Source of the DNA: Bacteroidota bacterium
GTDB lineage: Bacteria; Bacteroidota; Bacteroidia; Chitinophagales; Chitinophagaceae
Direction of reading: 5' to 3'
Length of the DNA stretch: 64,000 nt
Assembly: GCA_018267625.1 (NCBI GenBank)
Contig: JAFDYC010000056.1
Coordinates: 1-64,000, forward strand
Shown here: positions 1 through 64,000 of the stretch, one piece after another
Numbering within the stretch: position 1 is the first letter of the stretch
Layout: every line of letters starts with the position of its first letter
Translations under genes and position numbers: made by a program
The notes under the pieces: generated by a model
Seen by the model: only the letters and a program-made list of their open reading frames with translations
Told to the model about the DNA's origin: nothing
Databases searched by the model: none

Positions 1-72
1 GAAGAGTGCGACGCAACGGATGCTCCATAGCATTCCGAAAGCCGGCTAAAAAAATGGATTCCGAATACCGGT

Positions 73-528
73 TCACTCTGCAGTTTTCAGGAAGGGAACT
101 ACCTCAGGAGCCTGCCCCTGCTCTTGAACTTGCAAGGCATACAAGCCTGCCGGAAAGGCGGACACTTCGATGCGGAGGTTCTGGCTGCCTGCTTCAAAGG
201 GTTTTGACAACATGAGAACCCCGTTCATACTAACCAGCGACACCTGTGCAGGCTGTAGCAAGGGTGCCTCCAGCAGAATATGCACTTCATCGGTGGCGGG
301 ATTGGGCCCAATGAGCAGGAAGGTAGGAGCCGGAGCTTGTGGAATTCCTTCCTCAACCGGGACTTGATGATAGGCCAGGGCAAAGCTTTCTGCGGGAGAC
401 CGAACGCTGCCTCCGGTGTAGTCTGGCGGGCCGAAACGATTGATAACATCGGCTCCGGATTGTGCCTGAACGGGTACACTACAGGCAAGAGAAGCGGCAA
501 GAAGCAAGGGAAGCATAAGGCGTTTCAT
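73..528 (-). CDS. Very small T9SS-sorted secreted protein
   Basis: A 151-residue secreted protein. Residues 1-23 form a Sec signal peptide (KR, then a Leu/Ala-rich core, ending VQAQ). Residues of about 24-68 are a short Pro-rich stretch with no recognisable domain. From about residue 70 to the end is a type A T9SS C-terminal sorting domain: it opens GPNPATDEV, has the MNGV turn, and closes with FPAGLY and a final beta strand. The family is exported by the type IX system, which normally cleaves this domain and releases or anchors the cargo. It is odd that almost nothing is left as cargo. It is divergent from the lipoprotein gene at 665. Its own function is unknown. Confidence 0.8.
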   Translation of the reverse strand: MKRLMLPLLLAASLACSVPVQAQSGADVINRFGPPDYTGGSVRSPAESFALAYHQVPVEEGIPQAPAPTFLLIGPNPATDEVHILLEAPLLQPAQVSLVSMNGVLMLSKPFEAGSQNLRIEVSAFPAGLYALQVQEQGQAPEVVPFLKTAE

Positions 529-647
529 GATTCTGGGTTTTGCTCATTATCTGAGGCGTAAATCGGATGCCCTGAACAGCCAACAAAATGTTAGAAACCG
601 GCATTGCCAGAGAGGGGATTTAGCCGTTCAGGCATCCGCCTCAGGGC

Positions 648-655
648 TATTTTTG
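648..655 (+). promoter_or_regulatory. -7 element of the Ig-like lipoprotein gene
   Basis: TATTTTTG matches the Bacteroidota -7 consensus TAnnTTTG. It ends 9 nt before the ATG at 665, so the 5' leader would be only a few bases. It also argues against the longer open frame that begins at 527. Confidence 0.5.
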
Positions 656-664
656 CGCCCTGCA

Positions 665-2107
665 ATGAAGGCATCCCGGCTCAGCATCATTCCCGCTTTG
701 GCGGCATTCTCCCTGCTCAGTGCTTGTGCCAATATTGTGGCCCCCACCGGCGGGAAACAAGATCTTATTCCACCCCGGCTAATCAGCTTGTCTCCGCCCG
801 ACTCCCAACGGAATGCCCGCATCCAGAAAATCCGCTTCGGCTTCGATGAATATGTGACGCTCAGCAATGCTTCGGCACAGGTGCAAATAGCGCCCCTGCT
901 GCGCATTCCACTGACGGTGACAGCCTCGGGCAAGCATGTCAGCATCAGCATTCCGGACAGCCTGCTGCAAGATGAAACCACGTACCATATCAGCCTGGGC
1001 GATGCTATCCGCGACATCCACGAAGGCAATGCCTATTCCAGTAAGGGATACACCTTCAGCACCGGTGCCTACTTTGATTCCCTGGCCGTGACGGGCAGGG
1101 TGTTGGCTGCAAACACCGGCCTGCCTGATTCTGCGGCTACAGTGATGCTCTATGCAGCGGCCTCCGGAGATAGTGCCGTGGTGCGTGAAAAACCGATGTA
1201 CTCGGTACGGGCAGGAGCGGATGGTCGCTTTGTGATTGACGGGCTGCCGGCAAGGCCGTTCCGCATCTATGCGTTGCGGGATGCAAACAACAACCTGACT
1301 TACGATGGAGGCAATGAATGGATCGCGTTTTCAGACAGCCTCATCCTTCCGGCCCATCCAGCGCGGGGGCCTATAGAGCTACGGATCTTTCAAGAGCCAC
1401 TTTCCGACACAGCAAAACAGGTTACTGGAAGGGTGGCAGGCGCGTTTCGTCCTGAAGCCCGAGGTTCTACTCCCTTACTTTCTGGCTACCGGCTGAGTGC
1501 TGACACCAACGACCTGAAACGCCGCACTCAAGACCTGAATGACCCTCTGATGCTGCAACTGGCCCATCGTTCACCCATTGGTCTGAACAAGGAAAAGCTA
1601 TTCCTCTCCTACGACAGTTCCGGTATCACGGTAGAGGCAAGCCTGAGCGTACATACCGATTCAGACAGGCTGCATTACGAACTGCAAACCCCCTGGCTGC
1701 AAAACACGGCGTACACCCTGCGCCTGCAAAAGGGCTTTGCCCAGGATAGCAGCCACCACGACCTGATGCCCGGGCGCTATTCCTTCCGCACCAAGCGCGA
1801 TGAGGATTATGGCAGGCTCAGCATCCACTTGCCTTCAAAATATTACGGGAAGCAGTTTTTGCTTCAGGTTTCGAATGAAAAAGACACGGTCTATCAGCAG
1901 CCCGTGCGGGATACGATGGTGGTTTTACCGCTACTGGCTCCGGGCATGTACACCTTGCGGGTGATTGTGGATGCCAATGAAAACGGGGCATGGGATGCCG
2001 GCAATTTGTTTTTGAAACGGCAGCCCGAACGGGTCATTCCCTACCTGCAAGCCATTCACCTGAAAGCAGGCTGGGAACAACAGGTGGATTTTGAAGGCAA
2101 GAAATAA
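665..2107 (+). CDS. Ig-like domain lipoprotein
   Basis: A 480-residue exported lipoprotein. The start at 665 gives a signal peptide ending in the lipobox LLSAC. The longer frame from 527 would hide it and would lie upstream of the -7 element. Right after the Cys comes PTGGKQD and then IPPRLISLSPPDS, the typical opening of Bacteroidota proteins with a bacterial Ig-like (Big_5) domain. That domain runs to about residue 140. The rest is beta-rich and includes a segment (DANNNLTYD) like carboxypeptidase-regulatory or DUF2141 folds. I infer a periplasmic or outer-membrane-facing structural protein. The precise role is unknown. It converges with the TonB receptor at 2138. Confidence 0.8.
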   Translation: MKASRLSIIPALAAFSLLSACANIVAPTGGKQDLIPPRLISLSPPDSQRNARIQKIRFGFDEYVTLSNASAQVQIAPLLRIPLTVTASGKHVSISIPDSLLQDETTYHISLGDAIRDIHEGNAYSSKGYTFSTGAYFDSLAVTGRVLAANTGLPDSAATVMLYAAASGDSAVVREKPMYSVRAGADGRFVIDGLPARPFRIYALRDANNNLTYDGGNEWIAFSDSLILPAHPARGPIELRIFQEPLSDTAKQVTGRVAGAFRPEARGSTPLLSGYRLSADTNDLKRRTQDLNDPLMLQLAHRSPIGLNKEKLFLSYDSSGITVEASLSVHTDSDRLHYELQTPWLQNTAYTLRLQKGFAQDSSHHDLMPGRYSFRTKRDEDYGRLSIHLPSKYYGKQFLLQVSNEKDTVYQQPVRDTMVVLPLLAPGMYTLRVIVDANENGAWDAGNLFLKRQPERVIPYLQAIHLKAGWEQQVDFEGKK

Positions 2108-2137
2108 AGTAGCTACAGCCCCGGGAAGCAGCAGGAA

Positions 2138-4003
2138 TTAGTTCCCTCCCAAGCGCAAGCCCACACACCACCATCGCCCCGGCAAGGGCACGGCGCCACT
2201 CTCTTTATAGTCTGTGTTCAGCATATTATTCAGCTCCGTAAACACAGACCACCCCGACCCATGATATGCAATGCGTGCGTCCAGCAGTGTATAATCGTTT
2301 TGGCTGATCCGGTACTGATAGCGGGCACTCATCATACATTCAAAATGCTTCAGGAATTGAGCATGCAGCATCGCAATAGCCTGATGGCGCAAGGCTTCGA
2401 TGGTGTAGCGAGTGAGCTGCTCAGAAGGTTTTTGAATGTCCATGTCTAAGTAGGTATAGCCCAGTTTCAGGTTCAGCGCCAGGGCTTCAGGCAGACGCAG
2501 CGCCGCGTTCAGATTCAGGTTCGTCTCTACAGAAAATCCCTGCGTGTTGACGGTTTGAAAGTTTTGAGGTTGCCATTTGGACGTAGCATCGGCTCGCACC
2601 CAATCAATGTAGTTCGTCGTGTGGCGGTAGAAATAGTTTCCTTCCAACCGGTAGGCGGCGCGCTGAAACCGGAAACCGGCTTCGGAAAATTGAGCCTGTT
2701 CGGGCAGTAAGCCTGGGTTGCCGATGTTGCTTGGGCCGTTGTAATAAAGGTCTGTGTAGGTAGGCAGGCGCTGTCCCGTGGAGGCATTGGCAAAAAACCG
2801 AAGTCCGGCTATCGGTTCGTAGCCGAAGTCAAGGCTGGGAAAGGCTTGCCAGCCATAGTCGGAATTATAGTTCAGATACACGCCGCCACCTGCAGATAAG
2901 GTCTTTGAGAGCGGGTGTTTATACTCGGCATAAAAGCCCGTGTTGTCGCGTTGGTGCCGGCCCAGATTATTGCTGACAATCTGTTCCTGTCGCTGCTCAA
3001 TACCTAAGCCCAAAGAGCCTTTGCCGAGGCGGATGCTACTTTGGATTTCTCCATCCAGCACATTTGTCTCATGGATGTTGTGATAGAGTTCGGGGTTTTG
3101 TCGCAGGTAGATATAATCATCCTTGTTGTAGCGGTAGCTCAGCCGAGGGCTGATGGAAATCCGGTCATTCAGTTGTTGGGTCCATTTCAGGCTGCCCACC
3201 GCAGTCTGGGTAGTTTCTGTTGCTTCTGCATCATTGGGAGCTGCATAAAAGAGGCTGGCGCCAAAATGATTGTAGAAATAACCCGCCTGTGCATCCAATT
3301 TACTTTTCTCAGAAACACGCCATTGATTCTGGTAAAAAAGCCGGTAGTCTTCATAGGCGGTATTGTACCGAAATCCATTGCCTCGGTTCTGATCCAACGA
3401 AAGCATTTGAGCCATGTTCTTAGTCTGAAATGTAGCCGTGGCCTGGGCGCCCCAGTTGTAGAAGATCTCGCCATTGCTGCTGTCCGTCATCAACGAAGAA
3501 CCGGCATAGGCCTGCGCCTGCAGCCCGCTGGCAGCCGGAATTTGCGTGATGATATTGATAGCTCCTGCCAGTGCATTGACACCATACTTGCGTGCCGCAG
3601 CACCGCGCAGTACTTCGATATGATCAATAGCAGAAAGCGGCAAGGGCAGGTTCAGCAGGTGGTGGCCTGTTTGCGGGTCCGACATTTTGACGCCGTTGAG
3701 GAGCACCAGCACCTGGTCGAAATTGCTGCCATAGATGCTGAGGTCGGCTTGTGTGCCCCAGGGGCCGCGCTGCCGCAGGTCCACACCGCTCACATAAGCC
3801 AACAACTCAGTCACGGAATGCACCGGTAGCGCAGCTATTTCTTCCCTGCTTAAAATCTGAATGCTGTTATTCTGCCGGGAAAGGCTGGCTGAGAATCTGT
3901 TTTCATGAACAATGACTGAATCAAGGTTTGCATTCATTTGTGCTTTTGCCGGTACAATCAGGGATATCCAGACCAGGAACACCAGACATTGAGCTTTCCA
4001 CAT
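2138..4003 (-). CDS. TonB-dependent outer-membrane receptor, BtuB-like
   Basis: A 621-residue TonB-dependent transporter. The signal peptide ends AKAQ at about residue 22. A TonB-box-like DSVIV follows near residue 28, then a plug domain of about residues 42-155 with VLVLLNGVKMSDP, IEVLRGAAARKYG and GAINIIT motifs. A 22-strand-type barrel follows to the C-terminus (TDYKESGAVPLPGRW close to the end). Size and motifs resemble the BtuB/cobalamin branch rather than SusC. There is no carboxypeptidase-like N-domain. The substrate could be a corrinoid, a siderophore or another small ligand. I see no cobalamin riboswitch upstream, so the B12 assignment is only a family resemblance. Confidence 0.82.
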   Translation of the reverse strand: MWKAQCLVFLVWISLIVPAKAQMNANLDSVIVHENRFSASLSRQNNSIQILSREEIAALPVHSVTELLAYVSGVDLRQRGPWGTQADLSIYGSNFDQVLVLLNGVKMSDPQTGHHLLNLPLPLSAIDHIEVLRGAAARKYGVNALAGAINIITQIPAASGLQAQAYAGSSLMTDSSNGEIFYNWGAQATATFQTKNMAQMLSLDQNRGNGFRYNTAYEDYRLFYQNQWRVSEKSKLDAQAGYFYNHFGASLFYAAPNDAEATETTQTAVGSLKWTQQLNDRISISPRLSYRYNKDDYIYLRQNPELYHNIHETNVLDGEIQSSIRLGKGSLGLGIEQRQEQIVSNNLGRHQRDNTGFYAEYKHPLSKTLSAGGGVYLNYNSDYGWQAFPSLDFGYEPIAGLRFFANASTGQRLPTYTDLYYNGPSNIGNPGLLPEQAQFSEAGFRFQRAAYRLEGNYFYRHTTNYIDWVRADATSKWQPQNFQTVNTQGFSVETNLNLNAALRLPEALALNLKLGYTYLDMDIQKPSEQLTRYTIEALRHQAIAMLHAQFLKHFECMMSARYQYRISQNDYTLLDARIAYHGSGWSVFTELNNMLNTDYKESGAVPLPGRWWCVGLRLGGN

Positions 4004-4026
4004 ACTGAGCTATCAATTTTGGGGCG

Positions 4027-4034
4027 CAAATCTA
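4027..4034 (-). promoter_or_regulatory. -7 element of the BtuB-like receptor
   Basis: Read on the minus strand this is TAGATTTG, followed by GCGCCCC. It lies 23 nt before the ATG at 4003. Confidence 0.45.
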
Positions 4035-4209
4035 TCGGCAATGGGAAGTGTAAACCTTCAGGCCGTACATAACTTTCCAAGCCTCAAATGAGTCATACTT
4101 TCTTTGGGAAATGGCTTTGTTATTTGAAAAAAAACGGAAGCCATTCACACAGGGATGCCCCGATTCCATCAGCTACTGCATGTGGCGTTTCCTCTACTTT
4201 GGCGGGCCT

Positions 4210-4217
4210 TATTTTTG
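4210..4217 (+). promoter_or_regulatory. -7 element upstream of the glycine-rich membrane protein gene
   Basis: TATTTTTG matches TAnnTTTG. It lies inside the open frame that begins at 4111, so it argues that translation starts downstream of about 4222. Confidence 0.4.
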
Positions 4218-4314
4218 TTATGATGGCCTGCCGGTATTTCTCTTTCAGAAAAGGCCTCGAAGCGTAATACCGATCTCGCAGCAACCCTGTTTACACCCCA
4301 AAAAATATTTCGTC

Positions 4315-4779
4315 TTGCAGCTTATCGAACTTAAAAAGGCGGAGTCGCTTTCTCAAAACAATCAGCTCAATGAGCGATACAATCAGCTATCCTTCATGCT
4401 CGAAGAATTGCGTTTAAAAAGCCTTCCTGAAGAAATCATTTCCATTATCAACGAAAAAATTGACCAGGTCAACAATAGCCCGCTCGAAGGCAAGGAACGC
4501 TGCAAACTGATTCGGACACAACTATGGGCTATAATCCGGCTCGTGGAGAAGAAGCTCAAAATCGTTCCTAAAAATTATTACCGGAACTACTGGATGCTGG
4601 TGGGCATGTCGGCATTTGGCATTCCGCTGGGAGTAGCCTTCGGCACGAGCCTGCACAACATGGGCTTTATCGGAATAGGCCTTCCTATTGGTCTGGCCAT
4701 CGGAATAGCCATCGGCACCGGCATGGACCAGAAAGCGCAGACTGAGGGCCGGCAGTTGAGCATTGAAGCTAAATATTGA
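4315..4779 (+). CDS. Conserved small membrane protein with glycine-rich helices
   Basis: About 154 residues from a TTG at 4315. The region starting LIELKKAESL with many charged residues (to about residue 100) looks like a cytoplasmic helical domain. Two Gly-rich membrane helices follow (PLGVAFGTSL and GIGLPIGLAIGIAIG), then a short polar tail. I recall Bacteroidota hypotheticals with this helical domain plus glycine-zipper tail that begin at the equivalent of IELKKA, which is why I prefer the TTG. The first in-frame ATG at 4111 would add 68 residues of unlikely composition. The function is unknown. The 3' end is 25 bases from the convergent mlaE-type gene. Confidence 0.6.
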   Translation: MQLIELKKAESLSQNNQLNERYNQLSFMLEELRLKSLPEEIISIINEKIDQVNNSPLEGKERCKLIRTQLWAIIRLVEKKLKIVPKNYYRNYWMLVGMSAFGIPLGVAFGTSLHNMGFIGIGLPIGLAIGIAIGTGMDQKAQTEGRQLSIEAKY

Positions 4780-4804
4780 AGCTCCTTTGAGCTACTCAGG
4801 GGAA

Positions 4805-5548
4805 TCAGAGCAACACAATAGACAGGGCATAATCTGCCAGCAGGATCAGGATGCAGCTCACCACCACAGCCGTTGTAGATGCGCGGCCAATCTGGAGCGC
4901 TCCGCCTTCCACATAATAGCCGTAATAGGCCGGCACTGTGGAAATGATAAAGGCAAAAGTGACCGCCTTGGTCATCGCAAAAAACAGGTTGTAAGCCAGG
5001 AAGCCACTAATCAATCCGCGCAGGAATTGTTCCTGATTCAGGATGGAAGAAAACGTGCCGGCCAGAAACCCGCCCCAGATGCCAATGGCAATGGAGATAA
5101 TAATCAGGCAAGGGACTACCAACAGCGCCGCCAGCACTTTAGGCAGCACCAGATAAGCCTTGGAATTGATGCCCATAATTTCCAAAGCATCTATCTGCTC
5201 GCTCACCCGCATATTTCCCAATTCCGAAGCAATCTTAGAACCGACCACACCGGCCAGAATAATACAAATCACCGTGGGAGAAAGCTCCAGAATCATGGAG
5301 TCGCGAATGATGCCGGCAATGATGGGTTTGGGCACGATGGGCGACACAAGCTGATACGCCGTCTGCACCGTCAGCACCATACCTAGAAATACTGAAACGA
5401 TACACACAATCGGCAGCGAACGGATGCCCATATCATTACACTGCACCATGAACTCGTTCCAGTAAACCCGGTAATTCTCCGGCTTGCTGACACTATCTCT
5501 CAGCATGAGTGCATACCTGCCAAGGTGCTTCAGAAAACGAAGAATCAT
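4805..5548 (-). CDS. MlaE-family ABC transporter permease
   Basis: A 247-residue inner-membrane permease of the MlaE/YrbE family (phospholipid or sterol ABC transporter, MCE systems). Visible features are the N-terminal amphipathic stretch, five to six hydrophobic segments and the family signature running from VFLGMVLTVQ through GVVGSKIASELGNMRVSEQIDALE to MGINSKAYLVLPK. The start is the ATG at 5548; the frame extends to a TTG at 5566. Known MlaE proteins work with an ATPase (MlaF) and an MCE protein (MlaD), but neither is next to it here. The gene stands alone between opposite-strand neighbours. The partners may be elsewhere or just separated in this lineage. Confidence 0.88.
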   Translation of the reverse strand: MILRFLKHLGRYALMLRDSVSKPENYRVYWNEFMVQCNDMGIRSLPIVCIVSVFLGMVLTVQTAYQLVSPIVPKPIIAGIIRDSMILELSPTVICIILAGVVGSKIASELGNMRVSEQIDALEIMGINSKAYLVLPKVLAALLVVPCLIIISIAIGIWGGFLAGTFSSILNQEQFLRGLISGFLAYNLFFAMTKAVTFAFIISTVPAYYGYYVEGGALQIGRASTTAVVVSCILILLADYALSIVLL

Positions 5549-5648
5549 ATCGGGAGCTTGAAGCAATAAAGTTGCTGAAAAACGGCAGCGGCAACCGGAG
5601 CTTTTTTATCGTGATAGGCCTGTCCCTTCACCGCGCCGGGCCGTCCGC

Positions 5649-5656
5649 TACATTTG
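5649..5656 (+). promoter_or_regulatory. -7 element of the carboxyltransferase gene
   Basis: TACATTTG matches TAnnTTTG and ends only 6 nt before the ATG at 5663. The message would be almost leaderless. The TTG at 5654 that would extend the frame lies inside this element and can be rejected as a start. Confidence 0.5.
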
Positions 5657-5662
5657 TCCCTT

Positions 5663-7204
5663 ATGACCGACAACATCGCGCTGCTGCAGCAAATGACGGC
5701 AGCAGCACAACTGGGAGGGGGCAAAGCCCGTATCGAATCCCAACATAAAAAAGGAAAACTCACCGCCCGCGAACGGCTTCAAATCCTCCTCGATGAAGGC
5801 ACTTTTCAGGAAATAGGCGCCTTCGTAACCCACCGAAGCACCGACTTTGGCATGGAAAACGAAGTCTTTCTCGGCGATGGAGTCGTGACCGGATATGGGA
5901 GTATCGCAGGCCGCCTGGTCTATGTCTTTTCCCAGGACTTCACCGTGTTTGGCGGCTCGCTTAGTGAGACCCACGCCGAAAAAATTTGCCGCATCATGGA
6001 CCTGGCCCTGCAAAACGGGGCCCCGGTCATCGGCCTCAACGACAGCGGCGGCGCGCGCATTCAGGAAGGAGTGGTCAGCCTCGGTGGCTATGCCGATATC
6101 TTCCACCGGAATGTGCAGGCCTCCGGTGTGGTGCCTCAGCTCAGCGCCATCATGGGGCCTTGTGCCGGAGGCGCCGTCTATTCACCTGCGATCACCGACT
6201 TTATCCTGATGGTAGAAGGGAGCAGCTACATGTTTGTGACCGGGCCTAATGTGGTGAAAACCGTTACCCACGAACAAGTGACCAGCGAAGAACTGGGCGG
6301 TGCGCAAACCCATGCTTCCCGCAGCGGGGTTACGCACTTTGCCTGCACCAACGAAGTAGAATGTATCCAGTGCCTTAAAGAACTACTCAGCTACATCCCT
6401 CAAAACTGTGAGGAGGAGGCCCCGTCCCTACCCTACCATGCCGGCAACGAAACACGCGAAGTCCTGGCCCACATCATCCCCGACAACCCCAATCAGCCCT
6501 ACGACATGAAAGAGGTGATTGCAGGCCTGGCCGATGAAGGGAAGTTCCTGGAAGTGCATAAAGACTATGCAGAAAATATTGTGGTGGGTTTCGCCCGCAT
6601 TGCCGGCAAAAGCACGGGCATCGTGGCCAACCAACCCGCCCAGCTTGCCGGCGTCTTAGACATTGCCAGCAGCAAAAAAGGCGCTCGTTTTGTCCGTTTC
6701 TGCGATGCGTTTAATATCCCCCTGCTCGTACTGGTGGACGTACCCGGCTTTCTGCCCGGCACCGACCAGGAATGGGGTGGCATCATCACCAACGGTGCCA
6801 AACTACTTTATGCTCTTAGCGAAGCCACCGTCCCTAAAGTAACGGTCATCACCCGCAAGGCTTACGGTGGTGCTTACGATGTAATGAACTCCAAACACAT
6901 CGGTGCCGACATGAATTTCGCCTGGCCTTCCGCAGAGATTGCCGTGATGGGCGCTAAGGGAGCCGCAGAAATTATTTTCAAGAAAGAAATAAAAGAAGCA
7001 GCCGACAAGGAAGCTAAGATGAAAGAAAAAGAAGCCGAATACGCCTCCAAATTTGCCAACCCCTATGGCGCTGCTGCCCGCGGATATATTGATGAAGTCA
7101 TCCTTCCTGAACAGACTCGCGAACGCCTCATCCGGGCCTACGATATGCTACGCAACAAAGCCCTCAGTGGGCCAAAGCGGAAGCATGGCAATATCCCGCT
7201 GTAG
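5663..7204 (+). CDS. Acyl-CoA carboxylase carboxyltransferase (beta) subunit
   Basis: A 513-residue biotin-dependent carboxyltransferase of the propionyl/acetyl-CoA carboxylase type. It moves the carboxyl group from carboxybiotin to an acyl-CoA in the cytosol. The crotonase-like double fold is clear: the [19 protein letters not shown]-terminus, [11 protein letters not shown] and [12 protein letters not shown] oxyanion-hole loops in the first half, then [30 protein letters not shown] and [11 protein letters not shown] in the second. Length and the [11 protein letters not shown] tail are those of PccB-type proteins. The biotinylated alpha subunit is not adjacent. Whether propionyl-CoA or another substrate is used cannot be read from sequence. 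Confidence 0.93.
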
Positions 7205-7425
7205 CAATCATCACCCGCTCACAAAGATCTTTCCCCTGGCAACAGCCTGTTACTTTCTTTAGAAAAAGAACGACCTTATCCGGCCCTCTATTGAGCCCTG
7301 ACGAAAATGAATTTGATGTGTTTTTGAAGAAACTTCATGCAATTACCAGTTCCCAGCCAGCAGGCGGCAACAGGATCCAACAGGCCCGTACATCCACCAG
7401 CCAAACGGACTACAAGTTCCTGTCA

Positions 7426-8253
7426 ATGGGTACAATGCTTGTCCGGATTTTCCTCAACACGAGCATATACACCGCCTTTTGTGCCCTGGCCTTGTGCCTC
7501 GGTGCCGAGCATGTGATGCTGGGCTTTGTGCCGCCCCTGATTACGCCGCTTCATGCGCTCATCTTTGGCTGCACGCTGATAGATTACAATATCCACCACC
7601 TCTTCAACCGCAACCCGAAGGCTGATCCCTGGATTGCTCATCCCCTTCGCTGGCACTGGGGTGTATGCCTTGCCGGTGCTGGCCTTTGCCTCTGGGCCTT
7701 ACCTCATCTTCCCGGGCAGGTGCTGGCCGGATGCGCTGCATTGGGCCTGCTGGCATTAGCCTATTCCACACCCCTGCTGCCCTTCCGGTACAAGACACGG
7801 CTAAAAGATTTCGGGCTGCTGAAAATTCATATCCTCACCGCCGTTTGGGTGACGGTGGGCACCGTGATTCCCGCCCTGTATCACCATATCCCCCTGAGCG
7901 CATATTGGCTCGAAATCGTCATTCGCTGCCTGCTCATATTCCCGCTTTGCATTGCCTTTGACATCCGCGATGCTGACACGGACCGCGCGCGAGGTATCAA
8001 TACGCTGCCCAATACCCTGGGTATCCCGATGGCCTACCGCGTCATCAACTACAACCTGCTCGCCTATTTCGCCTTTGCCATCGTCCGCTGCCTGTTTCGC
8101 TACTCCCACGAGCAACTCATCACCTATGCCCTGAGCGGCCTTGCTGCCTGGGGCTTTATCACCCTGTCGCGCTACAAGCATTACCCCTTCATCTATCTGG
8201 CCCTGATTGACGGCGTGATGCTCTTATACGGAAGCCTCCAGGCCATCCTGTAA
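7426..8253 (+). CDS. UbiA-like multi-pass membrane protein
   Basis: About 275 residues with seven to nine hydrophobic segments. The segment FDIRDADTDRARGINTLP fits the second Asp-rich motif of the UbiA prenyltransferase family (prenyl transfer to aromatic acceptors, as in menaquinone synthesis). The first motif, normally NDxxDxxxD, is only partly there: DYNIHHLFNRNPKAD. I therefore call it UbiA-like rather than assign a substrate. The frame is open from a TTG at 7291, but that extension is polar and lacks a good start. ATG 7426 (or ATG 7435) opens the first membrane helix. It lies downstream of the carboxyltransferase with a 221-base gap. Confidence 0.62.
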   Translation: MGTMLVRIFLNTSIYTAFCALALCLGAEHVMLGFVPPLITPLHALIFGCTLIDYNIHHLFNRNPKADPWIAHPLRWHWGVCLAGAGLCLWALPHLPGQVLAGCAALGLLALAYSTPLLPFRYKTRLKDFGLLKIHILTAVWVTVGTVIPALYHHIPLSAYWLEIVIRCLLIFPLCIAFDIRDADTDRARGINTLPNTLGIPMAYRVINYNLLAYFAFAIVRCLFRYSHEQLITYALSGLAAWGFITLSRYKHYPFIYLALIDGVMLLYGSLQAIL

Positions 8254-8628
8254 TCCAGGTTTGGCTTTGGGTGAAGCTGTGTGGAGCATGCCCCAATTGA
8301 AGCAAGGGCCCTGCTGAGCCCCCTTTTTGGGTGACACGGTTTCGCCTGCTCAACCACTCCGTTTCCGTGTCTTTGCTGCATCCTGGGAACAAAAAATTGC
8401 CTAAGGGTTTTCTGCAATAGTCTCCGTTTCGTGCGCAAGCATTCAGGCACCAACTTTTCACTTGCCAAATAGCGAAGCAAAAACCTGAAGGCTGCGATCC
8501 TGAAATCATGTTCAGGACTGGCTGAGACGGAAGCCGGGTGCTACGCTCTTACTGACTAAAAAAAAGAAAGGCTACTTCTAAAAGCAGCCTCTGGTAGCGG
8601 CATCCGGCAGGGATGGACGCAACGCGAA
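8254..8628. other. Intergenic region, 375 bases
   Basis: No supported gene. The only feature I recognise is the minus-strand terminator at 8557-8590 serving the gene at 8629. The rest shows no convincing coding bias, tRNA or riboswitch. Confidence 0.5.
8557..8590 (-). terminator. Rho-independent terminator of the DUF5684-like gene
   Basis: On the minus strand the sequence folds AGGCTGCTT / AAGTAGCCT (one G-T pair) around a TTAG loop at 8569-8590. It is followed by TTTCTTTTTTTT at 8557-8568. Confidence 0.75.
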
Positions 8629-9042
8629 TCAGGATGAAAACTTTCCTTTATCGAGATCGAAGGAATGCTGTTGCTGGTAGGACTGGAAGGCTGCAGAATC
8701 GCCGTAGGGGCCTATATATCGGGCACTGCCTAAGGCCAGGATGGGAAAGAAAATGGCGCCCAACAGCACCAGGCCTATGGTGAATCCTTCATCCTTGCCA
8801 AAGCTTTTGGATAGCATATTGTACGTCCAAATGAGGAAGATAAAGTTGACAAAGGGGATGATAAACAGAATCAGCCACCAGCCTGGCTTGCCTACAAAAC
8901 GAATCATCACGTACAGGTTGTAGATAGGGATGATGCCTTCCCAACCTTCGCGGCCTGCTTTTTCAAACAGTTTCCAGGAGCAGTAGAGGTAGAAAAGAAC
9001 AAGGGCCAGCCAGAAGATGACAAGGAAGAATAAGCCAATCAT
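8629..9042 (-). CDS. DUF5684-like small membrane protein
   Basis: A 137-residue integral membrane protein. Helix 1 is residues 1-24. A short loop holding KLFEKAGREGWEGIIPIYNLYVM leads to a second helix (WWLILFIIPFVNFIFLIW). A third Gly/Ile/Phe-rich helix lies near residues 90-110, and the tail is polar. The KAGREGW...PIYN loop is typical of DUF5684 proteins, which often appear fused or next to signal peptidase I in Bacteroidota. No peptidase is next to it here. The function is unknown. A strong terminator follows. Confidence 0.7.
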   Translation of the reverse strand: MIGLFFLVIFWLALVLFYLYCSWKLFEKAGREGWEGIIPIYNLYVMIRFVGKPGWWLILFIIPFVNFIFLIWTYNMLSKSFGKDEGFTIGLVLLGAIFFPILALGSARYIGPYGDSAAFQSYQQQHSFDLDKGKFSS

Positions 9043-9104
9043 GGATGATATTATTTACCCATAAACCTAACAAAAGGGACGGAAAAACAGCTTGGGAAGA
9101 TGAC

Positions 9105-9953
9105 TTATTCCTTTTGGAAAGTTTTGAAAAGGAAGCCTGAGCGAGCTTCCAGGCAAATGAAGTAAGTGCCTGAGGGCAGGCTGCGGACATCTACCTGGGC
9201 ATTCCCTGCAGCGTTGGTCCGACTACGGAGCAGCAACCGCCCGAGCGCATCCCTGATGATAATGTTTGCAGGGCCTTCCGTGGTTTCAATATGCAGGCGT
9301 TCTTGAGCGGGATTGGGAGCCAGGCTCCAGGAGGGCAAAGCCTGCGAATGGACGGCAAGAGGTATCGGGTCGAAATCAGCCGTAGTGTCCACCCAGGCAT
9401 CACCAGAAGAAGTGCCATCGAAGTTTACCGCATTGAGCACAGCGTAGATCCGCACTTTGCCAAAGCCGGCGGCAGGGGCTGTCCATTGAAACGAAACCGT
9501 GTCCATATAGTTGGCTCCGGCAGCGGCTCCTGCCAAAGCCTGGGTATGCTCCACCAACTGGGGCGGAGCATTATAGACGGCGATGTTGGGTGTGCTGCCG
9601 ATGGACAAGTTGCCGGCTTGCGTGCTGCCGTCAGCCGCCTTTACAATGGAAGCCTGAAAGCCAAAATGCGAGCGGGTATTTCCGGGTGCTATTTCACGCA
9701 GCAACACCCGATAGGTGCTTCCCGGGCGGTAGTTGATGACGCTGTTATTCAGGCTGTCGAAGAGTTGAATATGTAGCTGGGCGTTCAGATTGGTAGTGGA
9801 GTGGCAAGTGCTGCTGGCGGAACAGCCAACACCCGAGCCTGCAGAGCCGGTGCGGTTGCCGGCGCCATAGTTGAAGGGGCCCTCTGAATAGCTGCTCAGT
9901 AACAGGAAACCAAAAGCAAGAATCAGAGGGAACAAGAGTAGTTGTTTTTGCAT
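9105..9953 (-). CDS. Choice-of-anchor V domain protein with T9SS sorting domain
   Basis: A 282-residue secreted protein. The signal peptide covers about residues 1-22. A Gly/Ser/Cys-rich motif follows (GVGCSASSTCHST, about residues 40-55), then a beta-sandwich (YRVLLREIAPGNTRSHFGFQASIV, SFQWTAPAAGFGKVRIYAVLNAVN, DAWVDT) that matches the choice-of-anchor V / Reeler-like family. From about residue 205 a T9SS sorting domain begins (LAPNPAQERLHI ... LPSGTYFICLEA). Many relatives have a CxxCH haem-type motif at the position of the Cys pair; here the spacing is C-x5-C-H. I infer an outer-surface protein exported by T9SS. The ligand is unknown. Confidence 0.78.
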   Translation of the reverse strand: MQKQLLLFPLILAFGFLLLSSYSEGPFNYGAGNRTGSAGSGVGCSASSTCHSTTNLNAQLHIQLFDSLNNSVINYRPGSTYRVLLREIAPGNTRSHFGFQASIVKAADGSTQAGNLSIGSTPNIAVYNAPPQLVEHTQALAGAAAGANYMDTVSFQWTAPAAGFGKVRIYAVLNAVNFDGTSSGDAWVDTTADFDPIPLAVHSQALPSWSLAPNPAQERLHIETTEGPANIIIRDALGRLLLRSRTNAAGNAQVDVRSLPSGTYFICLEARSGFLFKTFQKE

Positions 9954-9990
9954 GGGAGCTATTTTTAAAAAAGGCGGGAAACTGCGAGGC

Positions 9991-9998
9991 TATCTTTG
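9991..9998 (+). promoter_or_regulatory. -7 element of trmB
   Basis: TATCTTTG, a perfect TAnnTTTG, ends 12 nt before the ATG at 10011. The TTG at 9996 lies inside it and is therefore not the start. Confidence 0.5.
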
Positions 9999-10010
9999 CC
10001 CGCATTTTTT

Positions 10011-10703
10011 ATGGGTCAGAAAAAACAGTTGCGCTTTGCGGCCATTAAATCGTTTTCCAATGTACTGGAATACCCTGCCGGCATTGTCGGAAAATGGTCT
10101 GAACATTTTGGAAATAACAATCCCATTACATTGGAATTGGCCTGTGGCAAAGGAGAATACAGTACTGGCCTGGCTGCAGAGCATCCGGAACGCAACTTCA
10201 TCGGCATAGACATCAAAGGCAACCGGATTTATATAGGAGCCAAAAAAGCCATTGCGGATAACCTCGGCAATGTGGCCTTTCTGCGCACGCAGATTCAGAA
10301 GCTGCGCGACTATTTTGCCCCTGGGGAAGTATCTGAAATCTGGATTGTCTTTCCCGACCCTTTCCTGAAGAAAGAAAGCAACCGGCTGACGCATCCACGC
10401 TTCCTACGCGAGTATCAGCAGATCATGAAACCCGGTGGCCGTATTCATCTCAAGACAGATTCGGAACCTCTCTATCGGTTTACTCAGGAGGTTATTAAAG
10501 AGCAAGCCCTAATCCTGCATCAGGACTACACAGACATTTATGAAAATGGACAGGCAACAGGCCCATTAGCCATTCAGACGTTCTATGAAGGCATGCACCG
10601 TGCCGAAGGGCGCAGTATTCACTATCTCTGTTTTTCTTTGCCGGAAGCTCCCATACAGATTCCTCCTAAAAAGAAGAAAAACACCGATGAAAGCGTTGCG
10701 TGA
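10011..10703 (+). CDS. trmB: tRNA (guanine-N7)-methyltransferase
   Basis: A 230-residue SAM-dependent methyltransferase that makes m7G46 in the tRNA variable loop. Motif I is LELACGKGEYS, followed by NFIGIDIKGNRIYIGAKKA. The catalytic/RNA region holds EIWIVFPDPFLKKESNRLTHPRFL (the conserved PDPW-like motif with Phe for Trp) and MKPGGRIHLKTD. The Lys-rich C-terminus (PPKKKKN) is an extension. The ATG at 10011 gives the usual N-terminus and fits the promoter. It is the first gene of a three-gene overlapping set: the next gene starts 17 bases before its stop. Confidence 0.93.
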   Translation: MGQKKQLRFAAIKSFSNVLEYPAGIVGKWSEHFGNNNPITLELACGKGEYSTGLAAEHPERNFIGIDIKGNRIYIGAKKAIADNLGNVAFLRTQIQKLRDYFAPGEVSEIWIVFPDPFLKKESNRLTHPRFLREYQQIMKPGGRIHLKTDSEPLYRFTQEVIKEQALILHQDYTDIYENGQATGPLAIQTFYEGMHRAEGRSIHYLCFSLPEAPIQIPPKKKKNTDESVA

Positions 10704-10896
10704 AGGCGAAGATTATATCATGCTGCCCGATGGCCGATTGGTGATGACCTCGGTCTATCTGCAACGCCGGGGCCGTTGTTGCGGCAGTGGCTGCCTGAAT
10801 TGCCCTTACGAATATCAGGCAGTAGCTGAGCCGCGCCGAAGCCTGCTGCTGCAGGAACGTATCCGAATCCAAAGAGTACATGGCCGGGAAGAATGA
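10687..10896 (+). CDS. DUF5522 small cysteine-motif protein
   Basis: A 69-residue cytoplasmic protein. It has the DUF5522 pattern: MLPDGRLVMTSVYLQRRGRCCGSGCLNCPYEY, with four Cys in CCGSGCLNC that could bind a metal, then a polar tail. The start ATG at 10687 lies inside the end of trmB, and its own end overlaps the next ATG, so translation of the three genes is probably coupled. The family function is not known to me. The association with trmB suggests, without proof, a link to tRNA or nucleic acid modification. Confidence 0.8.
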   Translation: MKALREGEDYIMLPDGRLVMTSVYLQRRGRCCGSGCLNCPYEYQAVAEPRRSLLLQERIRIQRVHGREE

Positions 10897-11221
10897 AGCG
10901 CTCTACGAAGCGATCTATGACATTGTTCGCCTGATTCCGCGGGGGCGGGTGACCAGCTATGGCCTGATTGCCGCCGCTATTGGTATGAAGTCTGGCGCCC
11001 GGATGGTAGGCTATGCCCTGAATCATTGCCACACGTCAAGTCCGCCAGTGCCAGCACATCGGGTGCTCAACCGGAATGGATTGCTGAGCGGCAAAGCCCA
11101 TTTTGGTGCAGGGGATGAAATGGCAAACCTGCTTCAAGCCGAAGGCATCCGCGTAAAGGACGATATGGTACAGGATTTCGACCAGATTGTATGGGACCCC
11201 TCCCGGGAGCTGGAATTATGA
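10880..11221 (+). CDS. Alkyltransferase-like (ATL) MGMT-family DNA repair protein
   Basis: A 113-residue protein with the DNA-binding half of O6-alkylguanine-DNA alkyltransferase: IPRGRVTSYGLIAAAIG (helix-turn-helix with the Tyr), GARMVGYALNHC and VPAHRVLNRNG. In true MGMT the active site reads PCHR; here Ala59 replaces the Cys, as in ATL proteins, which bind alkylated guanine and recruit nucleotide excision repair rather than removing the alkyl group. The family is fully recognisable and the length is standard. It overlaps the DUF5522 gene by 17 bases, forming the end of the trmB operon. Confidence 0.9.
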   Translation: MAGKNEALYEAIYDIVRLIPRGRVTSYGLIAAAIGMKSGARMVGYALNHCHTSSPPVPAHRVLNRNGLLSGKAHFGAGDEMANLLQAEGIRVKDDMVQDFDQIVWDPSRELEL

Positions 11222-11772
11222 AAAAATCAGAAAGGGGAGGTACAGCCTTCCCACCCGCCATCGTCAAATATTGTTCTCTTAACCACAAGAAATGACAGAC
11301 AACGGGGGGAAATCTTCAGGGAATATAGGGGCTGTCGCAGGCGCAAAGAAAGGGGAACGGAAACACTAAAAGAGTACCAAATTCATGGTATTTCCCGGCT
11401 ACAACAGGCCGGCCTTCCGCAAAGCATCCTGGCGAGTATTCACCTGTAGCTTGACGTAAATATTGTGGATATGTGTGCGAATTGTTTCGATGCTCACAAA
11501 GAGCCTTGCGGCAGGCTTTCACGTACCCCCAACTGCCGCACCGGGTAGTTCAGCACCTGCGCATGAAGCATCCCGCAAAGCAGGAACAACAGGCCGGTAC
11601 AGCTCCCTTATTTTATCACGTTTCTAGCGAGGGTTCCGCACAAGATAACAGCAGGAAGGCCTGCTGCCCCCCTGGCCAGCATCAGCCTGAGATAACCGGA
11701 ATGAATACACGCATTCATGATGACTGCTCCGTGCCACGCTACCTTGCAGCACGAAAGAATACAAGAAAATTC
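11222..11772. other. Intergenic region containing a regulator relic
   Basis: About 550 bases between the ATL gene and the AraC-type regulator. The only structure I recognise is the minus-strand LuxR helix-turn-helix remnant at 11399-11518. An open plus-strand frame continues upstream of 11773, but its composition does not look coding and no family N-terminus is present there. Confidence 0.5.
11399..11518 (-). pseudogene. Remnant of a LuxR/GerE-type response-regulator output domain
   Basis: Read on the minus strand, the frame ending at the TAG of 11399-11401 gives 39 residues containing LFVSIETIRTHIHNIYVKL and QVNTRQDALRKAGLL. That is the recognition helix and last helix of a GerE/LuxR domain, ending where such proteins normally end. 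Upstream the frame is closed by a TGA at 11519-11521. There is no receiver domain, no start codon and no first half of the helix-turn-helix. A weakly similar stretch (LGVRESLPQG) sits in another frame just upstream, which would fit a deletion plus a frameshift. I read this as a decayed two-component regulator, not a gene. Confidence 0.65.
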
Positions 11773-12348
11773 ATGCAGCTTTTCATAAAAAACATGGTGT
11801 GTGACCGATGCATCTGGGTGGTGGGCGCAACCCTGAAGAAACTGGACTTGCATCCAATAACCATAATGTTGGGCACTGCCGAAATAGAAGAGCCTGAGTT
11901 GGACAAACACCAATTGCAACTACTCAGCGAGGAACTAAAGCTGGCCGGCTTCGAACTCCTTGAAGACCGCCGCACCCGCATGGTAGAGCAGGTGAAGACC
12001 GCCATCATCGAACTCGTACACCGCAGCGGCGATACCGAAAAACTGAAGCACAGCGAATACCTCGCTAAGCATACCGGCATGGACTATGCCCATCTCAGCA
12101 AAAACTTCACAGAACTCAGCGGCATCACTATCGAACAATACATCATCCAGCAAAAGATAGAGCGCGTAAAAGAACTACTCAGTTATGGCGAAAAAAATCT
12201 GAGCGAAATAAGTTGGGATATGGGCTACAGCAGCGTAGCCGCGCTCAGCAATCAATTCAAAAAAGTGACCGGCCTCAGCCCCTCAGATTGGAAAAACATG
12301 AGCCAGCAACCCCGGGAAGCCCTGAACAATGTTGGCAAAGCAGGCTGA
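11773..12348 (+). CDS. AraC-type regulator fused to an HMA-like metal-binding domain
   Basis: A 191-residue protein. Residues 1-70 look like a heavy-metal-associated (HMA) ferredoxin-like fold: MQLFIKNMVCDRC places a CxxC at Cys10/Cys13, and the later ELDKHQLQLLSEELKLAGFELLED fits the second helix and strand. Residues of about 90-175 are an AraC/XylS double helix-turn-helix (EYLAKHTGMDYAHLSKNF; IERVKELLSYGEKNLSEISWDMGYSSVAALSNQFKKVTGLSPSDW). Such small fusions are known in Bacteroidota, often near metal or stress genes. No metal gene is adjacent here. The longer upstream frame from 11473 has no family support. It probably senses a soft metal or thiol stress; this is inference. Confidence 0.82.
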   Translation: MQLFIKNMVCDRCIWVVGATLKKLDLHPITIMLGTAEIEEPELDKHQLQLLSEELKLAGFELLEDRRTRMVEQVKTAIIELVHRSGDTEKLKHSEYLAKHTGMDYAHLSKNFTELSGITIEQYIIQQKIERVKELLSYGEKNLSEISWDMGYSSVAALSNQFKKVTGLSPSDWKNMSQQPREALNNVGKAG

Positions 12349-12379
12349 ACGAAGCGCTTGAATTTCCAGCCTGGCAATT

Positions 12380-13360
12380 TTAATAATAACGACCGCTTTC
12401 TAAGAAGTCGCTGACGTACTCGCGCACACCCGTTTCCAGGGAATAAAAGGGGCGTGTGTAACCGGCATCCCGAATCTTTTGCATGTTCGCTTCTGTGAAA
12501 TATTGGTACTTGCCGCGGATGTCCGGAGGGGTGTCTATAAAGTCAATCTGAGCAGGCAGATTCAGGGCCTGGAAGAGGGCCTTCATCAGGTCGAGGAAGC
12601 TGCGTGCCTTGCCTGAACCGATGTTGTAGAGTCCTGATGAAGGCCTGGTTTCCATGAGCCAGTAGCACATGTGCACCACGTCTTTTACATACACAAAATC
12701 GCGCATCTGGCCGCCATCAGTAAAGGCGGGATTGTGCGAGCGAAAGAGCCTGGCCCGTCCGGTTTCTTTGATTTGCTTATGGGCGTGCAGGATTACAGAA
12801 GCCATGCGGCCTTTGTGGTATTCATTGGGGCCATAGACATTGAAAAACTTGAGCCCGGCCCAAAAGGGTGGTTGGGTATTTTGCTGCAATACCCAGAGGT
12901 CGAAGTCTTGCTTGGATTGTCCGTAAGGATTGAGGGGACGAAGCAGGGGAACGGTATCGTGGCGGTCATCGTAGCCATGTTCACCGCCTCCGTAGGTAGC
13001 CGCAGAGGAGGCATACACCAATGGGATTTGTTGTGCTGTGCAACAGGCCCAAATGCTCTTGCTGTATTCTAGGTTCAGACGGCGGTGCACTTCATAATCC
13101 ATCTCCGTAGTATCGGTTCGGGCGCCTAGGTGGAAGAGGTGTTGCACGCTGCCGGGATGGGCCTGTAGCCAGTCCGCGAATTCGTCGCGATGAATTTTCT
13201 GGATGAATTTTTTGCCGGCCAGGTTAGGTGCTTTGGCTTCTTTGCTGAAGTCATCCACGAGGATAAGGCGTTCGAAGCCAAGGCTGTTTAAATAGCCGGT
13301 GAGGTAGGACGCAATGAAACCTGCCGCGCCGGTGATGGCTATCGCGGAATCTTTTTCCAT
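12380..13360 (-). CDS. hldD: ADP-L-glycero-D-manno-heptose 6-epimerase
   Basis: A 326-residue NAD(P)-dependent short-chain epimerase of lipopolysaccharide inner-core heptose synthesis in the cytosol. The nucleotide-binding loop is ITGAAGFIASYL near the N-terminus. LFHLGARTDTTEMDY, VYASSAATYGGGEHGY and the catalytic NPYGQSKQDFD (Tyr-x3-Lys) follow. KFFNVYGPNEYHKGRMASV and GLYNIGSGKARSFLDLM are specific to the HldD branch. Length is standard. It starts 15 bases after the stop of the small His-rich membrane protein, so the two are probably co-transcribed. Confidence 0.93.
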   Translation of the reverse strand: MEKDSAIAITGAAGFIASYLTGYLNSLGFERLILVDDFSKEAKAPNLAGKKFIQKIHRDEFADWLQAHPGSVQHLFHLGARTDTTEMDYEVHRRLNLEYSKSIWACCTAQQIPLVYASSAATYGGGEHGYDDRHDTVPLLRPLNPYGQSKQDFDLWVLQQNTQPPFWAGLKFFNVYGPNEYHKGRMASVILHAHKQIKETGRARLFRSHNPAFTDGGQMRDFVYVKDVVHMCYWLMETRPSSGLYNIGSGKARSFLDLMKALFQALNLPAQIDFIDTPPDIRGKYQYFTEANMQKIRDAGYTRPFYSLETGVREYVSDFLESGRYY

Positions 13361-13375
13361 CTGCTTGAGAAATGC

Positions 13376-13675
13376 TTAGTGAGCGGCTCCGCTGCCTGCG
13401 GAGTCATGGTTTCCGGAGGGTGCAGGAGTAGTAGCAGGAGCTGCCTGCCCGGCATGTTCGCTGGTGCCGCCTGCCTGGACGCTTTCATTGTATGTGCGCT
13501 CACTGCTTTCATGGTGGCCATGGCTCTGGCCCATGATTTCAATGAAATTCAGAGTGGCCACAAACAAGCCGGCTACAATCAGCATAAACCAGAATGCAGC
13601 CCGGCTTGCGGTGCGCGATTTTTTGAGTTCTGCGTCGTGCGTGTTATCGTGGTGCGGTGTGCTGTGGTCGGACAT
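13376..13675 (-). CDS. Small single-pass, His-rich membrane protein
   Basis: A 99-residue protein not recognised as a named family. The N-terminus is polar and His-rich (MSDHSTPHHDNTHD), then KKSRTASRAAFWF leads into one membrane helix of about residues 27-47 (FMLIVAGLFVATLNFIE). The remainder is a low-complexity His/Ser/Ala/Gly/Pro tail (MGQSHGHHESS ... GSGAAH). Orientation would put the tail outside the cytoplasm. ATG 13675 follows a good -7 element. It precedes hldD by 15 bases. His clusters at both ends hint at metal binding, which is only inference. Confidence 0.65.
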   Translation of the reverse strand: MSDHSTPHHDNTHDAELKKSRTASRAAFWFMLIVAGLFVATLNFIEIMGQSHGHHESSERTYNESVQAGGTSEHAGQAAPATTPAPSGNHDSAGSGAAH

Positions 13676-13696
13676 TTGAAAATGAATGCTTGCGGG

Positions 13697-13704
13697 CAAA
13701 AATA
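13697..13704 (-). promoter_or_regulatory. -7 element of the His-rich protein / hldD unit
   Basis: Minus-strand TATTTTTG lies 21 nt before the ATG at 13675. Confidence 0.5.
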
Positions 13705-13779
13705 ACGTATTTGCCTTGCGGAATAAGGGCTTGCTAAAAGCGGTAAAGGCCGAGTCTTAGCCGATGAGGAGCGGTTTCA

Positions 13780-14310
13780 TCAGCCCGCCTGGGCCGGTGC
13801 AGGCGGTTCCATTATAGTGCCGCAATGTTTGCAACGGCGCTTTTCGGGGTCGGAATAAAAGCGATTCATCAAAGGTGGAAGCTGACTGACGATATCCGTA
13901 AGCTTCAGGTATTCTTCATATAGTTTCTCGTGGCAGTTTTCGCAAAACCAGATGAAACCGTCAATTTCATTTTCGTTCCGAACTGCCTCTACCACCAGGC
14001 CAACGGTGTTGGCGCCACGCTGGGGAGAATGGGGCGTTTTGCCAGGCAGTAAAAACATTTCGCCTTCTCGGATGGGGATGTCCACCAGCTTACCGGCCTC
14101 TTGAATGCGTACCACGATGTCACCTTCCAATTGGTAGAAAAGTTCTTCGCTTTCATTGTAGTGGAAGTCCTTCCGGCTATTAGGTCCGCCCACAATCATG
14201 ACGATGAAATCCCCCGCATGTTTATACACTTCAGCATTGCCCACTGGGGGCTTGAGCAGGTGACGGTTTTCTTCGATCCAGTGTTTCAGGTTGAAAGGGC
14301 GGCGTATCAT
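13780..14310 (-). CDS. haaO: 3-hydroxyanthranilate 3,4-dioxygenase
   Basis: A 176-residue cupin dioxygenase that opens the ring of 3-hydroxyanthranilate in the kynurenine route from tryptophan to NAD. The catalytic Fe(II) ligands are visible: His50 and Glu56 in DFHYNESEELFYQLEGD, and His94 in LPGKTPHSPQRGANTVGLV. The bacterial C-terminal rubredoxin-like iron site is complete: Cys123/Cys126 (FCENC) and Cys160/Cys163 (CKHC). Length is that of the bacterial enzyme. No other kynurenine gene is adjacent. The gap to the upstream CBS protein gene is 50 bases, same strand, so co-transcription is possible. Confidence 0.94.
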   Translation of the reverse strand: MIRRPFNLKHWIEENRHLLKPPVGNAEVYKHAGDFIVMIVGGPNSRKDFHYNESEELFYQLEGDIVVRIQEAGKLVDIPIREGEMFLLPGKTPHSPQRGANTVGLVVEAVRNENEIDGFIWFCENCHEKLYEEYLKLTDIVSQLPPLMNRFYSDPEKRRCKHCGTIMEPPAPAQAG

Positions 14311-14360
14311 AAGAGGAGATTTAATTGAGTGGGCATCCGGCAGGTACTCGTGTTCCGGGC

Positions 14361-15644
14361 TTAGGATTGGAGCAGCTTCAGCTTCACCGTTTCGATGCGG
14401 GTATCAGTGACCAGCAACACCACAAATTCGTAATTGTCTATGATAATACGGTCTTTCATCTTTGGGATGGCTTCATTCTTATCAATGATGAATCCTGACA
14501 AGGTTTCTGTTTCGGTGTCCGGGAAACTGAGCCCGTATTTCTCACTCAAGTTGTCCAGTTTGAGCCGGCCCGAGAAGATGTATTCGTTGTTGCTGATTTG
14601 CTTTTCCACATACTCTTCTACATCGTACTCATCGTTGATTTCACCGAAGATTTCTTCCAGCACATCCTCCATCGTGACGATGCCGGCAGTTCCTCCAAAC
14701 TCATCAATAACCCAGGCAATACTCTTGTGTTCGCGGGTAAAACGGTTCATCAGATCCACGGCACTCATCGCCTCTGGTACAGCCGTGATGCTGTGTAGCA
14801 CTTCCCGGATGGTTTTAGGCCGGCGGTTTAGGTCTAAATGATGCAGGTAGCCGATGATGTTGTCAATATTGCCTTCATACACGATAATTTTTGAAAGCTT
14901 GGTGTCAATGAATTTCTGCCTCACATCCGAAATATGCGTACCTGCTTCTACCGCTTCGATTTCATTCCTGGGTATCATGCAACGCCTGATTTTGACATTC
15001 ACCAGGTAAAGTGCATTTTCAAACAACTCAGTATTCAGCTCATTGCTGCTTTCGTTTTCTATGTTGTGTCCGTGCAGGCTTTGCTTCACAAAATGCTCCA
15101 GATCTACCCGGTTGAACACGTCATTATGATGCCGAAGCCGCACATTGAACAGGTACTTTAAGATGAACTCAGAGATGGCTACAAAGAATTTTGCCAGAGG
15201 GTACAGCACATAGTACATCACCATCATGGGTAGGGCAAAAATGGTGAGCACCTGCTCCGCCTTCGAGCGGAAAATGGCTTTAGGCAAAAACTCGGCGAAA
15301 ATGAGGATCACGAGTGTCGCCACAATCGTGTCAATCACCAGCCGCAAGTATTCATTCGCAATAAACGAAGCGGGCAACACCTGCTTCATCCAGGCATCAT
15401 TCATCTGCGTCATCAGCAGGCCATACACCACCAGCACGATGTTCACCCCTACTAAGCTGGTGCCGATAAACTCTGCCGGAGTGCGGGTAAACCGCGCCAG
15501 GATCTTTCCGGCAAAACTGCCTTGCTTCTTTTTCAGCTCCAGGTTCAGCTTGTTGGCAGAGACAAACGCAATCTCAGTACCTGCAAAAAAGCCTATCATC
15601 AGGATGCAGGCCAGGATATAAAGAAGCAGGTGGGATGTGTCCAT
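14361..15644 (-). CDS. CorC/HlyC-family membrane protein (DUF21, CBS pair, CorC_HlyC)
   Basis: A 427-residue inner-membrane protein of the hemolysin-C/CNNM family, associated with Mg2+ or Co2+ transport. Residues of about 1-190 are the DUF21 membrane domain with three to four helices (GTEIAFVSANKLNLELKK; GTSLVGVNIVLVVYG; FAEFLPKAIFR). Residues of about 205-330 are paired CBS domains (MIPRNEIEAVE; AWVIDEFGGTAGIVTMEDVLEEIFGEI). The last 80 residues are the CorC_HlyC domain, YIFSGRLKLDNLSEKYG to the end. It is not a demonstrated haemolysin. It has its own -7 element between it and gmk. Confidence 0.9.
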   Translation of the reverse strand: MDTSHLLLYILACILMIGFFAGTEIAFVSANKLNLELKKKQGSFAGKILARFTRTPAEFIGTSLVGVNIVLVVYGLLMTQMNDAWMKQVLPASFIANEYLRLVIDTIVATLVILIFAEFLPKAIFRSKAEQVLTIFALPMMVMYYVLYPLAKFFVAISEFILKYLFNVRLRHHNDVFNRVDLEHFVKQSLHGHNIENESSNELNTELFENALYLVNVKIRRCMIPRNEIEAVEAGTHISDVRQKFIDTKLSKIIVYEGNIDNIIGYLHHLDLNRRPKTIREVLHSITAVPEAMSAVDLMNRFTREHKSIAWVIDEFGGTAGIVTMEDVLEEIFGEINDEYDVEEYVEKQISNNEYIFSGRLKLDNLSEKYGLSFPDTETETLSGFIIDKNEAIPKMKDRIIIDNYEFVVLLVTDTRIETVKLKLLQS

Positions 15645-15690
15645 TCAAAAAAAATCGTTGCCCTGATGCGCGAAGGTGCTGCGTGAAGTT

Positions 15691-15698
15691 CAAAAATA
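15691..15698 (-). promoter_or_regulatory. -7 element of the CorC-family gene
   Basis: Minus-strand TATTTTTG lies 46 nt before the ATG at 15644, in the short gap after gmk. Confidence 0.45.
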
Positions 15699-15707
15699 AT
15701 ACCCAAG

Positions 15708-16298
15708 CTACTGCCGGGCCTGATAGGCTGATTGTGCAATAAAGTTGCGGGCCAGATCTTGCAGTTCCCGGGTGGCCTGCTCTAAGTCTTCATTCACTAC
15801 GATACAATCAAACTCAGCAGCATCCATCAACTCAAACTCAGCCTTGGCTAAGCGTTCTTCCAGCATCTTCGCACTCTCCGTAGCACGGGCCGTCAGTCGG
15901 TGCCGCAACACCTCCAGAGAAGGCGCCTTGATGAAGATGCTGAGCGACTCCTCAGGAAACTGCTCCTGAATCGCCAACGCCCCTTTCACGTCAATATCCA
16001 CCAGAGGCGTCCGGCCCTCCGCCCAAATCCGCTCCAGCTCCTGGCGCATCGTACCATAATATTTCCCCGTATAGACCATCTCCCATTCCACAAAATCCCC
16101 GGCATCAATATGCCGCTTAAAGTCCTGCTCACTCAGAAAATGATAGTCACGCCCATCCTGTTCGCCCGGCCTGGGAGCCCGTGTACAAGCCGACACCGAA
16201 AAAGCCAGCTCTGGCATTGCCGTTAGCAGCCGTTTCACCAAGGTGGTCTTGCCCGATCCGGAAGGGGCCGTGATGATGATGATACGATGCGGCAACAC
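15708..16298 (-). CDS. gmk: Guanylate kinase
   Basis: A 196-residue kinase that phosphorylates GMP to GDP. The P-loop is APSGSGKTT near the N-terminus. SVSACTRAPRPGEQDGRDYHFLS is the GMP-binding segment, followed by FVEWEMVYTGKYYGT and TPLVDIDVKGALAIQ. The lid region carries RATESAKMLEERLAKAEFE. No ATG is in frame near the N-terminus. I take the GTG at 16298 (or TTG 16295), because the next candidate, TTG 16328, lies inside the -7 element. With GTG the protein begins just before HRIIIITAPSGSG, the normal family start. Confidence 0.9.
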   Translation of the reverse strand: MLPHRIIIITAPSGSGKTTLVKRLLTAMPELAFSVSACTRAPRPGEQDGRDYHFLSEQDFKRHIDAGDFVEWEMVYTGKYYGTMRQELERIWAEGRTPLVDIDVKGALAIQEQFPEESLSIFIKAPSLEVLRHRLTARATESAKMLEERLAKAEFELMDAAEFDCIVVNEDLEQATRELQDLARNFIAQSAYQARQ

Positions 16299-16325
16299 AG
16301 TTGTCTTGCAGTTGAATAAAGGCGA

Positions 16326-16333
16326 CAAAAATA
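16326..16333 (-). promoter_or_regulatory. -7 element of gmk
   Basis: Minus-strand TATTTTTG lies 27 nt before the GTG at 16298. It decides the start codon by excluding the upstream TTG at 16328. Confidence 0.5.
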
Positions 16334-16484
16334 GACAAGACGAAAGCTAAAACCGGGCTCAGACTTCAGAAAACCGCTTGGAGTGGTAATTTTTTGTTGT
16401 CCGTTTTTAGGGACCAATAAGCAACCAAATTCAAGAAAAACCTCACGAACAACACCCGAATTTCCTGCCCAGATGGTAGGCTAC

Positions 16485-16520
16485 AACAAAAGAGCGCCGG
16501 CAGGATTACCAACGGCGCTC
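16485..16520 (-). terminator. Terminator of the bacilliredoxin gene
   Basis: On the minus strand an 8-bp GC-rich stem (GAGCGCCG / CGGCGCTC, 16492-16520) with a 13-base loop is followed by TTTTGTTG. Confidence 0.6.
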
Positions 16521-16547
16521 AGAAGTATAAAAAAACTCGATGCAGGT

Positions 16548-16961
16548 TCAGCAATGCTCAGCAAACACAGAGGCGAGGTGTGCAGCAATAGCCTGTGCCG
16601 GGTGCCCTTCAATCATGTGGCGCTCCACCATGTGCACCAACTTTCCGTCTTTCAACAAAGCGATGGAAGGTGAAGAAGGCGGATAGGGCATCAAGTAGTT
16701 GCGGGCCTGGCGGACGGCATCTACATCGAAACCGGCAAAGCTTGTCACCAGATGGTCGGGCTTTTTAGAGGCGTTGTGCACGGCCATCAGTACTCCGGGC
16801 CGGGCTGTGCCGGCAGAGCAACCGCACACAGAGTTAATCATCAACAGAGTGGTACCGGATTGTTGGAGGGCCTGGTCCACTTGCTCGGGGGTAGTCAGGT
16901 CTGCGAAGCCTTGTTCCGTAAGCTCGCTTTTCATCGGCATAATCAGTTCTGCAGGATACAT
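16548..16961 (-). CDS. BrxA/BrxB-family bacilliredoxin
   Basis: A 137-residue thioredoxin-fold protein of the DUF1094/YphP family. The redox motif is Cys46-Gly-Cys48 in INSVCGCSAGTARPG, the family hallmark. Other conserved parts are SFAGFDVDAVRQARNYL, YPPSSPSIALLKDG and HMIEGHPAQAIAAHL. In Bacillus these proteins reduce bacillithiol mixed disulfides, and many Bacteroidota also make bacillithiol, so a role in thiol redox repair is likely. The start at 16961 matches the family N-terminus and follows a good -7 element; a longer frame from 17015 lies upstream of that element. Confidence 0.9.
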   Translation of the reverse strand: MYPAELIMPMKSELTEQGFADLTTPEQVDQALQQSGTTLLMINSVCGCSAGTARPGVLMAVHNASKKPDHLVTSFAGFDVDAVRQARNYLMPYPPSSPSIALLKDGKLVHMVERHMIEGHPAQAIAAHLASVFAEHC

Positions 16962-16988
16962 ATGAATGGGGGTATTTTTTTTCGGGGG

Positions 16989-16996
16989 CAAATTTA
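16989..16996 (-). promoter_or_regulatory. -7 element of the bacilliredoxin gene
   Basis: Minus-strand TAAATTTG lies 27 nt before the ATG at 16961. Confidence 0.5.
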
Positions 16997-17169
16997 CTGG
17001 CAGCCATTCAGGCATGCGTCATTAGGGTATTGCAAAAAGCAATTCCGCGGCTGATACGAATCAGTTCTTGTCCGGGACGGGCGGCTTAAATAGCGTGCGG
17101 GCTTCGTTTCTTTATGGCCTTTAATGCTGGCAACATTTTTTATTGACCTCAAAGAAAAAATACCAAGGC

Positions 17170-18183
17170 ATGCCCTTGAAAAATTGTTTTCAACGGCCGT
17201 TTGTTCCTGCTACGGCTGCCTACTTAAAGAGTATCGTCTTCACCCGGGAAGGGGAAACCCGATTGGGTGAGCGGGTGCATACGCTTTCCACTCCAGAAGC
17301 GCTGAGTGATTGTCCTGCCCACTATGTGCTCCTGGGCATCCCAGAAGATATCGGGGTGCGGGCTAACTATGGCGTGGGCGGCACACACAGCCTGTGGGAA
17401 CCTGCCTTGCGCGCCTTGCTCCAAACGCAGGAATCGGCAGCCTGTAGCGGCAATGACTTGCTGGTGTTGGGAGCATTTCATTTTGGAGATTGGATGGCGG
17501 AAAGTGAACACATGGATGCCGTTCAGCTCCGTGCATTAGTAGCCTTGGTGGATGAGGTGGTGGCACCACTGATGGAGGCCGTGTTCCGGGCGGGAAAGAC
17601 ACCTATCATCCTGGGTGGCGGACACAACAATGCCTACCCCTTGCTGAAAGGACTGAGCCAGGCCCTGGGGCAGCCGGCACATGCCATCAACCTTGATGCC
17701 CACTGCGACTACCGCCGTAAGGAAGGGCGGCACAGTGGCAATCCTTTTCGATATGCCCGCGAAGCCGGCTTTTTAGATAAGTATGCAATGGTTGGCCTGC
17801 ACACAGCATACAATGCAGAAAACCTGCTGCAGGAAATTAATGCCGACTCAGGCTTGCATTATTCGAGCTATGAAGCAATTTTTTTAGAAGAGAAACAAAG
17901 CTTTCAAGAGGCAGTTTCGGATGCTATCGCATTTACTCAGGGCCGGCCTGTGGGTATTGAGCTCGACTTGGATTGTATCGCCGGTGTGCTGGCCAGTGCC
18001 GCCACACCTTGCGGTTTGTCGCCACTACAGGCAAGGCAATACCTGCGGCAGTGCATGATGCAGTCCCGTCCGGCGTATGTGCATCTTCCTGAAGGAGCAG
18101 TCTGGCTCCGTGATGGCCGTCAGGATTTGAGCACAGCGAAGCTGGCCGCCTATCTGATTCGCGAGGTACTTTCCTGCAAATGA
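17170..18183 (+). CDS. Arginase/formimidoylglutamase-family ureohydrolase
   Basis: About 337 residues, ureohydrolase fold with a binuclear metal site. All ligand motifs are present: GGGHNNAY, INLDAHCDYR and GIELDLDCIAG. VLLGIPEDIGVRANYGVGGTHSLWEP near the N-terminus and EGRHSGNPFRYA are typical of the Bacteroidota branch usually annotated formimidoylglutamase (last step of histidine breakdown, N-formimino-glutamate to glutamate and formamide). No hut genes are nearby, so agmatinase or arginase activity cannot be excluded. The frame opens at a TTG at 17143; ATG 17170 is the first standard start. It converges with the threonine aldolase gene, 18 bases apart. Confidence 0.82.
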   Translation: MPLKNCFQRPFVPATAAYLKSIVFTREGETRLGERVHTLSTPEALSDCPAHYVLLGIPEDIGVRANYGVGGTHSLWEPALRALLQTQESAACSGNDLLVLGAFHFGDWMAESEHMDAVQLRALVALVDEVVAPLMEAVFRAGKTPIILGGGHNNAYPLLKGLSQALGQPAHAINLDAHCDYRRKEGRHSGNPFRYAREAGFLDKYAMVGLHTAYNAENLLQEINADSGLHYSSYEAIFLEEKQSFQEAVSDAIAFTQGRPVGIELDLDCIAGVLASAATPCGLSPLQARQYLRQCMMQSRPAYVHLPEGAVWLRDGRQDLSTAKLAAYLIREVLSCK

Positions 18184-18201
18184 TCATCCTTATGGAGTGC
18201 C

Positions 18202-19233
18202 CTACAATTCTTTGCTCAGGGCTTTCATCTGTGCCACAAACGCTTCGATGTCTTCGGGCTGTGTGTCCCATGCGCACATAAGCCGTGCTTCGTTGCTGCT
18301 TTCATCCCAGATATAAAACGGGAAGGCCTCCATCAAGGGGGCATTCCAGGCTTTCGGGATGCGGGCAAACACGGCATTGGCCTGTACCGGCTGGCTGCGT
18401 TCCACCTCTGGAATTTCAGAAAGCCTTTCAGCTAAGCGCTGCGCCATGCTGTGGGCATGTTGTGCCAGGCTTCGCCAGAGCTCATCTTGCAATAAAGCTT
18501 CAAATTGGGCAGCGATGAAGCGAGTCTTGGAGGCCAATTGCATCACTTGCTTGTGCTGGAAGCGTAAGTTTTTTTCCAACTCGGGATGAAATACCAGCAC
18601 CGCCTCTCCGTACATCATGCCCAGCTTGGCACCACCCAACGAGAGGATGTCCACGCCGCAATCACTGCTTAGGGCGCTGGGGCTACAGTGCAGTGATGCC
18701 GCCGCATTGAAGAAGCGGGCGCCATCCATATGCAGCCAGAGGCCCTTACTATGTGCCCGTTCTGCCAGGCAGCGCAGCTCTTCCGGAGTATAAACCGTGC
18801 CGTATTCTGTAGCCTGTGTCAGCGACAGGACACGGGGCTGGGCATAATGCGGGTCGCCTTTACGGGCTATTCTTTCTTCGAGGGCTGCCGGTTGCAGCTT
18901 CCCCTGCTCGTCGCTGAGCACGGGAAACATCCGACAGCCGGTGAAGTTCTCCGGTGCACTGCCTTCATCTGAGTAGATATGCGAAATGTCGGCACAGAGC
19001 ACGGCCTCAAAGGAGCGGGTGCAGGCTGCCAGCGAGAGCACATTAGCGCCGGTGCCATTGAAGACAAAATGCAGCCCGGCCAACTTCCCGAATGCCTGCT
19101 CAAAAAGAGGGAGGCAACGCTGGGTCCATTCGTCGGCACCATAGGCACGTGCATGGCCGGAATTGGCCCGCATCAAGGCTTCCATCAGGGCCGGATGTAC
19201 ACCGGCATAATTGTCCGAGGCAAAGGATTTCAT
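18202..19233 (-). CDS. Low-specificity threonine aldolase family enzyme
   Basis: A 343-residue PLP enzyme of the beta-eliminating lyase/threonine aldolase family, cleaving L-threonine or allo-threonine to glycine and acetaldehyde. The N-terminus SFASDNYAGVHP is typical. FVFNGTGANVLSL binds the PLP phosphate, LWLHMDGARFFNA holds the cofactor Asp170, and the Schiff-base Lys203 sits in LSLGGAKLGMMYG. Length is standard. The ATG at 19233 gives the family N-terminus and lies 14 nt after a near-consensus -7 (TTTCTTTG, minus strand, 19248-19255). The longer frame to 19275 begins at a GTG. Confidence 0.9.
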   Translation of the reverse strand: MKSFASDNYAGVHPALMEALMRANSGHARAYGADEWTQRCLPLFEQAFGKLAGLHFVFNGTGANVLSLAACTRSFEAVLCADISHIYSDEGSAPENFTGCRMFPVLSDEQGKLQPAALEERIARKGDPHYAQPRVLSLTQATEYGTVYTPEELRCLAERAHSKGLWLHMDGARFFNAAASLHCSPSALSSDCGVDILSLGGAKLGMMYGEAVLVFHPELEKNLRFQHKQVMQLASKTRFIAAQFEALLQDELWRSLAQHAHSMAQRLAERLSEIPEVERSQPVQANAVFARIPKAWNAPLMEAFPFYIWDESSNEARLMCAWDTQPEDIEAFVAQMKALSKEL

Positions 19234-19393
19234 GGATCTGATTTGTGCAAAGAAATGCTGGAGGCTTTCAAGCACTGTAGCTGCGTTTTTTTAGCAGAAG
19301 GGCTTCAGCAACCTGCATCGATTCTGTAAGGGCGCAAAAGCCGGCTATCAAAAAATACACACCCACCCATTAGATGGAATCATTACTAGCACC

Positions 19394-20185
19394 TCAACCC
19401 TGAATTAGCTGCATCAATTCATCAAGCCTGGGGGCAAGGATGATTTCTGTGCGGCGGTTTTGGGCGCGGCCCTCCGGCGTTACATTGTCGGAAACGGGGT
19501 CGAACTGGCTGCGTCCGGAAGCGGTAATCCGTTGCGGGGCGACATGGTCATCCTGGGTCAGGATGCGGGTGATAGCTGTAGCCCGGGCTACGCTCAGCGA
19601 CCAGTTGTCTTCAAAGCGGGCGGTATGAATGCGCAGGCTGTCAGTGTGGCCTTCGACGATGATGTTGATGTCGGGATTCTGATTCAACACCTGGGCCAGG
19701 ACGCCTAAAGCCTCTTTCCCTTTAGCATTAACGACCGCACTGGCGGAGGGGAAGAGCAGGCTTTCCTGCATGGACACATACACGCGTCCATTCTTGGTAT
19801 GAACGCTGAGTTGCTGGTCAGAAAAGCCTTTCATGGCATCGGCAATCTTGCTACGCAAGGTTTCGGTGGCTACTTTCTGCTGGTCTATGAGCGTCTGCAA
19901 CTGTTTCAGCCGGGCTTGCTGTTCTTCGAGCCGTTGTTTTTGCTGCGCAATTTCTTCCTGGCTCTGGTTGAGCTGGGAAGAGGTAAAGTCACTGCTGCTT
20001 TTCAGCTGGTTCACTTTGCCTTCCAGCGCGCCGATTTTGTTGTGCTGTGCAGCGATGTAGTCTGCCAGCCTAAGGCTGTCCTGGTGTGCCTGTTCGCGTG
20101 CAGCGAGGTATTTTTTGTTGGAGACACAAGCAGCCATGCTCAGGCAGGAAAGGAGGATGAGGGCAGTATATGATGAGGTATTCAT
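19394..20185 (-). CDS. OmpA-family coiled-coil lipoprotein
   Basis: A 263-residue lipoprotein. The signal peptide ends in the lipobox SMAAC (Cys20). Residues of about 25-115 form a long Gln/Leu/Lys-rich coiled coil (KIGALEGKVNQLKSSS, EEIAQQKQRLEEQQ). Residues of about 130-255 are an OmpA C-terminal peptidoglycan-binding domain: ESLLFPSASAVVNAKG, INIIVEGHTDSLRI, ARATAITRIL and QNRRTEIIL. It likely tethers the outer membrane to the cell wall from the periplasm. The 59-base gap to the upstream gene on the same strand contains no strong -7 element, so co-transcription with it is possible. Confidence 0.88.
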   Translation of the reverse strand: MNTSSYTALILLSCLSMAACVSNKKYLAAREQAHQDSLRLADYIAAQHNKIGALEGKVNQLKSSSDFTSSQLNQSQEEIAQQKQRLEEQQARLKQLQTLIDQQKVATETLRSKIADAMKGFSDQQLSVHTKNGRVYVSMQESLLFPSASAVVNAKGKEALGVLAQVLNQNPDINIIVEGHTDSLRIHTARFEDNWSLSVARATAITRILTQDDHVAPQRITASGRSQFDPVSDNVTPEGRAQNRRTEIILAPRLDELMQLIQG

Positions 20186-20244
20186 GTTCTTTCAAGAAAA
20201 TTTCTTCTTCCGGGAAAAAGGAACGATGCAGGAGGATTTACGTC

Positions 20245-20670
20245 TTAAGAACTGTGGTCTTCGACGATGACCCAATGCCCGGCAAGTTTGCGGAGCAGGA
20301 GGGTATAATAGCCACTCAGATTACCCGCAACTCGCTTCAATTGCCAGCGGCCGGTGACGTAGGCCCAATCCTGTGCGAGGAGGCGAATACGAAGAGGGCT
20401 TGCAGTGAGCTGGCCCATGTGCGCGGCATCCGGATAGGATTTCTGGTAGCGGGCCAAGGTAGCCTGGTAGCCATAGGTAGGGCCACTCTTACCAATAAAA
20501 ACAAGGCTGTCGCTTTCCCAATAGCCTTGCATATATCCGGCCACATTACCCCGGTTCCATTCGCTGACTTGCCGTGACAGTAGCTCCCGTATGGCGGCCT
20601 CATCGCCCGAGTGTTGTGCCCTTGCGGGGCAGCAATAGCAGAGAAAAAGAAAACCAAGGAGAAGTCGCAT
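20245..20670 (-). CDS. Secreted SnoaL/NTF2-like (DUF4440-type) protein
   Basis: A 141-residue exported protein. The start at 20670 gives a compact signal peptide (MRLLLGFLFLCYCCPARAQ). The mature part is an NTF2-like cone fold: DEAAIRELLSRQVSEWNRGNVAGYMQGYWESDSLVFIGKSG, YPDAAHMGQL, WAYVTGRWQLKR and GHWVIVEDHSS. Such domains in Bacteroidota (DUF4440/SnoaL) often have unknown ligands, and no catalytic set is evident. It is divergent from the APC permease at 20742. The minus-strand -7 is TTACTTTG at 20694-20701, 23 nt from the ATG. Confidence 0.82.
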   Translation of the reverse strand: MRLLLGFLFLCYCCPARAQHSGDEAAIRELLSRQVSEWNRGNVAGYMQGYWESDSLVFIGKSGPTYGYQATLARYQKSYPDAAHMGQLTASPLRIRLLAQDWAYVTGRWQLKRVAGNLSGYYTLLLRKLAGHWVIVEDHSS

Positions 20671-20693
20671 ACTGCAAAGCTTATGAACAGCGG

Positions 20694-20701
20694 CAAAGTA
20701 A
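20694..20701 (-). promoter_or_regulatory. -7 element of the SnoaL-like gene
   Basis: Minus-strand TTACTTTG is one base off TAnnTTTG. A second -7-like element for the divergent permease (TTCCTTTG, plus strand, 20729-20736) lies 27 bases away. Confidence 0.35.
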
Positions 20702-20741
20702 CCGCAGCAGGAAATGCAAAGGCAGTGTTTCCTTTGTCCGC

Positions 20742-22079
20742 ATGTCCGACTCACAGGCAACGCTCTCCCGCTCGCTCAGTCTCACGCAGGCCACCGCCAT
20801 CAATATGATTGACATGGTGGGTATCGGCCCCTTCATCACCCTGTCGCTGATTGTATCGCTGATGGCCGGCCCCTGGAGTATTGCAGCCTGGCTGGTGGGT
20901 GCCGTGCTGGCCTATGCAGACGGATGTGTATGGGCTGAATTAGGGGCTCGTTGGCCACAGGCGGGGGGCTCGTATGTGTTTTTGCAAAAAATATTTCCTG
21001 GTCGGGGCGGGCGAATGATGTCGTTCCTGTTTGTTTGGCAAACGGTGATTCAGGCACCCTTGGTGGTTGCCTCGGCAGCTATCGGTTTTGCGCAATATTT
21101 CAGCTACCTCGTTCCCCTGGGTTTTTATGAGAAGAAGGTGCTGAGTGGTGCTCTGGTGTTGATGATGGTGTGGTTGCTCTACCGAAACATTCAGAGCATC
21201 GGGAAGTTGTCGTTGGTGCTGTGGTGCATCACCGGAGGCACCCTGCTTTGGCTGATTGGTTCCGGAATCCCTCATTTCCACTGGCAGCAGGCCTTCCCTC
21301 ATTCCTGGCCGAAGGTGGGAGGACAAGGAATGAAGTTGGTGTTTGTGGCCGCTTTAGGGCAGGCTTCGCTAAAGGCAGTTTACTCGTACCTGGGCTATTA
21401 CAACGTCTGCCATCTGGGGGCAGAAATCAAAGTACCGGAGCGAAATATCCCCCGGGCAATCTTTATTTCAATCAGCGGCATTGCCGTACTGTATCTGCTG
21501 ATGCAGACGATGGTGATGGGCAATCTGGATGGGCAGGTAATCGCAAAATCTGAGTTTGTGGTCAGCCTTTATTTCGAGCAGATCTATAACCATGCAACGG
21601 CACAGGTGGCCACGGCATTGATACTATGCATTGCGCTGGCTTCTCTGTTTTCGGTATTGCTCGGCTACTCGCGGGTGCCCTATGCAGCGGCCGTGGACGG
21701 CTTATTCTTTGAAGTGTTTGGGAGGGTGCATCCACGGCATCGGATACCGCATGTGTCGCTGCTGATGCTGGGCGGATTGGGCTTCCTGTTTTCGCTTTTA
21801 TTCAAAATGAAAGAAGTGATCACTGCTATCATCACTATGCGCATCATCGTTCAGTTTTTGGCGCAGGCCGTAGGCGTGATGGCCTGGCACAGGCGCGAAA
21901 AAGAGCGCCCCTGGCGGATGCCTTTATTTCCTCTTCCGGCCATTCTGAGCATGCTGATTTGGTTTTTGATATTCTGCACTGCAGGCTGGTGGTATATCGC
22001 TGGGGCAGGGGGAATAATCGGCTTAGGTATCGGCTTGTATTGGTTGTTTCTGCGGCATTCCGTCCCGGCGAAGCAATAG
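20742..22079 (+). CDS. APC-family amino acid permease
   Basis: A 445-residue inner-membrane transporter with about twelve hydrophobic segments. The APC signature is at the N-terminus: LSLTQATAINMIDMVGIGPFITLSL (unwound helix 1 with a GIGP motif). YADGCVWAELGARWPQAGGSYVFLQ in helices 2-3 and LGAEIKVPERNIPRAIF after helix 6 are further family markers. It imports or exchanges amino acids or amines; the substrate cannot be read. ATG 20742 lies 5 nt after TTCCTTTG, a weak -7, so the leader would be minimal. The open frame upstream (from 20574) is antisense to the neighbour's promoter and is rejected. Confidence 0.88.
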   Translation: MSDSQATLSRSLSLTQATAINMIDMVGIGPFITLSLIVSLMAGPWSIAAWLVGAVLAYADGCVWAELGARWPQAGGSYVFLQKIFPGRGGRMMSFLFVWQTVIQAPLVVASAAIGFAQYFSYLVPLGFYEKKVLSGALVLMMVWLLYRNIQSIGKLSLVLWCITGGTLLWLIGSGIPHFHWQQAFPHSWPKVGGQGMKLVFVAALGQASLKAVYSYLGYYNVCHLGAEIKVPERNIPRAIFISISGIAVLYLLMQTMVMGNLDGQVIAKSEFVVSLYFEQIYNHATAQVATALILCIALASLFSVLLGYSRVPYAAAVDGLFFEVFGRVHPRHRIPHVSLLMLGGLGFLFSLLFKMKEVITAIITMRIIVQFLAQAVGVMAWHRREKERPWRMPLFPLPAILSMLIWFLIFCTAGWWYIAGAGGIIGLGIGLYWLFLRHSVPAKQ

Positions 22080-22117
22080 AATGTAGCTCCTTCGAACAGG
22101 TTTCCCTTTCAGGAAGT

Positions 22118-23164
22118 TCAGGCAGCTCTCCGCCGGATGATGAGGCGTTTGAGGCTGAGCTCAATAATATCCACGGTGCAGGCACAACGCAGGAAACGAG
22201 GGTCCTGATAATGTGCTGCCAGCGAATTTTTCAGTTCCTCCAACTTTTCCGGAGGGGCCACATCATCCTTCCTCAGGGCATCCCGCAAGCCGGCTAGACG
22301 CACACGTTCGCTGCGCATCCGCTGGACAATAAGCGCCCGTTCTTCCTGCTGATATTGCTGCATCACCTGAGTATTGAAATGCTGCAAGGCAAGTTGAACA
22401 AAGGAGTTGTTTTCTTTAAAAAACTGCGGCTGATACATGCGAACATTGCCTTCATAAAACTGCTGGTCAAAATCAATAGGGCGAATCCGGAATTGGTAAT
22501 CGTCGAAGTCTGGCGTGATGACGAACACGAAATTGTAGGCACGCATATCGCCAAGCAGGCCGGCCAAGCATCGTTCGTTAAACTTGACAAAGTCCTTGGC
22601 AATGCGTTTCGGGTTGAACTCAGGACGGCTCAGGTACTGCGCAGCAAAGACATCGCCAGGGATGCCTGCAATATGTTCTTCGACCAGCGTGTTGTCGTGG
22701 GTTAGAAAGTTGAGTTGGTTGGGCGACAGCAGGTGCTCCAGCTCGAGGCCATAGATTCGGGAGGCATCTGCCACTTTCAGGTAGAAGTAATCGTACACTT
22801 CATTGTAGCGGTTGACGATTTTGATCCGGAAAGGATGTGTGTTGCCAAAGCTGCAATAGTCAATACGGTCTATGAATAAATGCTCCTGCACTTTGAAATC
22901 CCCCCCCGCTTTAAGCATGGCATAAATCTTCTTCAGCCCCTGATGAATCCGGTCGCAGGCGTAGGCCGGGTAGATAGCCGTTTCCCAAAGGGTGTCTTTG
23001 CCTGTCGGGTCAATCAGAGGCACACTTTCCTGGTAATCCAACAACTCGGAATAGCTTATGGGCAGCGTCCGTTCTCGGGCATACTGGCGCAGGTATTTGC
23101 GCAAAGGCTCCCGGATGGGATAGGGAATTTTCTTTCTGGAAATTTTGAGAAAGTCTTCCACCAT
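22118..23164 (-). CDS. Conserved Bacteroidota protein with kinase-like motifs
   Basis: A 348-residue cytosolic protein. I recall similar uncharacterised Bacteroidota proteins but no named family. The N-terminus is basic (KISRKKIPYPIREPLRKYLRQYARER). The middle holds features arranged like a protein or sugar kinase fold: Lys130 in YDYFYLKVADASRIYG, Glu143, a hinge-like TLVEEHIAGIPGDVF, then GDMRAYNFVFV (Asp206 and Asn211, like the catalytic HxDxxxxN) and PIDFDQQ (Asp231, like DFG/DFD). The C-terminal 100 residues are helical and charged. A run of eight C (22900-22907) encodes Gly-Gly near residue 87. Kinase activity is inference. Confidence 0.7.
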   Translation of the reverse strand: MVEDFLKISRKKIPYPIREPLRKYLRQYARERTLPISYSELLDYQESVPLIDPTGKDTLWETAIYPAYACDRIHQGLKKIYAMLKAGGDFKVQEHLFIDRIDYCSFGNTHPFRIKIVNRYNEVYDYFYLKVADASRIYGLELEHLLSPNQLNFLTHDNTLVEEHIAGIPGDVFAAQYLSRPEFNPKRIAKDFVKFNERCLAGLLGDMRAYNFVFVITPDFDDYQFRIRPIDFDQQFYEGNVRMYQPQFFKENNSFVQLALQHFNTQVMQQYQQEERALIVQRMRSERVRLAGLRDALRKDDVAPPEKLEELKNSLAAHYQDPRFLRCACTVDIIELSLKRLIIRRRAA

Positions 23165-23321
23165 GATAAACGATATTTTCCGAAATCAGGAGTTGTCGGG
23201 TGCTGTGTCTTCTGAGGGCAATCTAAGCAGACGAGTTGGCACCTGAGGGAGCCTCTAAAAGACGGGTTGTTTTCTTAAAAAAACATGCACAGAACACGCT
23301 GGCCCCAATGCCGGCAACAGA

Positions 23322-24542
23322 TCATTCTTGTCTTAATGCTGCAAAGCTGGCAGCGTTGTTGCTGAGTTCTGCCAGGCGTTCGATGACACCTTCCACCAAG
23401 GCATCCGGGCAGGAGGCGCCGGAGGTAATCATCACTTTCAGGCTGGTATTTTGGGGCAGGTAGCCTGAAGTCTCCAGCTCCGTTCGGGCATGAAAATCAA
23501 AATGGCGGATCAGGTTTCTGGAAAGGAGGCAATCTGAGTTTCTAATAAAATAAGTGGGTAGCTGTTGTTCGCAAAGCTCTACGAGGTGGGAGGTGTTGGA
23601 GCTGTTGTAGCCACCGATAACCAAGGCAAAATCGGCCTCGGCTTCCAGCATACCCTGAACGGCACTTTGGTTGTCATTGGTAGCATAACAAAGGGTGTCG
23701 CGTGTGTCAGCAAAGTGTTCGGTGACTTGTTCCGGCAGGAGTTGATACTGCGAAATCATCACTTGTTTCAGGTAGTCGGCAATGCCTTGAGTTTCGCTGG
23801 CCAGCATGGTGGTCTGGTTCACCACACCGATACGGCTCAGGTGCCGGGCGGGGTCAAAGCCCAGGCTGTGTTGCCCCGCAAATTCGACAAAGAAGTGTTC
23901 CGGTTGTTCCTGGCCGGTGATGTAAGCTGCCAGCCTCCGGGCCTGCTCCAGGTCTTTGACCACTACTGTGGGTGTATGTGCTTCGCTATGAGAAAAAGTG
24001 GCGCGGGTTTCTTCATGCTTGGGTTTGCCGTGCACGACAACCGTGTATCCTTCCCTGCCGATTCGTTCAGCACGGTTCCAGACCTTCTCCACAAACGGGC
24101 AGGTCGTTTCGTAACGTGTCGGTTCAATCCCTTTTTCCCGCATTTTTTCTTCGACCTGCCGGGTGGTGCCAAAGGCAGGAATAACCACAATGTCGTCCAC
24201 CGTAATCTCATCCCAGTTCATCATCATCTGGCCCCGGGTGTTCATGATAAAGCGGACGCCCATCTGTTGCAAATCGGCATTGACGCCGGGGTTATGAATG
24301 ATTTCAGAAAGCAGAAAAATGCGTTTATCCGGGTTTTCAGCTACGGCTCTAAAAGCAATTTCAATTGCATTTTCCACGCCATAGCAAAAGCCGAAATGCC
24401 GGGCCAGGATGACTTCCAGGGAGCCCAGTTGCAGGCGGGTAGGCGAAAAATCTTTCTTGAGTCTGTCGGCTGCTTTCCGCTCGGCTTTGATCTGGGAGAT
24501 GAGCGGGCTGCGGTATTGAACGGGAACGTCGAAGGTCTTCAT
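23322..24542 (-). CDS. ispH: 4-hydroxy-3-methylbut-2-enyl diphosphate reductase (long form)
   Basis: A 406-residue Fe-S reductase, last enzyme of the MEP isoprenoid pathway, yielding IPP and DMAPP. The three cluster ligands are visible: Cys53 (FGFCYGVENAI), Cys148 (YETTCPFVEKV) and Cys378 (TSGASCPDALVEG). Other family parts are SEIIHNPGVNADL, VVVHGKPKHEETRATFSH and NQTTMLASETQGI. The protein has the approximately 40-residue N-terminal extension and long C-half found in the cyanobacterial/chloroplast-type and many Bacteroidota enzymes, longer than the about 315 residues of E. coli. The terminator of the upstream M16 gene separates it from its neighbour. Confidence 0.95.
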   Translation of the reverse strand: MKTFDVPVQYRSPLISQIKAERKAADRLKKDFSPTRLQLGSLEVILARHFGFCYGVENAIEIAFRAVAENPDKRIFLLSEIIHNPGVNADLQQMGVRFIMNTRGQMMMNWDEITVDDIVVIPAFGTTRQVEEKMREKGIEPTRYETTCPFVEKVWNRAERIGREGYTVVVHGKPKHEETRATFSHSEAHTPTVVVKDLEQARRLAAYITGQEQPEHFFVEFAGQHSLGFDPARHLSRIGVVNQTTMLASETQGIADYLKQVMISQYQLLPEQVTEHFADTRDTLCYATNDNQSAVQGMLEAEADFALVIGGYNSSNTSHLVELCEQQLPTYFIRNSDCLLSRNLIRHFDFHARTELETSGYLPQNTSLKVMITSGASCPDALVEGVIERLAELSNNAASFAALRQE

Positions 24543-24597
24543 AAATCAAAGCAGGATGAGCCGGGCAAAGTTCGGCCATAGGCTTGCAGAAAAGGGC

Positions 24598-24644
24598 AAA
24601 AAAAACGGGCACAGCATGCAACATGTGGGTTGCGGCTGTGCCCG
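24598..24644 (-). terminator. Terminator of the M16 peptidase pair
   Basis: On the minus strand a perfect 10-bp stem, CGGGCACAGC / GCTGTGCCCG (24606-24644), with a loop that can pair further, is followed by eight T (24598-24605). Confidence 0.8.
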
Positions 24645-24665
24645 AGTGCATTGAATGTGCAGTGC

Positions 24666-26744
24666 TTATTTAAACTCGCTATCAGGGATACCCTTATTGA
24701 TTTCAACAGAAGTCAGCTTCGAGTCTATGTTTTGAGGCCCGGCTTGTTGCTTCAATTCGTAAGGCACTTTGTATCCTCCGGTACCGGGCACTTCGCGGTA
24801 ATCTTTATACTCCGTGGAAATGCTGACAGCACCCTGAGGGCTTTCTTTCACCTGAACGCTCTTGATGAGCAGGCCCGTAGCCACACTATAATATTCCTTG
24901 CCTTTCTCACCGCTGGCATCTTCTGTATTCAGTACATAGGCATCCTCAGCATCCACTTTTTCCATTCCAGCGAGTGTATGCTTGATACCATATTTCTCTG
25001 GATGAAGTACATCTTGGAGGTCCGCTTCCTGAGCGGATTCGGCCAGCTCAGCGGCATCCATCTCCTTGCTCTGTCCCCGGGCTTCCTGGGTGCCTTTACC
25101 ATCGTGGTAAACCGACTTCTGGAAGGTTTGTCCCATGGCTGTCACGGTGCGCTTGAGGCTTTTCCCGTTTTTCCATTCACTCATAACAACAGTGACGCCG
25201 GGTTGTGGCTCAAAGCTGTATTCAATTTTCATGTCTTTTAAGCCATTGATGGCTGCCTCACCGCCCAAAGCCGCGATATATTTTTTAATCACTGCATCGG
25301 CTGTCAGGCCTGCAGGTGCTGCCTGCTTTTCATTGGCTGCAACCGGATGACCATAGTTATCGAAGAAAGAAACTTTACCGAAGTTTTCTAAGCTCTTGGC
25401 CACCTGGTCTGCATTACCTACCACAATGATGTTCGCTGCTTCCGGACGGATGTATTTCTGAGCCATTTCCTGAACGTCGGATACGCTTACGGCAGCCAGA
25501 TTTTGCAGGTAATTGGTATAGTAATCCTTGGGCAGATGATAGCGTTGAATGTTGATGGCAAACTGAGCAACGGTCTGGGGGTTCTCGAGGCTGATGGCAA
25601 ATTGGCCGGTCATGTTATTGATGATGTTCTGTACATCCGTTTCGGTCGCCGGTTCGGTACGGATACGCTTCATCTCAGCGAGGGTCTGTGCGATGGCACT
25701 GTCGGTAACGATGTTCCGGCATTTTGCATAGGCCGTGAAATTGCCCACCAATTCATCCTGATGAATGGAAGAATAGGAGCCGTAGGTCCAGCCATGTTTT
25801 TCGCGCAGGTTGAGGAATAAGCGCCCTTGCGAACCGCCACCCAGAACAGCATTTGCCACACGGGCTTTAATAACGTCCGGCGAGTTGGGCAGTAACTCCA
25901 AAGGATACGTCACGTTAAAGACGCTTTGAACTGCGGCATCACGATTGGCGAAGGAAACCTGAGTTGCAGTGATGGGCTTGGGTAAGCTGTAAGCAGCAAC
26001 GGGCACGTTTGCTTTTTTCCAGCCACTGAAATACTTCTGCATAAGCTGCTTCACCGTGGCCGGGGTCACATCGCCCACAAAGGCTAAATATGCCACATTC
26101 GGGCGCCAGTAAGTGTTGAAATAATCGTTGCAGCGCTTCAGGGTAATGGCTTCGATGGTCTTGTCTGTAGCCACTTCACCATATGCATGCCGGGCTCCAT
26201 AATTCACCGCTTGAGTAAGGTTTTCGAGCATGGCATCCGGGTCATTTTTTTGCGTAGCAAGACCGGAGAGGCTTTGCTTTTTGAGCTTGTCCAGTTCTGA
26301 TTGGCGGAAATCAGGATGCAGAATCATGTCGCTCATCAGCTCCACGAGTTTGTCTTCGTTGCGCACCAGGCAGGTACCAAACATGCTTTCTTCATCCGCT
26401 CTGATGGTAGCGCCGATATTGTCAATGGCCAGATCCATCTGGTCTTTAGAACGGGTTTTGGTACCCGAGGTAATCAGCTCACCTACGATATCGTGATAGC
26501 CGGCCATGTTGCCTTGCAATTCGGGGCGGATATCGAGCTGGAGGGAGACAGAAACCAGCGGCACTTTGTGGTTTTCTACCACGAAAACACGCAGGCCATT
26601 CGGCAGGGTAAATGTTTCCGTTTTGCCGAGTTCTATTTTGGGAGCTGGGCCGGGTTTGGGGCGAATGGAGCGGTCCAGCGTTTGTGCTTGTGCCGTTGTT
26701 GCCAGAATGGAACAACCGGCTATGGCTATGAGGTATTTTTTCAT
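24666..26744 (-). CDS. M16-family (insulinase-like) protein lacking the zinc site
   Basis: About 692 residues, exported (signal peptide ending TAQAQ near residue 21). Two M16 half-domains span about residues 40-480. At the position of the catalytic HxxEH the sequence is DIVGE (within AGYHDIVGELITSGT, about residues 82-94), so all three zinc/catalytic residues are missing. The rest of the fold is conserved (GGGSQGRLFLNLREKHGWTYGSYS). Residues of about 500-692 form a beta-rich extension (IAALGGEAAINGLKDMKIEY), which resembles LolA-like domains. It follows the active M16 gene by 78 bases and probably forms a non-catalytic partner in a periplasmic heterodimer. Confidence 0.85.
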   Translation of the reverse strand: MKKYLIAIAGCSILATTAQAQTLDRSIRPKPGPAPKIELGKTETFTLPNGLRVFVVENHKVPLVSVSLQLDIRPELQGNMAGYHDIVGELITSGTKTRSKDQMDLAIDNIGATIRADEESMFGTCLVRNEDKLVELMSDMILHPDFRQSELDKLKKQSLSGLATQKNDPDAMLENLTQAVNYGARHAYGEVATDKTIEAITLKRCNDYFNTYWRPNVAYLAFVGDVTPATVKQLMQKYFSGWKKANVPVAAYSLPKPITATQVSFANRDAAVQSVFNVTYPLELLPNSPDVIKARVANAVLGGGSQGRLFLNLREKHGWTYGSYSSIHQDELVGNFTAYAKCRNIVTDSAIAQTLAEMKRIRTEPATETDVQNIINNMTGQFAISLENPQTVAQFAINIQRYHLPKDYYTNYLQNLAAVSVSDVQEMAQKYIRPEAANIIVVGNADQVAKSLENFGKVSFFDNYGHPVAANEKQAAPAGLTADAVIKKYIAALGGEAAINGLKDMKIEYSFEPQPGVTVVMSEWKNGKSLKRTVTAMGQTFQKSVYHDGKGTQEARGQSKEMDAAELAESAQEADLQDVLHPEKYGIKHTLAGMEKVDAEDAYVLNTEDASGEKGKEYYSVATGLLIKSVQVKESPQGAVSISTEYKDYREVPGTGGYKVPYELKQQAGPQNIDSKLTSVEINKGIPDSEFK

Positions 26745-26822
26745 TTTCTGAAAAGGCATTGATTGAAGGAGAAGGAAGGCTTTGAATGGGAAGGCAAGCT
26801 GGAAGGCATTACCGAATGGGCA

Positions 26823-28148
26823 TTAGTCTTTCTTCTCGGATTTGGGCAGATAATAAACGACCAGACGATTTTCTTTCCTGAAAAATTTCCGGGCAACCCT
26901 CTGGATGTCTTCCTTGGTCACCGCCTGGTATTTCGCCAGCTCAGTGTTGACTAAGTTGGCATCCTTAAAGTAGGTGTAATCAGTAGCGAGGTTCGTGACA
27001 ACGCCCAACACCTTCCTGTTCTGTTCGGCAAACTGGGTTTCCGTCTGCACCATCAGTTTCTTCATTTCAGCATCCGTCACGCCATTTTTCTGCACTTTTT
27101 CTACTTCTGCGAGCATGGCTTTTTCGAGCGTGTCCGGCGACACACCGATATTGGCGATGCCGAACATAATCATGATGCTGGGGTCTTCATTCCCCGTAGC
27201 TCCGGCCCCCACCTGCACTGCCTTCTGTTCTTTGTCCACTACTTCTTTTTGCAGGCGCGAGCTTTTGCCTTGCGATAGCAGGTTGGTCAGCAGATCCAAT
27301 GCGTAATAATCCGGCGTGTTGGGTTTCGGCGTGTGGTAGGCAATCACTACAGCCGGCAGTTGGATATTGTCGTAGAAGGTTACTCGCTTTTCAGCCATGC
27401 TCTGCGGCTCCTGAGGCAAATCGCGGGGGATGGGACGGGTGCCTTTCGGAATGCCCCCGAAATACTTTGTAACCATCTTGATCACTTCCGGAGTATTGAT
27501 ATCCCCGCCAATAACCAGCACGGCATTATTGGGCACGTAGAAGGTCTTGTAGAAATCCATGAACTCGGGCAGAGTAGCCTGGTCAATGTATTGCTCCTTT
27601 CCGATGGGAGTCCAGCGGTAATTGCTCTTGGTAAAGGCATTTTCATACACCACATTCATGAGCTGGCCATAGGGTGTATTGTCGTAGCGCTGCTTCTTCT
27701 CTTCCTTCACCACCTTACGCTGCGTCTCTACACCGATACTATCAATTTTTGCGTGCAGCATACGTTCGCTTTCCATCCAGAGCGCCAGTTCGAGCTGGTT
27801 GGAAGGCAGCTCTTCATAATAAAAAGTGCGGTCTTGTGTTGTGTTAGCATTGAGCTGACCGCCCGCAGCCTGTACCAGCTTCATGTATTCTCCGCGCTTG
27901 ATGTTTTCAGATCCTTCAAAAAGCAGGTGTTCGAAGAAGTGGGCAAAACCTGTACGGTTCGGGTCTTCATTCTTGGAGCCTACATGATACATGACGCTTA
28001 CTGCAACGATAGGCGTTGAATGGTCTTCATGAAGAATAACATGGAGGCCGTTGGGTAAATCAAATTCAGAAAACTTGATTTGGGCACTTGCACCGCCCGC
28101 CATCAGGCTCATGGCGGCAAGTCCCGCAAGGAAAGCTTTACGCTTCAT
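26823..28148 (-). CDS. M16-family zinc peptidase (catalytic partner)
   Basis: A 441-residue exported M16 peptidase. The signal peptide ends GGASAQ at about residue 23. The inverted zinc motif is intact: GFAHFFEHLLFEGS with His70, Glu73 and His74. The downstream Glu region is YYEELPSNQLELALWMESERM. The C-half repeats the fold (LLTNLLSQGKSSRLQKEVV). M16 enzymes cleave short unstructured peptides in a closing chamber. The gene precedes its inactive homologue on the same strand, an arrangement like PqqF/PqqG or mitochondrial processing peptidase. ATG 28148 gives the signal peptide and follows a TACTTTTG element. An upstream frame to 28229 is rejected. Confidence 0.9.
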   Translation of the reverse strand: MKRKAFLAGLAAMSLMAGGASAQIKFSEFDLPNGLHVILHEDHSTPIVAVSVMYHVGSKNEDPNRTGFAHFFEHLLFEGSENIKRGEYMKLVQAAGGQLNANTTQDRTFYYEELPSNQLELALWMESERMLHAKIDSIGVETQRKVVKEEKKQRYDNTPYGQLMNVVYENAFTKSNYRWTPIGKEQYIDQATLPEFMDFYKTFYVPNNAVLVIGGDINTPEVIKMVTKYFGGIPKGTRPIPRDLPQEPQSMAEKRVTFYDNIQLPAVVIAYHTPKPNTPDYYALDLLTNLLSQGKSSRLQKEVVDKEQKAVQVGAGATGNEDPSIMIMFGIANIGVSPDTLEKAMLAEVEKVQKNGVTDAEMKKLMVQTETQFAEQNRKVLGVVTNLATDYTYFKDANLVNTELAKYQAVTKEDIQRVARKFFRKENRLVVYYLPKSEKKD

Positions 28149-28173
28149 AGAAAAATGGAGAAAAAATGTGGCG

Positions 28174-28181
28174 CAAAAGTA
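28174..28181 (-). promoter_or_regulatory. -7 element of the M16 operon
   Basis: Minus-strand TACTTTTG, a perfect TAnnTTTG, lies 25 nt before the ATG at 28148. Confidence 0.5.
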
Positions 28182-28509
28182 GGGCTGTGCCGGTAGTAGA
28201 ATGGTCTCATAATGTTGGGTAAATGACAAAAAAAATCAAGTGAGCGGGCCTTGCGGAGAATGTTCAGGCCCTTGAGGCAAACGGTTACATGGGGGCTATC
28301 CATTAGTAGGTCCCATCCCGGAAAAGCAGAAGACCACCCTTCAATTTTTTTGAAAAAAAACAAAAACGCGACGCTGAGTTTAGCTCTAAAACGAAACATT
28401 TTTCTTGAAGCGCTATCAAAAGGGATTGGATGGATGCCTTGCGGCAAATCCCGGGATTTCAGCCGGTGGAGCGAGCCCGACTTCAAAAAAGCTGCGCTGT
28501 ATTTCCCGC

Positions 28510-28517
28510 TATCTTTG
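28510..28517 (+). promoter_or_regulatory. -7 element of the envelope cluster
   Basis: TATCTTTG, a perfect TAnnTTTG, lies 60 nt before the ATG at 28578. It could drive the four-gene set 28578-36629. Confidence 0.5.
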
Positions 28518-28577
28518 GCCGCTTTTGGCAGAAAAAAATTGCTGCCTTTCCCCTCAAAGCGCTGTTTTGAATCCTTT

Positions 28578-30908
28578 ATGAAAAAGATTTTCTCCCTCCT
28601 GCTTGTTTTGTTATGTGCTTCTATCGGTTATGCCCAAACCGGAACAGTGAAGGGTTTTATTTATGAAAAAGGCAGCGGCGAGCCCGTGATTTATACAAAT
28701 GTTTGGCTGCTGGGCACCGGATACGGAGTGCAGACCGACGTGAACGGATACTTTTCTATTACCGGAATTCCGGCAGGCAGCTATACGCTTATTTCTACCC
28801 AAATCGGCTATGATTCCGCCACGAAAGAAGTTACGATTCGCCCAGGCGGGATTACGACACAGAAGCTCATCATGAGCCGTTCGGGAATTGCGTTGGACGA
28901 CATCACCGTGTCAGGAAGAAAACAAGAACGACGCACCCTGGTAAATGCCGGCGTCACGACCGTCACCCCCCGCGAAATGAAAATGCTGCCATCTGCCGGA
29001 GGTGAACCGGACATTGCCCAATACCTGCAAGTGACTCCCGGTGTCGTCTTCACCGGCGACCAGGGCGGGCAACTCTACATCCGTGGCGGTTCTCCTTCTC
29101 AGACGGGCATCCTCCTGGACGGCGTCACCATCTACAATCCCTTTCACAGCATCGGCCTGTTTTCTGTTTTCGAAACCGATGCTATTCGCAGCGTAGATAT
29201 CCAAAGTGCCGGCTTCAATGCACAATATGGCAACCGCACTTCTGCCATCTTAGACATCCATACGCGGGACGGCAATAAGAACCGTACAGAAGGCAAGCTT
29301 TCCGTGTCGCCTATCATGGCGCGTGCTATGCTGGAAGGCCCTATTATGAAGCCAAAAGATGAAGAAGGCAGCTCCATCACCTACTTACTCAGCGTCAAAC
29401 ACAGCTACCTCGACCAGACCTCAAAAGCCTTGTACGGCAGTTTTGGAGAACCTTTTTCTTCCGGGCTTCCATATGCCTTCACAGACCTGTATGGCAAGGT
29501 GACCTTTAGCGGCAACAGCGGATCCAAGCTGAATTTGTTCGGCTTCAACTTCGATGACCGCGCTAAGTTTCTAAACACACAGACGGATGCTACCATTGCC
29601 GATTTCAGATGGACGGCTACTGGCGGTGGTGCCACGTTTGTGGTTTCACCAGCCGGCTCATCCGCACTTATTGACGGCAAGTTTGCTTATTCCAAATACG
29701 GCATTGACTACAATGAAACAGGGCAGAATGTTCCCCGCAGCAGCGGTATCTCAGGCTTTGAAGGAGGCATCAACTTCACCAACTTCCTGCCCGGTTACAG
29801 CCAGTTCAAATATGGCCTTGAAGTAAGCGGCATCGCCACCAACCTGAGCTATACAAACAATTTCGGCTACGGCACCAGCCTCGACCGCCAGAATACCATC
29901 GCCTCCCTGTTTGCCATTTTCAGAAAGAACTTCAGTGAGAAGTTTATCGTGGAGCCCGGCCTGCGAATTCAGTACTACGCTACCCTGGATAAGTTTTCGC
30001 CCGAGCCCCGCATCGGTATGAAATACAACATCACGCCCAACTTGCGCCTGAAAGCGGCTGCAGGCTTGTATTCTCAGAATATTATTTCAACCAAAAACGA
30101 CCGCGACATCGTCAACTTCTTTACCGGATTCCTGCTCAGCCCAGACAAGACGATATATAAAAACCCGGCTACTTCTTCCGACCCGGTGCAGTCGAACCTG
30201 CTGACCGCTTATCATATTTTGGGTGGGGTGGAATTCGATATTCAACATTTTGAATTCAACCTGGAACCCTGGTTCAAAGACTTCACTCAAAACTTTGAGC
30301 TGAACCGCTATAAAGGCCAAGTATATGCCAATGGCAGCATTGACAACAACGACTTCGTATTTGAAACAGGAAAGGCTTATGGCATTGATTTTTCAACAAA
30401 ATATTCAAACCGTCGCCTTTACGTTTGGGCCGTGATGGGCTACCAATATGTGGACCGCACCGATTTCATGCAAACCTATCCGCCCCCCTTCGACCGCCGG
30501 TTTAACGCCAACTTCCTGGCAGCGTACACAGCCGGCAAGCATAAGGATATCGAGCTTTCGCTGCGATATAATCTCGGCTCTCCTTTCCCCTTCACTCAGA
30601 CTCAGGGCTTTTATGAAAACCTCAACCTGACATCAAACGGAATCGGCACCAACTACCTGCAACAAAACGGGCAACTTGGGCTGCTCTACGCCAGCCAGGT
30701 AAATGGGGGCCGGCTTTCTTATTACCACCGGGTGGATATTTCAGCCAAGAAACGTTTTGAGCTTTCCAAACAATCCAATCTGGAAGCGACGTTCAGCATC
30801 ACGAACCTGTTCAACCGGAACAATATTTTCTACGTCAACCGTTTTGATAACACCCGCGTGTATCAGTTACCCATTTTCCCCAGCCTCAGCCTTTCCTGGA
30901 ATTTTTAA
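28578..30908 (+). CDS. TonB-dependent receptor with carboxypeptidase-like N-domain
   Basis: A 776-residue outer-membrane receptor. Signal peptide residues 1-19 (MKKIFSLLLVLLCASIGYAQ). Residues of about 20-105 are a carboxypeptidase-regulatory-like beta-sandwich (YEKGSGEPVIYTNVWLLGT, VNGYFSITGIPAGSYTL). The plug covers about residues 120-225 (LQVTPGVVFTGDQGGQLYIRGG, ILLDGVTIYNP, AQYGNRTSAILDI). The barrel then runs to the terminal LSWNF. The architecture is the general Bacteroidota TonB type, shorter than SusC, and no SusD-like partner follows. It heads a co-directional cluster (30-, 3- and 45-base gaps) with the TPR, barrel and SPOR genes. The upstream open frame from 28251 is rejected because the signal peptide starts at 28578. 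Confidence 0.9.
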   Translation: MKKIFSLLLVLLCASIGYAQTGTVKGFIYEKGSGEPVIYTNVWLLGTGYGVQTDVNGYFSITGIPAGSYTLISTQIGYDSATKEVTIRPGGITTQKLIMSRSGIALDDITVSGRKQERRTLVNAGVTTVTPREMKMLPSAGGEPDIAQYLQVTPGVVFTGDQGGQLYIRGGSPSQTGILLDGVTIYNPFHSIGLFSVFETDAIRSVDIQSAGFNAQYGNRTSAILDIHTRDGNKNRTEGKLSVSPIMARAMLEGPIMKPKDEEGSSITYLLSVKHSYLDQTSKALYGSFGEPFSSGLPYAFTDLYGKVTFSGNSGSKLNLFGFNFDDRAKFLNTQTDATIADFRWTATGGGATFVVSPAGSSALIDGKFAYSKYGIDYNETGQNVPRSSGISGFEGGINFTNFLPGYSQFKYGLEVSGIATNLSYTNNFGYGTSLDRQNTIASLFAIFRKNFSEKFIVEPGLRIQYYATLDKFSPEPRIGMKYNITPNLRLKAAAGLYSQNIISTKNDRDIVNFFTGFLLSPDKTIYKNPATSSDPVQSNLLTAYHILGGVEFDIQHFEFNLEPWFKDFTQNFELNRYKGQVYANGSIDNNDFVFETGKAYGIDFSTKYSNRRLYVWAVMGYQYVDRTDFMQTYPPPFDRRFNANFLAAYTAGKHKDIELSLRYNLGSPFPFTQTQGFYENLNLTSNGIGTNYLQQNGQLGLLYASQVNGGRLSYYHRVDISAKKRFELSKQSNLEATFSITNLFNRNNIFYVNRFDNTRVYQLPIFPSLSLSWNF

Positions 30909-30938
30909 AGCAAGCAGCAAACCGCGCTTATTCTGCTC

Positions 30939-33900
30939 ATGCTCCTAAAGCGATTCATCACCCTTTGCAGCCTCGCCCTTGCCCTGCCCCTGGCAGCACC
31001 TGCACAAGAACTTTCCCGTTTTAGCCCGCAACAAGACGCAAGCTTCCGAACGAACGACCAGTTTGATGCGGCGCTCTGGTCACTCGCCCGCCAGTCGGCA
31101 CAATCCGCCTTGAATGGCCCACTGTACCTGGACGCGGCCTGGCTGGATACCCGCCGAAATACAGAGTACGAAAAGGCGGTCAGTGGCCTGAAAACAACTT
31201 CGTACGGAGCGCTTGATTCGGCTGTAGCCCTCCTGCAGCAGCTCAACCCACAAGTCCTGCGAGACCGGCTGTCACTGGCTATTGCACGCTACTATTTCTT
31301 GCAGGGCAAGCTCGCCGCCGCCATACCCTATTATCAAACGTCTGGCATTGCCAACCTGAGCAATACCGAAATCGCAGATGCAAAATTTGAACTGGCTTAT
31401 TGTTATTTCAACAACCATCAGTTTGGGCCGGCAGACACGCTGCTGAGCATCATGAAAGAAGTGCCGGGGAAATATTACAGCCCGGGTAATTACTACTATG
31501 GATTGCTGGCCTACACAAAAGGTGAATATGCTGCCGCGCTGAAAAGCTTTGCCCGGATTCGAGATGAAAAAATCTACCGGCCCGTAGTTCCCTACTACAT
31601 GGCCGAGATATACTATTTCAAAGGTGAACGAGATACGGCTTTGGCCGAAGCGCTGAGCCTGTTGCAGCCGGGTGTTCCTTCTTATTATGAAAACGAACTG
31701 CATCTGCTGGCGGCTCAATGCCTGTTTGAAGCCGGACGCTTTGGTGATGCCTTACCCTATTTCGAGTATTACTACAACCATTCGGAAAAGCTGCGCAAAG
31801 AGGATTTGTATGAAATGGGCTACGCCTATTACCGGGTGGACGAATGGACCAATGCAATCGCCAAATTCAAGCCACTGAGCATCGCAAAAGATTCGTTAGG
31901 GCAGGCAGCCATGTACCTGCTCGGCGACTGCTACCTAAAGACGAATGATAAGACAGGAGCCAGAAATGCCTTTGGCCTCTGCGCCGAAATGCCCTACAAC
32001 CCCGGGCAACGGGAAGCCGCGCTTTTGCTGCACGCGAAACTCTGCTACGAAACCGGTTTCCCCGATGAAGCCATGCGGAGCCTGCGCAGCCTGATGCAGG
32101 ATTATCCCGGCTCCGATTATTTGCCTGCTGCTCGCTTGCTTCAGTCGCAGCTCTATCTGGAAACAAACAATTACAAGGATGCCTATCAGGCATTGGCCCG
32201 CTTCCCTACAAATGATGCCGGATATGGAAGCATCTTTCAACGCGCAGCATACGGCTATGGATTGCAAAAGCTTCAGTCCGGGCAATTAGACGAAGCAGAC
32301 AAATTGCTCTCCGAATCACTTTCACAACAATCCGCACCTGCCTATACTGCTGCTACTCATTTTTGGAAAGCGGAAATTGCATACCGTCAAAGCCGATACG
32401 ATTCAGCCGTCTATTTCGACCAAACATTCCTCCGGGCAGCTTCCAGCCCCTTAGCACAACAAGTGAGCAGCACAGCCACACGCGCTCATGCAGCTTCTAC
32501 CCTCGGTTACGCACTGATGCAGCTCAAAAATTATCGGGAAGCTCAAAAGGCCTTCGCTACTGCGAAACAAGAAGGCAATAACACCACTGCTACCAATGCT
32601 TCTTTGCGCGAAGCGGACGCCTATTTCATGCAAAAAGATTTTGCACATGCGGCCCCTATTTATACATCGCTGGCTTCGGGCACAGGCACCGATGCAGAGT
32701 ATGCCCGCCTGCAATCTGCCATCATCGCGGGTTTACGCGGCGACAATACTGAAAAGCTGAAGCTGCTGAGCAATATCATGAGTGTTACTCCGCCGTCTGC
32801 TTATGCAGCCGAAGCCCGCTACGAAATGGGCCTGACTCAGATTACAACCGGCCGTTATGATGAAGCGGTTGCTACACTTAGCCTGTTAACCACAGACAAG
32901 AAGGAACCAGAATTTGCCCCAAAAGCCCTCCTGAAAATCGGCAGCTTACAACAGCAATTGAATAAAGATGAGCAAGCGCTAGAAAGTTTTAGAAAACTGA
33001 TTCGCGACTTCCCATCTGCTCCGGAACGCAGCGATGCCCTGGCCGCCTGCAAGCGCATTTTTGTTGAACGGAATCAGCCGGATGCTTACATCACGTTGTT
33101 GAAAGAATTCAATCTGCCACTTGCCTCAGACCAGGAGATGGACACGGCATTTTATAATGCAGCAGAGCTACAATATGCCTCTATGAATTGGGCCCCGGCA
33201 GCCGCTGCATTTCGAAGGTATCTCCAGCAGTTTCCGGCAGGCATGAAAGCGCTTAAGGCACGCTATTATCTGGCCAACAGCTTGTACAATTCGAAGTCTT
33301 ATGCTGTCGCCCGGCAAGCCTACGACACCTTGCTGCAAGCGGGATGGAATGCGTTCTCTGAAGAAAGTGCCCGCCGGGCTGCAGAACTTGCCCTGGCAGA
33401 CACCGCCTGGAGTGATGCGAACCGGTATTATGGTTTGCTTGCCGAACATGCAGAAACCGATGAATCCCGTAGCAACGCATTTGCCGGGCTGATGCGTACC
33501 GCTTCTCGTATGCACGATGAAGCTGCGGCTGTTCGTAATTCCGACTCGCTCTTAACCTGTGCCCAGGTAGCCCCGGGCCTGCGCGATGAAGCCACATTAA
33601 TTATCCTCCGGCAGCGCTTACTGCAGGGTGATAGTAGCCGGGCCGACACACTGTTGCCATCGCTGGTCAAGAGTGACAATGCAGCCGTAGCAGCAGAAGC
33701 AGGATACCGATGGGCACAAGCGCTTTTTGCCGCATGCAAGCTTAAAGAATCAGAAAAGGAAGCCAGTGCTAACATTAAGCGTAGCTCGGGCTATGAATGG
33801 TGGCTTGTAAAAACGTACCTGTTGCTGGGCGACATCTCTATCGCTAAAAAAGATTACTTCAATGCCCGTGCTACCTTCCAGAGTGTGGTACGCAACACGA

Positions 33901-33983
33901 AGCTTCCCGAACTCAGAGCGTATGCCGAACAACGGCTTCAGGAACTGAAGAACCTTGATCATTCTAAACTTTCTAACGAGTAG
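30939..33983 (+). CDS. Large periplasmic TPR-repeat protein
   Basis: A 1014-residue exported protein. The signal peptide ends LAAPAQ at about residue 23, with no lipobox. Almost all of the rest is tetratricopeptide-like helical repeats, for example DAKFELAYCYFNNHQFGPADTLL, PVVPYYMAEIYYFKGERDTAL, EDLYEMGYAYYRVDEWTNAIAKF, AEARYEMGLTQITTGRYDEAV and APKALLKIGSLQQQLNKDEQALESF. At least fifteen repeats can be seen by eye. Such proteins act as periplasmic scaffolds. It is placed 30 bases after the TonB receptor and 3 bases before the barrel gene, so the three are almost certainly one transcript and perhaps one complex. Confidence 0.85.
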   Translation: MLLKRFITLCSLALALPLAAPAQELSRFSPQQDASFRTNDQFDAALWSLARQSAQSALNGPLYLDAAWLDTRRNTEYEKAVSGLKTTSYGALDSAVALLQQLNPQVLRDRLSLAIARYYFLQGKLAAAIPYYQTSGIANLSNTEIADAKFELAYCYFNNHQFGPADTLLSIMKEVPGKYYSPGNYYYGLLAYTKGEYAAALKSFARIRDEKIYRPVVPYYMAEIYYFKGERDTALAEALSLLQPGVPSYYENELHLLAAQCLFEAGRFGDALPYFEYYYNHSEKLRKEDLYEMGYAYYRVDEWTNAIAKFKPLSIAKDSLGQAAMYLLGDCYLKTNDKTGARNAFGLCAEMPYNPGQREAALLLHAKLCYETGFPDEAMRSLRSLMQDYPGSDYLPAARLLQSQLYLETNNYKDAYQALARFPTNDAGYGSIFQRAAYGYGLQKLQSGQLDEADKLLSESLSQQSAPAYTAATHFWKAEIAYRQSRYDSAVYFDQTFLRAASSPLAQQVSSTATRAHAASTLGYALMQLKNYREAQKAFATAKQEGNNTTATNASLREADAYFMQKDFAHAAPIYTSLASGTGTDAEYARLQSAIIAGLRGDNTEKLKLLSNIMSVTPPSAYAAEARYEMGLTQITTGRYDEAVATLSLLTTDKKEPEFAPKALLKIGSLQQQLNKDEQALESFRKLIRDFPSAPERSDALAACKRIFVERNQPDAYITLLKEFNLPLASDQEMDTAFYNAAELQYASMNWAPAAAAFRRYLQQFPAGMKALKARYYLANSLYNSKSYAVARQAYDTLLQAGWNAFSEESARRAAELALADTAWSDANRYYGLLAEHAETDESRSNAFAGLMRTASRMHDEAAAVRNSDSLLTCAQVAPGLRDEATLIILRQRLLQGDSSRADTLLPSLVKSDNAAVAAEAGYRWAQALFAACKLKESEKEASANIKRSSGYEWWLVKTYLLLGDISIAKKDYFNARATFQSVVRNTKLPELRAYAEQRLQELKNLDHSKLSNE

Positions 33984-33986
33984 CGC

Positions 33987-35690
33987 ATGACGAAGCGTAT
34001 CACCGGAGTCATTCTATTACTCATGCTGGCCTTCCTTTCGACGCCGGCACAGGCGCAACGGCGCAAAGCCAAAACTCCGCCCACACCCAAGCCGGCAAGC
34101 CCGATGCCGCCTGCGGCCCGAAACGACACCAGCATCAAAAGCACTACGCTGGAAGTGTATCAGGTGTATCAGCCGGAGATGAAGGCCTTGCAAAAACCCG
34201 GCTATGCACCCAGTCTTCCACCCAACGAAAAAGAGCCGCAGCCGCAACACTATGAAGTGCCGCAGCAAACACTCCTCTATTCTTATCGAGCCTTGCCGCT
34301 TCGCCCCCTGGCTCTGGGTAAAGACACCGCTCCGCTTCCTCCACAGAACTATATTTTACTCGGAGGTGGAAACCTTTCAACAGCCCTTGCCGAAGCGGGC
34401 ATTGGAGGGTTGCAGGTGGCGCAATGGAAAGGGAATATCTATGGCCGGTACCTCAGCCAGGAAGGCAGCACAGCCAATCAGATTTATCGAAACTTCCTAC
34501 TGAAAAGTGACGCAAGCTGGAACGATGACCATTACAAGCTGGATGCTGGCCTGGACCTGAGCCGGAATGTGTTTGGGCGTTATGGATATGACCATTCGCT
34601 GCAACAATTCAATCTGGACGATGTACGGATGAAATATGATGCTGCCCGGCTTCATTTCGGCTTGCACAATACGAGCCCCGGCATCTGGAATTTAGACTAT
34701 GCGCCCACACTGAACCTGCTTGCCTGGGACGGCAGACAGGGACACGAAACGGATCTTCAATTTTTCGCACCAATCAGCCGGAGAATAGATTCATCTTTCA
34801 GTCTGGGCCTGGCCTTGAATGTGCAAGGTTCCTGGAATAGCCTGGCGTCTTCGCTGGATCGAAACCAGAGCAGTAATCTGTTTCAGGTCCTGCCCTTCGC
34901 GGACTATCGTTCAGGAAATTTGGATGCACACCTCTCGTTGGCACCCACCTGGAGCGAAGGAGCCGATCTGCTGTGGCTGCCGGATATACGTATTGGCTTT
35001 CAATTCCTGAATAAGCGCATTAGGATTGAAGCAACGGGCAAGGCGGAGCGTATGCAGAACACCTTGCAGCAACTCAGTGAAGAGAATCCTTATTTCTTCC
35101 CGGGCAATTTTTCCATTCGTCAGAGCACGCGTGCCGAAGTTGCTGGAGCTGTTCAGGCCGCGCTGGGCAATCATTTGAGTGTATGGGGCCGAATTGCCTG
35201 GCAGCATCTTGAGGATGCTCCCTTGTTTATCACCAGTGCCGGCAGTGATGGAAAAGATTTCAGCATCATCTACGAACACGAGATACGCGCCCTATGCTGG
35301 GGTGGCGGCCTGCGCTATCAGGTGGGTGAATATTTTTCATTAGGAGCCGAAGGGCAATGGCTGAATTATTACCAACTGAGCATGCTGCAACATGCATATG
35401 GCATGCCTGGAATTCGCTTAAAGGGAGATCTTTCCTGGCGCCTGACGAAGGGATTGTTGCTGACAAGCTATATGCAGGTGCTGGACGAAATCTGGGGGCT
35501 GGATGCCTATGGCCATAACGTCCGGCAACGGGGTGTTTTCGATTTCGGAGCATCTGCAGAATACCATTTCTTTTCTAAGTTGTCAGCCTTTATACATGCC
35601 GATAATTTACTGGGTCGCCGCAATGAACGCTGGTTAGGCTACCCTTCTTTTGGCTTTAATCTTTACGGAGGATTGCGGTATCGTTTTTAG
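33987..35690 (+). CDS. Outer-membrane beta-barrel protein without a plug
   Basis: A 567-residue outer-membrane protein. The signal peptide ends TPAQAQ at about residue 24. A basic, Pro-rich linker follows (RRKAKTPPTPKPASPMPP). From about residue 115 the sequence alternates in the manner of an antiparallel barrel (many aromatic-ended strands) and ends in the typical GGLRYRF. It resembles the barrel half of TonB receptors, but I see no plug domain. The stop codon of the TPR gene is 3 bases upstream. Bacteroidota often carry a TPR / barrel / HU-SPOR trio, which suggests that the trio works together at the envelope. The exact role is unknown. Confidence 0.78.
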   Translation: MTKRITGVILLLMLAFLSTPAQAQRRKAKTPPTPKPASPMPPAARNDTSIKSTTLEVYQVYQPEMKALQKPGYAPSLPPNEKEPQPQHYEVPQQTLLYSYRALPLRPLALGKDTAPLPPQNYILLGGGNLSTALAEAGIGGLQVAQWKGNIYGRYLSQEGSTANQIYRNFLLKSDASWNDDHYKLDAGLDLSRNVFGRYGYDHSLQQFNLDDVRMKYDAARLHFGLHNTSPGIWNLDYAPTLNLLAWDGRQGHETDLQFFAPISRRIDSSFSLGLALNVQGSWNSLASSLDRNQSSNLFQVLPFADYRSGNLDAHLSLAPTWSEGADLLWLPDIRIGFQFLNKRIRIEATGKAERMQNTLQQLSEENPYFFPGNFSIRQSTRAEVAGAVQAALGNHLSVWGRIAWQHLEDAPLFITSAGSDGKDFSIIYEHEIRALCWGGGLRYQVGEYFSLGAEGQWLNYYQLSMLQHAYGMPGIRLKGDLSWRLTKGLLLTSYMQVLDEIWGLDAYGHNVRQRGVFDFGASAEYHFFSKLSAFIHADNLLGRRNERWLGYPSFGFNLYGGLRYRF

Positions 35691-35704
35691 CACCCGAGCT
35701 ACCC

Positions 35705-35712
35705 TTAATTTG
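35705..35712 (+). promoter_or_regulatory. Possible internal -7 element before the HU-SPOR gene
   Basis: TTAATTTG resembles TAnnTTTG and lies 23 nt before the ATG at 35736. The gene may therefore be transcribed both alone and with the cluster. Confidence 0.35.
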
Positions 35713-35735
35713 CACGCTTCAATTTTGCCACCCGC

Positions 35736-36629
35736 ATGGACATTGCCAAGTATATCGGACTCTATCTGCTCAAAAACAACTTCTGCTATATCCACGGTTT
35801 GGGCAACCTGGAGATTCGCCGCAAGGCAGCGGAATATGACGGCGAATCCCTGCGTGCCCCGGAATATGAAGTGACCCTAAGTCCCGGCGGTAGCATTGAT
35901 GATGCACTTGCCAATTTTATTGCCACACACGAACAGACCTCCATTTCTAAAGCAGCCAATGCACTTCGCGATTTCAGCATTGCCTCAAGAGCAGAGTTAG
36001 CTGCTGGGAAGGAAGTAGAGATTCCCGGTGTTGGAAAGTTTATTGAGCAAAATGGGCTCACCCGGTTTGTGGGCAGCCCGCAGTTGCAGCATACACCTCC
36101 TCCGGTTCCCATTATCCGGATGGCAAAACGGACCGAGGAACAACCCGTCTTTCATCACGATACTACCCAGGAAAAACCTGCTTCTGAAATTGCCTGGGGC
36201 AAAATCGTGATGCTGGCCCTTGCGCTGCTCATTATCCTTGCCGGAGGCATCTTCGCTTATCGGTATTTCAGTAGCAGGCCGGCTACACCTGTAGTGATGC
36301 AGGATACAGCAATTGTCCAGCCGGCTCCAGAACCTCCAGTGGCTACTCTACCTGTTGATACCAGCCATGTCATTGACAGCACCACTACTAAACCGGCTGC
36401 CCCTTCCGGCGATTTTCAGGTGGTTTTGAATAGCTATTCTTCCCGCCCTGCGGCTGAAAAACGCAAAGATGCCTTGAAACGTAACGGTAACAACGTGGAA
36501 CTGGTCAGTAAGGACTCTTCAAATTTCTTTGTCGTGCTTAATATGCCGCGCAGTACCGCAGATACTACCCGGATGCTCGATTCTCTGCGCCGCTTCTTCA
36601 ACCCGAAAGGCGTATATATCCTGCATTAA
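35736..36629 (+). CDS. HU-CCDC81 and SPOR domain membrane protein
   Basis: A 297-residue bitopic protein. Residues 1-60 and about 65-125 are two HU-CCDC81 domains (YIGLYLLKNNFCYIHGLGNLEI; FIATHEQTSISKAANALRDFS...EIPGVGKFIEQNGLTRF). A single membrane helix lies at about 154-176 (GKIVMLALALLIILAGGIFAY). A Pro/Thr-rich periplasmic spacer follows, and residues of about 222-297 are a SPOR domain (FQVVLNSYSSRPAAEKRKDAL ... PKGVYILH). SPOR domains bind glycan strands stripped of peptides, typically at division sites. HU-CCDC81 modules are related to DNA-binding HU folds, so a cytoplasmic DNA or partner contact coupled to the cell wall is a reasonable inference. Confidence 0.92.
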   Translation: MDIAKYIGLYLLKNNFCYIHGLGNLEIRRKAAEYDGESLRAPEYEVTLSPGGSIDDALANFIATHEQTSISKAANALRDFSIASRAELAAGKEVEIPGVGKFIEQNGLTRFVGSPQLQHTPPPVPIIRMAKRTEEQPVFHHDTTQEKPASEIAWGKIVMLALALLIILAGGIFAYRYFSSRPATPVVMQDTAIVQPAPEPPVATLPVDTSHVIDSTTTKPAAPSGDFQVVLNSYSSRPAAEKRKDALKRNGNNVELVSKDSSNFFVVLNMPRSTADTTRMLDSLRRFFNPKGVYILH

Positions 36630-36653
36630 TAGCTATTGGAAATCCGGGAAGGC

Positions 36654-38513
36654 TTAAAGCACTTTCGTGCCCCGCATTGCCTCGCTCAGTGCTGAGTCCA
36701 TCAGTCGTTCTGCGAAAGGACGGCAAATGTCATTGAGCGCTTCTGTGGCTGCCTGAATTTGGTTTTTCTCTTTCGCTGAAAGGGCTACACGCAAAGTATT
36801 CATCTGGCTGAGGGTGCGGTTCATTTCTTCTTCTGAAAGCAGGTTTCTGTTTTTCTGAAGGAAGTTTTCAGTGGTCAGAAGCATTTGTTCTGCTTCGGTT
36901 GAAGCTTCAACGAGGGCACGGGCCTGCATATCCTTTCGGGCATTCAGGAGCGAATCCATCAGCATCTGTTCCACTTCTTCATCCGTAAGACCGTATTGTG
37001 GCTTCACAGAGATGCTTTGGGCCACACCGCTGCGAAGTTCTTTAGCACTCACTTTCAGGATCCCATCCGCATCAATCAAAAAAGTGATTTCTACTTTAGG
37101 CAAACCGGCGGGCATGGAAGGGATTCCTTTGAGGTTGAAAGAAGCCAGCTTGCGGTTGTCGGCAACGAGGTCTCGTTCGCCCTGATAAACGGTAATGGCC
37201 ATAGCGCTCTGCCCGTCTTTCTGCGTGGTGTACTGACGACCTGCTTTCGAAGGAATTTTCGAATTACGAGGGACAAGCACATCCATCAAACCGCCCATCG
37301 TTTCGATGCCGAGGGAGAGGGGCGTCACATCCAGCAGCAGCATGTCGGTGTTTTTTCCGGCAAGAATATCCGCCTGCACGGCAGCTCCCAAAGCCACTAC
37401 TTCATCCGGGTTGAAAGAGTCAAATAATTCGCGAACAAAAAACTCCCGTACGGATTGTTTTACCAAAGGCACCCGTGTTGAACCACCCACCATCACCACC
37501 GCATCAATGTCTTTTGTGCTGAGTCGGGCATCGGAAAGTGCCTGGCGGCAGCTATCGAGCGTGCGCTCCACGAGTGGCCGGATGGCTGATTCAAATTCAT
37601 GGCGATGTACATGAATCTTTTCTCCTCGTATTGAACCTTCAAAAAATTCAGAATGGCTCAAAGCCTTTTTAGCCTCTTCTCCCAGAAGGCGCAATTCCTG
37701 AATCAGTGTAGCATCATCTTCGGTGTTGAACTGGGGGACTTGTTGTTTGAAAAGTCCGACCAGGGCACGGTCAAAATCATCACCGCCTAAGTAGGTATCA
37801 CCATGGGTGGAAAGGACTTCAAAAATGCCACCCGAGAGCCGGAGGATGGAGATATCAAACGTGCCCCCACCCAAATCATAAACGGCAATGCTTCGTTCTT
37901 CATCCGGGCGTACACCAAGGCCATAAGCCAATGCAGCCGCAGTAGGTTCATTCACGATACGCAGCACATCAAGGCCGGCCAATTTGCCGGCATCGCGGGT
38001 AGCCTGGCGTTGGGTGTCGTTGAAGTATGCGGGCACCGTAATGACCGCCTTGGAAACCGGCACTTTCAACACGTGTTCGGCACGTGCCTTGAGTTGATGT
38101 AGGATCTGCGCCGAAAGCTCAATGGGGGAATAAAACTGATTCCCGACGGCCACTTTCACCAGAGAATCAGTATGGTCGTCGATCACTTTGTAGGCAAAGG
38201 AAGCGGCATGGTCTTCCACATCATGGTAGCTTTTCCCCATCAGGCGCTTTACGGAATAGATCGTTCGCTCAGGAGCATCCAGCAGGTGCTGGCGGGCATC
38301 CTGACCCACATGCACGTCGCCAAATGGCCCAAAGTGGATGATGGAAGGGACCAGGGTCAGACCATCTGTTTCACGGAGGGCAATGGGTTTACGCTGGCCT
38401 TCATCTTCACGAACGATCGCAATCAACGAATTGGTCGTACCGAGGTCAATACCCACGATTAGTTCTTCTTCCTGTATAGAGCCGGTTGCGAGATTGATGG
38501 AAACTTTGGCCAT
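36654..38513 (-). CDS. hscA: Fe-S cluster assembly chaperone HscA (Hsp70 family)
   Basis: A 619-residue Hsp70 that helps move Fe-S clusters from the IscU scaffold. The N-terminus MAKVSINLATGSIQEEE is HscA-specific rather than DnaK-like. The nucleotide-binding domain shows VGIDLGTTNSL, VITVPAYFNDTQRQATRDAGKLAGL, IVNEPTAAALAYG and AVYDLGGGTFDIS. The substrate domain starts near LLLDVTPLSLGIETMGG. The C-terminal lid is short and lacks the acidic DnaK tail. HscB, IscU and ferredoxin are not next to it, though an Mrp-type Fe-S ATPase lies about 1 kb away. It converges with the SPOR gene, 24 bases apart. Confidence 0.92.
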   Translation of the reverse strand: MAKVSINLATGSIQEEELIVGIDLGTTNSLIAIVREDEGQRKPIALRETDGLTLVPSIIHFGPFGDVHVGQDARQHLLDAPERTIYSVKRLMGKSYHDVEDHAASFAYKVIDDHTDSLVKVAVGNQFYSPIELSAQILHQLKARAEHVLKVPVSKAVITVPAYFNDTQRQATRDAGKLAGLDVLRIVNEPTAAALAYGLGVRPDEERSIAVYDLGGGTFDISILRLSGGIFEVLSTHGDTYLGGDDFDRALVGLFKQQVPQFNTEDDATLIQELRLLGEEAKKALSHSEFFEGSIRGEKIHVHRHEFESAIRPLVERTLDSCRQALSDARLSTKDIDAVVMVGGSTRVPLVKQSVREFFVRELFDSFNPDEVVALGAAVQADILAGKNTDMLLLDVTPLSLGIETMGGLMDVLVPRNSKIPSKAGRQYTTQKDGQSAMAITVYQGERDLVADNRKLASFNLKGIPSMPAGLPKVEITFLIDADGILKVSAKELRSGVAQSISVKPQYGLTDEEVEQMLMDSLLNARKDMQARALVEASTEAEQMLLTTENFLQKNRNLLSEEEMNRTLSQMNTLRVALSAKEKNQIQAATEALNDICRPFAERLMDSALSEAMRGTKVL

Positions 38514-38550
38514 GAAATAGGGTCTGTAAAACGATCTGAAAATGGAAGTA

Positions 38551-38579
38551 CAAAAGTACCTGTATGCACAGGGCTACAA
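38551..38579 (-). promoter_or_regulatory. Promoter of hscA (-7 and -33 elements)
   Basis: Minus-strand TACTTTTG (38551-38558) has a TTG at 38577-38579, 18 nt upstream, fitting the Bacteroidota -33/-7 spacing. The -7 lies 37 nt before the ATG at 38513. Confidence 0.5.
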
Positions 38580-38713
38580 GCTGAAAAAGCGAAGCTTGAT
38601 TTTTGAAAAGAGAAAAAATGAGCAGACAGGCAAGCTCGAATAGATGGACCCCGAATCAGGATACTTGAACAGCCCCGGAAACAGAAGTATCAAATGCCGA
38701 ATATCAACAGGCA

Positions 38714-39355
38714 CTAATAATTCTTCTTTCGAAAATCACCGCGTTTCCAGGCATCAAAAAACTCGGCCCAGGAAATAGGGTTCGTGATATTGGATGGCCG
38801 GATTTGCCCGTAATAAATGGCTTCCCGGGCCATGTTTTGCTGATAGACAGCCTGGTTTTCGCGGCCATCTCTCGGCATCGTATAAGCCATCGCACGCAGC
38901 ATCAGTGCATCCGTATTTTTTCGAGCTATTTCATATTGGTCGTCTGGAATTTTCCAATGGGTAAATGCATAATCGAACTCCCCCTTGGAAGGCAGCGGGC
39001 GCACAATGGTTTCGGGCAGGAAAAAGGTATCCTGTACCATGAGCTGAATCATAGAGAAATACTGGCCTTTTATCTGAGCGGGCACCACATAAGTCTTAGG
39101 GCGAAAGCCAACGGCGGTGAACTCCAGGGTATCGCCTTTGTAGCAGACTAAAGAGAAAACACCCAAATCAGAAGAGCTGACACCCCGGTATTTATTCCGA
39201 ACGGTAACGGTGGTATAGGGCACGGCCCGAAGGCTGTCTGCAGTGATGGTAACCCCATTGATTTGTACGATGCGCGCATCAACATCATCCTGCGCGATGG
39301 CAACGACTGCAAGGCTTTGGGCAATACAGAACAATAAAATCAAACGACGCAACAT
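38714..39355 (-). CDS. Secreted carboxypeptidase-regulatory-like domain protein
   Basis: A 213-residue exported protein. The start at 39355 gives a signal peptide (MLRRLILLFCIAQSLAVVAIAQ). Residues of about 30-105 form a CarboxypepD_reg-like beta-sandwich (NGVTITADSLRAVPYTTVTVRNKYRGVSSSDLGVFSLVCYKGDTLEFTAVGFRPK). The second half (FFLPETIVRPLPSKGEFDYAFTHWKIPDDQYEIARKN, then WAEFFDAWKRGDFRKKNY) is conserved in Bacteroidota proteins of this kind and mostly helical. It lacks any barrel. Its function is unknown. It is divergent from the Mrp gene. A frame extending to 39577 runs antisense into that gene and is rejected. Confidence 0.8.
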   Translation of the reverse strand: MLRRLILLFCIAQSLAVVAIAQDDVDARIVQINGVTITADSLRAVPYTTVTVRNKYRGVSSSDLGVFSLVCYKGDTLEFTAVGFRPKTYVVPAQIKGQYFSMIQLMVQDTFFLPETIVRPLPSKGEFDYAFTHWKIPDDQYEIARKNTDALMLRAMAYTMPRDGRENQAVYQQNMAREAIYYGQIRPSNITNPISWAEFFDAWKRGDFRKKNY

Positions 39356-39435
39356 AAGCTGAGTGGCTACCGCACAGGCCCAGGACACAATGCTCTGAAT
39401 GCCTTCGCTTCTGGCAAAGATGCAAGAGGCTCCCG

Positions 39436-39443
39436 TACTTTTG
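39436..39443 (+). promoter_or_regulatory. -7 element of the Mrp-type ATPase gene
   Basis: TACTTTTG, a perfect TAnnTTTG, lies 33 nt before the ATG at 39477. It excludes the longer frame from 39399. Confidence 0.5.
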
Positions 39444-39476
39444 CCGCGCGCAAAATTTGATTTAACGAAAGATTTT

Positions 39477-40577
39477 ATGGCTATTACAAAAGAGGCAATC
39501 CTGCAGGCTCTGAGCCAGGTGCAGGAGCCAGACTTAGGGAAAGACCTCGTAACCCTCAATATGGTTGAGGATATCAAAATAGACGGTCACAACATCAGTT
39601 TCACGGTCATCCTGACCACCCCCGCCTGCCCGCTCAAAGAAATGATTGAGAAAGCTTGTCTGAATGCAATTCGGGTTATGGTTAGTCCGGAGGCAGTGGT
39701 GCATATCAAAATGAGTTCCCGGGTAGTCAGCAACCGCCGTGACCCTAAGGGTATCCTCACGGATGTGAAGAATATCATCGTGGTAGGCTCCGGGAAAGGG
39801 GGTGTTGGAAAAAGTACCGTAGCGGTAAACCTAGCTTTAGGATTGGCCAATAAAGGTGCAGCGGTAGGTTTGCTCGATGCAGATATCTACGGCCCCTCGG
39901 TTCCCATGATGCTGGGCATTCGAAACGAACGCCCGATGATGACGAATGTGGATGGGAAAGGTAAGATTGTGCCGATCGAACGCTTTGGGATTAAGGCAAT
40001 GAGCATCGGCTTGCTGATTGATGAGAAACAGGCAGTCATTTGGCGCGGGCCACAGGCTAGCTCCGCCTTGAAACAGTTTATCGGTGATGTGCTTTGGGGT
40101 GAGTTGGATTACCTGGTGGTGGACCTGCCACCTGGCACCGGCGATGTGCAGCTCACTATGGTTCAAACCGTGCCTGTCACCGGTGCCGTGATTGTTTCAA
40201 CTCCCCAGGCTGTTGCTGCTGCTGATGCTCGGAAGGCCATCATCATGTTCCGCCAGCAACAAATCAATGTACCCATCCTGGGCATCATTGAAAACATGGC
40301 CTATTTCACGCCGGCAGAGCTTCCTGAAAACAAATATTACATCTTCGGTAAAGGCGGAGCGCAACAGATGGCGGACCAGTTTGAAATCCCCTTTTTAGGC
40401 GAAGTGCCCCTGGTGCAAAGCATCCGCGAAGGCGGTGATGTAGGGGTGCCTGCGATGGTTGGTGACGAGGCTCAAAGCCACGATGCCTTTATGTCTATTG
40501 CAGAACGTGTGGCGCAACAGGTATCCATTCGCAATGCGAATATGGCGCCTACTAAGGTTGTAGAAATGCAAGCTTAG
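39477..40577 (+). CDS. Mrp/NBP35-type Fe-S carrier ATPase with DUF59 domain
   Basis: A 366-residue cytosolic P-loop ATPase. Residues 1-88 are a DUF59/MIP18 domain (ITKEAILQALSQVQEPDLGKDL, TLTTPACPLK region with Cys51). The ATPase domain has VVGSGKGGVGKST (about residues 102-114), LLDADIYGPSVPMMLG, WRGPQASSALKQFI and VDLPPGTGDVQLTM. Family members carry or transfer Fe-S clusters. The C-terminal CxxC of E. coli Mrp is replaced here by FTPAELPENKYYIFG, as I recall in other Bacteroidota copies. The gene precedes pyrF by 48 bases on the same strand. Confidence 0.9.
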   Translation: MAITKEAILQALSQVQEPDLGKDLVTLNMVEDIKIDGHNISFTVILTTPACPLKEMIEKACLNAIRVMVSPEAVVHIKMSSRVVSNRRDPKGILTDVKNIIVVGSGKGGVGKSTVAVNLALGLANKGAAVGLLDADIYGPSVPMMLGIRNERPMMTNVDGKGKIVPIERFGIKAMSIGLLIDEKQAVIWRGPQASSALKQFIGDVLWGELDYLVVDLPPGTGDVQLTMVQTVPVTGAVIVSTPQAVAAADARKAIIMFRQQQINVPILGIIENMAYFTPAELPENKYYIFGKGGAQQMADQFEIPFLGEVPLVQSIREGGDVGVPAMVGDEAQSHDAFMSIAERVAQQVSIRNANMAPTKVVEMQA

Positions 40578-40625
40578 CATCAGCACACAGTCGGTTTTCA
40601 TTCAAAAAAATCTGCTTCTCCAGTC

Positions 40626-41426
40626 ATGAATCGTCAGCAACTTGTTGCCGCCATTCGTCAGAAAAAATCGGTACTCTGTGTCGGCTTAGATACGAGTCCG
40701 GAAAAACTTCCGGAACACCTGCAAGGCCTTCCTGACGGGGTACTGAGGTTCAACAAAGCCATCATTGATGCAACCCGGGACTATGCAGTAGCCTATAAAA
40801 TCAACACAGCATTTTATGAAGCACAAGGCCTTCATGGCTGGAGCGCACTTCAGGAAACCTTAGCCTATCTGCCTTCCGATGTCTTCAGCATTGCAGATGC
40901 CAAGCGTGGCGATATCGGCAATACAGCAGACCAATATGCCAAAACGTTTTTCGAAACCTACCCCTTCCATTCGGTAACCGTAGCGCCTTACATGGGCGAA
41001 GATTCGGTTCGGCCCTTTCTGAATCACAAAGGGCATTGGGCCATCGTGCTCGGCCTGACTTCCAACAAAGGCAGCCAGGATTTTCAGATGCTGCGTTGCG
41101 GAGAGCAATTTCTTTTTGAAGAAGTATTGCGCAAAGTAGCCACCTGGGGCAGCCCGGAACAACTCATGTTTGTGATTGGCGCTACACAGGATGCCCAGCT
41201 TCGCCGGGTTCGGGAACTACTTCCTGAGCATTTCCTGCTCATTCCGGGCATCGGCGCTCAGGGCGGCGATTTACATGCCGTTTGCAAGTCGGCACTGAAT
41301 CAGGATGCCGGTATTCTGGTTAATGTCTCAAGGGGTATTATTTATGCAGGTCATGGGGCAGATTTTGCAACCTGTGCCCGCGATGCTGCGGCAGCCTACC
41401 AGCAGCAGATGTCTGTTTATCTGTAA
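40626..41426 (+). CDS. pyrF: Orotidine 5'-phosphate decarboxylase (long type)
   Basis: A 266-residue TIM-barrel enzyme making UMP from OMP, the last step of de novo pyrimidine synthesis. The N-terminus shows SVLCVGLDTSPEKLP. KINTAFYEAQGLHGW follows, and the catalytic DAKRGDIGNTADQYAKTFF is the group 2 (long) signature. VTVAPYMGEDSVRPFL, VIGATQ and IPGIGAQGGDL complete the barrel, with VNVSRGIIYAG for phosphate binding. The ATG at 40626 is the normal start. DUF2851 follows 36 bases downstream on the same strand. Confidence 0.95.
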   Translation: MNRQQLVAAIRQKKSVLCVGLDTSPEKLPEHLQGLPDGVLRFNKAIIDATRDYAVAYKINTAFYEAQGLHGWSALQETLAYLPSDVFSIADAKRGDIGNTADQYAKTFFETYPFHSVTVAPYMGEDSVRPFLNHKGHWAIVLGLTSNKGSQDFQMLRCGEQFLFEEVLRKVATWGSPEQLMFVIGATQDAQLRRVRELLPEHFLLIPGIGAQGGDLHAVCKSALNQDAGILVNVSRGIIYAGHGADFATCARDAAAAYQQQMSVYL

Positions 41427-41462
41427 TTTTTCGAGGCAGGAAGGAGCAAGCCTGCATTAGCT

Positions 41463-42728
41463 ATGCAGGAAGCCCTACTTCAATTCATCTGGCAATACAA
41501 CCTCTATCGCCCCGGCACATTGCGCAGCACTCAGGGGTCCGTAGTGGAGGTGCAGCATCCCGGAACTCGCAACACGGATGCAGGCCCGGATTTCAGCATG
41601 GCCCGCATAAAAATTGGCAACACCCTGCTGGTTGGGAATGTAGAACTGCATGTCCGAAGCTCCGATTGGGCACGCCACCGCCACGATGAAGATGCCGCCT
41701 ACCGGCACGTGATTCTTCATGTCGTGTTTGAAGACGACGGGGGGTTCAATTATCCGAACATCCCCTTGCTGGAATTAAAAGACCACATTCCGGATTATGT
41801 TTTGGAACGCTACAGCCAACTCATACAAACCACGGCTCCCTTGCCCTGTGCACAGGCGTTACCCTGCGTAAAAGAAATTACCCGAAGCACCTGGCTCAAC
41901 CGGATGTTGGTGGAACGTTGGGAAGAAAAACTGAGTTTATGGGATGATGAATTAAAGCAGGCATCCGGCGATTGGTACACCCTGCTCTGGTGGCGTCTTG
42001 CAGCCAATTTTGGTTTTAAAATCAATGCGGCTCCTTTTCTGATGCTGGCACAATCGCTGCCGCTACGCATTTTACTCAGGCAGACTTCATTGATGCAGGT
42101 TGAGGCTTTATTGTTTGGTCAGGCAGGGTTTCTTCAGGGGAATTTTCTAGATGAATATCCCAGGCAATTGCAAAAAGAATATCACTACTTCCAGCACAAG
42201 TATGAACTGCATCCGGCCCAGCCTGGCATTTGGAAATTTCTGCGCTTGCGTCCCGCAAACTTCCCAAGCATTCGAATCGCTCAATTAGCTGCCTTAGTGC
42301 ATCAGGCACCGGGATTCTTCCACGAACTGAGCGAGCACCCGAGCTTGAAGGATACTGTAAATAGCCTGAAGGTGCATGCGAGCAGTTATTGGGATACTCA
42401 CTATCGTTTTGACGAAACGCCCAGCCGAAAAACCGTGAAGAAGCTGGGAACAGATGCAGCACAAAACATCATCATTAATACTCTGGCGCCAATACGTTTT
42501 TTGTATGCACACACTCAGGGCCGGGCTGAAGAGTCGGAAAAGGCCTTACAGTTGTTAGAAAACCTTCCTGCCGAAGACAATCGCATCTTACGAATCTGGG
42601 CAGCGCATGGATGGCTACCCAGACATGCCGGTGAGTCTCAGGCCTTGATTCAGCTCTATAATCGGTATTGCAGCAACAAACGTTGCCTCGATTGCGCCGT
42701 AGGCCTGAGCATTATCAGGGCCAAATGA
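41463..42728 (+). CDS. DUF2851 family protein
   Basis: A 421-residue cytosolic protein of the Bacteroidota family DUF2851. The conserved N-terminal block is recognisable: EALLQFIWQYNLYRPGTLRSTQGSVVEVQHPGTRNTDAGPDFSMARIKIG, then GNVELHVRSSDWARHRHDEDAAYRHVILHVVFEDD. This first part resembles nuclease-like folds by its acidic and His pattern, but no function is established. The C-terminal part has IRFLYAHTQGR and a final KRCLDCAVG cysteine pair. Its last 14 bases overlap the end of the convergent OsmC gene. Confidence 0.88.
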   Translation: MQEALLQFIWQYNLYRPGTLRSTQGSVVEVQHPGTRNTDAGPDFSMARIKIGNTLLVGNVELHVRSSDWARHRHDEDAAYRHVILHVVFEDDGGFNYPNIPLLELKDHIPDYVLERYSQLIQTTAPLPCAQALPCVKEITRSTWLNRMLVERWEEKLSLWDDELKQASGDWYTLLWWRLAANFGFKINAAPFLMLAQSLPLRILLRQTSLMQVEALLFGQAGFLQGNFLDEYPRQLQKEYHYFQHKYELHPAQPGIWKFLRLRPANFPSIRIAQLAALVHQAPGFFHELSEHPSLKDTVNSLKVHASSYWDTHYRFDETPSRKTVKKLGTDAAQNIIINTLAPIRFLYAHTQGRAEESEKALQLLENLPAEDNRILRIWAAHGWLPRHAGESQALIQLYNRYCSNKRCLDCAVGLSIIRAK

Positions 42729-43122
42729 ATTGAACGGATTTTTTCAAATCTGGATGCAGACTTTCCAGCACTGGGCAGGTAAGGGCTGCATGTTCGAGCA
42801 ATGCACGCTCACGGTCGGAATATTGATGCGGGCCGGAAAGTTTCATGGCGATGCGCACCTCTCCAATACGGCGTGGTGCAGGCACCATGATTTTTTCTAC
42901 TTCGCACTCAATATGCCCCAATGCAAAATCGTGGCCCTTGGCACAGAGAGCCATCAGGGTTAACATGCAGGAAGCAAGGGCAGAGGCTACCAGGTCGGTA
43001 GGAGAAAATTTAGAGCCTGTACCACCATTGTCTGTTGGAGCATCGGTTTGAATGATGGTTCCGGAACGCAGATGCACAGAGGTGGTTACAAGGCCTGATT
43101 CGTAGCTTACTTTGGCAGTCAC
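42715..43122 (-). CDS. OsmC/Ohr-family peroxiredoxin-like protein
   Basis: A 135-residue protein of the OsmC family, thiol peroxidases reducing organic hydroperoxides. The two reactive cysteines are present: Cys52 in DLVASALASCMLTLMA and Cys116 in EHAALTCPVLESLHP. The Arg/Glu network residues fit (GSKFSPTDL, RIGEVRIAMKL). It belongs to the general OsmC branch rather than Ohr proper, since Ohr has a different N-terminus. The 3' end overlaps DUF2851 by 14 bases. The stress-linked oxyR lies about 1.6 kb away, but there is no sign of shared control. Confidence 0.9.
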   Translation of the reverse strand: MTAKVSYESGLVTTSVHLRSGTIIQTDAPTDNGGTGSKFSPTDLVASALASCMLTLMALCAKGHDFALGHIECEVEKIMVPAPRRIGEVRIAMKLSGPHQYSDRERALLEHAALTCPVLESLHPDLKKSVQFIWP

Positions 43123-43138
43123 TGGAGTAGATTTTCAG

Positions 43139-43146
43139 CAAAAGTA
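43139..43146 (-). promoter_or_regulatory. -7 element of the OsmC gene
   Basis: Minus-strand TACTTTTG lies 16 nt before the ATG at 43122. Confidence 0.5.
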
Positions 43147-43269
43147 GCCGAGAGGTTTGTGTATTCCTTTCCTGGAATGTCAACCGAAATAATCCAACAT
43201 CTTCAGTGCTATAAACGAACAATTTTCTGCCACAAATTGGAAAATCTTGTTTGCCTTTTTTGTCGGCAC

Positions 43270-44022
43270 TCAGGATTGAGGCTTGTCATATAGCCGGCTT
43301 TTGATAATCCCCCATTTGTGCAGGCGGTGTGTGAGGCTCACACGCAGCACCCCCAGGCCATACTTGGAAGAACGGCGAAAATTGATGGACGAGGCATCGT
43401 CAAAATATTTTGTGGGGCAGGTTACTTCTCCAATTTCAAAACCGGCCATAAAAATCTGGGAAATCATTTCATTGTCGAAGACAAAGTCATCCGAGTTGTG
43501 GCTGAACTCAAGAGCACGGAGTACATCTGCACTGAATGCCCGGTAGCCGGTGTGGTATTCGGAAAGCTTTTCCCAGAGCAAAATATTTTCAAACAGGGTC
43601 AGGCAGCGGTTGAAAATGTATTTGTAGAGTGGCATACCGCCCCGCAATGCGCCACCACCCAGAATTCGTGAGGCAAACACTACAGGATAGACATGATTGG
43701 CGATAATAGAGCACATCGGCAGGATGAGCTGCGGCGTGTATTGGTAGTCCGGATGCACCATGATGACGATGTCGGCTCCCAGCTCCAGCGCTTTGGCATA
43801 GCAGCTCTTCTGGTTTCCACCATAGCCCCGGTTTTGTTCATGAATCACGATGTGGCGGATGCCCAGGCTACGAGCTACCTCTACGGTATTGTCCGGGCTT
43901 TTATCGTCCACCAACACTACCTCGTCCACCACATCCAAAGGGATTTCCCGGTAGGTACGTTCAAGGGTGAGCGCAGCCCGGTATGCAGGCAATACGACGA
44001 CAATCTTTTTTCCGTTGATCAT
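43270..44022 (-). CDS. Family 2 glycosyltransferase (DPM1-like)
   Basis: A 250-residue cytosolic or membrane-associated GT-A enzyme. The nucleotide-sugar fold is clear: VVVLPAYRAALTLERTYREIP, VDEVVLVDDKSPDNTVEVA (DD motif), EQNRGYGGNQKSCYAKALELGADIVIMVHPDYQY (the DxD-like region, here HPDYQ). The C-terminal half contains GMPLYKYIFNRCLTLFENI and YHTGYRAFSADVL, matching dolichyl- or undecaprenyl-phosphate sugar transferases of the bacterial DPM1 type. No membrane helix domain follows. ATG 44022 gives the family N-terminus; the frame runs on to 44169 antisense of the next gene. The lipid and sugar are unknown. Confidence 0.87.
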   Translation of the reverse strand: MINGKKIVVVLPAYRAALTLERTYREIPLDVVDEVVLVDDKSPDNTVEVARSLGIRHIVIHEQNRGYGGNQKSCYAKALELGADIVIMVHPDYQYTPQLILPMCSIIANHVYPVVFASRILGGGALRGGMPLYKYIFNRCLTLFENILLWEKLSEYHTGYRAFSADVLRALEFSHNSDDFVFDNEMISQIFMAGFEIGEVTCPTKYFDDASSINFRRSSKYGLGVLRVSLTHRLHKWGIIKSRLYDKPQS

Positions 44023-44084
44023 GCTTGCTGATTTGATTTTTTCTAAAAAAATAGTACGATTCCTAAGCGAGTATTCATCTATGC

Positions 44085-44549
44085 TCAGGACTTCAGTTGC
44101 ATGGAGGTGTTGATGAGGTTCGAACTTGCCTTTGCCAACAATACCCCATCCGAATTGTGAACTGCACATTCTACATGTACAATTTTCTTCCCCTCACGGA
44201 GCACTTGAGCCATTGCCGTCATGGTCTCCCCTTCTTTAGCAGCGTACAGAAAATCCACATTCAGGTTAAGCGAAGTGTAATGATAATCGGCATCTAAGCT
44301 CACCACAGCCCAGCCAATAGTTTCATCAATAAACGCGCTCATCATTCCCCCGTGAATATTCCCATAGGGGTTCGTCATCTCGTGTTTGATTACTACAGAA
44401 AGGCGCACCATACCGTGGGCCGCATCCAGTAAAGTGGCCCCCAGCCAGTTGCCAACCGGCGAACGTGAGTCCGTGATTTCTTTATTATGATACCGTTGCA
44501 TCATTTGCTCGTACAGTGGGATAGACTGACCCGGGTCTTTCAATTGCAT
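44085..44549 (-). CDS. PaaI-family hotdog thioesterase
   Basis: A 154-residue hotdog-fold acyl-CoA thioesterase. The 4HBT core is visible: NWLGATLLDAAHGMVRLSVVIKHEMTNPYGNIHGGMMSAFIDETIGWAV, where NIHGGMM with the following Asp/Glu (DETIG) is the active loop, then LNLNVDFLYAAKEGETMTAMAQVLREGKKIVHVECAVHNSDGVLLAKASS. The substrate could be any small or aromatic acyl-CoA. The -7 is TACTTTCG at 44583-44590 on the minus strand, 33 nt upstream. It is divergent from oxyR, sharing a 211-base intergenic region. Confidence 0.88.
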   Translation of the reverse strand: MQLKDPGQSIPLYEQMMQRYHNKEITDSRSPVGNWLGATLLDAAHGMVRLSVVIKHEMTNPYGNIHGGMMSAFIDETIGWAVVSLDADYHYTSLNLNVDFLYAAKEGETMTAMAQVLREGKKIVHVECAVHNSDGVLLAKASSNLINTSMQLKS

Positions 44550-44582
44550 ATTCAGTCGCTGATGCTTATCGCTTCAGCGGCG

Positions 44583-44590
44583 CGAAAGTA
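44583..44590 (-). promoter_or_regulatory. -7 element of the thioesterase gene
   Basis: Minus-strand TACTTTCG, the TTCG variant of the -7 element, lies 33 nt before the ATG at 44549. Confidence 0.4.
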
Positions 44591-44760
44591 CGGCATGGCT
44601 ACAGGCTACTGCTCCGGGACAGAATGCTTGTAACTTGCAATTGCAGATACCGAAACCGGCAAAAACATCATCAATTTTTTAAAAATTCTGCTTCAAAAAA
44701 TTACGCGCACCAACTAGCATCTTCTCTGATTTTTGTGCAAGCGTCCAAACAAACTGAAAC

Positions 44761-45717
44761 ATGACCATCACCCAATTAGAATATGTGGTTGCTGTGGCCA
44801 CCTATCACAGCTTTGTGGCTGCGGCAGAAAAATGCTTTGTGACTCAGCCCACACTTTCCATGCAAATCCAAAAGCTGGAAGACGAGATGGGAGTTCGCTT
44901 GTTCGACCGAACAAAACATCCGATTGCCGTAACAGAAGTAGGCGATTTGATCGTGGCACAGGCTCGGGTAGTTCTTGCAGAAGCTGGCCGAATTGGCGAA
45001 ATCATCCAGGACCATCAAAACTTACTTTCAGGTTCCTTCCGCATTGCCGCCATACCTACAGTAGCCCCATTTTTACTACCCCGCTTGCTGGAAGATTTCA
45101 CTGCGGCCCATCCGGAAATTCAACTTAAAGCCAGCGAACTGGAAACAGCACACGCTATACGGGCCTTGCACAATGGCGAAATTGATGCAGCCATCCTGAG
45201 CACACCTCTTGAAGAAAACAACCTCAAAGAATACCCACTTTTCTATGAACCACTCGTAGCCTATTTCGCCGAAGGCGAGCCAGCCCTAAAGAAACGGCTT
45301 GTCGCCCCTGAAGATGTGGAACTGGACCGTATCTGGCTGCTCAGCGAAGGCAATTGCATGAGGAATCAGGTATTGGACCTTTGCTCCGACCAGGTTCAAA
45401 AACAACAAAGCTCCAGGCCCTATCAGTACGAAAGCAGCAATGTGGACACGCTGCGCAAAATGGTGGATCGCGCTGGCGGACTGACTGTCTTGCCCGAGCT
45501 CAGTACACATGATTTTCCCGAAGACCTGATGGAACGCATCCGCTACTTCGAAGAACCGCAGCCGGTGCGTGAAATCAGTATCGTGACCGCAGACCATTTC
45601 GTGCGTGCTTCGATGCTGCAAAGCCTGATGGACGCCGTGCTGAACCTGATTCCCGAGCCGATGCGGGTGCAGAAAAAAAACCGAAAAGTGCTGCGCATCC
45701 AAAGCGCAAGACTGTAA
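44761..45717 (+). CDS. oxyR: Hydrogen-peroxide sensor OxyR (LysR family)
   Basis: A 318-residue LysR-type regulator. The winged helix is at residues 1-60 (TITQLEYVVAVATYHSFVAAAEKCFVTQPTLSMQIQKLEDEMGVRLFDR). The effector domain keeps both peroxide-sensing cysteines at the same numbers as E. coli OxyR: Cys199 and Cys208 in SEGNCMRNQVLDLCS. The peroxide-site Thr region (AIPTVAPFLLP) is present too. This makes it OxyR rather than a generic LysR protein. It controls peroxide defence genes. None of the classic targets is adjacent, though the divergent neighbour is a thioesterase. A strong terminator follows. Confidence 0.94.
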   Translation: MTITQLEYVVAVATYHSFVAAAEKCFVTQPTLSMQIQKLEDEMGVRLFDRTKHPIAVTEVGDLIVAQARVVLAEAGRIGEIIQDHQNLLSGSFRIAAIPTVAPFLLPRLLEDFTAAHPEIQLKASELETAHAIRALHNGEIDAAILSTPLEENNLKEYPLFYEPLVAYFAEGEPALKKRLVAPEDVELDRIWLLSEGNCMRNQVLDLCSDQVQKQQSSRPYQYESSNVDTLRKMVDRAGGLTVLPELSTHDFPEDLMERIRYFEEPQPVREISIVTADHFVRASMLQSLMDAVLNLIPEPMRVQKKNRKVLRIQSARL

Positions 45718-45720
45718 ATA

Positions 45721-45748
45721 AAAAACTGTCTATTAAGGCAGTTTTTTT
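45721..45748 (+). terminator. Bidirectional terminator between oxyR and the M48 gene
   Basis: A 10-bp stem AAAAACTGTC / GGCAGTTTTT (one G-T pair) with loop TATTAA and a run of seven T on the plus strand. The A-run on the 5' side makes it work on the minus strand as well. It lies 4 bases after the oxyR stop codon. Confidence 0.85.
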
Positions 45749-45854
45749 ATTTCTGAAATAAAGGACCGGCCGCAATGGACGTCGGGCTATGCACTACAGC
45801 CGAAATAATAAAAAGCTCCTTCAACTCTACAATTATCCTGAGCAGGGAAAAAAA

Positions 45855-46667
45855 TTAGCGGCCTGCCGGCTTGTAATATTTCAGCGCTTCAGGCAGCCAG
45901 TTTCTGATGTTTTGAATCCGGGTGGCATCGGCTGGGTGTGTACTGAGCAATTCCGGTGGCTTGGGGCCTCCTGAGGCTGACATCCGCTGCCAGAAGGGTA
46001 CCGCTTCATTGGGGTTGTAGCCCGCCATGGCCATAAAAATCAACCCTACATGATCAGCTTCGCTTTCTTGCTTGCGCGAATAGGCAAGGGTGCCCAACTG
46101 GCTGCCAACACCATAAATGGAAGCGAAGATGTTTTGGGTTTGGGCTGGCTTGCTGGCTAAGGCTGTGGACAAGGCCTCGCCGCCCATTTGCACCATTAAT
46201 TCCTGGCTCATGCGTTCATTGCCGTGACGAGATATGGCGTGGGCAATTTCGTGTCCTAAGACAACGGCCAGGCCAGCTTCATTCTGCACTAGTGGCATGA
46301 TGCCCGAATAAACGACGACCTTACCGCCCGGCATACACCAGGCATTGGCTTCTTTATTGTTGACTAAATGAAATTCCCATTGGTAGCCGGCGATGAGGCT
46401 GGCCTGGCCTTTTTGAGTCAGGTAAGCCTGAACAGCATTGGCAAGCCTGGTCCCAACCCGCTGTACCATTTCAGCATCACGGCTGCCTGTTTTGGAAACA
46501 GGGGGATTTTGTGACAGGAAAGTTGCGTATTGCTGTGTAGCCATCGAACGCATGGTATTCTCGTCAACCAAATTGACGGAGGAACGACCCGTAACCGGAT
46601 TAGTGTAGCAGGAATTGAGGCTAAGGGTGGCTCCCAGTATGGCCAGGCATAAAAAAAGGTGTTTCAT
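45855..46667 (-). CDS. M48-family zinc metalloprotease lipoprotein
   Basis: A 270-residue lipoprotein protease. The signal peptide ends at the lipobox LNSC (about residue 20), after MKHLFLCLAILGATLS. The zinc site HEIAH is in VVLGHEIAHAISRHGNERMSQEL, and the third ligand Glu is in SRKQESEADHVGLIFMAMAGYNPNEA. The N-part YTNPVTGRSSVNLVDE is common to Bacteroidota and proteobacterial YcaL/LoiP-type proteins. They degrade damaged or misfolded outer-membrane proteins in the periplasm. The true start is ATG 46667; the frame extends 9 bases to a TTG. TTTCTTTG (minus strand, 46682-46689) precedes it by 14 nt. Confidence 0.9.
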   Translation of the reverse strand: MKHLFLCLAILGATLSLNSCYTNPVTGRSSVNLVDENTMRSMATQQYATFLSQNPPVSKTGSRDAEMVQRVGTRLANAVQAYLTQKGQASLIAGYQWEFHLVNNKEANAWCMPGGKVVVYSGIMPLVQNEAGLAVVLGHEIAHAISRHGNERMSQELMVQMGGEALSTALASKPAQTQNIFASIYGVGSQLGTLAYSRKQESEADHVGLIFMAMAGYNPNEAVPFWQRMSASGGPKPPELLSTHPADATRIQNIRNWLPEALKYYKPAGR

Positions 46668-46681
46668 GAAATTCAATTTTA

Positions 46682-46711
46682 CAAAGAAAAAGGCGTGACT
46701 TCTATCACGCC
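46682..46711 (-). terminator. Terminator of plsY, overlapping the M48 gene promoter
   Basis: On the minus strand GGCGTGA / TCACGCC (46692-46711), a 7-bp GC-rich stem, is followed by TTTTTCTTTGT. The same TTTCTTTG stretch lies at -7 distance from the M48 start, so end and promoter signals overlap. Confidence 0.7.
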
Positions 46712-46736
46712 AGCGAGTACATAAAAACGCTTTGGG

Positions 46737-47372
46737 TTAGGAGCGGGGCTCCCGGCGCTTACGGAACGATTTGAGCTTGCTTTCATTTCCGGCCAATAAG
46801 CGGCCAATATTCTTATGATGCGTCAATACAACGAGGCAAGCCGTGGCAATCGCAAAGACTTTATAGCTCATTTCCGGCTCTCGGAAAATAAAGACTATAA
46901 GCACTGGAAAAGCAACAGAAGCGGAGATGGAACTAAGGGAAACGTAGCGGGTCAGAAACAGCATGAATACAAAAACAGCAGCCAGGCTTAAGGCAACCAG
47001 GGGCTGGATGGATAGAATCATTCCAAAAAGGGTTGCGATGCCTTTCCCACCACGGAAATCAGCCCAAATGGGGAAGATATGGCCCAATACGGCTACGAGC
47101 CCGAGGATAACCTGAAGGTTCGTAATCGCCTCACTGCCCCAGGCAAATTGAGAAAACAGAGAGAGCTTCACAGCGATGAAACCCTTCATCATGTCGCCCA
47201 GCATCACAGCGGTTCCAGCCGTCTTACCTAGAATTCGAAAGGTGTTCGTAGCACCGGCATTCCCGCTACCATGCTCCCGGATATCAATACCGTAAACCCT
47301 GTTGCTCACCCAGACGGCTGTAGGTATGGAGCCAATCAAATAAGCGAGTACGATGAGCAGGGCAATTTCCAT
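46737..47372 (-). CDS. plsY: Acyl-phosphate glycerol-3-phosphate acyltransferase PlsY
   Basis: A 211-residue inner-membrane enzyme with five to six helices, which acylates glycerol-3-phosphate using acyl-phosphate, the first step of phospholipid synthesis. All three conserved cytoplasmic/loop motifs are visible: YLIGSIPTAVW, HGSGNAGATNTFRILGK and HIFPIWADFRGGKGIAT. A later HHKNIGRLLAGNESKL matches the C-terminal motif. The start is ATG 47372 and the frame continues upstream to 47399 across the promoter. TATTTTTG lies 24 nt upstream. It is followed by a terminator. Confidence 0.94.
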   Translation of the reverse strand: MEIALLIVLAYLIGSIPTAVWVSNRVYGIDIREHGSGNAGATNTFRILGKTAGTAVMLGDMMKGFIAVKLSLFSQFAWGSEAITNLQVILGLVAVLGHIFPIWADFRGGKGIATLFGMILSIQPLVALSLAAVFVFMLFLTRYVSLSSISASVAFPVLIVFIFREPEMSYKVFAIATACLVVLTHHKNIGRLLAGNESKLKSFRKRREPRS

Positions 47373-47396
47373 TACAATAAATTCTTTGGGGGCGGG

Positions 47397-47404
47397 CAAA
47401 AATA
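47397..47404 (-). promoter_or_regulatory. -7 element of plsY
   Basis: Minus-strand TATTTTTG lies 24 nt before the ATG at 47372. It decides the start by excluding the ATG at 47399, which overlaps it. Confidence 0.5.
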
Positions 47405-47463
47405 GCTGTTAAGGACGACTTTGTATAATGAGAGAAATCACAAAAGGCGGGCAAGCAGGGGCA

Positions 47464-48276
47464 TTACGCGGTAAACTTCAGGCACATCCATTCTGCTTCA
47501 TTTGTAGCTTCCATAAGTGTGAAACCATTGGCTACAGCCGTTTCGATAATTTTTGGGGCATCTGGTTTCAGAAAGCCACTCAACAGCAATAGACCTGATG
47601 GCAATATCCTGCTGTGCATGGTTTGCATGGATTCCAACAAGACATTCCTATTGATATTGGCAAGTAGGATATCGAATTGCAGCTCAGGATCTAATTCTGA
47701 GATATCTGCTCGCTGTATTGCAATAGCTCCCTCACTATTTGTAGCTGCATTTTCTTCGGCATTCCGGACACTCCATTCGTCAATATCAATAGCCATCGTA
47801 TTTCCGGCACCTAGTTTCTTAGCCAGAATAGCTAAAATGCCTGTTCCGGTTCCAAAATCCAGAACTGATTTTTTTCCGAAATGAATATCCTTCATGGATT
47901 GCATCATAAGCCGTGTTGTGGCGTGATGTCCTGTGCCAAAGGACATTTTGGGTAGAATGATGACTTCAAATGGTGTTTGGGCAGGCTGATGAAATGGAGC
48001 ACGGATGGTACAGAAACCGGGGACAATAACTGGATCAAAAGAAGCTTCCCAAAGGGCGTTCCAATTTTGTTCCGGAATTACTTGCTGCTGGCATGAGAGA
48101 CCGTGTGCGCTGATTCGAGATAAAATTTGCTCAACTTTATCTGAGCTCTCTGAGGTATAAGCCTTTAAGGAGTGCTCCAATTCTTCAAAGCCATCGCAAC
48201 CTAAATCTGCTAGTTCAGCAATCAGAATTTCTCTTTCTGACTCTGCAACAACAATGGTGAATTCAATGGAATTCAT
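47464..48276 (-). CDS. prmA: Ribosomal protein L11 methyltransferase
   Basis: A 270-residue SAM-dependent enzyme that methylates ribosomal protein L11. The N-terminal domain is ferredoxin-like (residues 1-about 60, IVVAESEREILIAELADLGCDGFEE). The catalytic domain has MSFGTGHHATTRLM, VLDFGTGTGILAILAKKLG (SAM motif I), MAIDIDEWSVRNAEENAATN and FDILLANINRNVL (active NxN motif). Length fits the short Bacteroidota form. The start codon is 83 bases after the stop of the PorE-like gene and 33 bases after its terminator hairpin. I see no clear -7 element of its own, so partial read-through is plausible. Confidence 0.92.
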   Translation of the reverse strand: MNSIEFTIVVAESEREILIAELADLGCDGFEELEHSLKAYTSESSDKVEQILSRISAHGLSCQQQVIPEQNWNALWEASFDPVIVPGFCTIRAPFHQPAQTPFEVIILPKMSFGTGHHATTRLMMQSMKDIHFGKKSVLDFGTGTGILAILAKKLGAGNTMAIDIDEWSVRNAEENAATNSEGAIAIQRADISELDPELQFDILLANINRNVLLESMQTMHSRILPSGLLLLSGFLKPDAPKIIETAVANGFTLMEATNEAEWMCLKFTA

Positions 48277-48302
48277 AGCAGTTCATGATTTCAGAATTTG
48301 TG

Positions 48303-48339
48303 AAAAAGCAGAGAGGCTGCTCGTTACAGCAGCCTCTCT
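48303..48339 (-). terminator. Terminator after the PorE-like gene
   Basis: A perfect 12-bp inverted repeat, AGAGAGGCTGCT / AGCAGCCTCTCT (48310-48339), with a 6-base loop. On the minus strand it is followed by GCTTTTTC. It sits just ahead of prmA. Confidence 0.8.
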
Positions 48340-48359
48340 GGAGTATCTGGCTAGAATAA

Positions 48360-50549
48360 TCAGGGGTTGTCCGTGTCTTTATGAACGCGACTACCTGGGT
48401 TCCCAAATTCTGATTCCGGATCACCTGGATCGTTGTCATCACCTTGATCCTGAATTTGAAGGTTTGATTCCTGAGAACCAATGGTACCCTTTTTCGCACT
48501 GTTGTATATGATACGGCGTGTAGGGTCTTCTTGTAAGATTCGGAATTCTGTACGACGATTAAGTTGACGTCCGCCCGGATTATCCTTATTTCCAAAGAAA
48601 TTGGGAGCGGCAGGCATCTTTTCACCAAAGCCTTTGGCAATCAATCGGCGGTCATCAATCCCTTGACTGGTCAGGTAGCTGCGAACTGCTTGAGCACGAC
48701 GGAGCGAAAGGTCTTTGTTGTAATCATCGGTGCCGTTTGCATCTGTAAAAGAGTAAACTTCTACGGATAAGGAGGGGTTGTCCTTCATGAAGCTAACCAA
48801 AGAGTCAAGAGAAGCTATAGATTCCGGGCGCAAGTCTGCTTTATCGTAGTCATAATACACGTTCGTGACTCGGAAGCTTTTGTTCATCGTAATGCTATCC
48901 AAATAAACTACTACGTTGACTGTTTGATCTGGGTCGCTACGCTTAATACCTTCTGTGCTGACTTGAGCGCGAGTCGAAACGAACTTGGATTTGTCTCCAG
49001 TGAAAACATAGGTATGCTCACGAGCCATGTTGAATTGGAACTGACCATCTTCAGAATTGAAGGTGCGCAGATTGCCTGTTTCATCAACCATACGAACGAC
49101 TACATCGTTCATTTCTTTTTGGGTTTTGCTATTGAGAACCTTTCCCATGACCTGAAGTTTAGGCTCAACTTGGATGCGCCAGATATCATCGCAGCAGGTA
49201 GGGTTTTTCAAAGCAATCGAACCAATACGGTTGGAAACTACATAAGCATCGGGTTTCCCAACAGGATCCTTAATATAGTAGAGTTCATCGGCAGAGGTAT
49301 TGATAGGATAGCCCATGTTTTTCACGTTCGTGTAACGGGAAGGCCCTCCATCTGCAGAGTAAATATCAAAACCGCCCATGCTCACTAAGCCATCGGAAGC
49401 AAAATAGAGTTTGTGAACCCTGGAATCATAATAAGGGGTCATTTCATTTCCCTCAGTATTAATTTGTTTACCGGCATTTTGAGGACGGCGATAGGTACCG
49501 CGAGCTGGGTCAATAACGGAATACCAGATGTCATATTTACCACGGCTTTGGATTTTCCTGTTAGAAGAGAAGAAAAGGATTTCTTTTTTCCCAACCTTGG
49601 CAACAAAGGGGTGTGTATTGGAGCTTCCATCATTGATGCCCTCTCCCAATAATTCAGGCGATTGCCATACACCCTTTTTGATATCAAACTGAGAGACGTA
49701 AATACGGCATATTACAGACATGGTATCGGATTCCTTACAATGAGTAAAATAGAATCGGTCGCCACCAGGGCTATAGCATCCGTTACCCGTATGAGACTTC
49801 AAGTCATTGAAGGGGCCATCGTTAAATACCAAGGGCCATTGAAAAGAATCCACATCAGCCACATTATATTGCTTATGAGAGGTCATAAACCGGGCATAAT
49901 ACTGATGTTTCCCATCGATTGTGCTATTTTGATTCATGGTGGAAAACAGCAAAGCTGTATCTCCCAATGGATAAGGGGAACTTTCTGTAAAAGGGCTGTT
50001 TACATTAGGTCCTGCATTTTTCATAGTGACCGAAACAGGGTCATTGATGGAATTCTTCCCCATGATACAACCATCAATCTCTCGCTTAGCTGTCTTTTTC
50101 AGCTTTTTGTACGTCTTGGGGTTGTCCGCCATGAACTTTTCAAAAGCATGGATGGAAGAGTCGTATAACCCTTGCATCTTGAGCATTTTTGCTTCCTTGA
50201 ATTTAGCTTCCGGATAAATTTTGGAAGCTAAAGCATAGGCTTCGCCATAGTTTTTAGCAGCGGGACCATAATCCCTGCTAAAGGCATAACATTCGGCCAA
50301 TTGGTATGAGAGATACGGGTTACGTGGGTTCTCTGCTTTTAATTGGCTGTAGTATTCTATCGCAGTAAAATAGCTACCGGCTTCGAACAAGCCATCCGCC
50401 CAGCGGATTTTTCGGTTGTAGGGGAGCTTTGCAACAGGGTCGTTTGCCGGATTGCGATACTTTTCCCTTTGCTGCTGTGCCTGCGCATCATTTTGACCAG
50501 AAAACACTAAGATAGACGCGAGTAAAAGTAGCAGCCAGTTTTTTCTCAT
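48360..50549 (-). CDS. PorE-like protein (TPR, PD40 propeller, OmpA domain)
   Basis: A 729-residue periplasmic protein. Signal peptide to about residue 25 (NDAQAQ). Residues of about 45-150 are TPR-like helices (WADGLFEAGSYFTAIEYYSQLKAENPRNPYLSYQLAECYAF). Residues of about 170-480 are WD40-like PD40 beta-propeller repeats (ESSPYPLGDTALLFSTMNQ, GNGCYSPGGDRFYFTHCK, KKEILFFSSNRK). A carboxypeptidase-regulatory-like domain follows (VMGKVLNSKTQKEMNDVVVRM). Residues of about 575-700 are an OmpA peptidoglycan-binding domain (VYYDYDKADLRPESIASLD ... NRRTEFRI). This order matches PorE, which anchors the T9SS PorLM/PorKN machinery to the wall. It follows the PorP/SprF gene by 117 bases. Confidence 0.88.
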   Translation of the reverse strand: MRKNWLLLLLASILVFSGQNDAQAQQQREKYRNPANDPVAKLPYNRKIRWADGLFEAGSYFTAIEYYSQLKAENPRNPYLSYQLAECYAFSRDYGPAAKNYGEAYALASKIYPEAKFKEAKMLKMQGLYDSSIHAFEKFMADNPKTYKKLKKTAKREIDGCIMGKNSINDPVSVTMKNAGPNVNSPFTESSPYPLGDTALLFSTMNQNSTIDGKHQYYARFMTSHKQYNVADVDSFQWPLVFNDGPFNDLKSHTGNGCYSPGGDRFYFTHCKESDTMSVICRIYVSQFDIKKGVWQSPELLGEGINDGSSNTHPFVAKVGKKEILFFSSNRKIQSRGKYDIWYSVIDPARGTYRRPQNAGKQINTEGNEMTPYYDSRVHKLYFASDGLVSMGGFDIYSADGGPSRYTNVKNMGYPINTSADELYYIKDPVGKPDAYVVSNRIGSIALKNPTCCDDIWRIQVEPKLQVMGKVLNSKTQKEMNDVVVRMVDETGNLRTFNSEDGQFQFNMAREHTYVFTGDKSKFVSTRAQVSTEGIKRSDPDQTVNVVVYLDSITMNKSFRVTNVYYDYDKADLRPESIASLDSLVSFMKDNPSLSVEVYSFTDANGTDDYNKDLSLRRAQAVRSYLTSQGIDDRRLIAKGFGEKMPAAPNFFGNKDNPGGRQLNRRTEFRILQEDPTRRIIYNSAKKGTIGSQESNLQIQDQGDDNDPGDPESEFGNPGSRVHKDTDNP

Positions 50550-50601
50550 GGAGGTGTACGATTGCGTTAGTTAATCGGTATAAAAGTATAGGAAGGGGGC
50601 A

Positions 50602-50636
50602 AAAAAAAGAAAGGGCAAACGAATTTTTTTTGCCCT
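50602..50636 (-). terminator. Terminator of the PorP/SprF gene
   Basis: On the minus strand AGGGCAAA / TTTGCCCT (50612-50636) is followed by TTCTTTTTTTT at 50602-50611. It lies between the PorP/SprF and PorE-like genes and probably lowers, without abolishing, read-through. Confidence 0.7.
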
Positions 50637-50666
50637 CTCATTTTCCGGCTTTTTATGTCGAAAATT

Positions 50667-51719
50667 TTAGAATCGTGCGCATGGATAGCCACGACGTCCG
50701 GCGAAGTCTAATGGATTGGGCGCAATATAGCGAATGGAAATTTCAAAGCCTCCATTTCCGTTGGATGCATCTTTGAGGGAAGAGGTGTTATAGTCGTACG
50801 AAACACCAAAACGGAAGCCATTCCAATCCAGACCGGCAGTACCCATGATGGCATCATTACTACGATAATATACGCCTACAAAAACGCCTGTTGCTACGCT
50901 TTCAAAGTCAGGGTTTGCCAATGAATAATTGAATTCATTGCCTGCTACTAATTCCGTAGCTGTGGACTGGGATTGATACAGAACGGCTGGCATCAGGCGA
51001 AGGCGTTCAGACACCCGGGCTACTGCACCCAGTTGACCCGTATAACGTAAGCCCAGACCCACTTCACTATTCTTCTTACGCTCTAGTGATTCCTGAGGTT
51101 GATTCAAGTTGTTGGCGCCAACACCAATGGTATATGAGAAGCCATTTGAGACGGCATGCGCCCAAGCGATGCCCGCATTGACGACCCAATAATGCACTTT
51201 GTTGTTGAGCTGTTCGCCGGTGGGCATCATAAACTGCCCATTGAATTCATCACCGAAATAGAGCTTGCTCAAGTCAATGCTTTTGGACGCATACCCACCC
51301 TGAAAACCAACACTCAGTGTTTTCCCCGGACGATCGCCAACCCCCTCAGTACCTCCAAGGAATTTATGGTAAGCGATAGATCCCATTATGACGTTGTTAG
51401 AGAGGTTGCCATCACCGGCTTTGTCATTGTAGAATTGAAGGCCAGCGGCGAGGTAATCATCTCCTGTCAGGCCCAATCGAATGGGAGCATCAACGGATGC
51501 AGACAACGTCACAAAAGGGGTGGTTACACTACGCCATTGATCGCGGTATATGACGGCGCCTCGAACCATACCATTGAATGCGCCTGTAAAGGCGGGGTTG
51601 ATGGTAAGTGGAGCGGCATCAAACTGAGTGAAGTGTACGTCTTGTGCAATGGCCTGTGTACCACATAGTGCGATACCGGCTGTAAGGCCTGCAATGGCGA
51701 GGATATTTTTCCTGATCAT
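50667..51719 (-). CDS. PorP/SprF-family T9SS outer-membrane protein
   Basis: A 350-residue outer-membrane barrel. Signal peptide to about residue 25 (GTQAIAQ). The family start is clear: DVHFTQFDAAPLTINPAFTGAFNGMVRGAVIYRDQWRSV, followed by beta strands and a final RYIAPNPLDFAGRRGYPCARF. PorP/SprF proteins are needed for the export or attachment of T9SS cargo with type B sorting domains. The PorE-like gene downstream completes a common pair. No large adhesin lies next to them in this window. The promoter is visible: TATTTTG with TTG 19 nt upstream. Confidence 0.92.
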   Translation of the reverse strand: MIRKNILAIAGLTAGIALCGTQAIAQDVHFTQFDAAPLTINPAFTGAFNGMVRGAVIYRDQWRSVTTPFVTLSASVDAPIRLGLTGDDYLAAGLQFYNDKAGDGNLSNNVIMGSIAYHKFLGGTEGVGDRPGKTLSVGFQGGYASKSIDLSKLYFGDEFNGQFMMPTGEQLNNKVHYWVVNAGIAWAHAVSNGFSYTIGVGANNLNQPQESLERKKNSEVGLGLRYTGQLGAVARVSERLRLMPAVLYQSQSTATELVAGNEFNYSLANPDFESVATGVFVGVYYRSNDAIMGTAGLDWNGFRFGVSYDYNTSSLKDASNGNGGFEISIRYIAPNPLDFAGRRGYPCARF

Positions 51720-52175
51720 AGTCTTGCGCTGCTAAGAACGTGTTTTTGAGTGTGCAGATTGATTTTGAAATTAGAAGGACGGCTCTGGCGGCCAAAATAC
51801 GTAATTAATTGAGAGTCGCAATAAGCTAAAAGTCCCTTTAGAATTTACTAGACAGCCAATTTCGAAAAATGGTTGGCCCAATGAGTAGGTTTTTCAAAAA
51901 TAAATGTCCCAGCCAGTATCAATGGCACTTGCACCAACTTTTTTGTAGAAGAAATAAACCGTATTAAGCTTCCATGTTCCTTGAGCTCGGAGTTCTCAAC
52001 TCGGGAATAACCAGGCTTTGCTAAAATGGTCTTTTACCTGACTTGCTAACAATTTTCAAATTCACTACCCCAAAAAAGAAATTCATTGTACACAGCCTGA
52101 ATTCGAATTCCCTTTCTCGCAAAAAAAACATCCACTTGCAAGCACTCTTTAACTTCAATCAGCAAAGAATAAAAG
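51720..52175. other. Divergent, AT-rich intergenic region
   Basis: About 456 bases between the PorP/SprF gene and hslR, the longest gene-free stretch besides the LuxR relic region. It is clearly more AT-rich than its surroundings. It holds the PorP promoter (51793-51821). On the plus strand TAACTTCA (52150-52157), 18 nt before hslR, may be its -7. A short imperfect repeat near 51990-52006 (GGAGTT / AACTC) is too weak to call. I see no ORF or structured RNA. Confidence 0.45.
51793..51821 (-). promoter_or_regulatory. Promoter of the PorP/SprF gene (-33 and -7)
   Basis: Minus-strand TATTTTG (51793-51799) has TTG at 51819-51821, a 19-nt spacer. The leader would be about 68-70 nt, longer than in most genes of this window. 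Confidence 0.5.
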
Positions 52176-52586
52176 ATGCCTGAAACGGAAAAACTGCGGC
52201 TCGATAAGTACCTGTGGGCCATTCGTATTTTCAAGACTCGCAGTCTGGCAACTACTGCTTGCGATGATGGAAAGGTGAAGCTCAATGGACAAAATGTGAA
52301 ACCGGCAAAGCCCGTTTCTGTGGGTGACCGTTACGACATTAAGACACCTGCCCGCCGCTGGACGATTGAAGTCACAGGACTATTGAACCAGCGCTCAAGC
52401 CATGAAGTAGCTATCAAAAACTATGTCGATCTTACTACGGAGGAAGAACGTCAATCCGCTCAATATCTACACTCTTCTTTTTTCACCGGAAAGCGATTGA
52501 GTAAGACAGGGCGGCCAACAAAAAAACAGCGTCGCGACCTTGGGGATGCCCTTAGTAGCGACGCTGTGAATCGTTCTGAAGAATAA
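52176..52586 (+). CDS. HslR-type S4 RNA-binding protein
   Basis: A 136-residue cytosolic protein with one S4 domain: KLRLDKYLWAIRIFKTRSLATTACDDGKVKLNGQNVKPAKPVSVGDRYDI. The C-terminal half is basic (TGKRLSKTGRPTKKQRRDL), as in E. coli HslR (Hsp15), which binds stalled 50S subunits that carry a nascent peptidyl-tRNA. Length and arrangement match. Its 3' coding bases double as the terminator of the convergent neighbour (52519-52567, minus strand), which constrains codons near residues 115-130. Confidence 0.9.
   Translation: MPETEKLRLDKYLWAIRIFKTRSLATTACDDGKVKLNGQNVKPAKPVSVGDRYDIKTPARRWTIEVTGLLNQRSSHEVAIKNYVDLTTEEERQSAQYLHSSFFTGKRLSKTGRPTKKQRRDLGDALSSDAVNRSEE
52519..52567 (-). terminator. Terminator of the Asp-box lipoprotein gene, inside the hslR coding end
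   Basis: A perfect 10-bp inverted repeat, ACAGCGTCGC / GCGACGCTGT (52526-52567), with a 22-base spacer. On the minus strand it is followed by seven T (52520-52526). It lies within hslR codons on the other strand. Confidence 0.65.
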
Positions 52587-52590
52587 TTTT

Positions 52591-53616
52591 CTACCAGATT
52601 GCCCGGGTATTTCCTGTCTTCATCAACACCCAGTTGCGGCCTAAATCTTCACTGCGGTATAAGCCATCACTAGTTGTAATGTACACGTATCGCTTGATGA
52701 TTCCATTCTTGTAAATATCCTGCTTGCCTGTAATTCCATAAACAGAAGTCTGTGGCTTCAGGCCATTATTGGAAGGGTTAAACGTACCGGTTGTAGGATC
52801 CAGCATATAAATGCCCATAGAGTCTGTGCCTGCCAGTACAACCTGGTCCAGAGGGGATGCACAGGAAAGTACTTCCTGGCTGCTGGGCAAGCCTTGAAAG
52901 TTTTTCCAGTTCACGCCGCCGTCATCGCTGTAATACACCCCTTGTGCTCCTGAATAATCCGCAGCGAGCAGCGTGTTGTTTGAATGAGAAAGATACCAGC
53001 TCGATCCTGCGGGGAGGCCTGTTGCAGCAGCTACCGGAGTCCAGGCAGATGTAGCAGAAGGACGTAGATATAAACCACTACCTGTTGGGTCCAGCGAATA
53101 TAAATTGCCATCGTTGGTGCGGGTAAATGAACTTACCGGGGCTGTAACACCAGCAGCTCCCGGATCAGGTTCCCAGGTCTTCCCATTATCGGGACTTACT
53201 TCTATCCCGCTGGCACTGGTTGCACTGGCTACATATAGCCTGTCACCCGGCACATCAAGTAACATGCTGGACCAATGTGCGTTCAGGTTTACACTGGGAA
53301 TAGCCTGCCCCGGAACTGGTTGATTAAAATTGATACCGTTATTGGTCGAATAGCGAAGAAAGGACTTGACAAACACTATGTTATCTCCAGATGCGGTAAT
53401 GGCTCGCGCAGGCACTCCATCCGGAGTGAAAATGTCCTGGTAGGAAATACCATCATTGGTCTTGGTGATCGTACCAACTTTCTCACCGTAAAAAACAGTG
53501 TAAGGCGTGCGAATAACTTTATTGTTATCAATGCCATCTGATTTCTTGCAACTGCCTGCTAGCAAACCGGCTGCAAGCAGAAACAGAAAAGGGGAGTAGC
53601 ATTTTCTGTATCTCAT
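52591..53616 (-). CDS. Asp-box (BNR) repeat lipoprotein
   Basis: A 341-residue lipoprotein. The signal peptide ends in the lipobox LLAGSC (about residue 23). Several Asp-box motifs (SxDxGxxW) are visible: STNNGINF, SPDNGKTWEP, SDDGGVNWKNF and SEDLGRNWVLM, spaced as in a beta-propeller like those of sialidases or the Ycf48 photosystem factor. No sialidase catalytic set (Arg triad, Tyr/Glu) is seen, so an enzyme role is not supported. ATG 53616 gives the signal peptide; the frame runs on to 53739 upstream. A weak -7 (AAAATTTG, minus strand, 53626-53633) lies 9 nt upstream. It ends 4 bases from hslR. Confidence 0.82.
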   Translation of the reverse strand: MRYRKCYSPFLFLLAAGLLAGSCKKSDGIDNNKVIRTPYTVFYGEKVGTITKTNDGISYQDIFTPDGVPARAITASGDNIVFVKSFLRYSTNNGINFNQPVPGQAIPSVNLNAHWSSMLLDVPGDRLYVASATSASGIEVSPDNGKTWEPDPGAAGVTAPVSSFTRTNDGNLYSLDPTGSGLYLRPSATSAWTPVAAATGLPAGSSWYLSHSNNTLLAADYSGAQGVYYSDDGGVNWKNFQGLPSSQEVLSCASPLDQVVLAGTDSMGIYMLDPTTGTFNPSNNGLKPQTSVYGITGKQDIYKNGIIKRYVYITTSDGLYRSEDLGRNWVLMKTGNTRAIW

Positions 53617-53739
53617 ACCTAAGGGCAAATTTTCGCCAAGATTATGATTTTTGACGGGATTGCCAACTTTTTGTGAAGAAGGCCTTCGTACCGACCTGCA
53701 TTCAGGTGTCTTCTGATTTTTTTTAAAAAGAATTCCCAA

Positions 53740-55443
53740 CTAAAGTATCGGCTTCGAATTAACTGGCTTTTGTTCCATGCCGCTTCGCTGCAAGAGCTGC
53801 AGTAATTGCAACAAGCTGTTCTCCTTTTGGTCCGTCATCTGAAGTTTGAACCGGTATTCATTAGCGCCCTCTTTCATTTCGCCTCCCTGTAATGAAAAAC
53901 TTTCAAGCGTTTGCTGCATCGCAGATAATGATGAATTACCCCCTGAAAAAGTGTTGCTGTTTTGCTGCATCAGCCCTTTCAAATCGAGCCAGATTCCGGA
54001 TGGATGCCCGCTGATTTCCCGGTGCACCGCATCTGGCATCGCTCCTGCATGTTCCTTAAGAAATGCCTGTGCAAAGGCCTCATTACTGCTGATTGCAAGG
54101 TATTTCTCGCCCACTACGACGCGAACTTCTGCTGCTGCCGGAATGCCATACACCCCATGCCTTAACTCCTGTAACAAGTTCGATTTGACGGCATACCCTA
54201 TTAGTTTTCCCAGCTTCATTTTATCTCCGATTTTCATTGCAAATACGAAGTCCATTTTAGGGCTGCCAAAAGCCATTGTTTGGGCATCATCTCCAGACAA
54301 AGAATCGGCGGCAGTGCGAAGCTTGAAATGGTTTATGGCAAACACCATGTCCCCACTAAATCCGCCCAGCACCTCATCGAGTGTCAATCCTTGCGATATA
54401 AGCGCAAGATTGGCTACTCCCGAAAGGTTGAGCCGTTGCAACAATAACTTGATTAATGCGGGTGACAGATGAATACCTCCTGCCATATTCAACCCATCGG
54501 AAGGCAGCCTGCGCAACATATCTGCATCCACATTTTCTTTCCCGAATTCTTTAGCCACATCTTTCAGGCTGTCTGATGGGAAATAGCGTATTAACCCTTC
54601 TATCCTGCCCTTCTTGAAGTTCACGCCGGTGGCCATCGCACTACCTTTCATTAGCATTTCGGCCACCGATGCGCTGAGCATGCTTTGTCCAGGTTCATTT
54701 TCAGAATAATACCAATCTACCAAGGGGTCATAGCTCAGCCAAAAGCTGAGATCAGTACCTGATTTTTCCAAAGCCAGAAAGCGTTTATCATCTGCGATTC
54801 CAGAGCCTTTGGCTGGCCGTAGTGTCGCAGCCAACTCAGCCAGGCTTCCTGCCGAATCCGGAATTTCATCTTCCCAGGTTATCGGCGGCATCGGTATCGC
54901 CATACCGCCTATTGTGTCTGATTGTGCTGTCTCCGTACGTTGCACACGGTGCACCATTTCGTTCATCACAATGAGCACTTCATCATTCCAGCCGGCACAA
55001 AATCCGTTTGGAAACAGGGCCATATTCAGGGTTGCATCTTTATGAATTATGATACCCGGAAAATGTTTTTGCAGGAATGAGTTCAGCGCTGAATTATCTG
55101 ATAGCGGGAGTACAATTGCTTGTTTCATCTTGCCCGGAAAGCGAGCATCTAGCCTGATAAATCCATAGAGCGAACTGCTGAAATCAATGCCTGAATTCGT
55201 GATGTCTTTAAGTACTTCGGGAATCTTTTCGTCTTTTGCATTCTTGCGCAATTCTTCCAACAAGCCACTACCCGTAATGACGCTCCAGGCAAGCTCCTTG
55301 CGTATCTCGCCGGTGTGCACGCCCACAACTGCGAGGGCATTTTTCGGAATGTAGTGCGCCTGACGTGGCACCTGTCCGCAGGACGACATCAATATCGCTA
55401 CAAGCGCGAAATAGCTGAGTAGCCTCAGTGAAAATGACTTCAT
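53740..55443 (-). CDS. DUF4836 family lipoprotein
   Basis: A 567-residue lipoprotein. Lipobox MSSC at about residue 22, then VPRQAHYIPKNALAVVGVHTGEIRKELAW, the conserved DUF4836 opening. The middle of the family is also seen (RRLPSDGLNMAGGIHLSPALIKLL, GFSGDMVFAINHF, GDKMKLGKLIGYAV). Bacteroidota members are exported, about 500 residues long, and of unknown function. It lies 123 bases upstream of the Asp-box lipoprotein start on the same strand. The -7 is TACCTTCG at 55491-55498, 47 nt upstream. Confidence 0.88.
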   Translation of the reverse strand: MKSFSLRLLSYFALVAILMSSCGQVPRQAHYIPKNALAVVGVHTGEIRKELAWSVITGSGLLEELRKNAKDEKIPEVLKDITNSGIDFSSSLYGFIRLDARFPGKMKQAIVLPLSDNSALNSFLQKHFPGIIIHKDATLNMALFPNGFCAGWNDEVLIVMNEMVHRVQRTETAQSDTIGGMAIPMPPITWEDEIPDSAGSLAELAATLRPAKGSGIADDKRFLALEKSGTDLSFWLSYDPLVDWYYSENEPGQSMLSASVAEMLMKGSAMATGVNFKKGRIEGLIRYFPSDSLKDVAKEFGKENVDADMLRRLPSDGLNMAGGIHLSPALIKLLLQRLNLSGVANLALISQGLTLDEVLGGFSGDMVFAINHFKLRTAADSLSGDDAQTMAFGSPKMDFVFAMKIGDKMKLGKLIGYAVKSNLLQELRHGVYGIPAAAEVRVVVGEKYLAISSNEAFAQAFLKEHAGAMPDAVHREISGHPSGIWLDLKGLMQQNSNTFSGGNSSLSAMQQTLESFSLQGGEMKEGANEYRFKLQMTDQKENSLLQLLQLLQRSGMEQKPVNSKPIL

Positions 55444-55490
55444 AGGTGAATGTGGTGGATGAAAAAGCCCCAGTCTTTTCTACCGTGCGG

Positions 55491-55498
55491 CGAAGGTA
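55491..55498 (-). promoter_or_regulatory. -7 element of the DUF4836 gene
   Basis: Minus-strand TACCTTCG, the TTCG variant, lies 47 nt before the ATG at 55443. Confidence 0.4.
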
Positions 55499-55562
55499 GC
55501 ACAGCGAAAAAGCTATAGCGCCCGTCATCAAAGCCTCGCCAGACCGATGAATGAAACTACTC

Positions 55563-55588
55563 AAAAAAAGCCCTCGCAACGGAGGGCT
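55563..55588 (-). terminator. Terminator of the six-cysteine secreted protein gene
   Basis: On the minus strand AGCCCTC / GAGGGCT (55569-55588) with a 6-base loop is followed by seven T (55563-55569). Confidence 0.8.
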
Positions 55589-55608
55589 TAGACTGACATC
55601 CCGACAAA

Positions 55609-56064
55609 TCAGAAACACCAGTTCGATGTCGTGGTGGACTTTGTGCAATCGCCATTTCTGCCATGAATTGAGCCGGATGAGCAGGCGACATCCGTTTGCA
55701 CTTCACAACCGGTATTGGTAGCACATGCCTTCGTGGTGCAGGTGGTCTTAATGCCCCCCGGCGCAGCGATGCTAAGCTCATTGGTGCTTTGATTCAGCGT
55801 TAAAAGTGTGGACGATTTGTATTCGCTGCCATAGGCAAATAAGCGATAGTCGCCACCACGGCGCCTAATAACCAAGTTATTAAGGCCTGGATCTATGCCT
55901 GTACCCGTTTGGATAAGGTTGTTCCAGCTTGCGAGCAGTTCGGTCGGATTTGATAACGTGAAGCTTGGAATGCCATTGGCATCTACCGTTCCTACAACCT
56001 GCGAATGGGAAGTGGATGCCAACATGGTCAAAAAGACGAACGCTAACAGAATTATCTTTCTCAT
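55609..56064 (-). CDS. Secreted protein with six-cysteine C-terminal tail
   Basis: A 151-residue exported protein of no family I recognise. The signal peptide is residues 1-21 (MRKIILLAFVFLTMLASTSHS). Residues of about 22-100 look like a small beta-domain (GTVDANGIPSFTLSNPTELLASWNNLIQ, DYRLFAYGSEYKSSTLLTLN). The last 43 residues contain six Cys (109, 114, 120, 128, 140, 150) in a Thr/Ser-rich tail ending NWCF, suited to three disulfides once outside the cell. An ATG at 56085 would add seven basic residues. A terminator follows, so the gene is monocistronic. It is divergent from the GT39-like gene. Confidence 0.65.
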   Translation of the reverse strand: MRKIILLAFVFLTMLASTSHSQVVGTVDANGIPSFTLSNPTELLASWNNLIQTGTGIDPGLNNLVIRRRGGDYRLFAYGSEYKSSTLLTLNQSTNELSIAAPGGIKTTCTTKACATNTGCEVQTDVACSSGSIHGRNGDCTKSTTTSNWCF

Positions 56065-56300
56065 TGCGTGCTTTCGCCTCTTCATATTAAATACCTGCTT
56101 TCAGAGGCTATTTTTTGGTTTTGCCGAGACGATGAATTATTCCGGGTACATTCATTGTCCTCGCTAAATTACCTTCCAACACCATATTTCAAACGGGGGG
56201 GGAATCTTTCAATTTCGCCTGTCAAAAGACGACCCGGCTGTGCTTACAAGCTCCACCTGCTCCGATACTTAGACCATAATAATTTCCCTATTATCGCCAC

Positions 56301-57800
56301 ATGAGCAAGCCGCGTCAAGCCCTGCTTTCAACCTGGCCTCTGGCCGCCCTGCTACTGCTTCACACCCTTGTTCAGTTAGCCCATCTCCGCCTCGATTTCT
56401 GGAACGACGAGCTGTACACAATACAGCATTTCGTCTTCTTGCCAGTGGACAAAATAGTGGCCGACTATCACGTCCCGAACAACCACATCCTGTTTAGCCT
56501 TCTAGCACATGGCTGGGCGAAACTGGCGGGCATAAACAGCGTTCAGGCGGCTATCTCAAACATAGTCTGGCTGCGGCTGCTACCGTTTTTCTGCTCCTGT
56601 CTTTGTCTCTGTTTCGTCTTTCTTGCTGCACGAAAAATCGCTACAGGATGGGTAGCCCCGCTGGCTGTTTTGTTACTCGAAACCAGCATCCCTTTTTTCA
56701 ATTTCGCAGCGCAAATGCGTGGCTATAGCCTGAGTATGTGCCTGGCTGCCGCGCTAGGATATACGGTAGTGCTTGCCTTCGAAAAAGAAGGCTGGGCAAG
56801 GCTTCTAAGCATTTTTCTACTCAGCATAGGCTGTGTGTACACGCTTCCGACGAATGTCTTTTTCCTGGTCGCCTCGGCGTTGGCGATACTGGGCCTGGCC
56901 CTTCTTTCTCGAAAAAAAAATGCTGCCTCGCTGCGGATGCTGCGTGCCTGGACAATCGTGTGGACGATGGCTACAGGAGGCATTGTAGGCGCGGCGCTAT
57001 ACCTGCCCCTGCTGCCGCAAATGCAAACCTGGCAGGCTGCTGCTACGAAAGCTTTACCCGCACTGGGAAATACCCGTGCAGCCTTGCCCGTTGTTGCCTA
57101 CCATTTCCTGTCGGCGCGCTACCTCATCTTGCTACCGGCACTTAGGTTCATCTGGACTGGCAAACACCTGCGGCTGCCCTGGCTTTGGGCCATGACTTTG
57201 TTGCTGGTTTTGCCATTTCTACTTGCCGATATACGCACCGGAGCCGCACCGCACCGCGTGTTTCTGACCAGCCTACCCTGGCTATGCTTCGGGCTGGCCT
57301 GGGCCATCAACAGAGGAATAACGGACTGGCCAAATGAACGGCTGCGCGGAATAAAGATTATCGTGTGGTGCCTTTACTGCCTCGTCGTATTTGGGTTTCA
57401 GGTTCGCCGGACAAACGCTATTGCGCTTCGCGATATTCAGCAGGGCATTCGCAGGCTGGATTTGTATTACCAATACAACCTGCACGACTTCTATCCGCAG
57501 GCGGACGCTCAGGAATATGCGACTCGCTATGCGCGTCCAGAAACACCGGTTTTCGACGCTGCTACCACCGAAAATGACCTCGCGAAATACCTCGTGTTAG
57601 GGGGTACGCCCGTCATGAATTCCGATAGCCTTTCGCTTGATGCTGCGCTCCGCCAATACGACACGCTCGATGTGATGACCGAGCTACCCAGCCGACTTCA
57701 CGATTCCCTGCGCCAAGCCGTGCTGCTGTGGGATTTCAGGCCGCTACTACCGGGCATTCATCGCATCCAAATCGTACGACTTTCGAAGCGGAAACTTTAG
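56301..57800 (+). CDS. GT39-like membrane glycosyltransferase-family protein
   Basis: A 499-residue inner-membrane protein with about ten hydrophobic segments. The first periplasmic loop holds LDFWNDELYTIQHF, with the acidic DE pair used by GT39/ArnT-type transferases, and YHVPNNHILFSLLAHGWAKLAG follows. An acidic-polar C-terminal periplasmic domain starts near residue 395. These enzymes pass a sugar from a lipid carrier to proteins or glycolipids. The acceptor is unknown. A TATTATCG element ends 4 nt before the ATG. The last 4 bases overlap the convergent gltX stop. A G8 tract (56195-56202) lies upstream. Confidence 0.75.
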   Translation: MSKPRQALLSTWPLAALLLLHTLVQLAHLRLDFWNDELYTIQHFVFLPVDKIVADYHVPNNHILFSLLAHGWAKLAGINSVQAAISNIVWLRLLPFFCSCLCLCFVFLAARKIATGWVAPLAVLLLETSIPFFNFAAQMRGYSLSMCLAAALGYTVVLAFEKEGWARLLSIFLLSIGCVYTLPTNVFFLVASALAILGLALLSRKKNAASLRMLRAWTIVWTMATGGIVGAALYLPLLPQMQTWQAAATKALPALGNTRAALPVVAYHFLSARYLILLPALRFIWTGKHLRLPWLWAMTLLLVLPFLLADIRTGAAPHRVFLTSLPWLCFGLAWAINRGITDWPNERLRGIKIIVWCLYCLVVFGFQVRRTNAIALRDIQQGIRRLDLYYQYNLHDFYPQADAQEYATRYARPETPVFDAATTENDLAKYLVLGGTPVMNSDSLSLDAALRQYDTLDVMTELPSRLHDSLRQAVLLWDFRPLLPGIHRIQIVRLSKRKL

Positions 57801-59299
57801 ATTTGCGATAGCGCATTTCGCACCCGCTTGGCAGCCTCACTGGCACCGATAAGATGTAGAATATCGAACACACCCGGTCCGAATTTTCCACCCACCAGCA
57901 TGATGCGTAAAGGCAGCATCAACTCGCCTTTCTTGATACCCAGTTCCTGCGCCAGGACTGTAAATGCTGTTTCAATGTCTGCGGCATTTTCCCAGGCCGG
58001 CGCAGGGTCCCAGGCCGACGCCAGGGTTTCGAAAAAGGCGGCATAAACAGGCTTCCATTTGGCTCGAAGACTGTCAAGGTCTATGCTTTCCGGAGTTTGA
58101 AAAAAGAAACCGGCTTGTACACCAAAATCCGGTAGCAGCGTACAGCGTTCCTTCACCAATTCGAGCACCGGCAACAGTTTTTCATTGGAAGCTGCAGGCA
58201 GGTAGGGCATTACCAGCGGAGCCAGTTCCGCCGCACTCAGCCGATGAATATGCTGATGGTTGAACCAACGTGCTTTTTCAAAATCGAATACTGCACCGCT
58301 GTGGCTCACCCGGCTTATGTCGAAACGCTGCACCAGTTCTTCCATAGAGAACAGTTCCTGACCGCTTCCATCATTCCAGCCCAGCAGAGCCAACAAGTTG
58401 AGCAGGGCTTGTGGCAGAAACCCACGCTCCGCAAAACCCTCTGTGAAATCACCCGTGCGTGGGTCTGTCCAGTTCATGGCGAAAATCGGGAAGCCGTATT
58501 TGCTGCCATGTCGCTTAGAAAGTTTGGCTCCATCGGGGCCAAGCAGCAAGGGAAGGTGCGCCCATTGGGGCATCTTTTCTTCCCAGCCGAGGTAGCGCCA
58601 AAGCAAAAGATGAATGGGAGCAGAAGGCAGCCATTCTTCGCCTCTGAAGACGTGCGAAATCTGCATGAGGTAATCATCCACCACGACGGCAAGATGATAG
58701 GTGGGCATGCCATCGGCCTTGAGTAGAACCTTATCATCCACCAGGCCCGTATCGAAGCTGACTTCACCCCGTATCATATCCTTGAATTGGATGCGTTCAT
58801 CCTGAGGCATGAGGATGCGGACGACATGCGGCCCGTTCAAAGCCTCTGCCACGGCGGCTTCATCCATGGTGAGCGAATTGCGCATGTGCATCCGCGTCAC
58901 TGCACCATATTGCGGACTGGGGTTTTCAGCCGTCTTGAATTGTTCGCGCATTTGTGCCAGTTCTTCCGGCGTATCAAAAGCATAATAAGCCTTGCCTGCT
59001 GCAATCAATTGCTCCGCGTAGGGGCGATATAGAGCTTTTCGTTCACTCTGGCGATAAGGGCCAACGGCACCAGGATGCTCCACACTCTCATCCGGCATCA
59101 AGCCGCACCAGCGCAGGCAATTGAAGATGTATTGCTCTGCACCGGGGACAAAACGGCTCTGGTCTGTATCCTCTATCCGAAGGACGAACGTGCCGCCCTG
59201 TTGCCGGGCAAAAAGGTAGTTGAAGAGTACGGTGCGTACCCCGCCGATATGTAAACCGCCCGTGGGTGAGGGCGCAAAACGAACTCGAACCTGAGACAT
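57797..59299 (-). CDS. gltX: Glutamyl-tRNA synthetase
   Basis: A 500-residue class I synthetase charging tRNA-Glu. The HIGH-type motif is RFAPSPTGGLHIGGVRTVLFNYL, and the KMSKS-type loop is KLSKRHGS. FVLRIEDTDQSR and PTYHLAVVVDDYLMQISHVFRGEEW are further family motifs. The C-terminal anticodon-binding helical domain is complete and ends RVRNALSQI. It is discriminating-type or not? This cannot be told from sequence alone. A TAACTTCG element ends 4 nt before the ATG, so the message should be nearly leaderless. Confidence 0.95.
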   Translation of the reverse strand: MSQVRVRFAPSPTGGLHIGGVRTVLFNYLFARQQGGTFVLRIEDTDQSRFVPGAEQYIFNCLRWCGLMPDESVEHPGAVGPYRQSERKALYRPYAEQLIAAGKAYYAFDTPEELAQMREQFKTAENPSPQYGAVTRMHMRNSLTMDEAAVAEALNGPHVVRILMPQDERIQFKDMIRGEVSFDTGLVDDKVLLKADGMPTYHLAVVVDDYLMQISHVFRGEEWLPSAPIHLLLWRYLGWEEKMPQWAHLPLLLGPDGAKLSKRHGSKYGFPIFAMNWTDPRTGDFTEGFAERGFLPQALLNLLALLGWNDGSGQELFSMEELVQRFDISRVSHSGAVFDFEKARWFNHQHIHRLSAAELAPLVMPYLPAASNEKLLPVLELVKERCTLLPDFGVQAGFFFQTPESIDLDSLRAKWKPVYAAFFETLASAWDPAPAWENAADIETAFTVLAQELGIKKGELMLPLRIMLVGGKFGPGVFDILHLIGASEAAKRVRNALSQI

Positions 59300-59303
59300 G
59301 GCG

Positions 59304-59311
59304 CGAAGTTA
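59304..59311 (-). promoter_or_regulatory. -7 element of gltX
   Basis: Minus-strand TAACTTCG ends 4 nt before the ATG at 59299. Confidence 0.45.
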
Positions 59312-59445
59312 TCCGGGAGCCGGCTTCGTCACGGCACATAAAGCTTCCTGTTGACGTGGTATGAGCTGATGCTTACCAAAAGCATTTTTTATAATTAGCA
59401 ACCGTAGCAATGCGTTCCGGCTTGAAAGCAGAAGGCGGGAGGGGC

Positions 59446-59453
59446 CAACTTTG
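59446..59453 (+). promoter_or_regulatory. Possible -7 element of nadD
   Basis: CAACTTTG is one base off TAnnTTTG and ends 4 nt before the ATG at 59458. Confidence 0.35.
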
Positions 59454-59457
59454 CCTG

Positions 59458-60027
59458 ATGCAAATCGGTCTGTATTTCGGCTCATTCAACCCTATTCATA
59501 TCGGCCACCTGATTATCGCCAACCATGTGCTGCAGCATTCAGAAATTGATAAGCTATGGTTTGTGCTCACGCCCCATAATCCCCTGAAGGATGCACACAC
59601 CTTACTCAATGAATATGACCGGATGCACCTGGTAGAACTGGCGATCCGCGACAATCCTAAGTTTCGTGCCTCCGGCGTTGAGTTTAGATTGCCTAAGCCT
59701 ACCTACACCATAGACACGCTGACCTATCTGAATGAAAAATTTCCTTTAGAAAAATTCCATGTGGTGATGGGCAGCGATTCCCTGCAAAATATCAGTCGCT
59801 GGAAAAACTATGAGCAATTGCTGGCGCAATATCCCATCATCGTATATCGGAGGCGAGGCTTTGAAATGACCCCACCTTCAGGTGCCCGAATCAACATGTT
59901 GGAGGCTCCTCTACTCGACATTTCTGCCTCGTTTATCCGTAACGAAATCAAAGCAGGGCGCAGCGTGCGCTACCTTCTACCGGATGCAGTGTGGCAGTAT
60001 GTGGATGAGAATCGCTACTTCCATTAA
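59458..60027 (+). CDS. nadD: Nicotinate-nucleotide adenylyltransferase
   Basis: A 189-residue nucleotidyltransferase adenylating nicotinate mononucleotide in NAD synthesis. The N-terminal IGLYFGSFNPIHIGHLIIANHVL holds the GxFxPxHxGH nucleotide-binding motif. VLTPHNPLK, FHVVMGSDSLQNISRWKNYEQLL and the C-terminal ISASFIRNEIKAGRSVRYLLPDAVWQY (the SxTxIR-like motif) complete the family. The ATG at 59458 gives the usual N-terminus; the frame from 59410 adds 16 residues of no similarity. It complements haaO at 13780 in NAD metabolism, though the two genes are far apart. Confidence 0.94.
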   Translation: MQIGLYFGSFNPIHIGHLIIANHVLQHSEIDKLWFVLTPHNPLKDAHTLLNEYDRMHLVELAIRDNPKFRASGVEFRLPKPTYTIDTLTYLNEKFPLEKFHVVMGSDSLQNISRWKNYEQLLAQYPIIVYRRRGFEMTPPSGARINMLEAPLLDISASFIRNEIKAGRSVRYLLPDAVWQYVDENRYFH

Positions 60028-60110
60028 CCCTGAATCCATAGGCGCACAGGCAGGCTCGCGGCACGCTTTTCACAACCTCGCTACTTTACAAAAAAGAACC
60101 CGCTCAGAAA

Positions 60111-61454
60111 ATGTCTGAAAACACGCCTTCCCAGAAAGCAAAGCAGGCACAGCCCCAACTTCCATTGGAAGCGCTAAAAAGCATCCAGTTTGGCCGGTAC
60201 AGCGACAACAATAAACCCTACGAGAAAATCCAGCTATGGTATCAGGCGCAAGAGCATTTCAAGAAGGGTGCTTTTGAGGAATGCACCGCTCTGTTTTTTG
60301 AATACATCAATGACGAAGAAGAAGGGAACCTTACGATTCGTAAAGAGGCTGCCGGGTTCAGCTTCAACCTGGCTCAGGGTTCAAAAAGCATCTATGGGAA
60401 AAGCGATGGGAAAAGGATGGTCGCGGAAGCGCCTATCGTTGTGATGGAGCAAGCATCCGTGTCCGTAATGCGCCGGCTGCTGGAAGAAAATTATGCGCTT
60501 TCCTATAGCCGCTATGCCTTAGACAACAAACAAAGACTTTGCCTTGTATTCGAAAGTGACCTGGATAGTTGTTCGCCTCAAAAGCTCTATCATGCCCTGC
60601 GGGAAGTAGCTCAGTTTGCAGACGATTCAGACGATTTGTTGCTGCAGGAATTTCCGGCGCTGAAGCCGGTAAATTGTGAACATGTCCAGCCCTTACCGGC
60701 AGAAGAACTCGAGGTGAAATTTGCCTATTTCCACAAGTGGATCAAAAAAACACTGGAGTTGACCAAAGACCTGAATCCGGATTTATTCTCCAGCACCATC
60801 GCCTATGTGCTACATGCCTTGCTCTTTCGGATTGACTATCTGATTGCTCCTAAGGGCAGCCTGGCCATCCGGCTTGAAGAAATCATCAGCGACTTTCAGG
60901 AAGAAGAAGAACAGACGCCTATTGTAGAACGCAATGCCCGCATGAAAGAAAGTATTCAAAGCTTGCTGGAGATTTCAGAACAAGAGTTTTCAAAAAGTTT
61001 GTATCGGGTCAAGAGCACCTTCGCCACAGCTCCCGTACCGACTTCTGAGCAGATCATCAACAATATCAGTACCGCCTACAAAGACGCAGCCATTCATGAA
61101 AGCAACAGGCTACCCATACAGGCATTGGCCATTCTTGAATACGGAGTGCTCTTTAATCAGTTTTCATTTTCGATGCCGGCCGTTCAGTCAGAATTGGCTA
61201 AGGTCTTCATGGCGGTACTACACGATGATTACTTCCGCGCCCTGGGCACGGGGCAATCTTTTTATCATCCTGAAACCCAAAAACCGGATGAGGCCTTAAT
61301 CCGTGCCTCGATAGATGAATGTATCCGACGCTGGCTAGGGAAATACGAATCGTTACGCTGGGACCACGCACGCATTAATTATGGCTCGCTCTGGGACTTT
61401 GCACGCAGCTTTTCAGAATATGCCGCCTGTCTGAATCTGGAGCCAAAGCGATAA
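60111..61454 (+). CDS. Cytosolic protein with a possible YbjN/CesT-like domain, partner of the protease gene
   Basis: A 447-residue protein with no signal peptide or membrane helix, not recognised as a named family. An approximately 60-residue helical N-part (PYEKIQLWYQAQEHFKKGAFEECTALFFEYIND) is followed at residues of about 95-180 by ASVSVMRRLLEENYALSYSRYALDNKQRLCLVFESDLDSCSPQKLYHALREVAQFADD. Its alternation of strand, turn and helix resembles the YbjN / type III chaperone-like fold. The remaining 260 residues are mostly helical (WIKKTLELTKDLNP; ARMKESIQSLLEISEQEF). It is followed after 49 bases by the trypsin-like protease, whose C-terminus has a similar fold. The domain match is by eye only. 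Confidence 0.6.
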   Translation: MSENTPSQKAKQAQPQLPLEALKSIQFGRYSDNNKPYEKIQLWYQAQEHFKKGAFEECTALFFEYINDEEEGNLTIRKEAAGFSFNLAQGSKSIYGKSDGKRMVAEAPIVVMEQASVSVMRRLLEENYALSYSRYALDNKQRLCLVFESDLDSCSPQKLYHALREVAQFADDSDDLLLQEFPALKPVNCEHVQPLPAEELEVKFAYFHKWIKKTLELTKDLNPDLFSSTIAYVLHALLFRIDYLIAPKGSLAIRLEEIISDFQEEEEQTPIVERNARMKESIQSLLEISEQEFSKSLYRVKSTFATAPVPTSEQIINNISTAYKDAAIHESNRLPIQALAILEYGVLFNQFSFSMPAVQSELAKVFMAVLHDDYFRALGTGQSFYHPETQKPDEALIRASIDECIRRWLGKYESLRWDHARINYGSLWDFARSFSEYAACLNLEPKR

Positions 61455-61503
61455 AAAAAATATTGTCCTAAACCCGCATTTTAAAAAGTAGAAAAGCAAA
61501 AAA

Positions 61504-62607
61504 ATGACGATTCAGGAAATCATCGAACGCTATCAAAACGCCGTGGTGCAAATAGCTACCCGGGAAGGTACCGGCACCGGTTTTTTTCTGAAGCAATGGC
61601 AGCTCATTGCGACCAACAACCATGTGGTACGTGGCCAAAAACAGGTGAGCATAAAAGGGAATCATTTTGAAAAACAGATTACTCCTGTTCTGTTTACAGA
61701 TGAGCGTTATGACCTCGCATTCCTGGCTCCTCCTGCCGACACTGATCCTTTTCCGGAACTGAAACTGGGGGACTACAGCAAGCTGCATGATGGCGATGAA
61801 GTATTAGCTATTGGCCATCCTTATGGCCTCAACTATACCGCCACTCAGGGGGTTATTTCCCGTGTGGGGCGGGTGCAGCAAGGCATCCGTTACATCCAGA
61901 TAGATGCTGCCATCAACCCGGGTAACTCTGGCGGGCCATTGGTGAATGCAGCAGGCGAGGTAGTCGGTGTCAATAGTTTCATCATCAAGGGCGGCGACAA
62001 CCTGGGCTTTGCACTCCCTGCCCTCTACCTGAAAGAAAACCTGGACCTATACGTGCCGCAAAGAGGCACACTCGTTATCCGTTGCGCTGCTTGTCGCAGC
62101 CTGATGACGCAAACCGAGCTGGAGCTTGGGAAATATTGCTCCAATTGTGGGTTAGAAATTGCCTTCCCCAAGGAAGGCATGATGGAAGAAAATACCGGGA
62201 TGGGTATTGCGGGAGTGGTGGAAGAGGCACTCAAACAATTAGGCTACGACATTGAATTGGTGCGCATGGGCTTTAATCGTTGGGAGCTGAAAGCCGGCAG
62301 TGCCAATATCCATATTGCTTACAACGCCGACAGCCATTTCATCATCGCCGAGGCCGTTCTGGCACGGTTGCCACAAAGCAAGATTGCTGAGTTGTATCAA
62401 TTCCTGCTGATGGAAAACTGCAAATTGAAGGGTATGTCTTTTTCGCTCCAGGATGATTGCATTGTACTGGCATCGTTGCTCTACAACCTGAACCTGAAAG
62501 CCGAAGCTTGTGTCCGACATCTGAGTGCATTGTTTGAAATGGCCGACCACTTTGATGATTATCTCATTGGGCATTTCGGCAGTATCAAAATGCTGGAAGA
62601 AGGCTGA
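61504..62607 (+). CDS. Cytosolic trypsin-like protease with zinc ribbon and YbjN-like tail
   Basis: A 367-residue protein with no signal peptide. Residues 1-about 185 are an S1C (DegP/HtrA-type) protease domain with an intact triad: His40 (LIATNNHVVRG), Asp70 (DERYDLAFLA) and Ser142 (NPGNSGGPLV). Instead of a PDZ domain, residues 190-220 form a short zinc ribbon: Cys194/Cys197 (CAAC) and Cys212/Cys215 (CSNC). Residues of about 231-367 (EALKQLGYDIELVRMGFNRWELKAGSANIHIAY ... LHASL-like helices, DYLIGHFGS) look like a YbjN/CesT-like chaperone fold. HtrA proteins normally act in the periplasm; this one should be cytoplasmic. The gene follows its likely partner by 49 bases. Confidence 0.83.
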   Translation: MTIQEIIERYQNAVVQIATREGTGTGFFLKQWQLIATNNHVVRGQKQVSIKGNHFEKQITPVLFTDERYDLAFLAPPADTDPFPELKLGDYSKLHDGDEVLAIGHPYGLNYTATQGVISRVGRVQQGIRYIQIDAAINPGNSGGPLVNAAGEVVGVNSFIIKGGDNLGFALPALYLKENLDLYVPQRGTLVIRCAACRSLMTQTELELGKYCSNCGLEIAFPKEGMMEENTGMGIAGVVEEALKQLGYDIELVRMGFNRWELKAGSANIHIAYNADSHFIIAEAVLARLPQSKIAELYQFLLMENCKLKGMSFSLQDDCIVLASLLYNLNLKAEACVRHLSALFEMADHFDDYLIGHFGSIKMLEEG

Positions 62608-62674
62608 TTCCCCTGCATCAAGCTCCCTGCCTTGAATTGATTTTTACCGCTGCCCCACGCGATAGCTGCCCGAC

Positions 62675-62682
62675 TATCTTTG
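62675..62682 (+). promoter_or_regulatory. -7 element of nusB
   Basis: TATCTTTG, a perfect TAnnTTTG, ends 7 nt before the ATG at 62690. Confidence 0.5.
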
Positions 62683-62689
62683 CCGCCCC

Positions 62690-63628
62690 ATGATAAGCCG
62701 CAGAAACATCCGGGTTAAGGTGATGCAGACCTTATATGCCCTCTCATCGCTCGACCACATGACGATGAATAAGTCGCTACAACAAGCCGGAATGAAGATG
62801 TTGAATGAAAAGCTGGAACGCTCATTGGATTTGTTCACGACGCTTATTCTTTATGCCACCCGTGTGGCACAATATGCCGAAACAGACGCCCACCAACGTG
62901 CCAACAAATACCTGCCCAGCGCCGAAGATCGGAACGTGAATACCAAGATTGCCGGTAATGAAGCTGTATGGAAGGTGCTTTCCAACGAAACCTTCTCCGA
63001 AAAGGTGAAACTGGCCCACTTAGAGCAATACCTGGACCAGGACTGGCTGCGCAAACTGTATTATGAGTTGGCACGCAAAGACGAATATGCCCAGTATATA
63101 ACTACCGAACGCAACATGTCTGAGGATAGCCGGATATTCCGTTTCATCTGGGAAGAAGTGATGTTGCCGAACAATGATTTCATCGAATACCTCAGCGATG
63201 AACTGCCCGGCTGGGAAGACGACTTCCCCATGCTGCAAATTTTGATGGATAATTTTTTCAAAAACAGCAGCCGCTTCAACTTCCTGCACCTTGTGTCCGG
63301 TGAAAAATTGGAATATGCCCGCAACCTGCTGCAGACATCCCTGGAAAAAGAAGACTACTGTATGGAGCTCATTCGCCCCAAGCTGGTCAACTGGGAAGCC
63401 GAACGCGTGGCCGCCATTGACCTGGTGCTGCTGCGAATGGGCGTATGTGAGTTGCTCTATTTCCCTACCATACCTACCAAGGTGACCATCAACGAATACA
63501 TTGACCTGGCTAAAACATACAGCACCCCGCAAAGCGGTCATTTCGTGAATGGCGTACTGGACAATCTTCTCAAAGACTTAAGTAAATCGGGGCAGATACG
63601 GAAAGATGAGCGCGGCATGAAGTCGTAA
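62690..63628 (+). CDS. nusB: Transcription antitermination factor NusB (long form)
   Basis: A 312-residue protein. The N-terminus MISRRNIRVKVMQTLYALS is the NusB start, and the C-terminal third (LVNWEAERVAAIDLVLLRMGVCELLYFPTIPTKVTINEYIDLAKTYSTPQSGHFVNGVLDNLL) is the standard NusB core. About 150 residues of helical insertion in between are typical of Bacteroidota, compared with about 140 residues in E. coli. NusB binds boxA with NusE in rRNA antitermination. Its stop codon overlaps the -7 element of the next gene. Confidence 0.94.
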   Translation: MISRRNIRVKVMQTLYALSSLDHMTMNKSLQQAGMKMLNEKLERSLDLFTTLILYATRVAQYAETDAHQRANKYLPSAEDRNVNTKIAGNEAVWKVLSNETFSEKVKLAHLEQYLDQDWLRKLYYELARKDEYAQYITTERNMSEDSRIFRFIWEEVMLPNNDFIEYLSDELPGWEDDFPMLQILMDNFFKNSSRFNFLHLVSGEKLEYARNLLQTSLEKEDYCMELIRPKLVNWEAERVAAIDLVLLRMGVCELLYFPTIPTKVTINEYIDLAKTYSTPQSGHFVNGVLDNLLKDLSKSGQIRKDERGMKS

Positions 63629-63633
63629 ATTCG
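63626..63633 (+). promoter_or_regulatory. -7 element of the DUF1573 gene, overlapping the nusB stop codon
   Basis: TAAATTCG begins with the TAA stop codon of nusB and ends 6 nt before the ATG at 63640. It is the TTCG variant of TAnnTTTG. Confidence 0.4.
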
Positions 63634-63639
63634 CGCCCC

Positions 63640-64000
63640 ATGTATCGTAGTCTTTTTGCTGCCGTTGTGCTCTGCCTTGCTTTTGCCGCATGCAAGGATG
63701 ATTCAAAAAAGATTCCACCGGGCCAGTCTTCAGCATCCATCATTCACAACCCCAATACCGCTAATGGGCTGGACACACGCGAGGTCGCGTCCCTGCCGGT
63801 ATTGACCTTTGAAGACACCGCCCATGATTTCGGCACCATCAAAGAAGGCGAAAAGGTGGAACACGAATTTGTATTTAAGAATACAGGCCGCAGTTCCCTC
63901 ATCCTCACCGGCGCGGAAACAAGCTGCGGTTGCACGGTCCCGACCTTCACCCACGAGCCCGTTGCTCCAGGCGCTACCGGCACGCTCAAAGTGCTCTTTT
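63640..64000 (+). CDS. DUF1573 lipoprotein (truncated by the window edge)
   Basis: The first 120 residues of a lipoprotein that continues beyond the window. The signal peptide ends in the lipobox FAAC at residue 18. After a polar spacer, DTAHDFGTIKEGEKVEHEFVFKNTGRSSLILTGAETSCGCTVPTF is the DUF1573 (ASPM-SPD-2-Hydin-like) beta-sandwich with its CGC motif. The family is widespread in Bacteroidota, of unknown function and probably periplasmic. It follows nusB by 11 bases; in other Bacteroidota I recall yajC coming next, which is outside this window. Confidence 0.88.
   Translation, partial: MYRSLFAAVVLCLAFAACKDDSKKIPPGQSSASIIHNPNTANGLDTREVASLPVLTFEDTAHDFGTIKEGEKVEHEFVFKNTGRSSLILTGAETSCGCTVPTFTHEPVAPGATGTLKVLF

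Follow-up and report, generated by a model that had tools for sequence, protein, structure and literature searches.

Conservation of a TPR-barrel-HU/SPOR gene unit in Bacteroidota and its linkage to TolQ-TolR suggest a possible motor-driven envelope machine

How the outer membrane of Bacteroidota is drawn inward and anchored at cell division is an open question. A gene set that may bear on it came to light as a block of four genes in the window (the whole stretch of 64,000 nucleotides that was analysed). The block covers positions 28578-36629. As the sequence-only reading had it, its four genes lie on the + strand with tight spacing, and ORF analysis gave intergenic gaps of 30, 3 and 45 bases. 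The features are as follows.

28510-28517, + strand: TATCTTTG, a weak motif match and possible Bacteroidota-type promoter element 5' of the receptor
28578-30908, + strand: probable TonB-dependent receptor (776 aa), ATG start, with CarboxypepD_reg_2 and plug
30939-33983, + strand: TPR protein (1014 aa), periplasmic, with signal peptide; core of the conserved unit
33987-35690, + strand: plug-less barrel (567 aa), a core member of the conserved unit; predicted 22-strand outer-membrane protein with TonB-receptor fold
34059-34331, + strand: residues ~25-115 at the N terminus of the barrel, a conserved and disordered tail whose residues ~53-63 form a TonB-box-like strand
35736-36629, + strand: HU/SPOR protein (297 aa), with HU1-HU2, linker, membrane helix, periplasmic linker and SPOR

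The domain and fold calls support the view that these parts serve the outer membrane, periplasm, wall and inner membrane. Upstream of the ATG at 28578, the reading frame of the receptor extends without a stop to a TTG at 28251. An internal promoter had been placed at 35705. A sigma-70 scan of 28000-36900 returned 7 sites (7.2 expected), none of them on the + strand at 35705, and the motif TANNTTTG, which we take to be the -7 promoter motif of Bacteroidota, had no match there either. As neither scan gave a + site at 35705, the internal promoter was rejected. A match of the TANNTTTG type lay at 28510, 60 nt 5' of the receptor start; in the window as a whole the motif was under-represented (22 found vs 36 expected).

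We observed that the TPR, barrel and HU/SPOR genes form a real and widely conserved unit of Bacteroidota. For the barrel, 40 flanks were hand-picked from 189 matching genomes to cover families, mostly with the better scores. In 36 of these, over many families, the gene immediately 5' of the barrel was TPR, and one further flank had an inserted gene. Among 80 named loci selected through the TPR protein, the barrel adjoined it in 73, the seven misses being five contig ends and two long overlaps. A downstream protein within the set limits was present in 33 of the 40 barrel flanks; 14 of these 33, some of which are unrelated genes, matched HU-CCDC81_bac_2, 14 matched SPOR and 13 matched HU-CCDC81_bac_1. 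A further 40 flanks, for the HU/SPOR gene, were picked from 66 matching genomes. The 15 relatives carrying the block had the TPR gene (15), the HU/SPOR gene (15), the barrel (13) and the receptor (13). The barrel count is that read from the flanks, as a barrel scan scores 15 through chance matches to other barrels in the two relatives (L032 and L058) in which HU/SPOR follows TPR without an intervening barrel. The grouping is kept beyond chance: the M16, Hsp70 and Mrp genes that flank the block in the window were beside it in 0/15 relatives.

The receptor behaved differently. It matched CarboxypepD_reg_2 (7e-17) and Plug (2.7e-12) in Pfam and was 52-66% identical across 13 relatives; in 10 other genomes of the window's family, judged from named relatives to be Chitinophagaceae, the top receptor match was 158 bits. 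It was upstream in 19 of the 80 TPR-selected loci and in none of the 40 phylum-wide barrel flanks. The receptor is thus a local addition, outside the conserved unit, that joined the operon only near the window's lineage, and the four genes as a single conserved unit were rejected. The sequence-only reading had expected gene order to be conserved beyond close relatives. Since the order is kept across the phylum for TPR-barrel-HU/SPOR, this stood for those three genes; it did not hold for the receptor.

One explanation of such a cluster is that these are housekeeping genes that are only co-transcribed, without physical cooperation. As this would predict, members of the operon are exchanged or lost in places, and each of the receptor, HU, SPOR and barrel is missing somewhere. 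However, TPR and barrel stay paired where all else has left (families f2, f4 and f5), and we consider simple co-transcription improbable.

The barrel had no Pfam family (best E 0.21) and no Pfam plug. Its AlphaFold model (like all our models, a single chain) is predicted to have 22 strands and matches BtuB/FhuA with a Z of ~22, so that the fold is common to it and to TonB-dependent receptors. While those receptors have a plug, in the barrel residues 19-115 (about 95 low-confidence residues) are disordered in the model instead. This N-terminal tail is conserved, and its strand at residues ~53-63 presumably resembles a TonB box.

The TPR protein matched TPR_16 (4.8e-23) and carries a signal peptide; no lipobox was seen. 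It exceeded the cut-off of NCBIfam tol_pal_ybgF (123.9 vs 90.1 bits), but this score is a sum of four repeat stretches, and it is weak evidence because TPR repeats match many TPR families. Designed TPRs aside, the nearest solved structures were YbgF and CpoB. A sub-threshold match to NCBIfam T9SS_PorW_SprE raised the alternative of an accessory of type IX secretion or gliding, with a TPR protein like PorW/SprE. This match scored 56.8 bits, where the cut-off is 250, over three TPR stretches only, and the PorW/SprE identity was rejected on that score. As the linkage observed is to TolQR and SPOR, we regard a type IX role as very unlikely.

In the model of the HU/SPOR protein, HU1-HU2 (residues 1-113) are followed by a linker, a membrane helix (154-179), a periplasmic linker and SPOR (226-297). 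The window copy scored below the Pfam cut-offs for HU-CCDC81_bac_1 (14.0 bits vs 26), HU-CCDC81_bac_2 (26.0 bits vs 35, E 8.6e-6) and SPOR (13.3 bits vs 21, E 0.11), so its kinship with HU-CCDC81_bac rests on relatives and fold. The relatives L081, L202 and L207 pass the HU-CCDC81_bac cut-offs, and L105 (5.7e-14) and L202 (8.3e-6) pass that of SPOR. The HU part matched the HU fold (2o97, TMt 0.81) and an IHF/HU profile, and the SPOR domain was nearest to that of RlpA (Z 7.3 over 70 residues). The weak HU and SPOR calls were thus supported by the model, the fold matches and the above-cut-off relatives. A PF18174 profile search of the window's genome at E 0.001 gave 0 matches, although the domain is present.

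The fusion of HU-CCDC81 to SPOR had been thought unusual. It is instead the usual form in the phylum: 66 of 98 genomes of the window's family have a match, two of the HU families in Pfam take their name from it, and the idea of a rare fusion was rejected. Tandem HU, membrane helix and SPOR are common to the window protein and to these families (PF18174, PF18175, PF05036), but the window copy is below their cut-offs and the ends vary. Of the 66 family matches, 36 are shorter than 280 aa, and the examples read stop soon after the membrane helix, leaving HU-TM only; family f8 has TM-SPOR only, with the operon kept. As f8 lacks HU and many family members lack SPOR, neither end is indispensable. 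A search of 23 genomes found a match in all, but in several (G004, G108, G135, G158, G226 and G253) the best one was a short fragment of HU, a fragment of SPOR or otherwise incomplete.

A protein of this topology could also link the chromosome to the division wall, with HU holding DNA and SPOR holding the septal wall. Chromosome partition was reportedly predicted for HU/SPOR-type proteins by Burroughs and colleagues in 2017, and the HU fold, the IHF/HU profile match and the presence of both ends in one protein agree with it. However, the HU half has a net charge of -3 over 118 aa, against +11 and +4 for two proteins of HU/IHF type that the genome also encodes, and charge was at or below 0 in 26/28 and 32/33 aligned rows. 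HU2 lacks the DNA arm (a hairpin of 2 residues) and the HU1 link is 12 residues. The top fold matches of the tandem HU were doublet-microtubule proteins, and f8 keeps SPOR and the operon without HU. Judged from charge and the missing arm, the HU part looks non-DNA-binding. This weakens the DNA link proposed from the sequence, and we think a chromosome tether quite unlikely.

We also observed that the unit is linked to TolQ/TolR across many Bacteroidota. A barrel place was listed in 127 genomes and a TolQ place too in 99. Among the matches listed, a TolQ-type gene lay 699-3130 nt downstream of the barrel on the same strand in 57 of these 99; outside the class, many of the barrel matches score weakly by themselves (about 1e-8 to 1e-17) and were credited only by position. 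By family, among the matches listed, linkage was seen in f3 (7/7), f8 (7/7), f9 (2/2), f16 (4/6), f21 (2/2), f23 (28/29), f30 (2/2), f34 (4/4) and f45 (1/1), and was absent in the window's own family (0/10), f2 (0/5), f5 (0/17), f10 (0/2) and f11 (0/2). Both TolQ and TolR were present in 14 of the 40 barrel flanks. The annotated operons are ordered TPR-barrel-HU/SPOR-TolQ-TolR-TolA/TonB. Pfam gave HU + SPOR, MotA/TolQ/ExbB and ExbD/TolR in the L081 operon, and HU + SPOR, MotA/TolQ/ExbB and TonB_C in that of L105. TolA-like candidates with TM, linker and a TonB_C-like end were found in L105 (1.5e-6) and at C86 of the window's genome (1.3e-7); the copies of L081 and L204 had no Pfam match, and such data do not separate TolA from TonB. 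In the window's genome a TolQ-TolR pair lies at C37, unlinked to the block, and a separate Ton system at C35. The C37 TolQ shares 43-45% identity with the operon TolQ of f3, against 29-30% for the ExbB of the Ton system. The TolA-like gene at C86 has a folC-like neighbour, an arrangement also seen in the operons.

In L081, every ORF of at least 110 aa between TPR and folC was accounted for: barrel, HU/SPOR, TolQ, TolR and the TolA-like gene, with no TolB or Pal. As these two are absent from the locus, the gene set was not filed as Tol-Pal. It shares with Tol-Pal/CpoB an envelope-spanning layout with a TolQ/TolR-type motor, a TolA/TonB-like gene and a TPR protein in one operon, but has the plug-less barrel and the HU-TM-SPOR protein instead of TolB and Pal.

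The barrel might alternatively be an export or import pore for a bulky substrate, gated by the TPR protein and powered by the TolQR/TonB-type motor. TPR-barrel pairs operate in alginate, PNAG and cellulose export, and the predicted 22-strand TonB-receptor fold without a plug, the TPR partner and the motor in the same operon would suit this. However, in the flanks read, ORF sizes and a small number of Pfam scans showed no synthase, lipoprotein or substrate gene. The usual third gene encodes a SPOR protein, and the spread of the set through the phylum points to housekeeping. We consider transport possible but doubtful.

Our preferred reading, to which we give a probability of about 0.48, is that the TPR, barrel and HU-TM-SPOR proteins supply the outer-membrane, periplasmic and septum-seeking components of an envelope machine common to Bacteroidota, which a TolQ-TolR-TolA/TonB-type proton motor would drive. 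Powered by the proton gradient, TolQR would shift the TolA-like rod across the periplasm, where the rod may grip the flexible barrel tail by its TonB-box-like strand, or the TPR arm bound to the barrel. The SPOR domain would bring the assembly to denuded septal peptidoglycan, and the tandem HU domains would bind a cytoplasmic partner, probably a protein rather than DNA. The outcome would be a force-driven link of outer membrane, wall and inner membrane during constriction, like Tol-Pal/CpoB in Proteobacteria. In the window's lineage the operon appears to have split, with TolQR and TolA elsewhere and the TonB receptor added.

The envelope-machine reading is weakened by the absence of linkage in the window's family and in f2, f5, f10 and f11, the dispensable ends, the two relatives without the barrel and the absence of TolB and Pal. 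A proton channel in a shared operon would fit a transport role as well.

A 2025 paper (PMC12204202) reports no identifiable tol-pal loci in Bacteroidetes and proposes that PorE takes the place of Tol-Pal there as an outer membrane-wall tether. The window itself encodes, at 48360-50549, a protein that carries TPR and OmpA ends; this PorE-like gene is separate, 12 kb away and outside the operon. A literature search, in which subscription papers were poorly covered, found no paper naming the TPR-barrel-HU/SPOR-TolQRA gene set.

More tentatively, the gene set may represent a proton-driven septal machine of Bacteroidota. In it, TolQRA would act at the outer membrane through a plug-less barrel on a 1000-residue TPR arm rather than through TolB-Pal, SPOR would steer, and the tandem HU would serve as a protein-docking module, possibly like the one by which CCDC81-type proteins of eukaryotes work on microtubules. 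Having a conserved tail in place of a plug, the barrel would be a new kind of force-transducer target. The gene set, which may have a role in outer-membrane constriction, narrows the search to a few candidates in synteny (TPR, barrel, HU/SPOR, TolQRA), all open to deletion and imaging in tractable species.

We confirmed that the four genes of the cluster are real, at the positions described by the sequence-only reading, on the same strand and separated by 30, 3 and 45 bases:

28578-30908, + strand: receptor (gene 1), with a CarboxypepD_reg_2 domain and a plug (Pfam)
30939-33983, + strand: TPR protein (gene 2), with TPR repeats (Pfam)
33987-35690, + strand: barrel (gene 3), matching no Pfam family
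35736-36629, + strand: HU/SPOR protein (gene 4), with sub-threshold Pfam calls for HU-CCDC81_bac_2 (26.0 of 35 bits) and SPOR (13.3 of 21 bits)

The observation of an envelope cluster thus stood, while its interpretation was borne out only in part.

The model of the barrel (47 sequences, mean pLDDT 81.7) showed 22 main strands at high confidence over residues 121 to 566, and disorder at residues 19-115. BtuB was the nearest solved fold (E 7.8e-18), and the alignment to BtuB/FhuA gave Z of about 22 over 414-451 residues. Judged from this model and these nearest folds, gene 3 is a TonB-receptor-type barrel without a plug. Its disordered tail is about as conserved as the barrel proper: when the window barrel was aligned with 40 others, mean column entropy was 2.6-2.7 at residues 41-80, and 1.7-3.1 in 20-residue blocks of the rest. 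Q24, directly past the signal peptide, was identical in 41 of 41 aligned sequences. A short strand pattern recurred in the tail (TIEVIxxYxP in the window's family, ELPEFVITG in deep branches), which we take to be TonB-box-like.

In an AlphaFold2 model of the HU/SPOR protein (33 sequences, mean pLDDT 83), residues 1-113 form two HU-like domains, residues 154-179 a membrane helix and residues 226-297 a SPOR-like domain. Foldseek matched HU and SPOR structures at only E 0.01-0.1; in VIA-align, the SPOR domain of RlpA aligned at Z 7.3 over 70 residues, and HU at Z of about 7 over 69 residues. A profile of 22 relatives matched solved structures of IHF/HU (1e-9), DedD (4e-7) and FtsN (0.03), and the Pfam cut-offs were passed by relatives at loci L081, L202 and L207 for HU and L202 for SPOR. 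Since model, folds, profile and relatives agree, the weak domain calls on gene 4 appear to hold.

It had also been proposed that the HU part may connect DNA or a cytoplasmic partner to the division wall. A 2017 study reportedly predicted a role in chromosome partition for proteins of this type. We observed that the HU half (118 residues) has a net charge of -3, compared with +11 and +4 for the same genome's two HU/IHF-type proteins, the former carrying an RNPQTG arm. This charge was zero or below in 26 of 28 rows of one alignment (A1) and 32 of 33 of another (A7). At the arm position, the model has a two-residue hairpin in HU2 and a twelve-residue link in HU1. The best matches spanning both domains, at modest Z values, were two doublet microtubule proteins, 8snb chain 1K (8.7) and 8v3l chain A (8.1), and a Mycoplasma gliding-motor protein, 9io5 (7.9). 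Charge, missing HU2 arm and fold matches together weaken the DNA link and favour, without proving, protein docking.

Within the window's family, the HU/SPOR protein was found in 66 of 98 genomes. Among 40 of these neighbourhoods, 15 contained the block, and in the other 25 the gene was located elsewhere. TPR and HU/SPOR occurred in all 15 blocks, the barrel and the receptor in 13 each; two of the HU/SPOR genes were known from the genome search alone, as the ORF filter had removed them. As an internal synteny control, the window's flanking M16, Hsp70 and Mrp genes were near the block in none of the 15 relatives. The M16 genes are:

24666-28229, - strand: two adjacent M16-type peptidases, divergent from the cluster

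A TPR-selected set comprised 80 named loci (Chitinophaga, Terrimonas, Flavisolibacter, Sediminibacterium, Cnuella and many metagenome-assembled genomes). The barrel came next in 73 and HU in 66, with the receptor upstream in 19. The seven barrel misses were contig ends (5) or long overlaps (2), and seven HU misses were contig ends (4), an overlap (1) or apparently real (L116, L163). Loci L032 and L058 showed the order receptor-TPR-HU/SPOR with no barrel in between; their TPR proteins, which share 20-21% identity with that of the window, have diverged far more. More than half of the family HU proteins (36/66) were short, under 280 aa; in five examples the layout was HU-HU-TM, and there was hardly any periplasmic part. 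In the one genome checked, G029, the short copy lay behind the barrel (L072) and a full HU-TM-SPOR copy elsewhere (L036).

Where present, the receptor was strongly conserved (52-66% identity). In a comparison of 14 genomes, the linked group aside, a single close relative was seen, located elsewhere in an f2 genome (46% identical, 703 bits), and the best match in ten other family members reached 158 bits. By these comparisons, the receptor is a local addition to the cluster.

Across the phylum, the barrel profile matched in 189 of 296 genomes. Among 40 barrel flanks chosen so as to cover families, TPR was immediately upstream in 36; L087 had an inserted gene, and no TPR was seen beside the barrel in L085, L103 (contig end) and L108. 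TolQ and TolR genes followed the barrel in 14 of the 40. By Pfam, the L081 operon begins with HU-CCDC81_bac_1/2 and SPOR (sub-threshold), and continues with MotA/TolQ/ExbB and ExbD/TolR; the TolA/TonB position is taken by a protein that matches no Pfam family, and a Mur-ligase-type (folC-like) gene comes after it. The L105 operon has HU with SPOR (5.7e-14), MotA_ExbB and TonB_C. The joining of HU to SPOR, earlier considered unusual, proved ordinary across the phylum. Several variants of these loci were seen. In L094-L097 (f8) the HU/SPOR gene, third in the TPR-barrel-HU/SPOR order, is TM plus SPOR, the HU domains being lost with the operon intact; HU and SPOR are therefore separable modules. 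Outside the window's class (L103, L104, L105, L108) this gene encodes 529-696 aa; the product has roughly one HU domain and, ahead of the membrane helix, a long stretch that is mostly acidic. At L206, which lies close to a contig end, and at L210 (f2), two TolR-type genes come after TolQ, and TolA had no match there.

For a count that was not hand-picked, a TolQ profile was run over the same 296 genomes and positions were compared with those of the barrel; among the matches listed, 127 genomes had a barrel place and 99 also a TolQ place. TolQ lay 699-3130 nt (median 1822) downstream of the barrel on the same strand in 57 of these 99, again among the matches listed, distributed as follows.

Barrel-TolQ linkage by family, among the matches listed
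Present: f3 7/7, f8 7/7, f9 2/2, f16 4/6, f21 2/2, f23 28/29, f30 2/2, f34 4/4, f45 1/1
Not found: f1 (window's family) 0/10, f2 0/5, f4 0/1, f5 0/17, f7 0/1, f10 0/2, f11 0/2, f38 0/1

Because the linkage is spread across distant families, these data suggest that the six-gene order is probably old and was broken in the window's lineage. In the f5 and f7 genomes examined, TolQ-TolR-TolA stayed together apart from TPR-barrel, with a folC-size gene behind, whose identity was confirmed by Pfam in L204.

The window's own genome carries the following motor genes:

contig 35: Ton system, ExbB-ExbD-ExbD-TonB
contig 37: TolQ-TolR pair
contig 86: TolA-like gene adjoining a folC-like gene

The contig 37 TolQ shared 43-45% identity with the TolQ encoded in the operons of two f3 genomes, and the Ton-system ExbB 29-30%. 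By these placements, motor parts exist but are unlinked to the cluster.

We propose that the gene set works like Tol-Pal, with a proton motor, a periplasmic rod, a TPR partner and an outer-membrane anchor. Tol-Pal has TolB and Pal, whereas both genes are absent from the operon, and we therefore do not claim membership. The main alternative is that the barrel serves transport. On the Tol-Pal-like reading, we infer for function, complex formation and location that the four parts would act together in the Tol-Pal manner, with the SPOR domain supplying a septal address. The window also encodes, unlinked to the cluster:

48360-50549, - strand: PorE-like protein, with N-terminal TPR, a long middle part and C-terminal OmpA (1.5e-20)

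PMC12204202 (2025) could identify no tol-pal loci in Bacteroidetes and proposed PorE as a tether between outer membrane and wall. PorE is described there as an outer-membrane lipoprotein, whereas this protein has a signal peptide and no evident lipobox cysteine. PorE and the present gene set could share the same task. The unexpected finding that merits follow-up is that TolQR(A) and SPOR are linked with a giant TPR protein and with a TonB-type barrel that has no plug.
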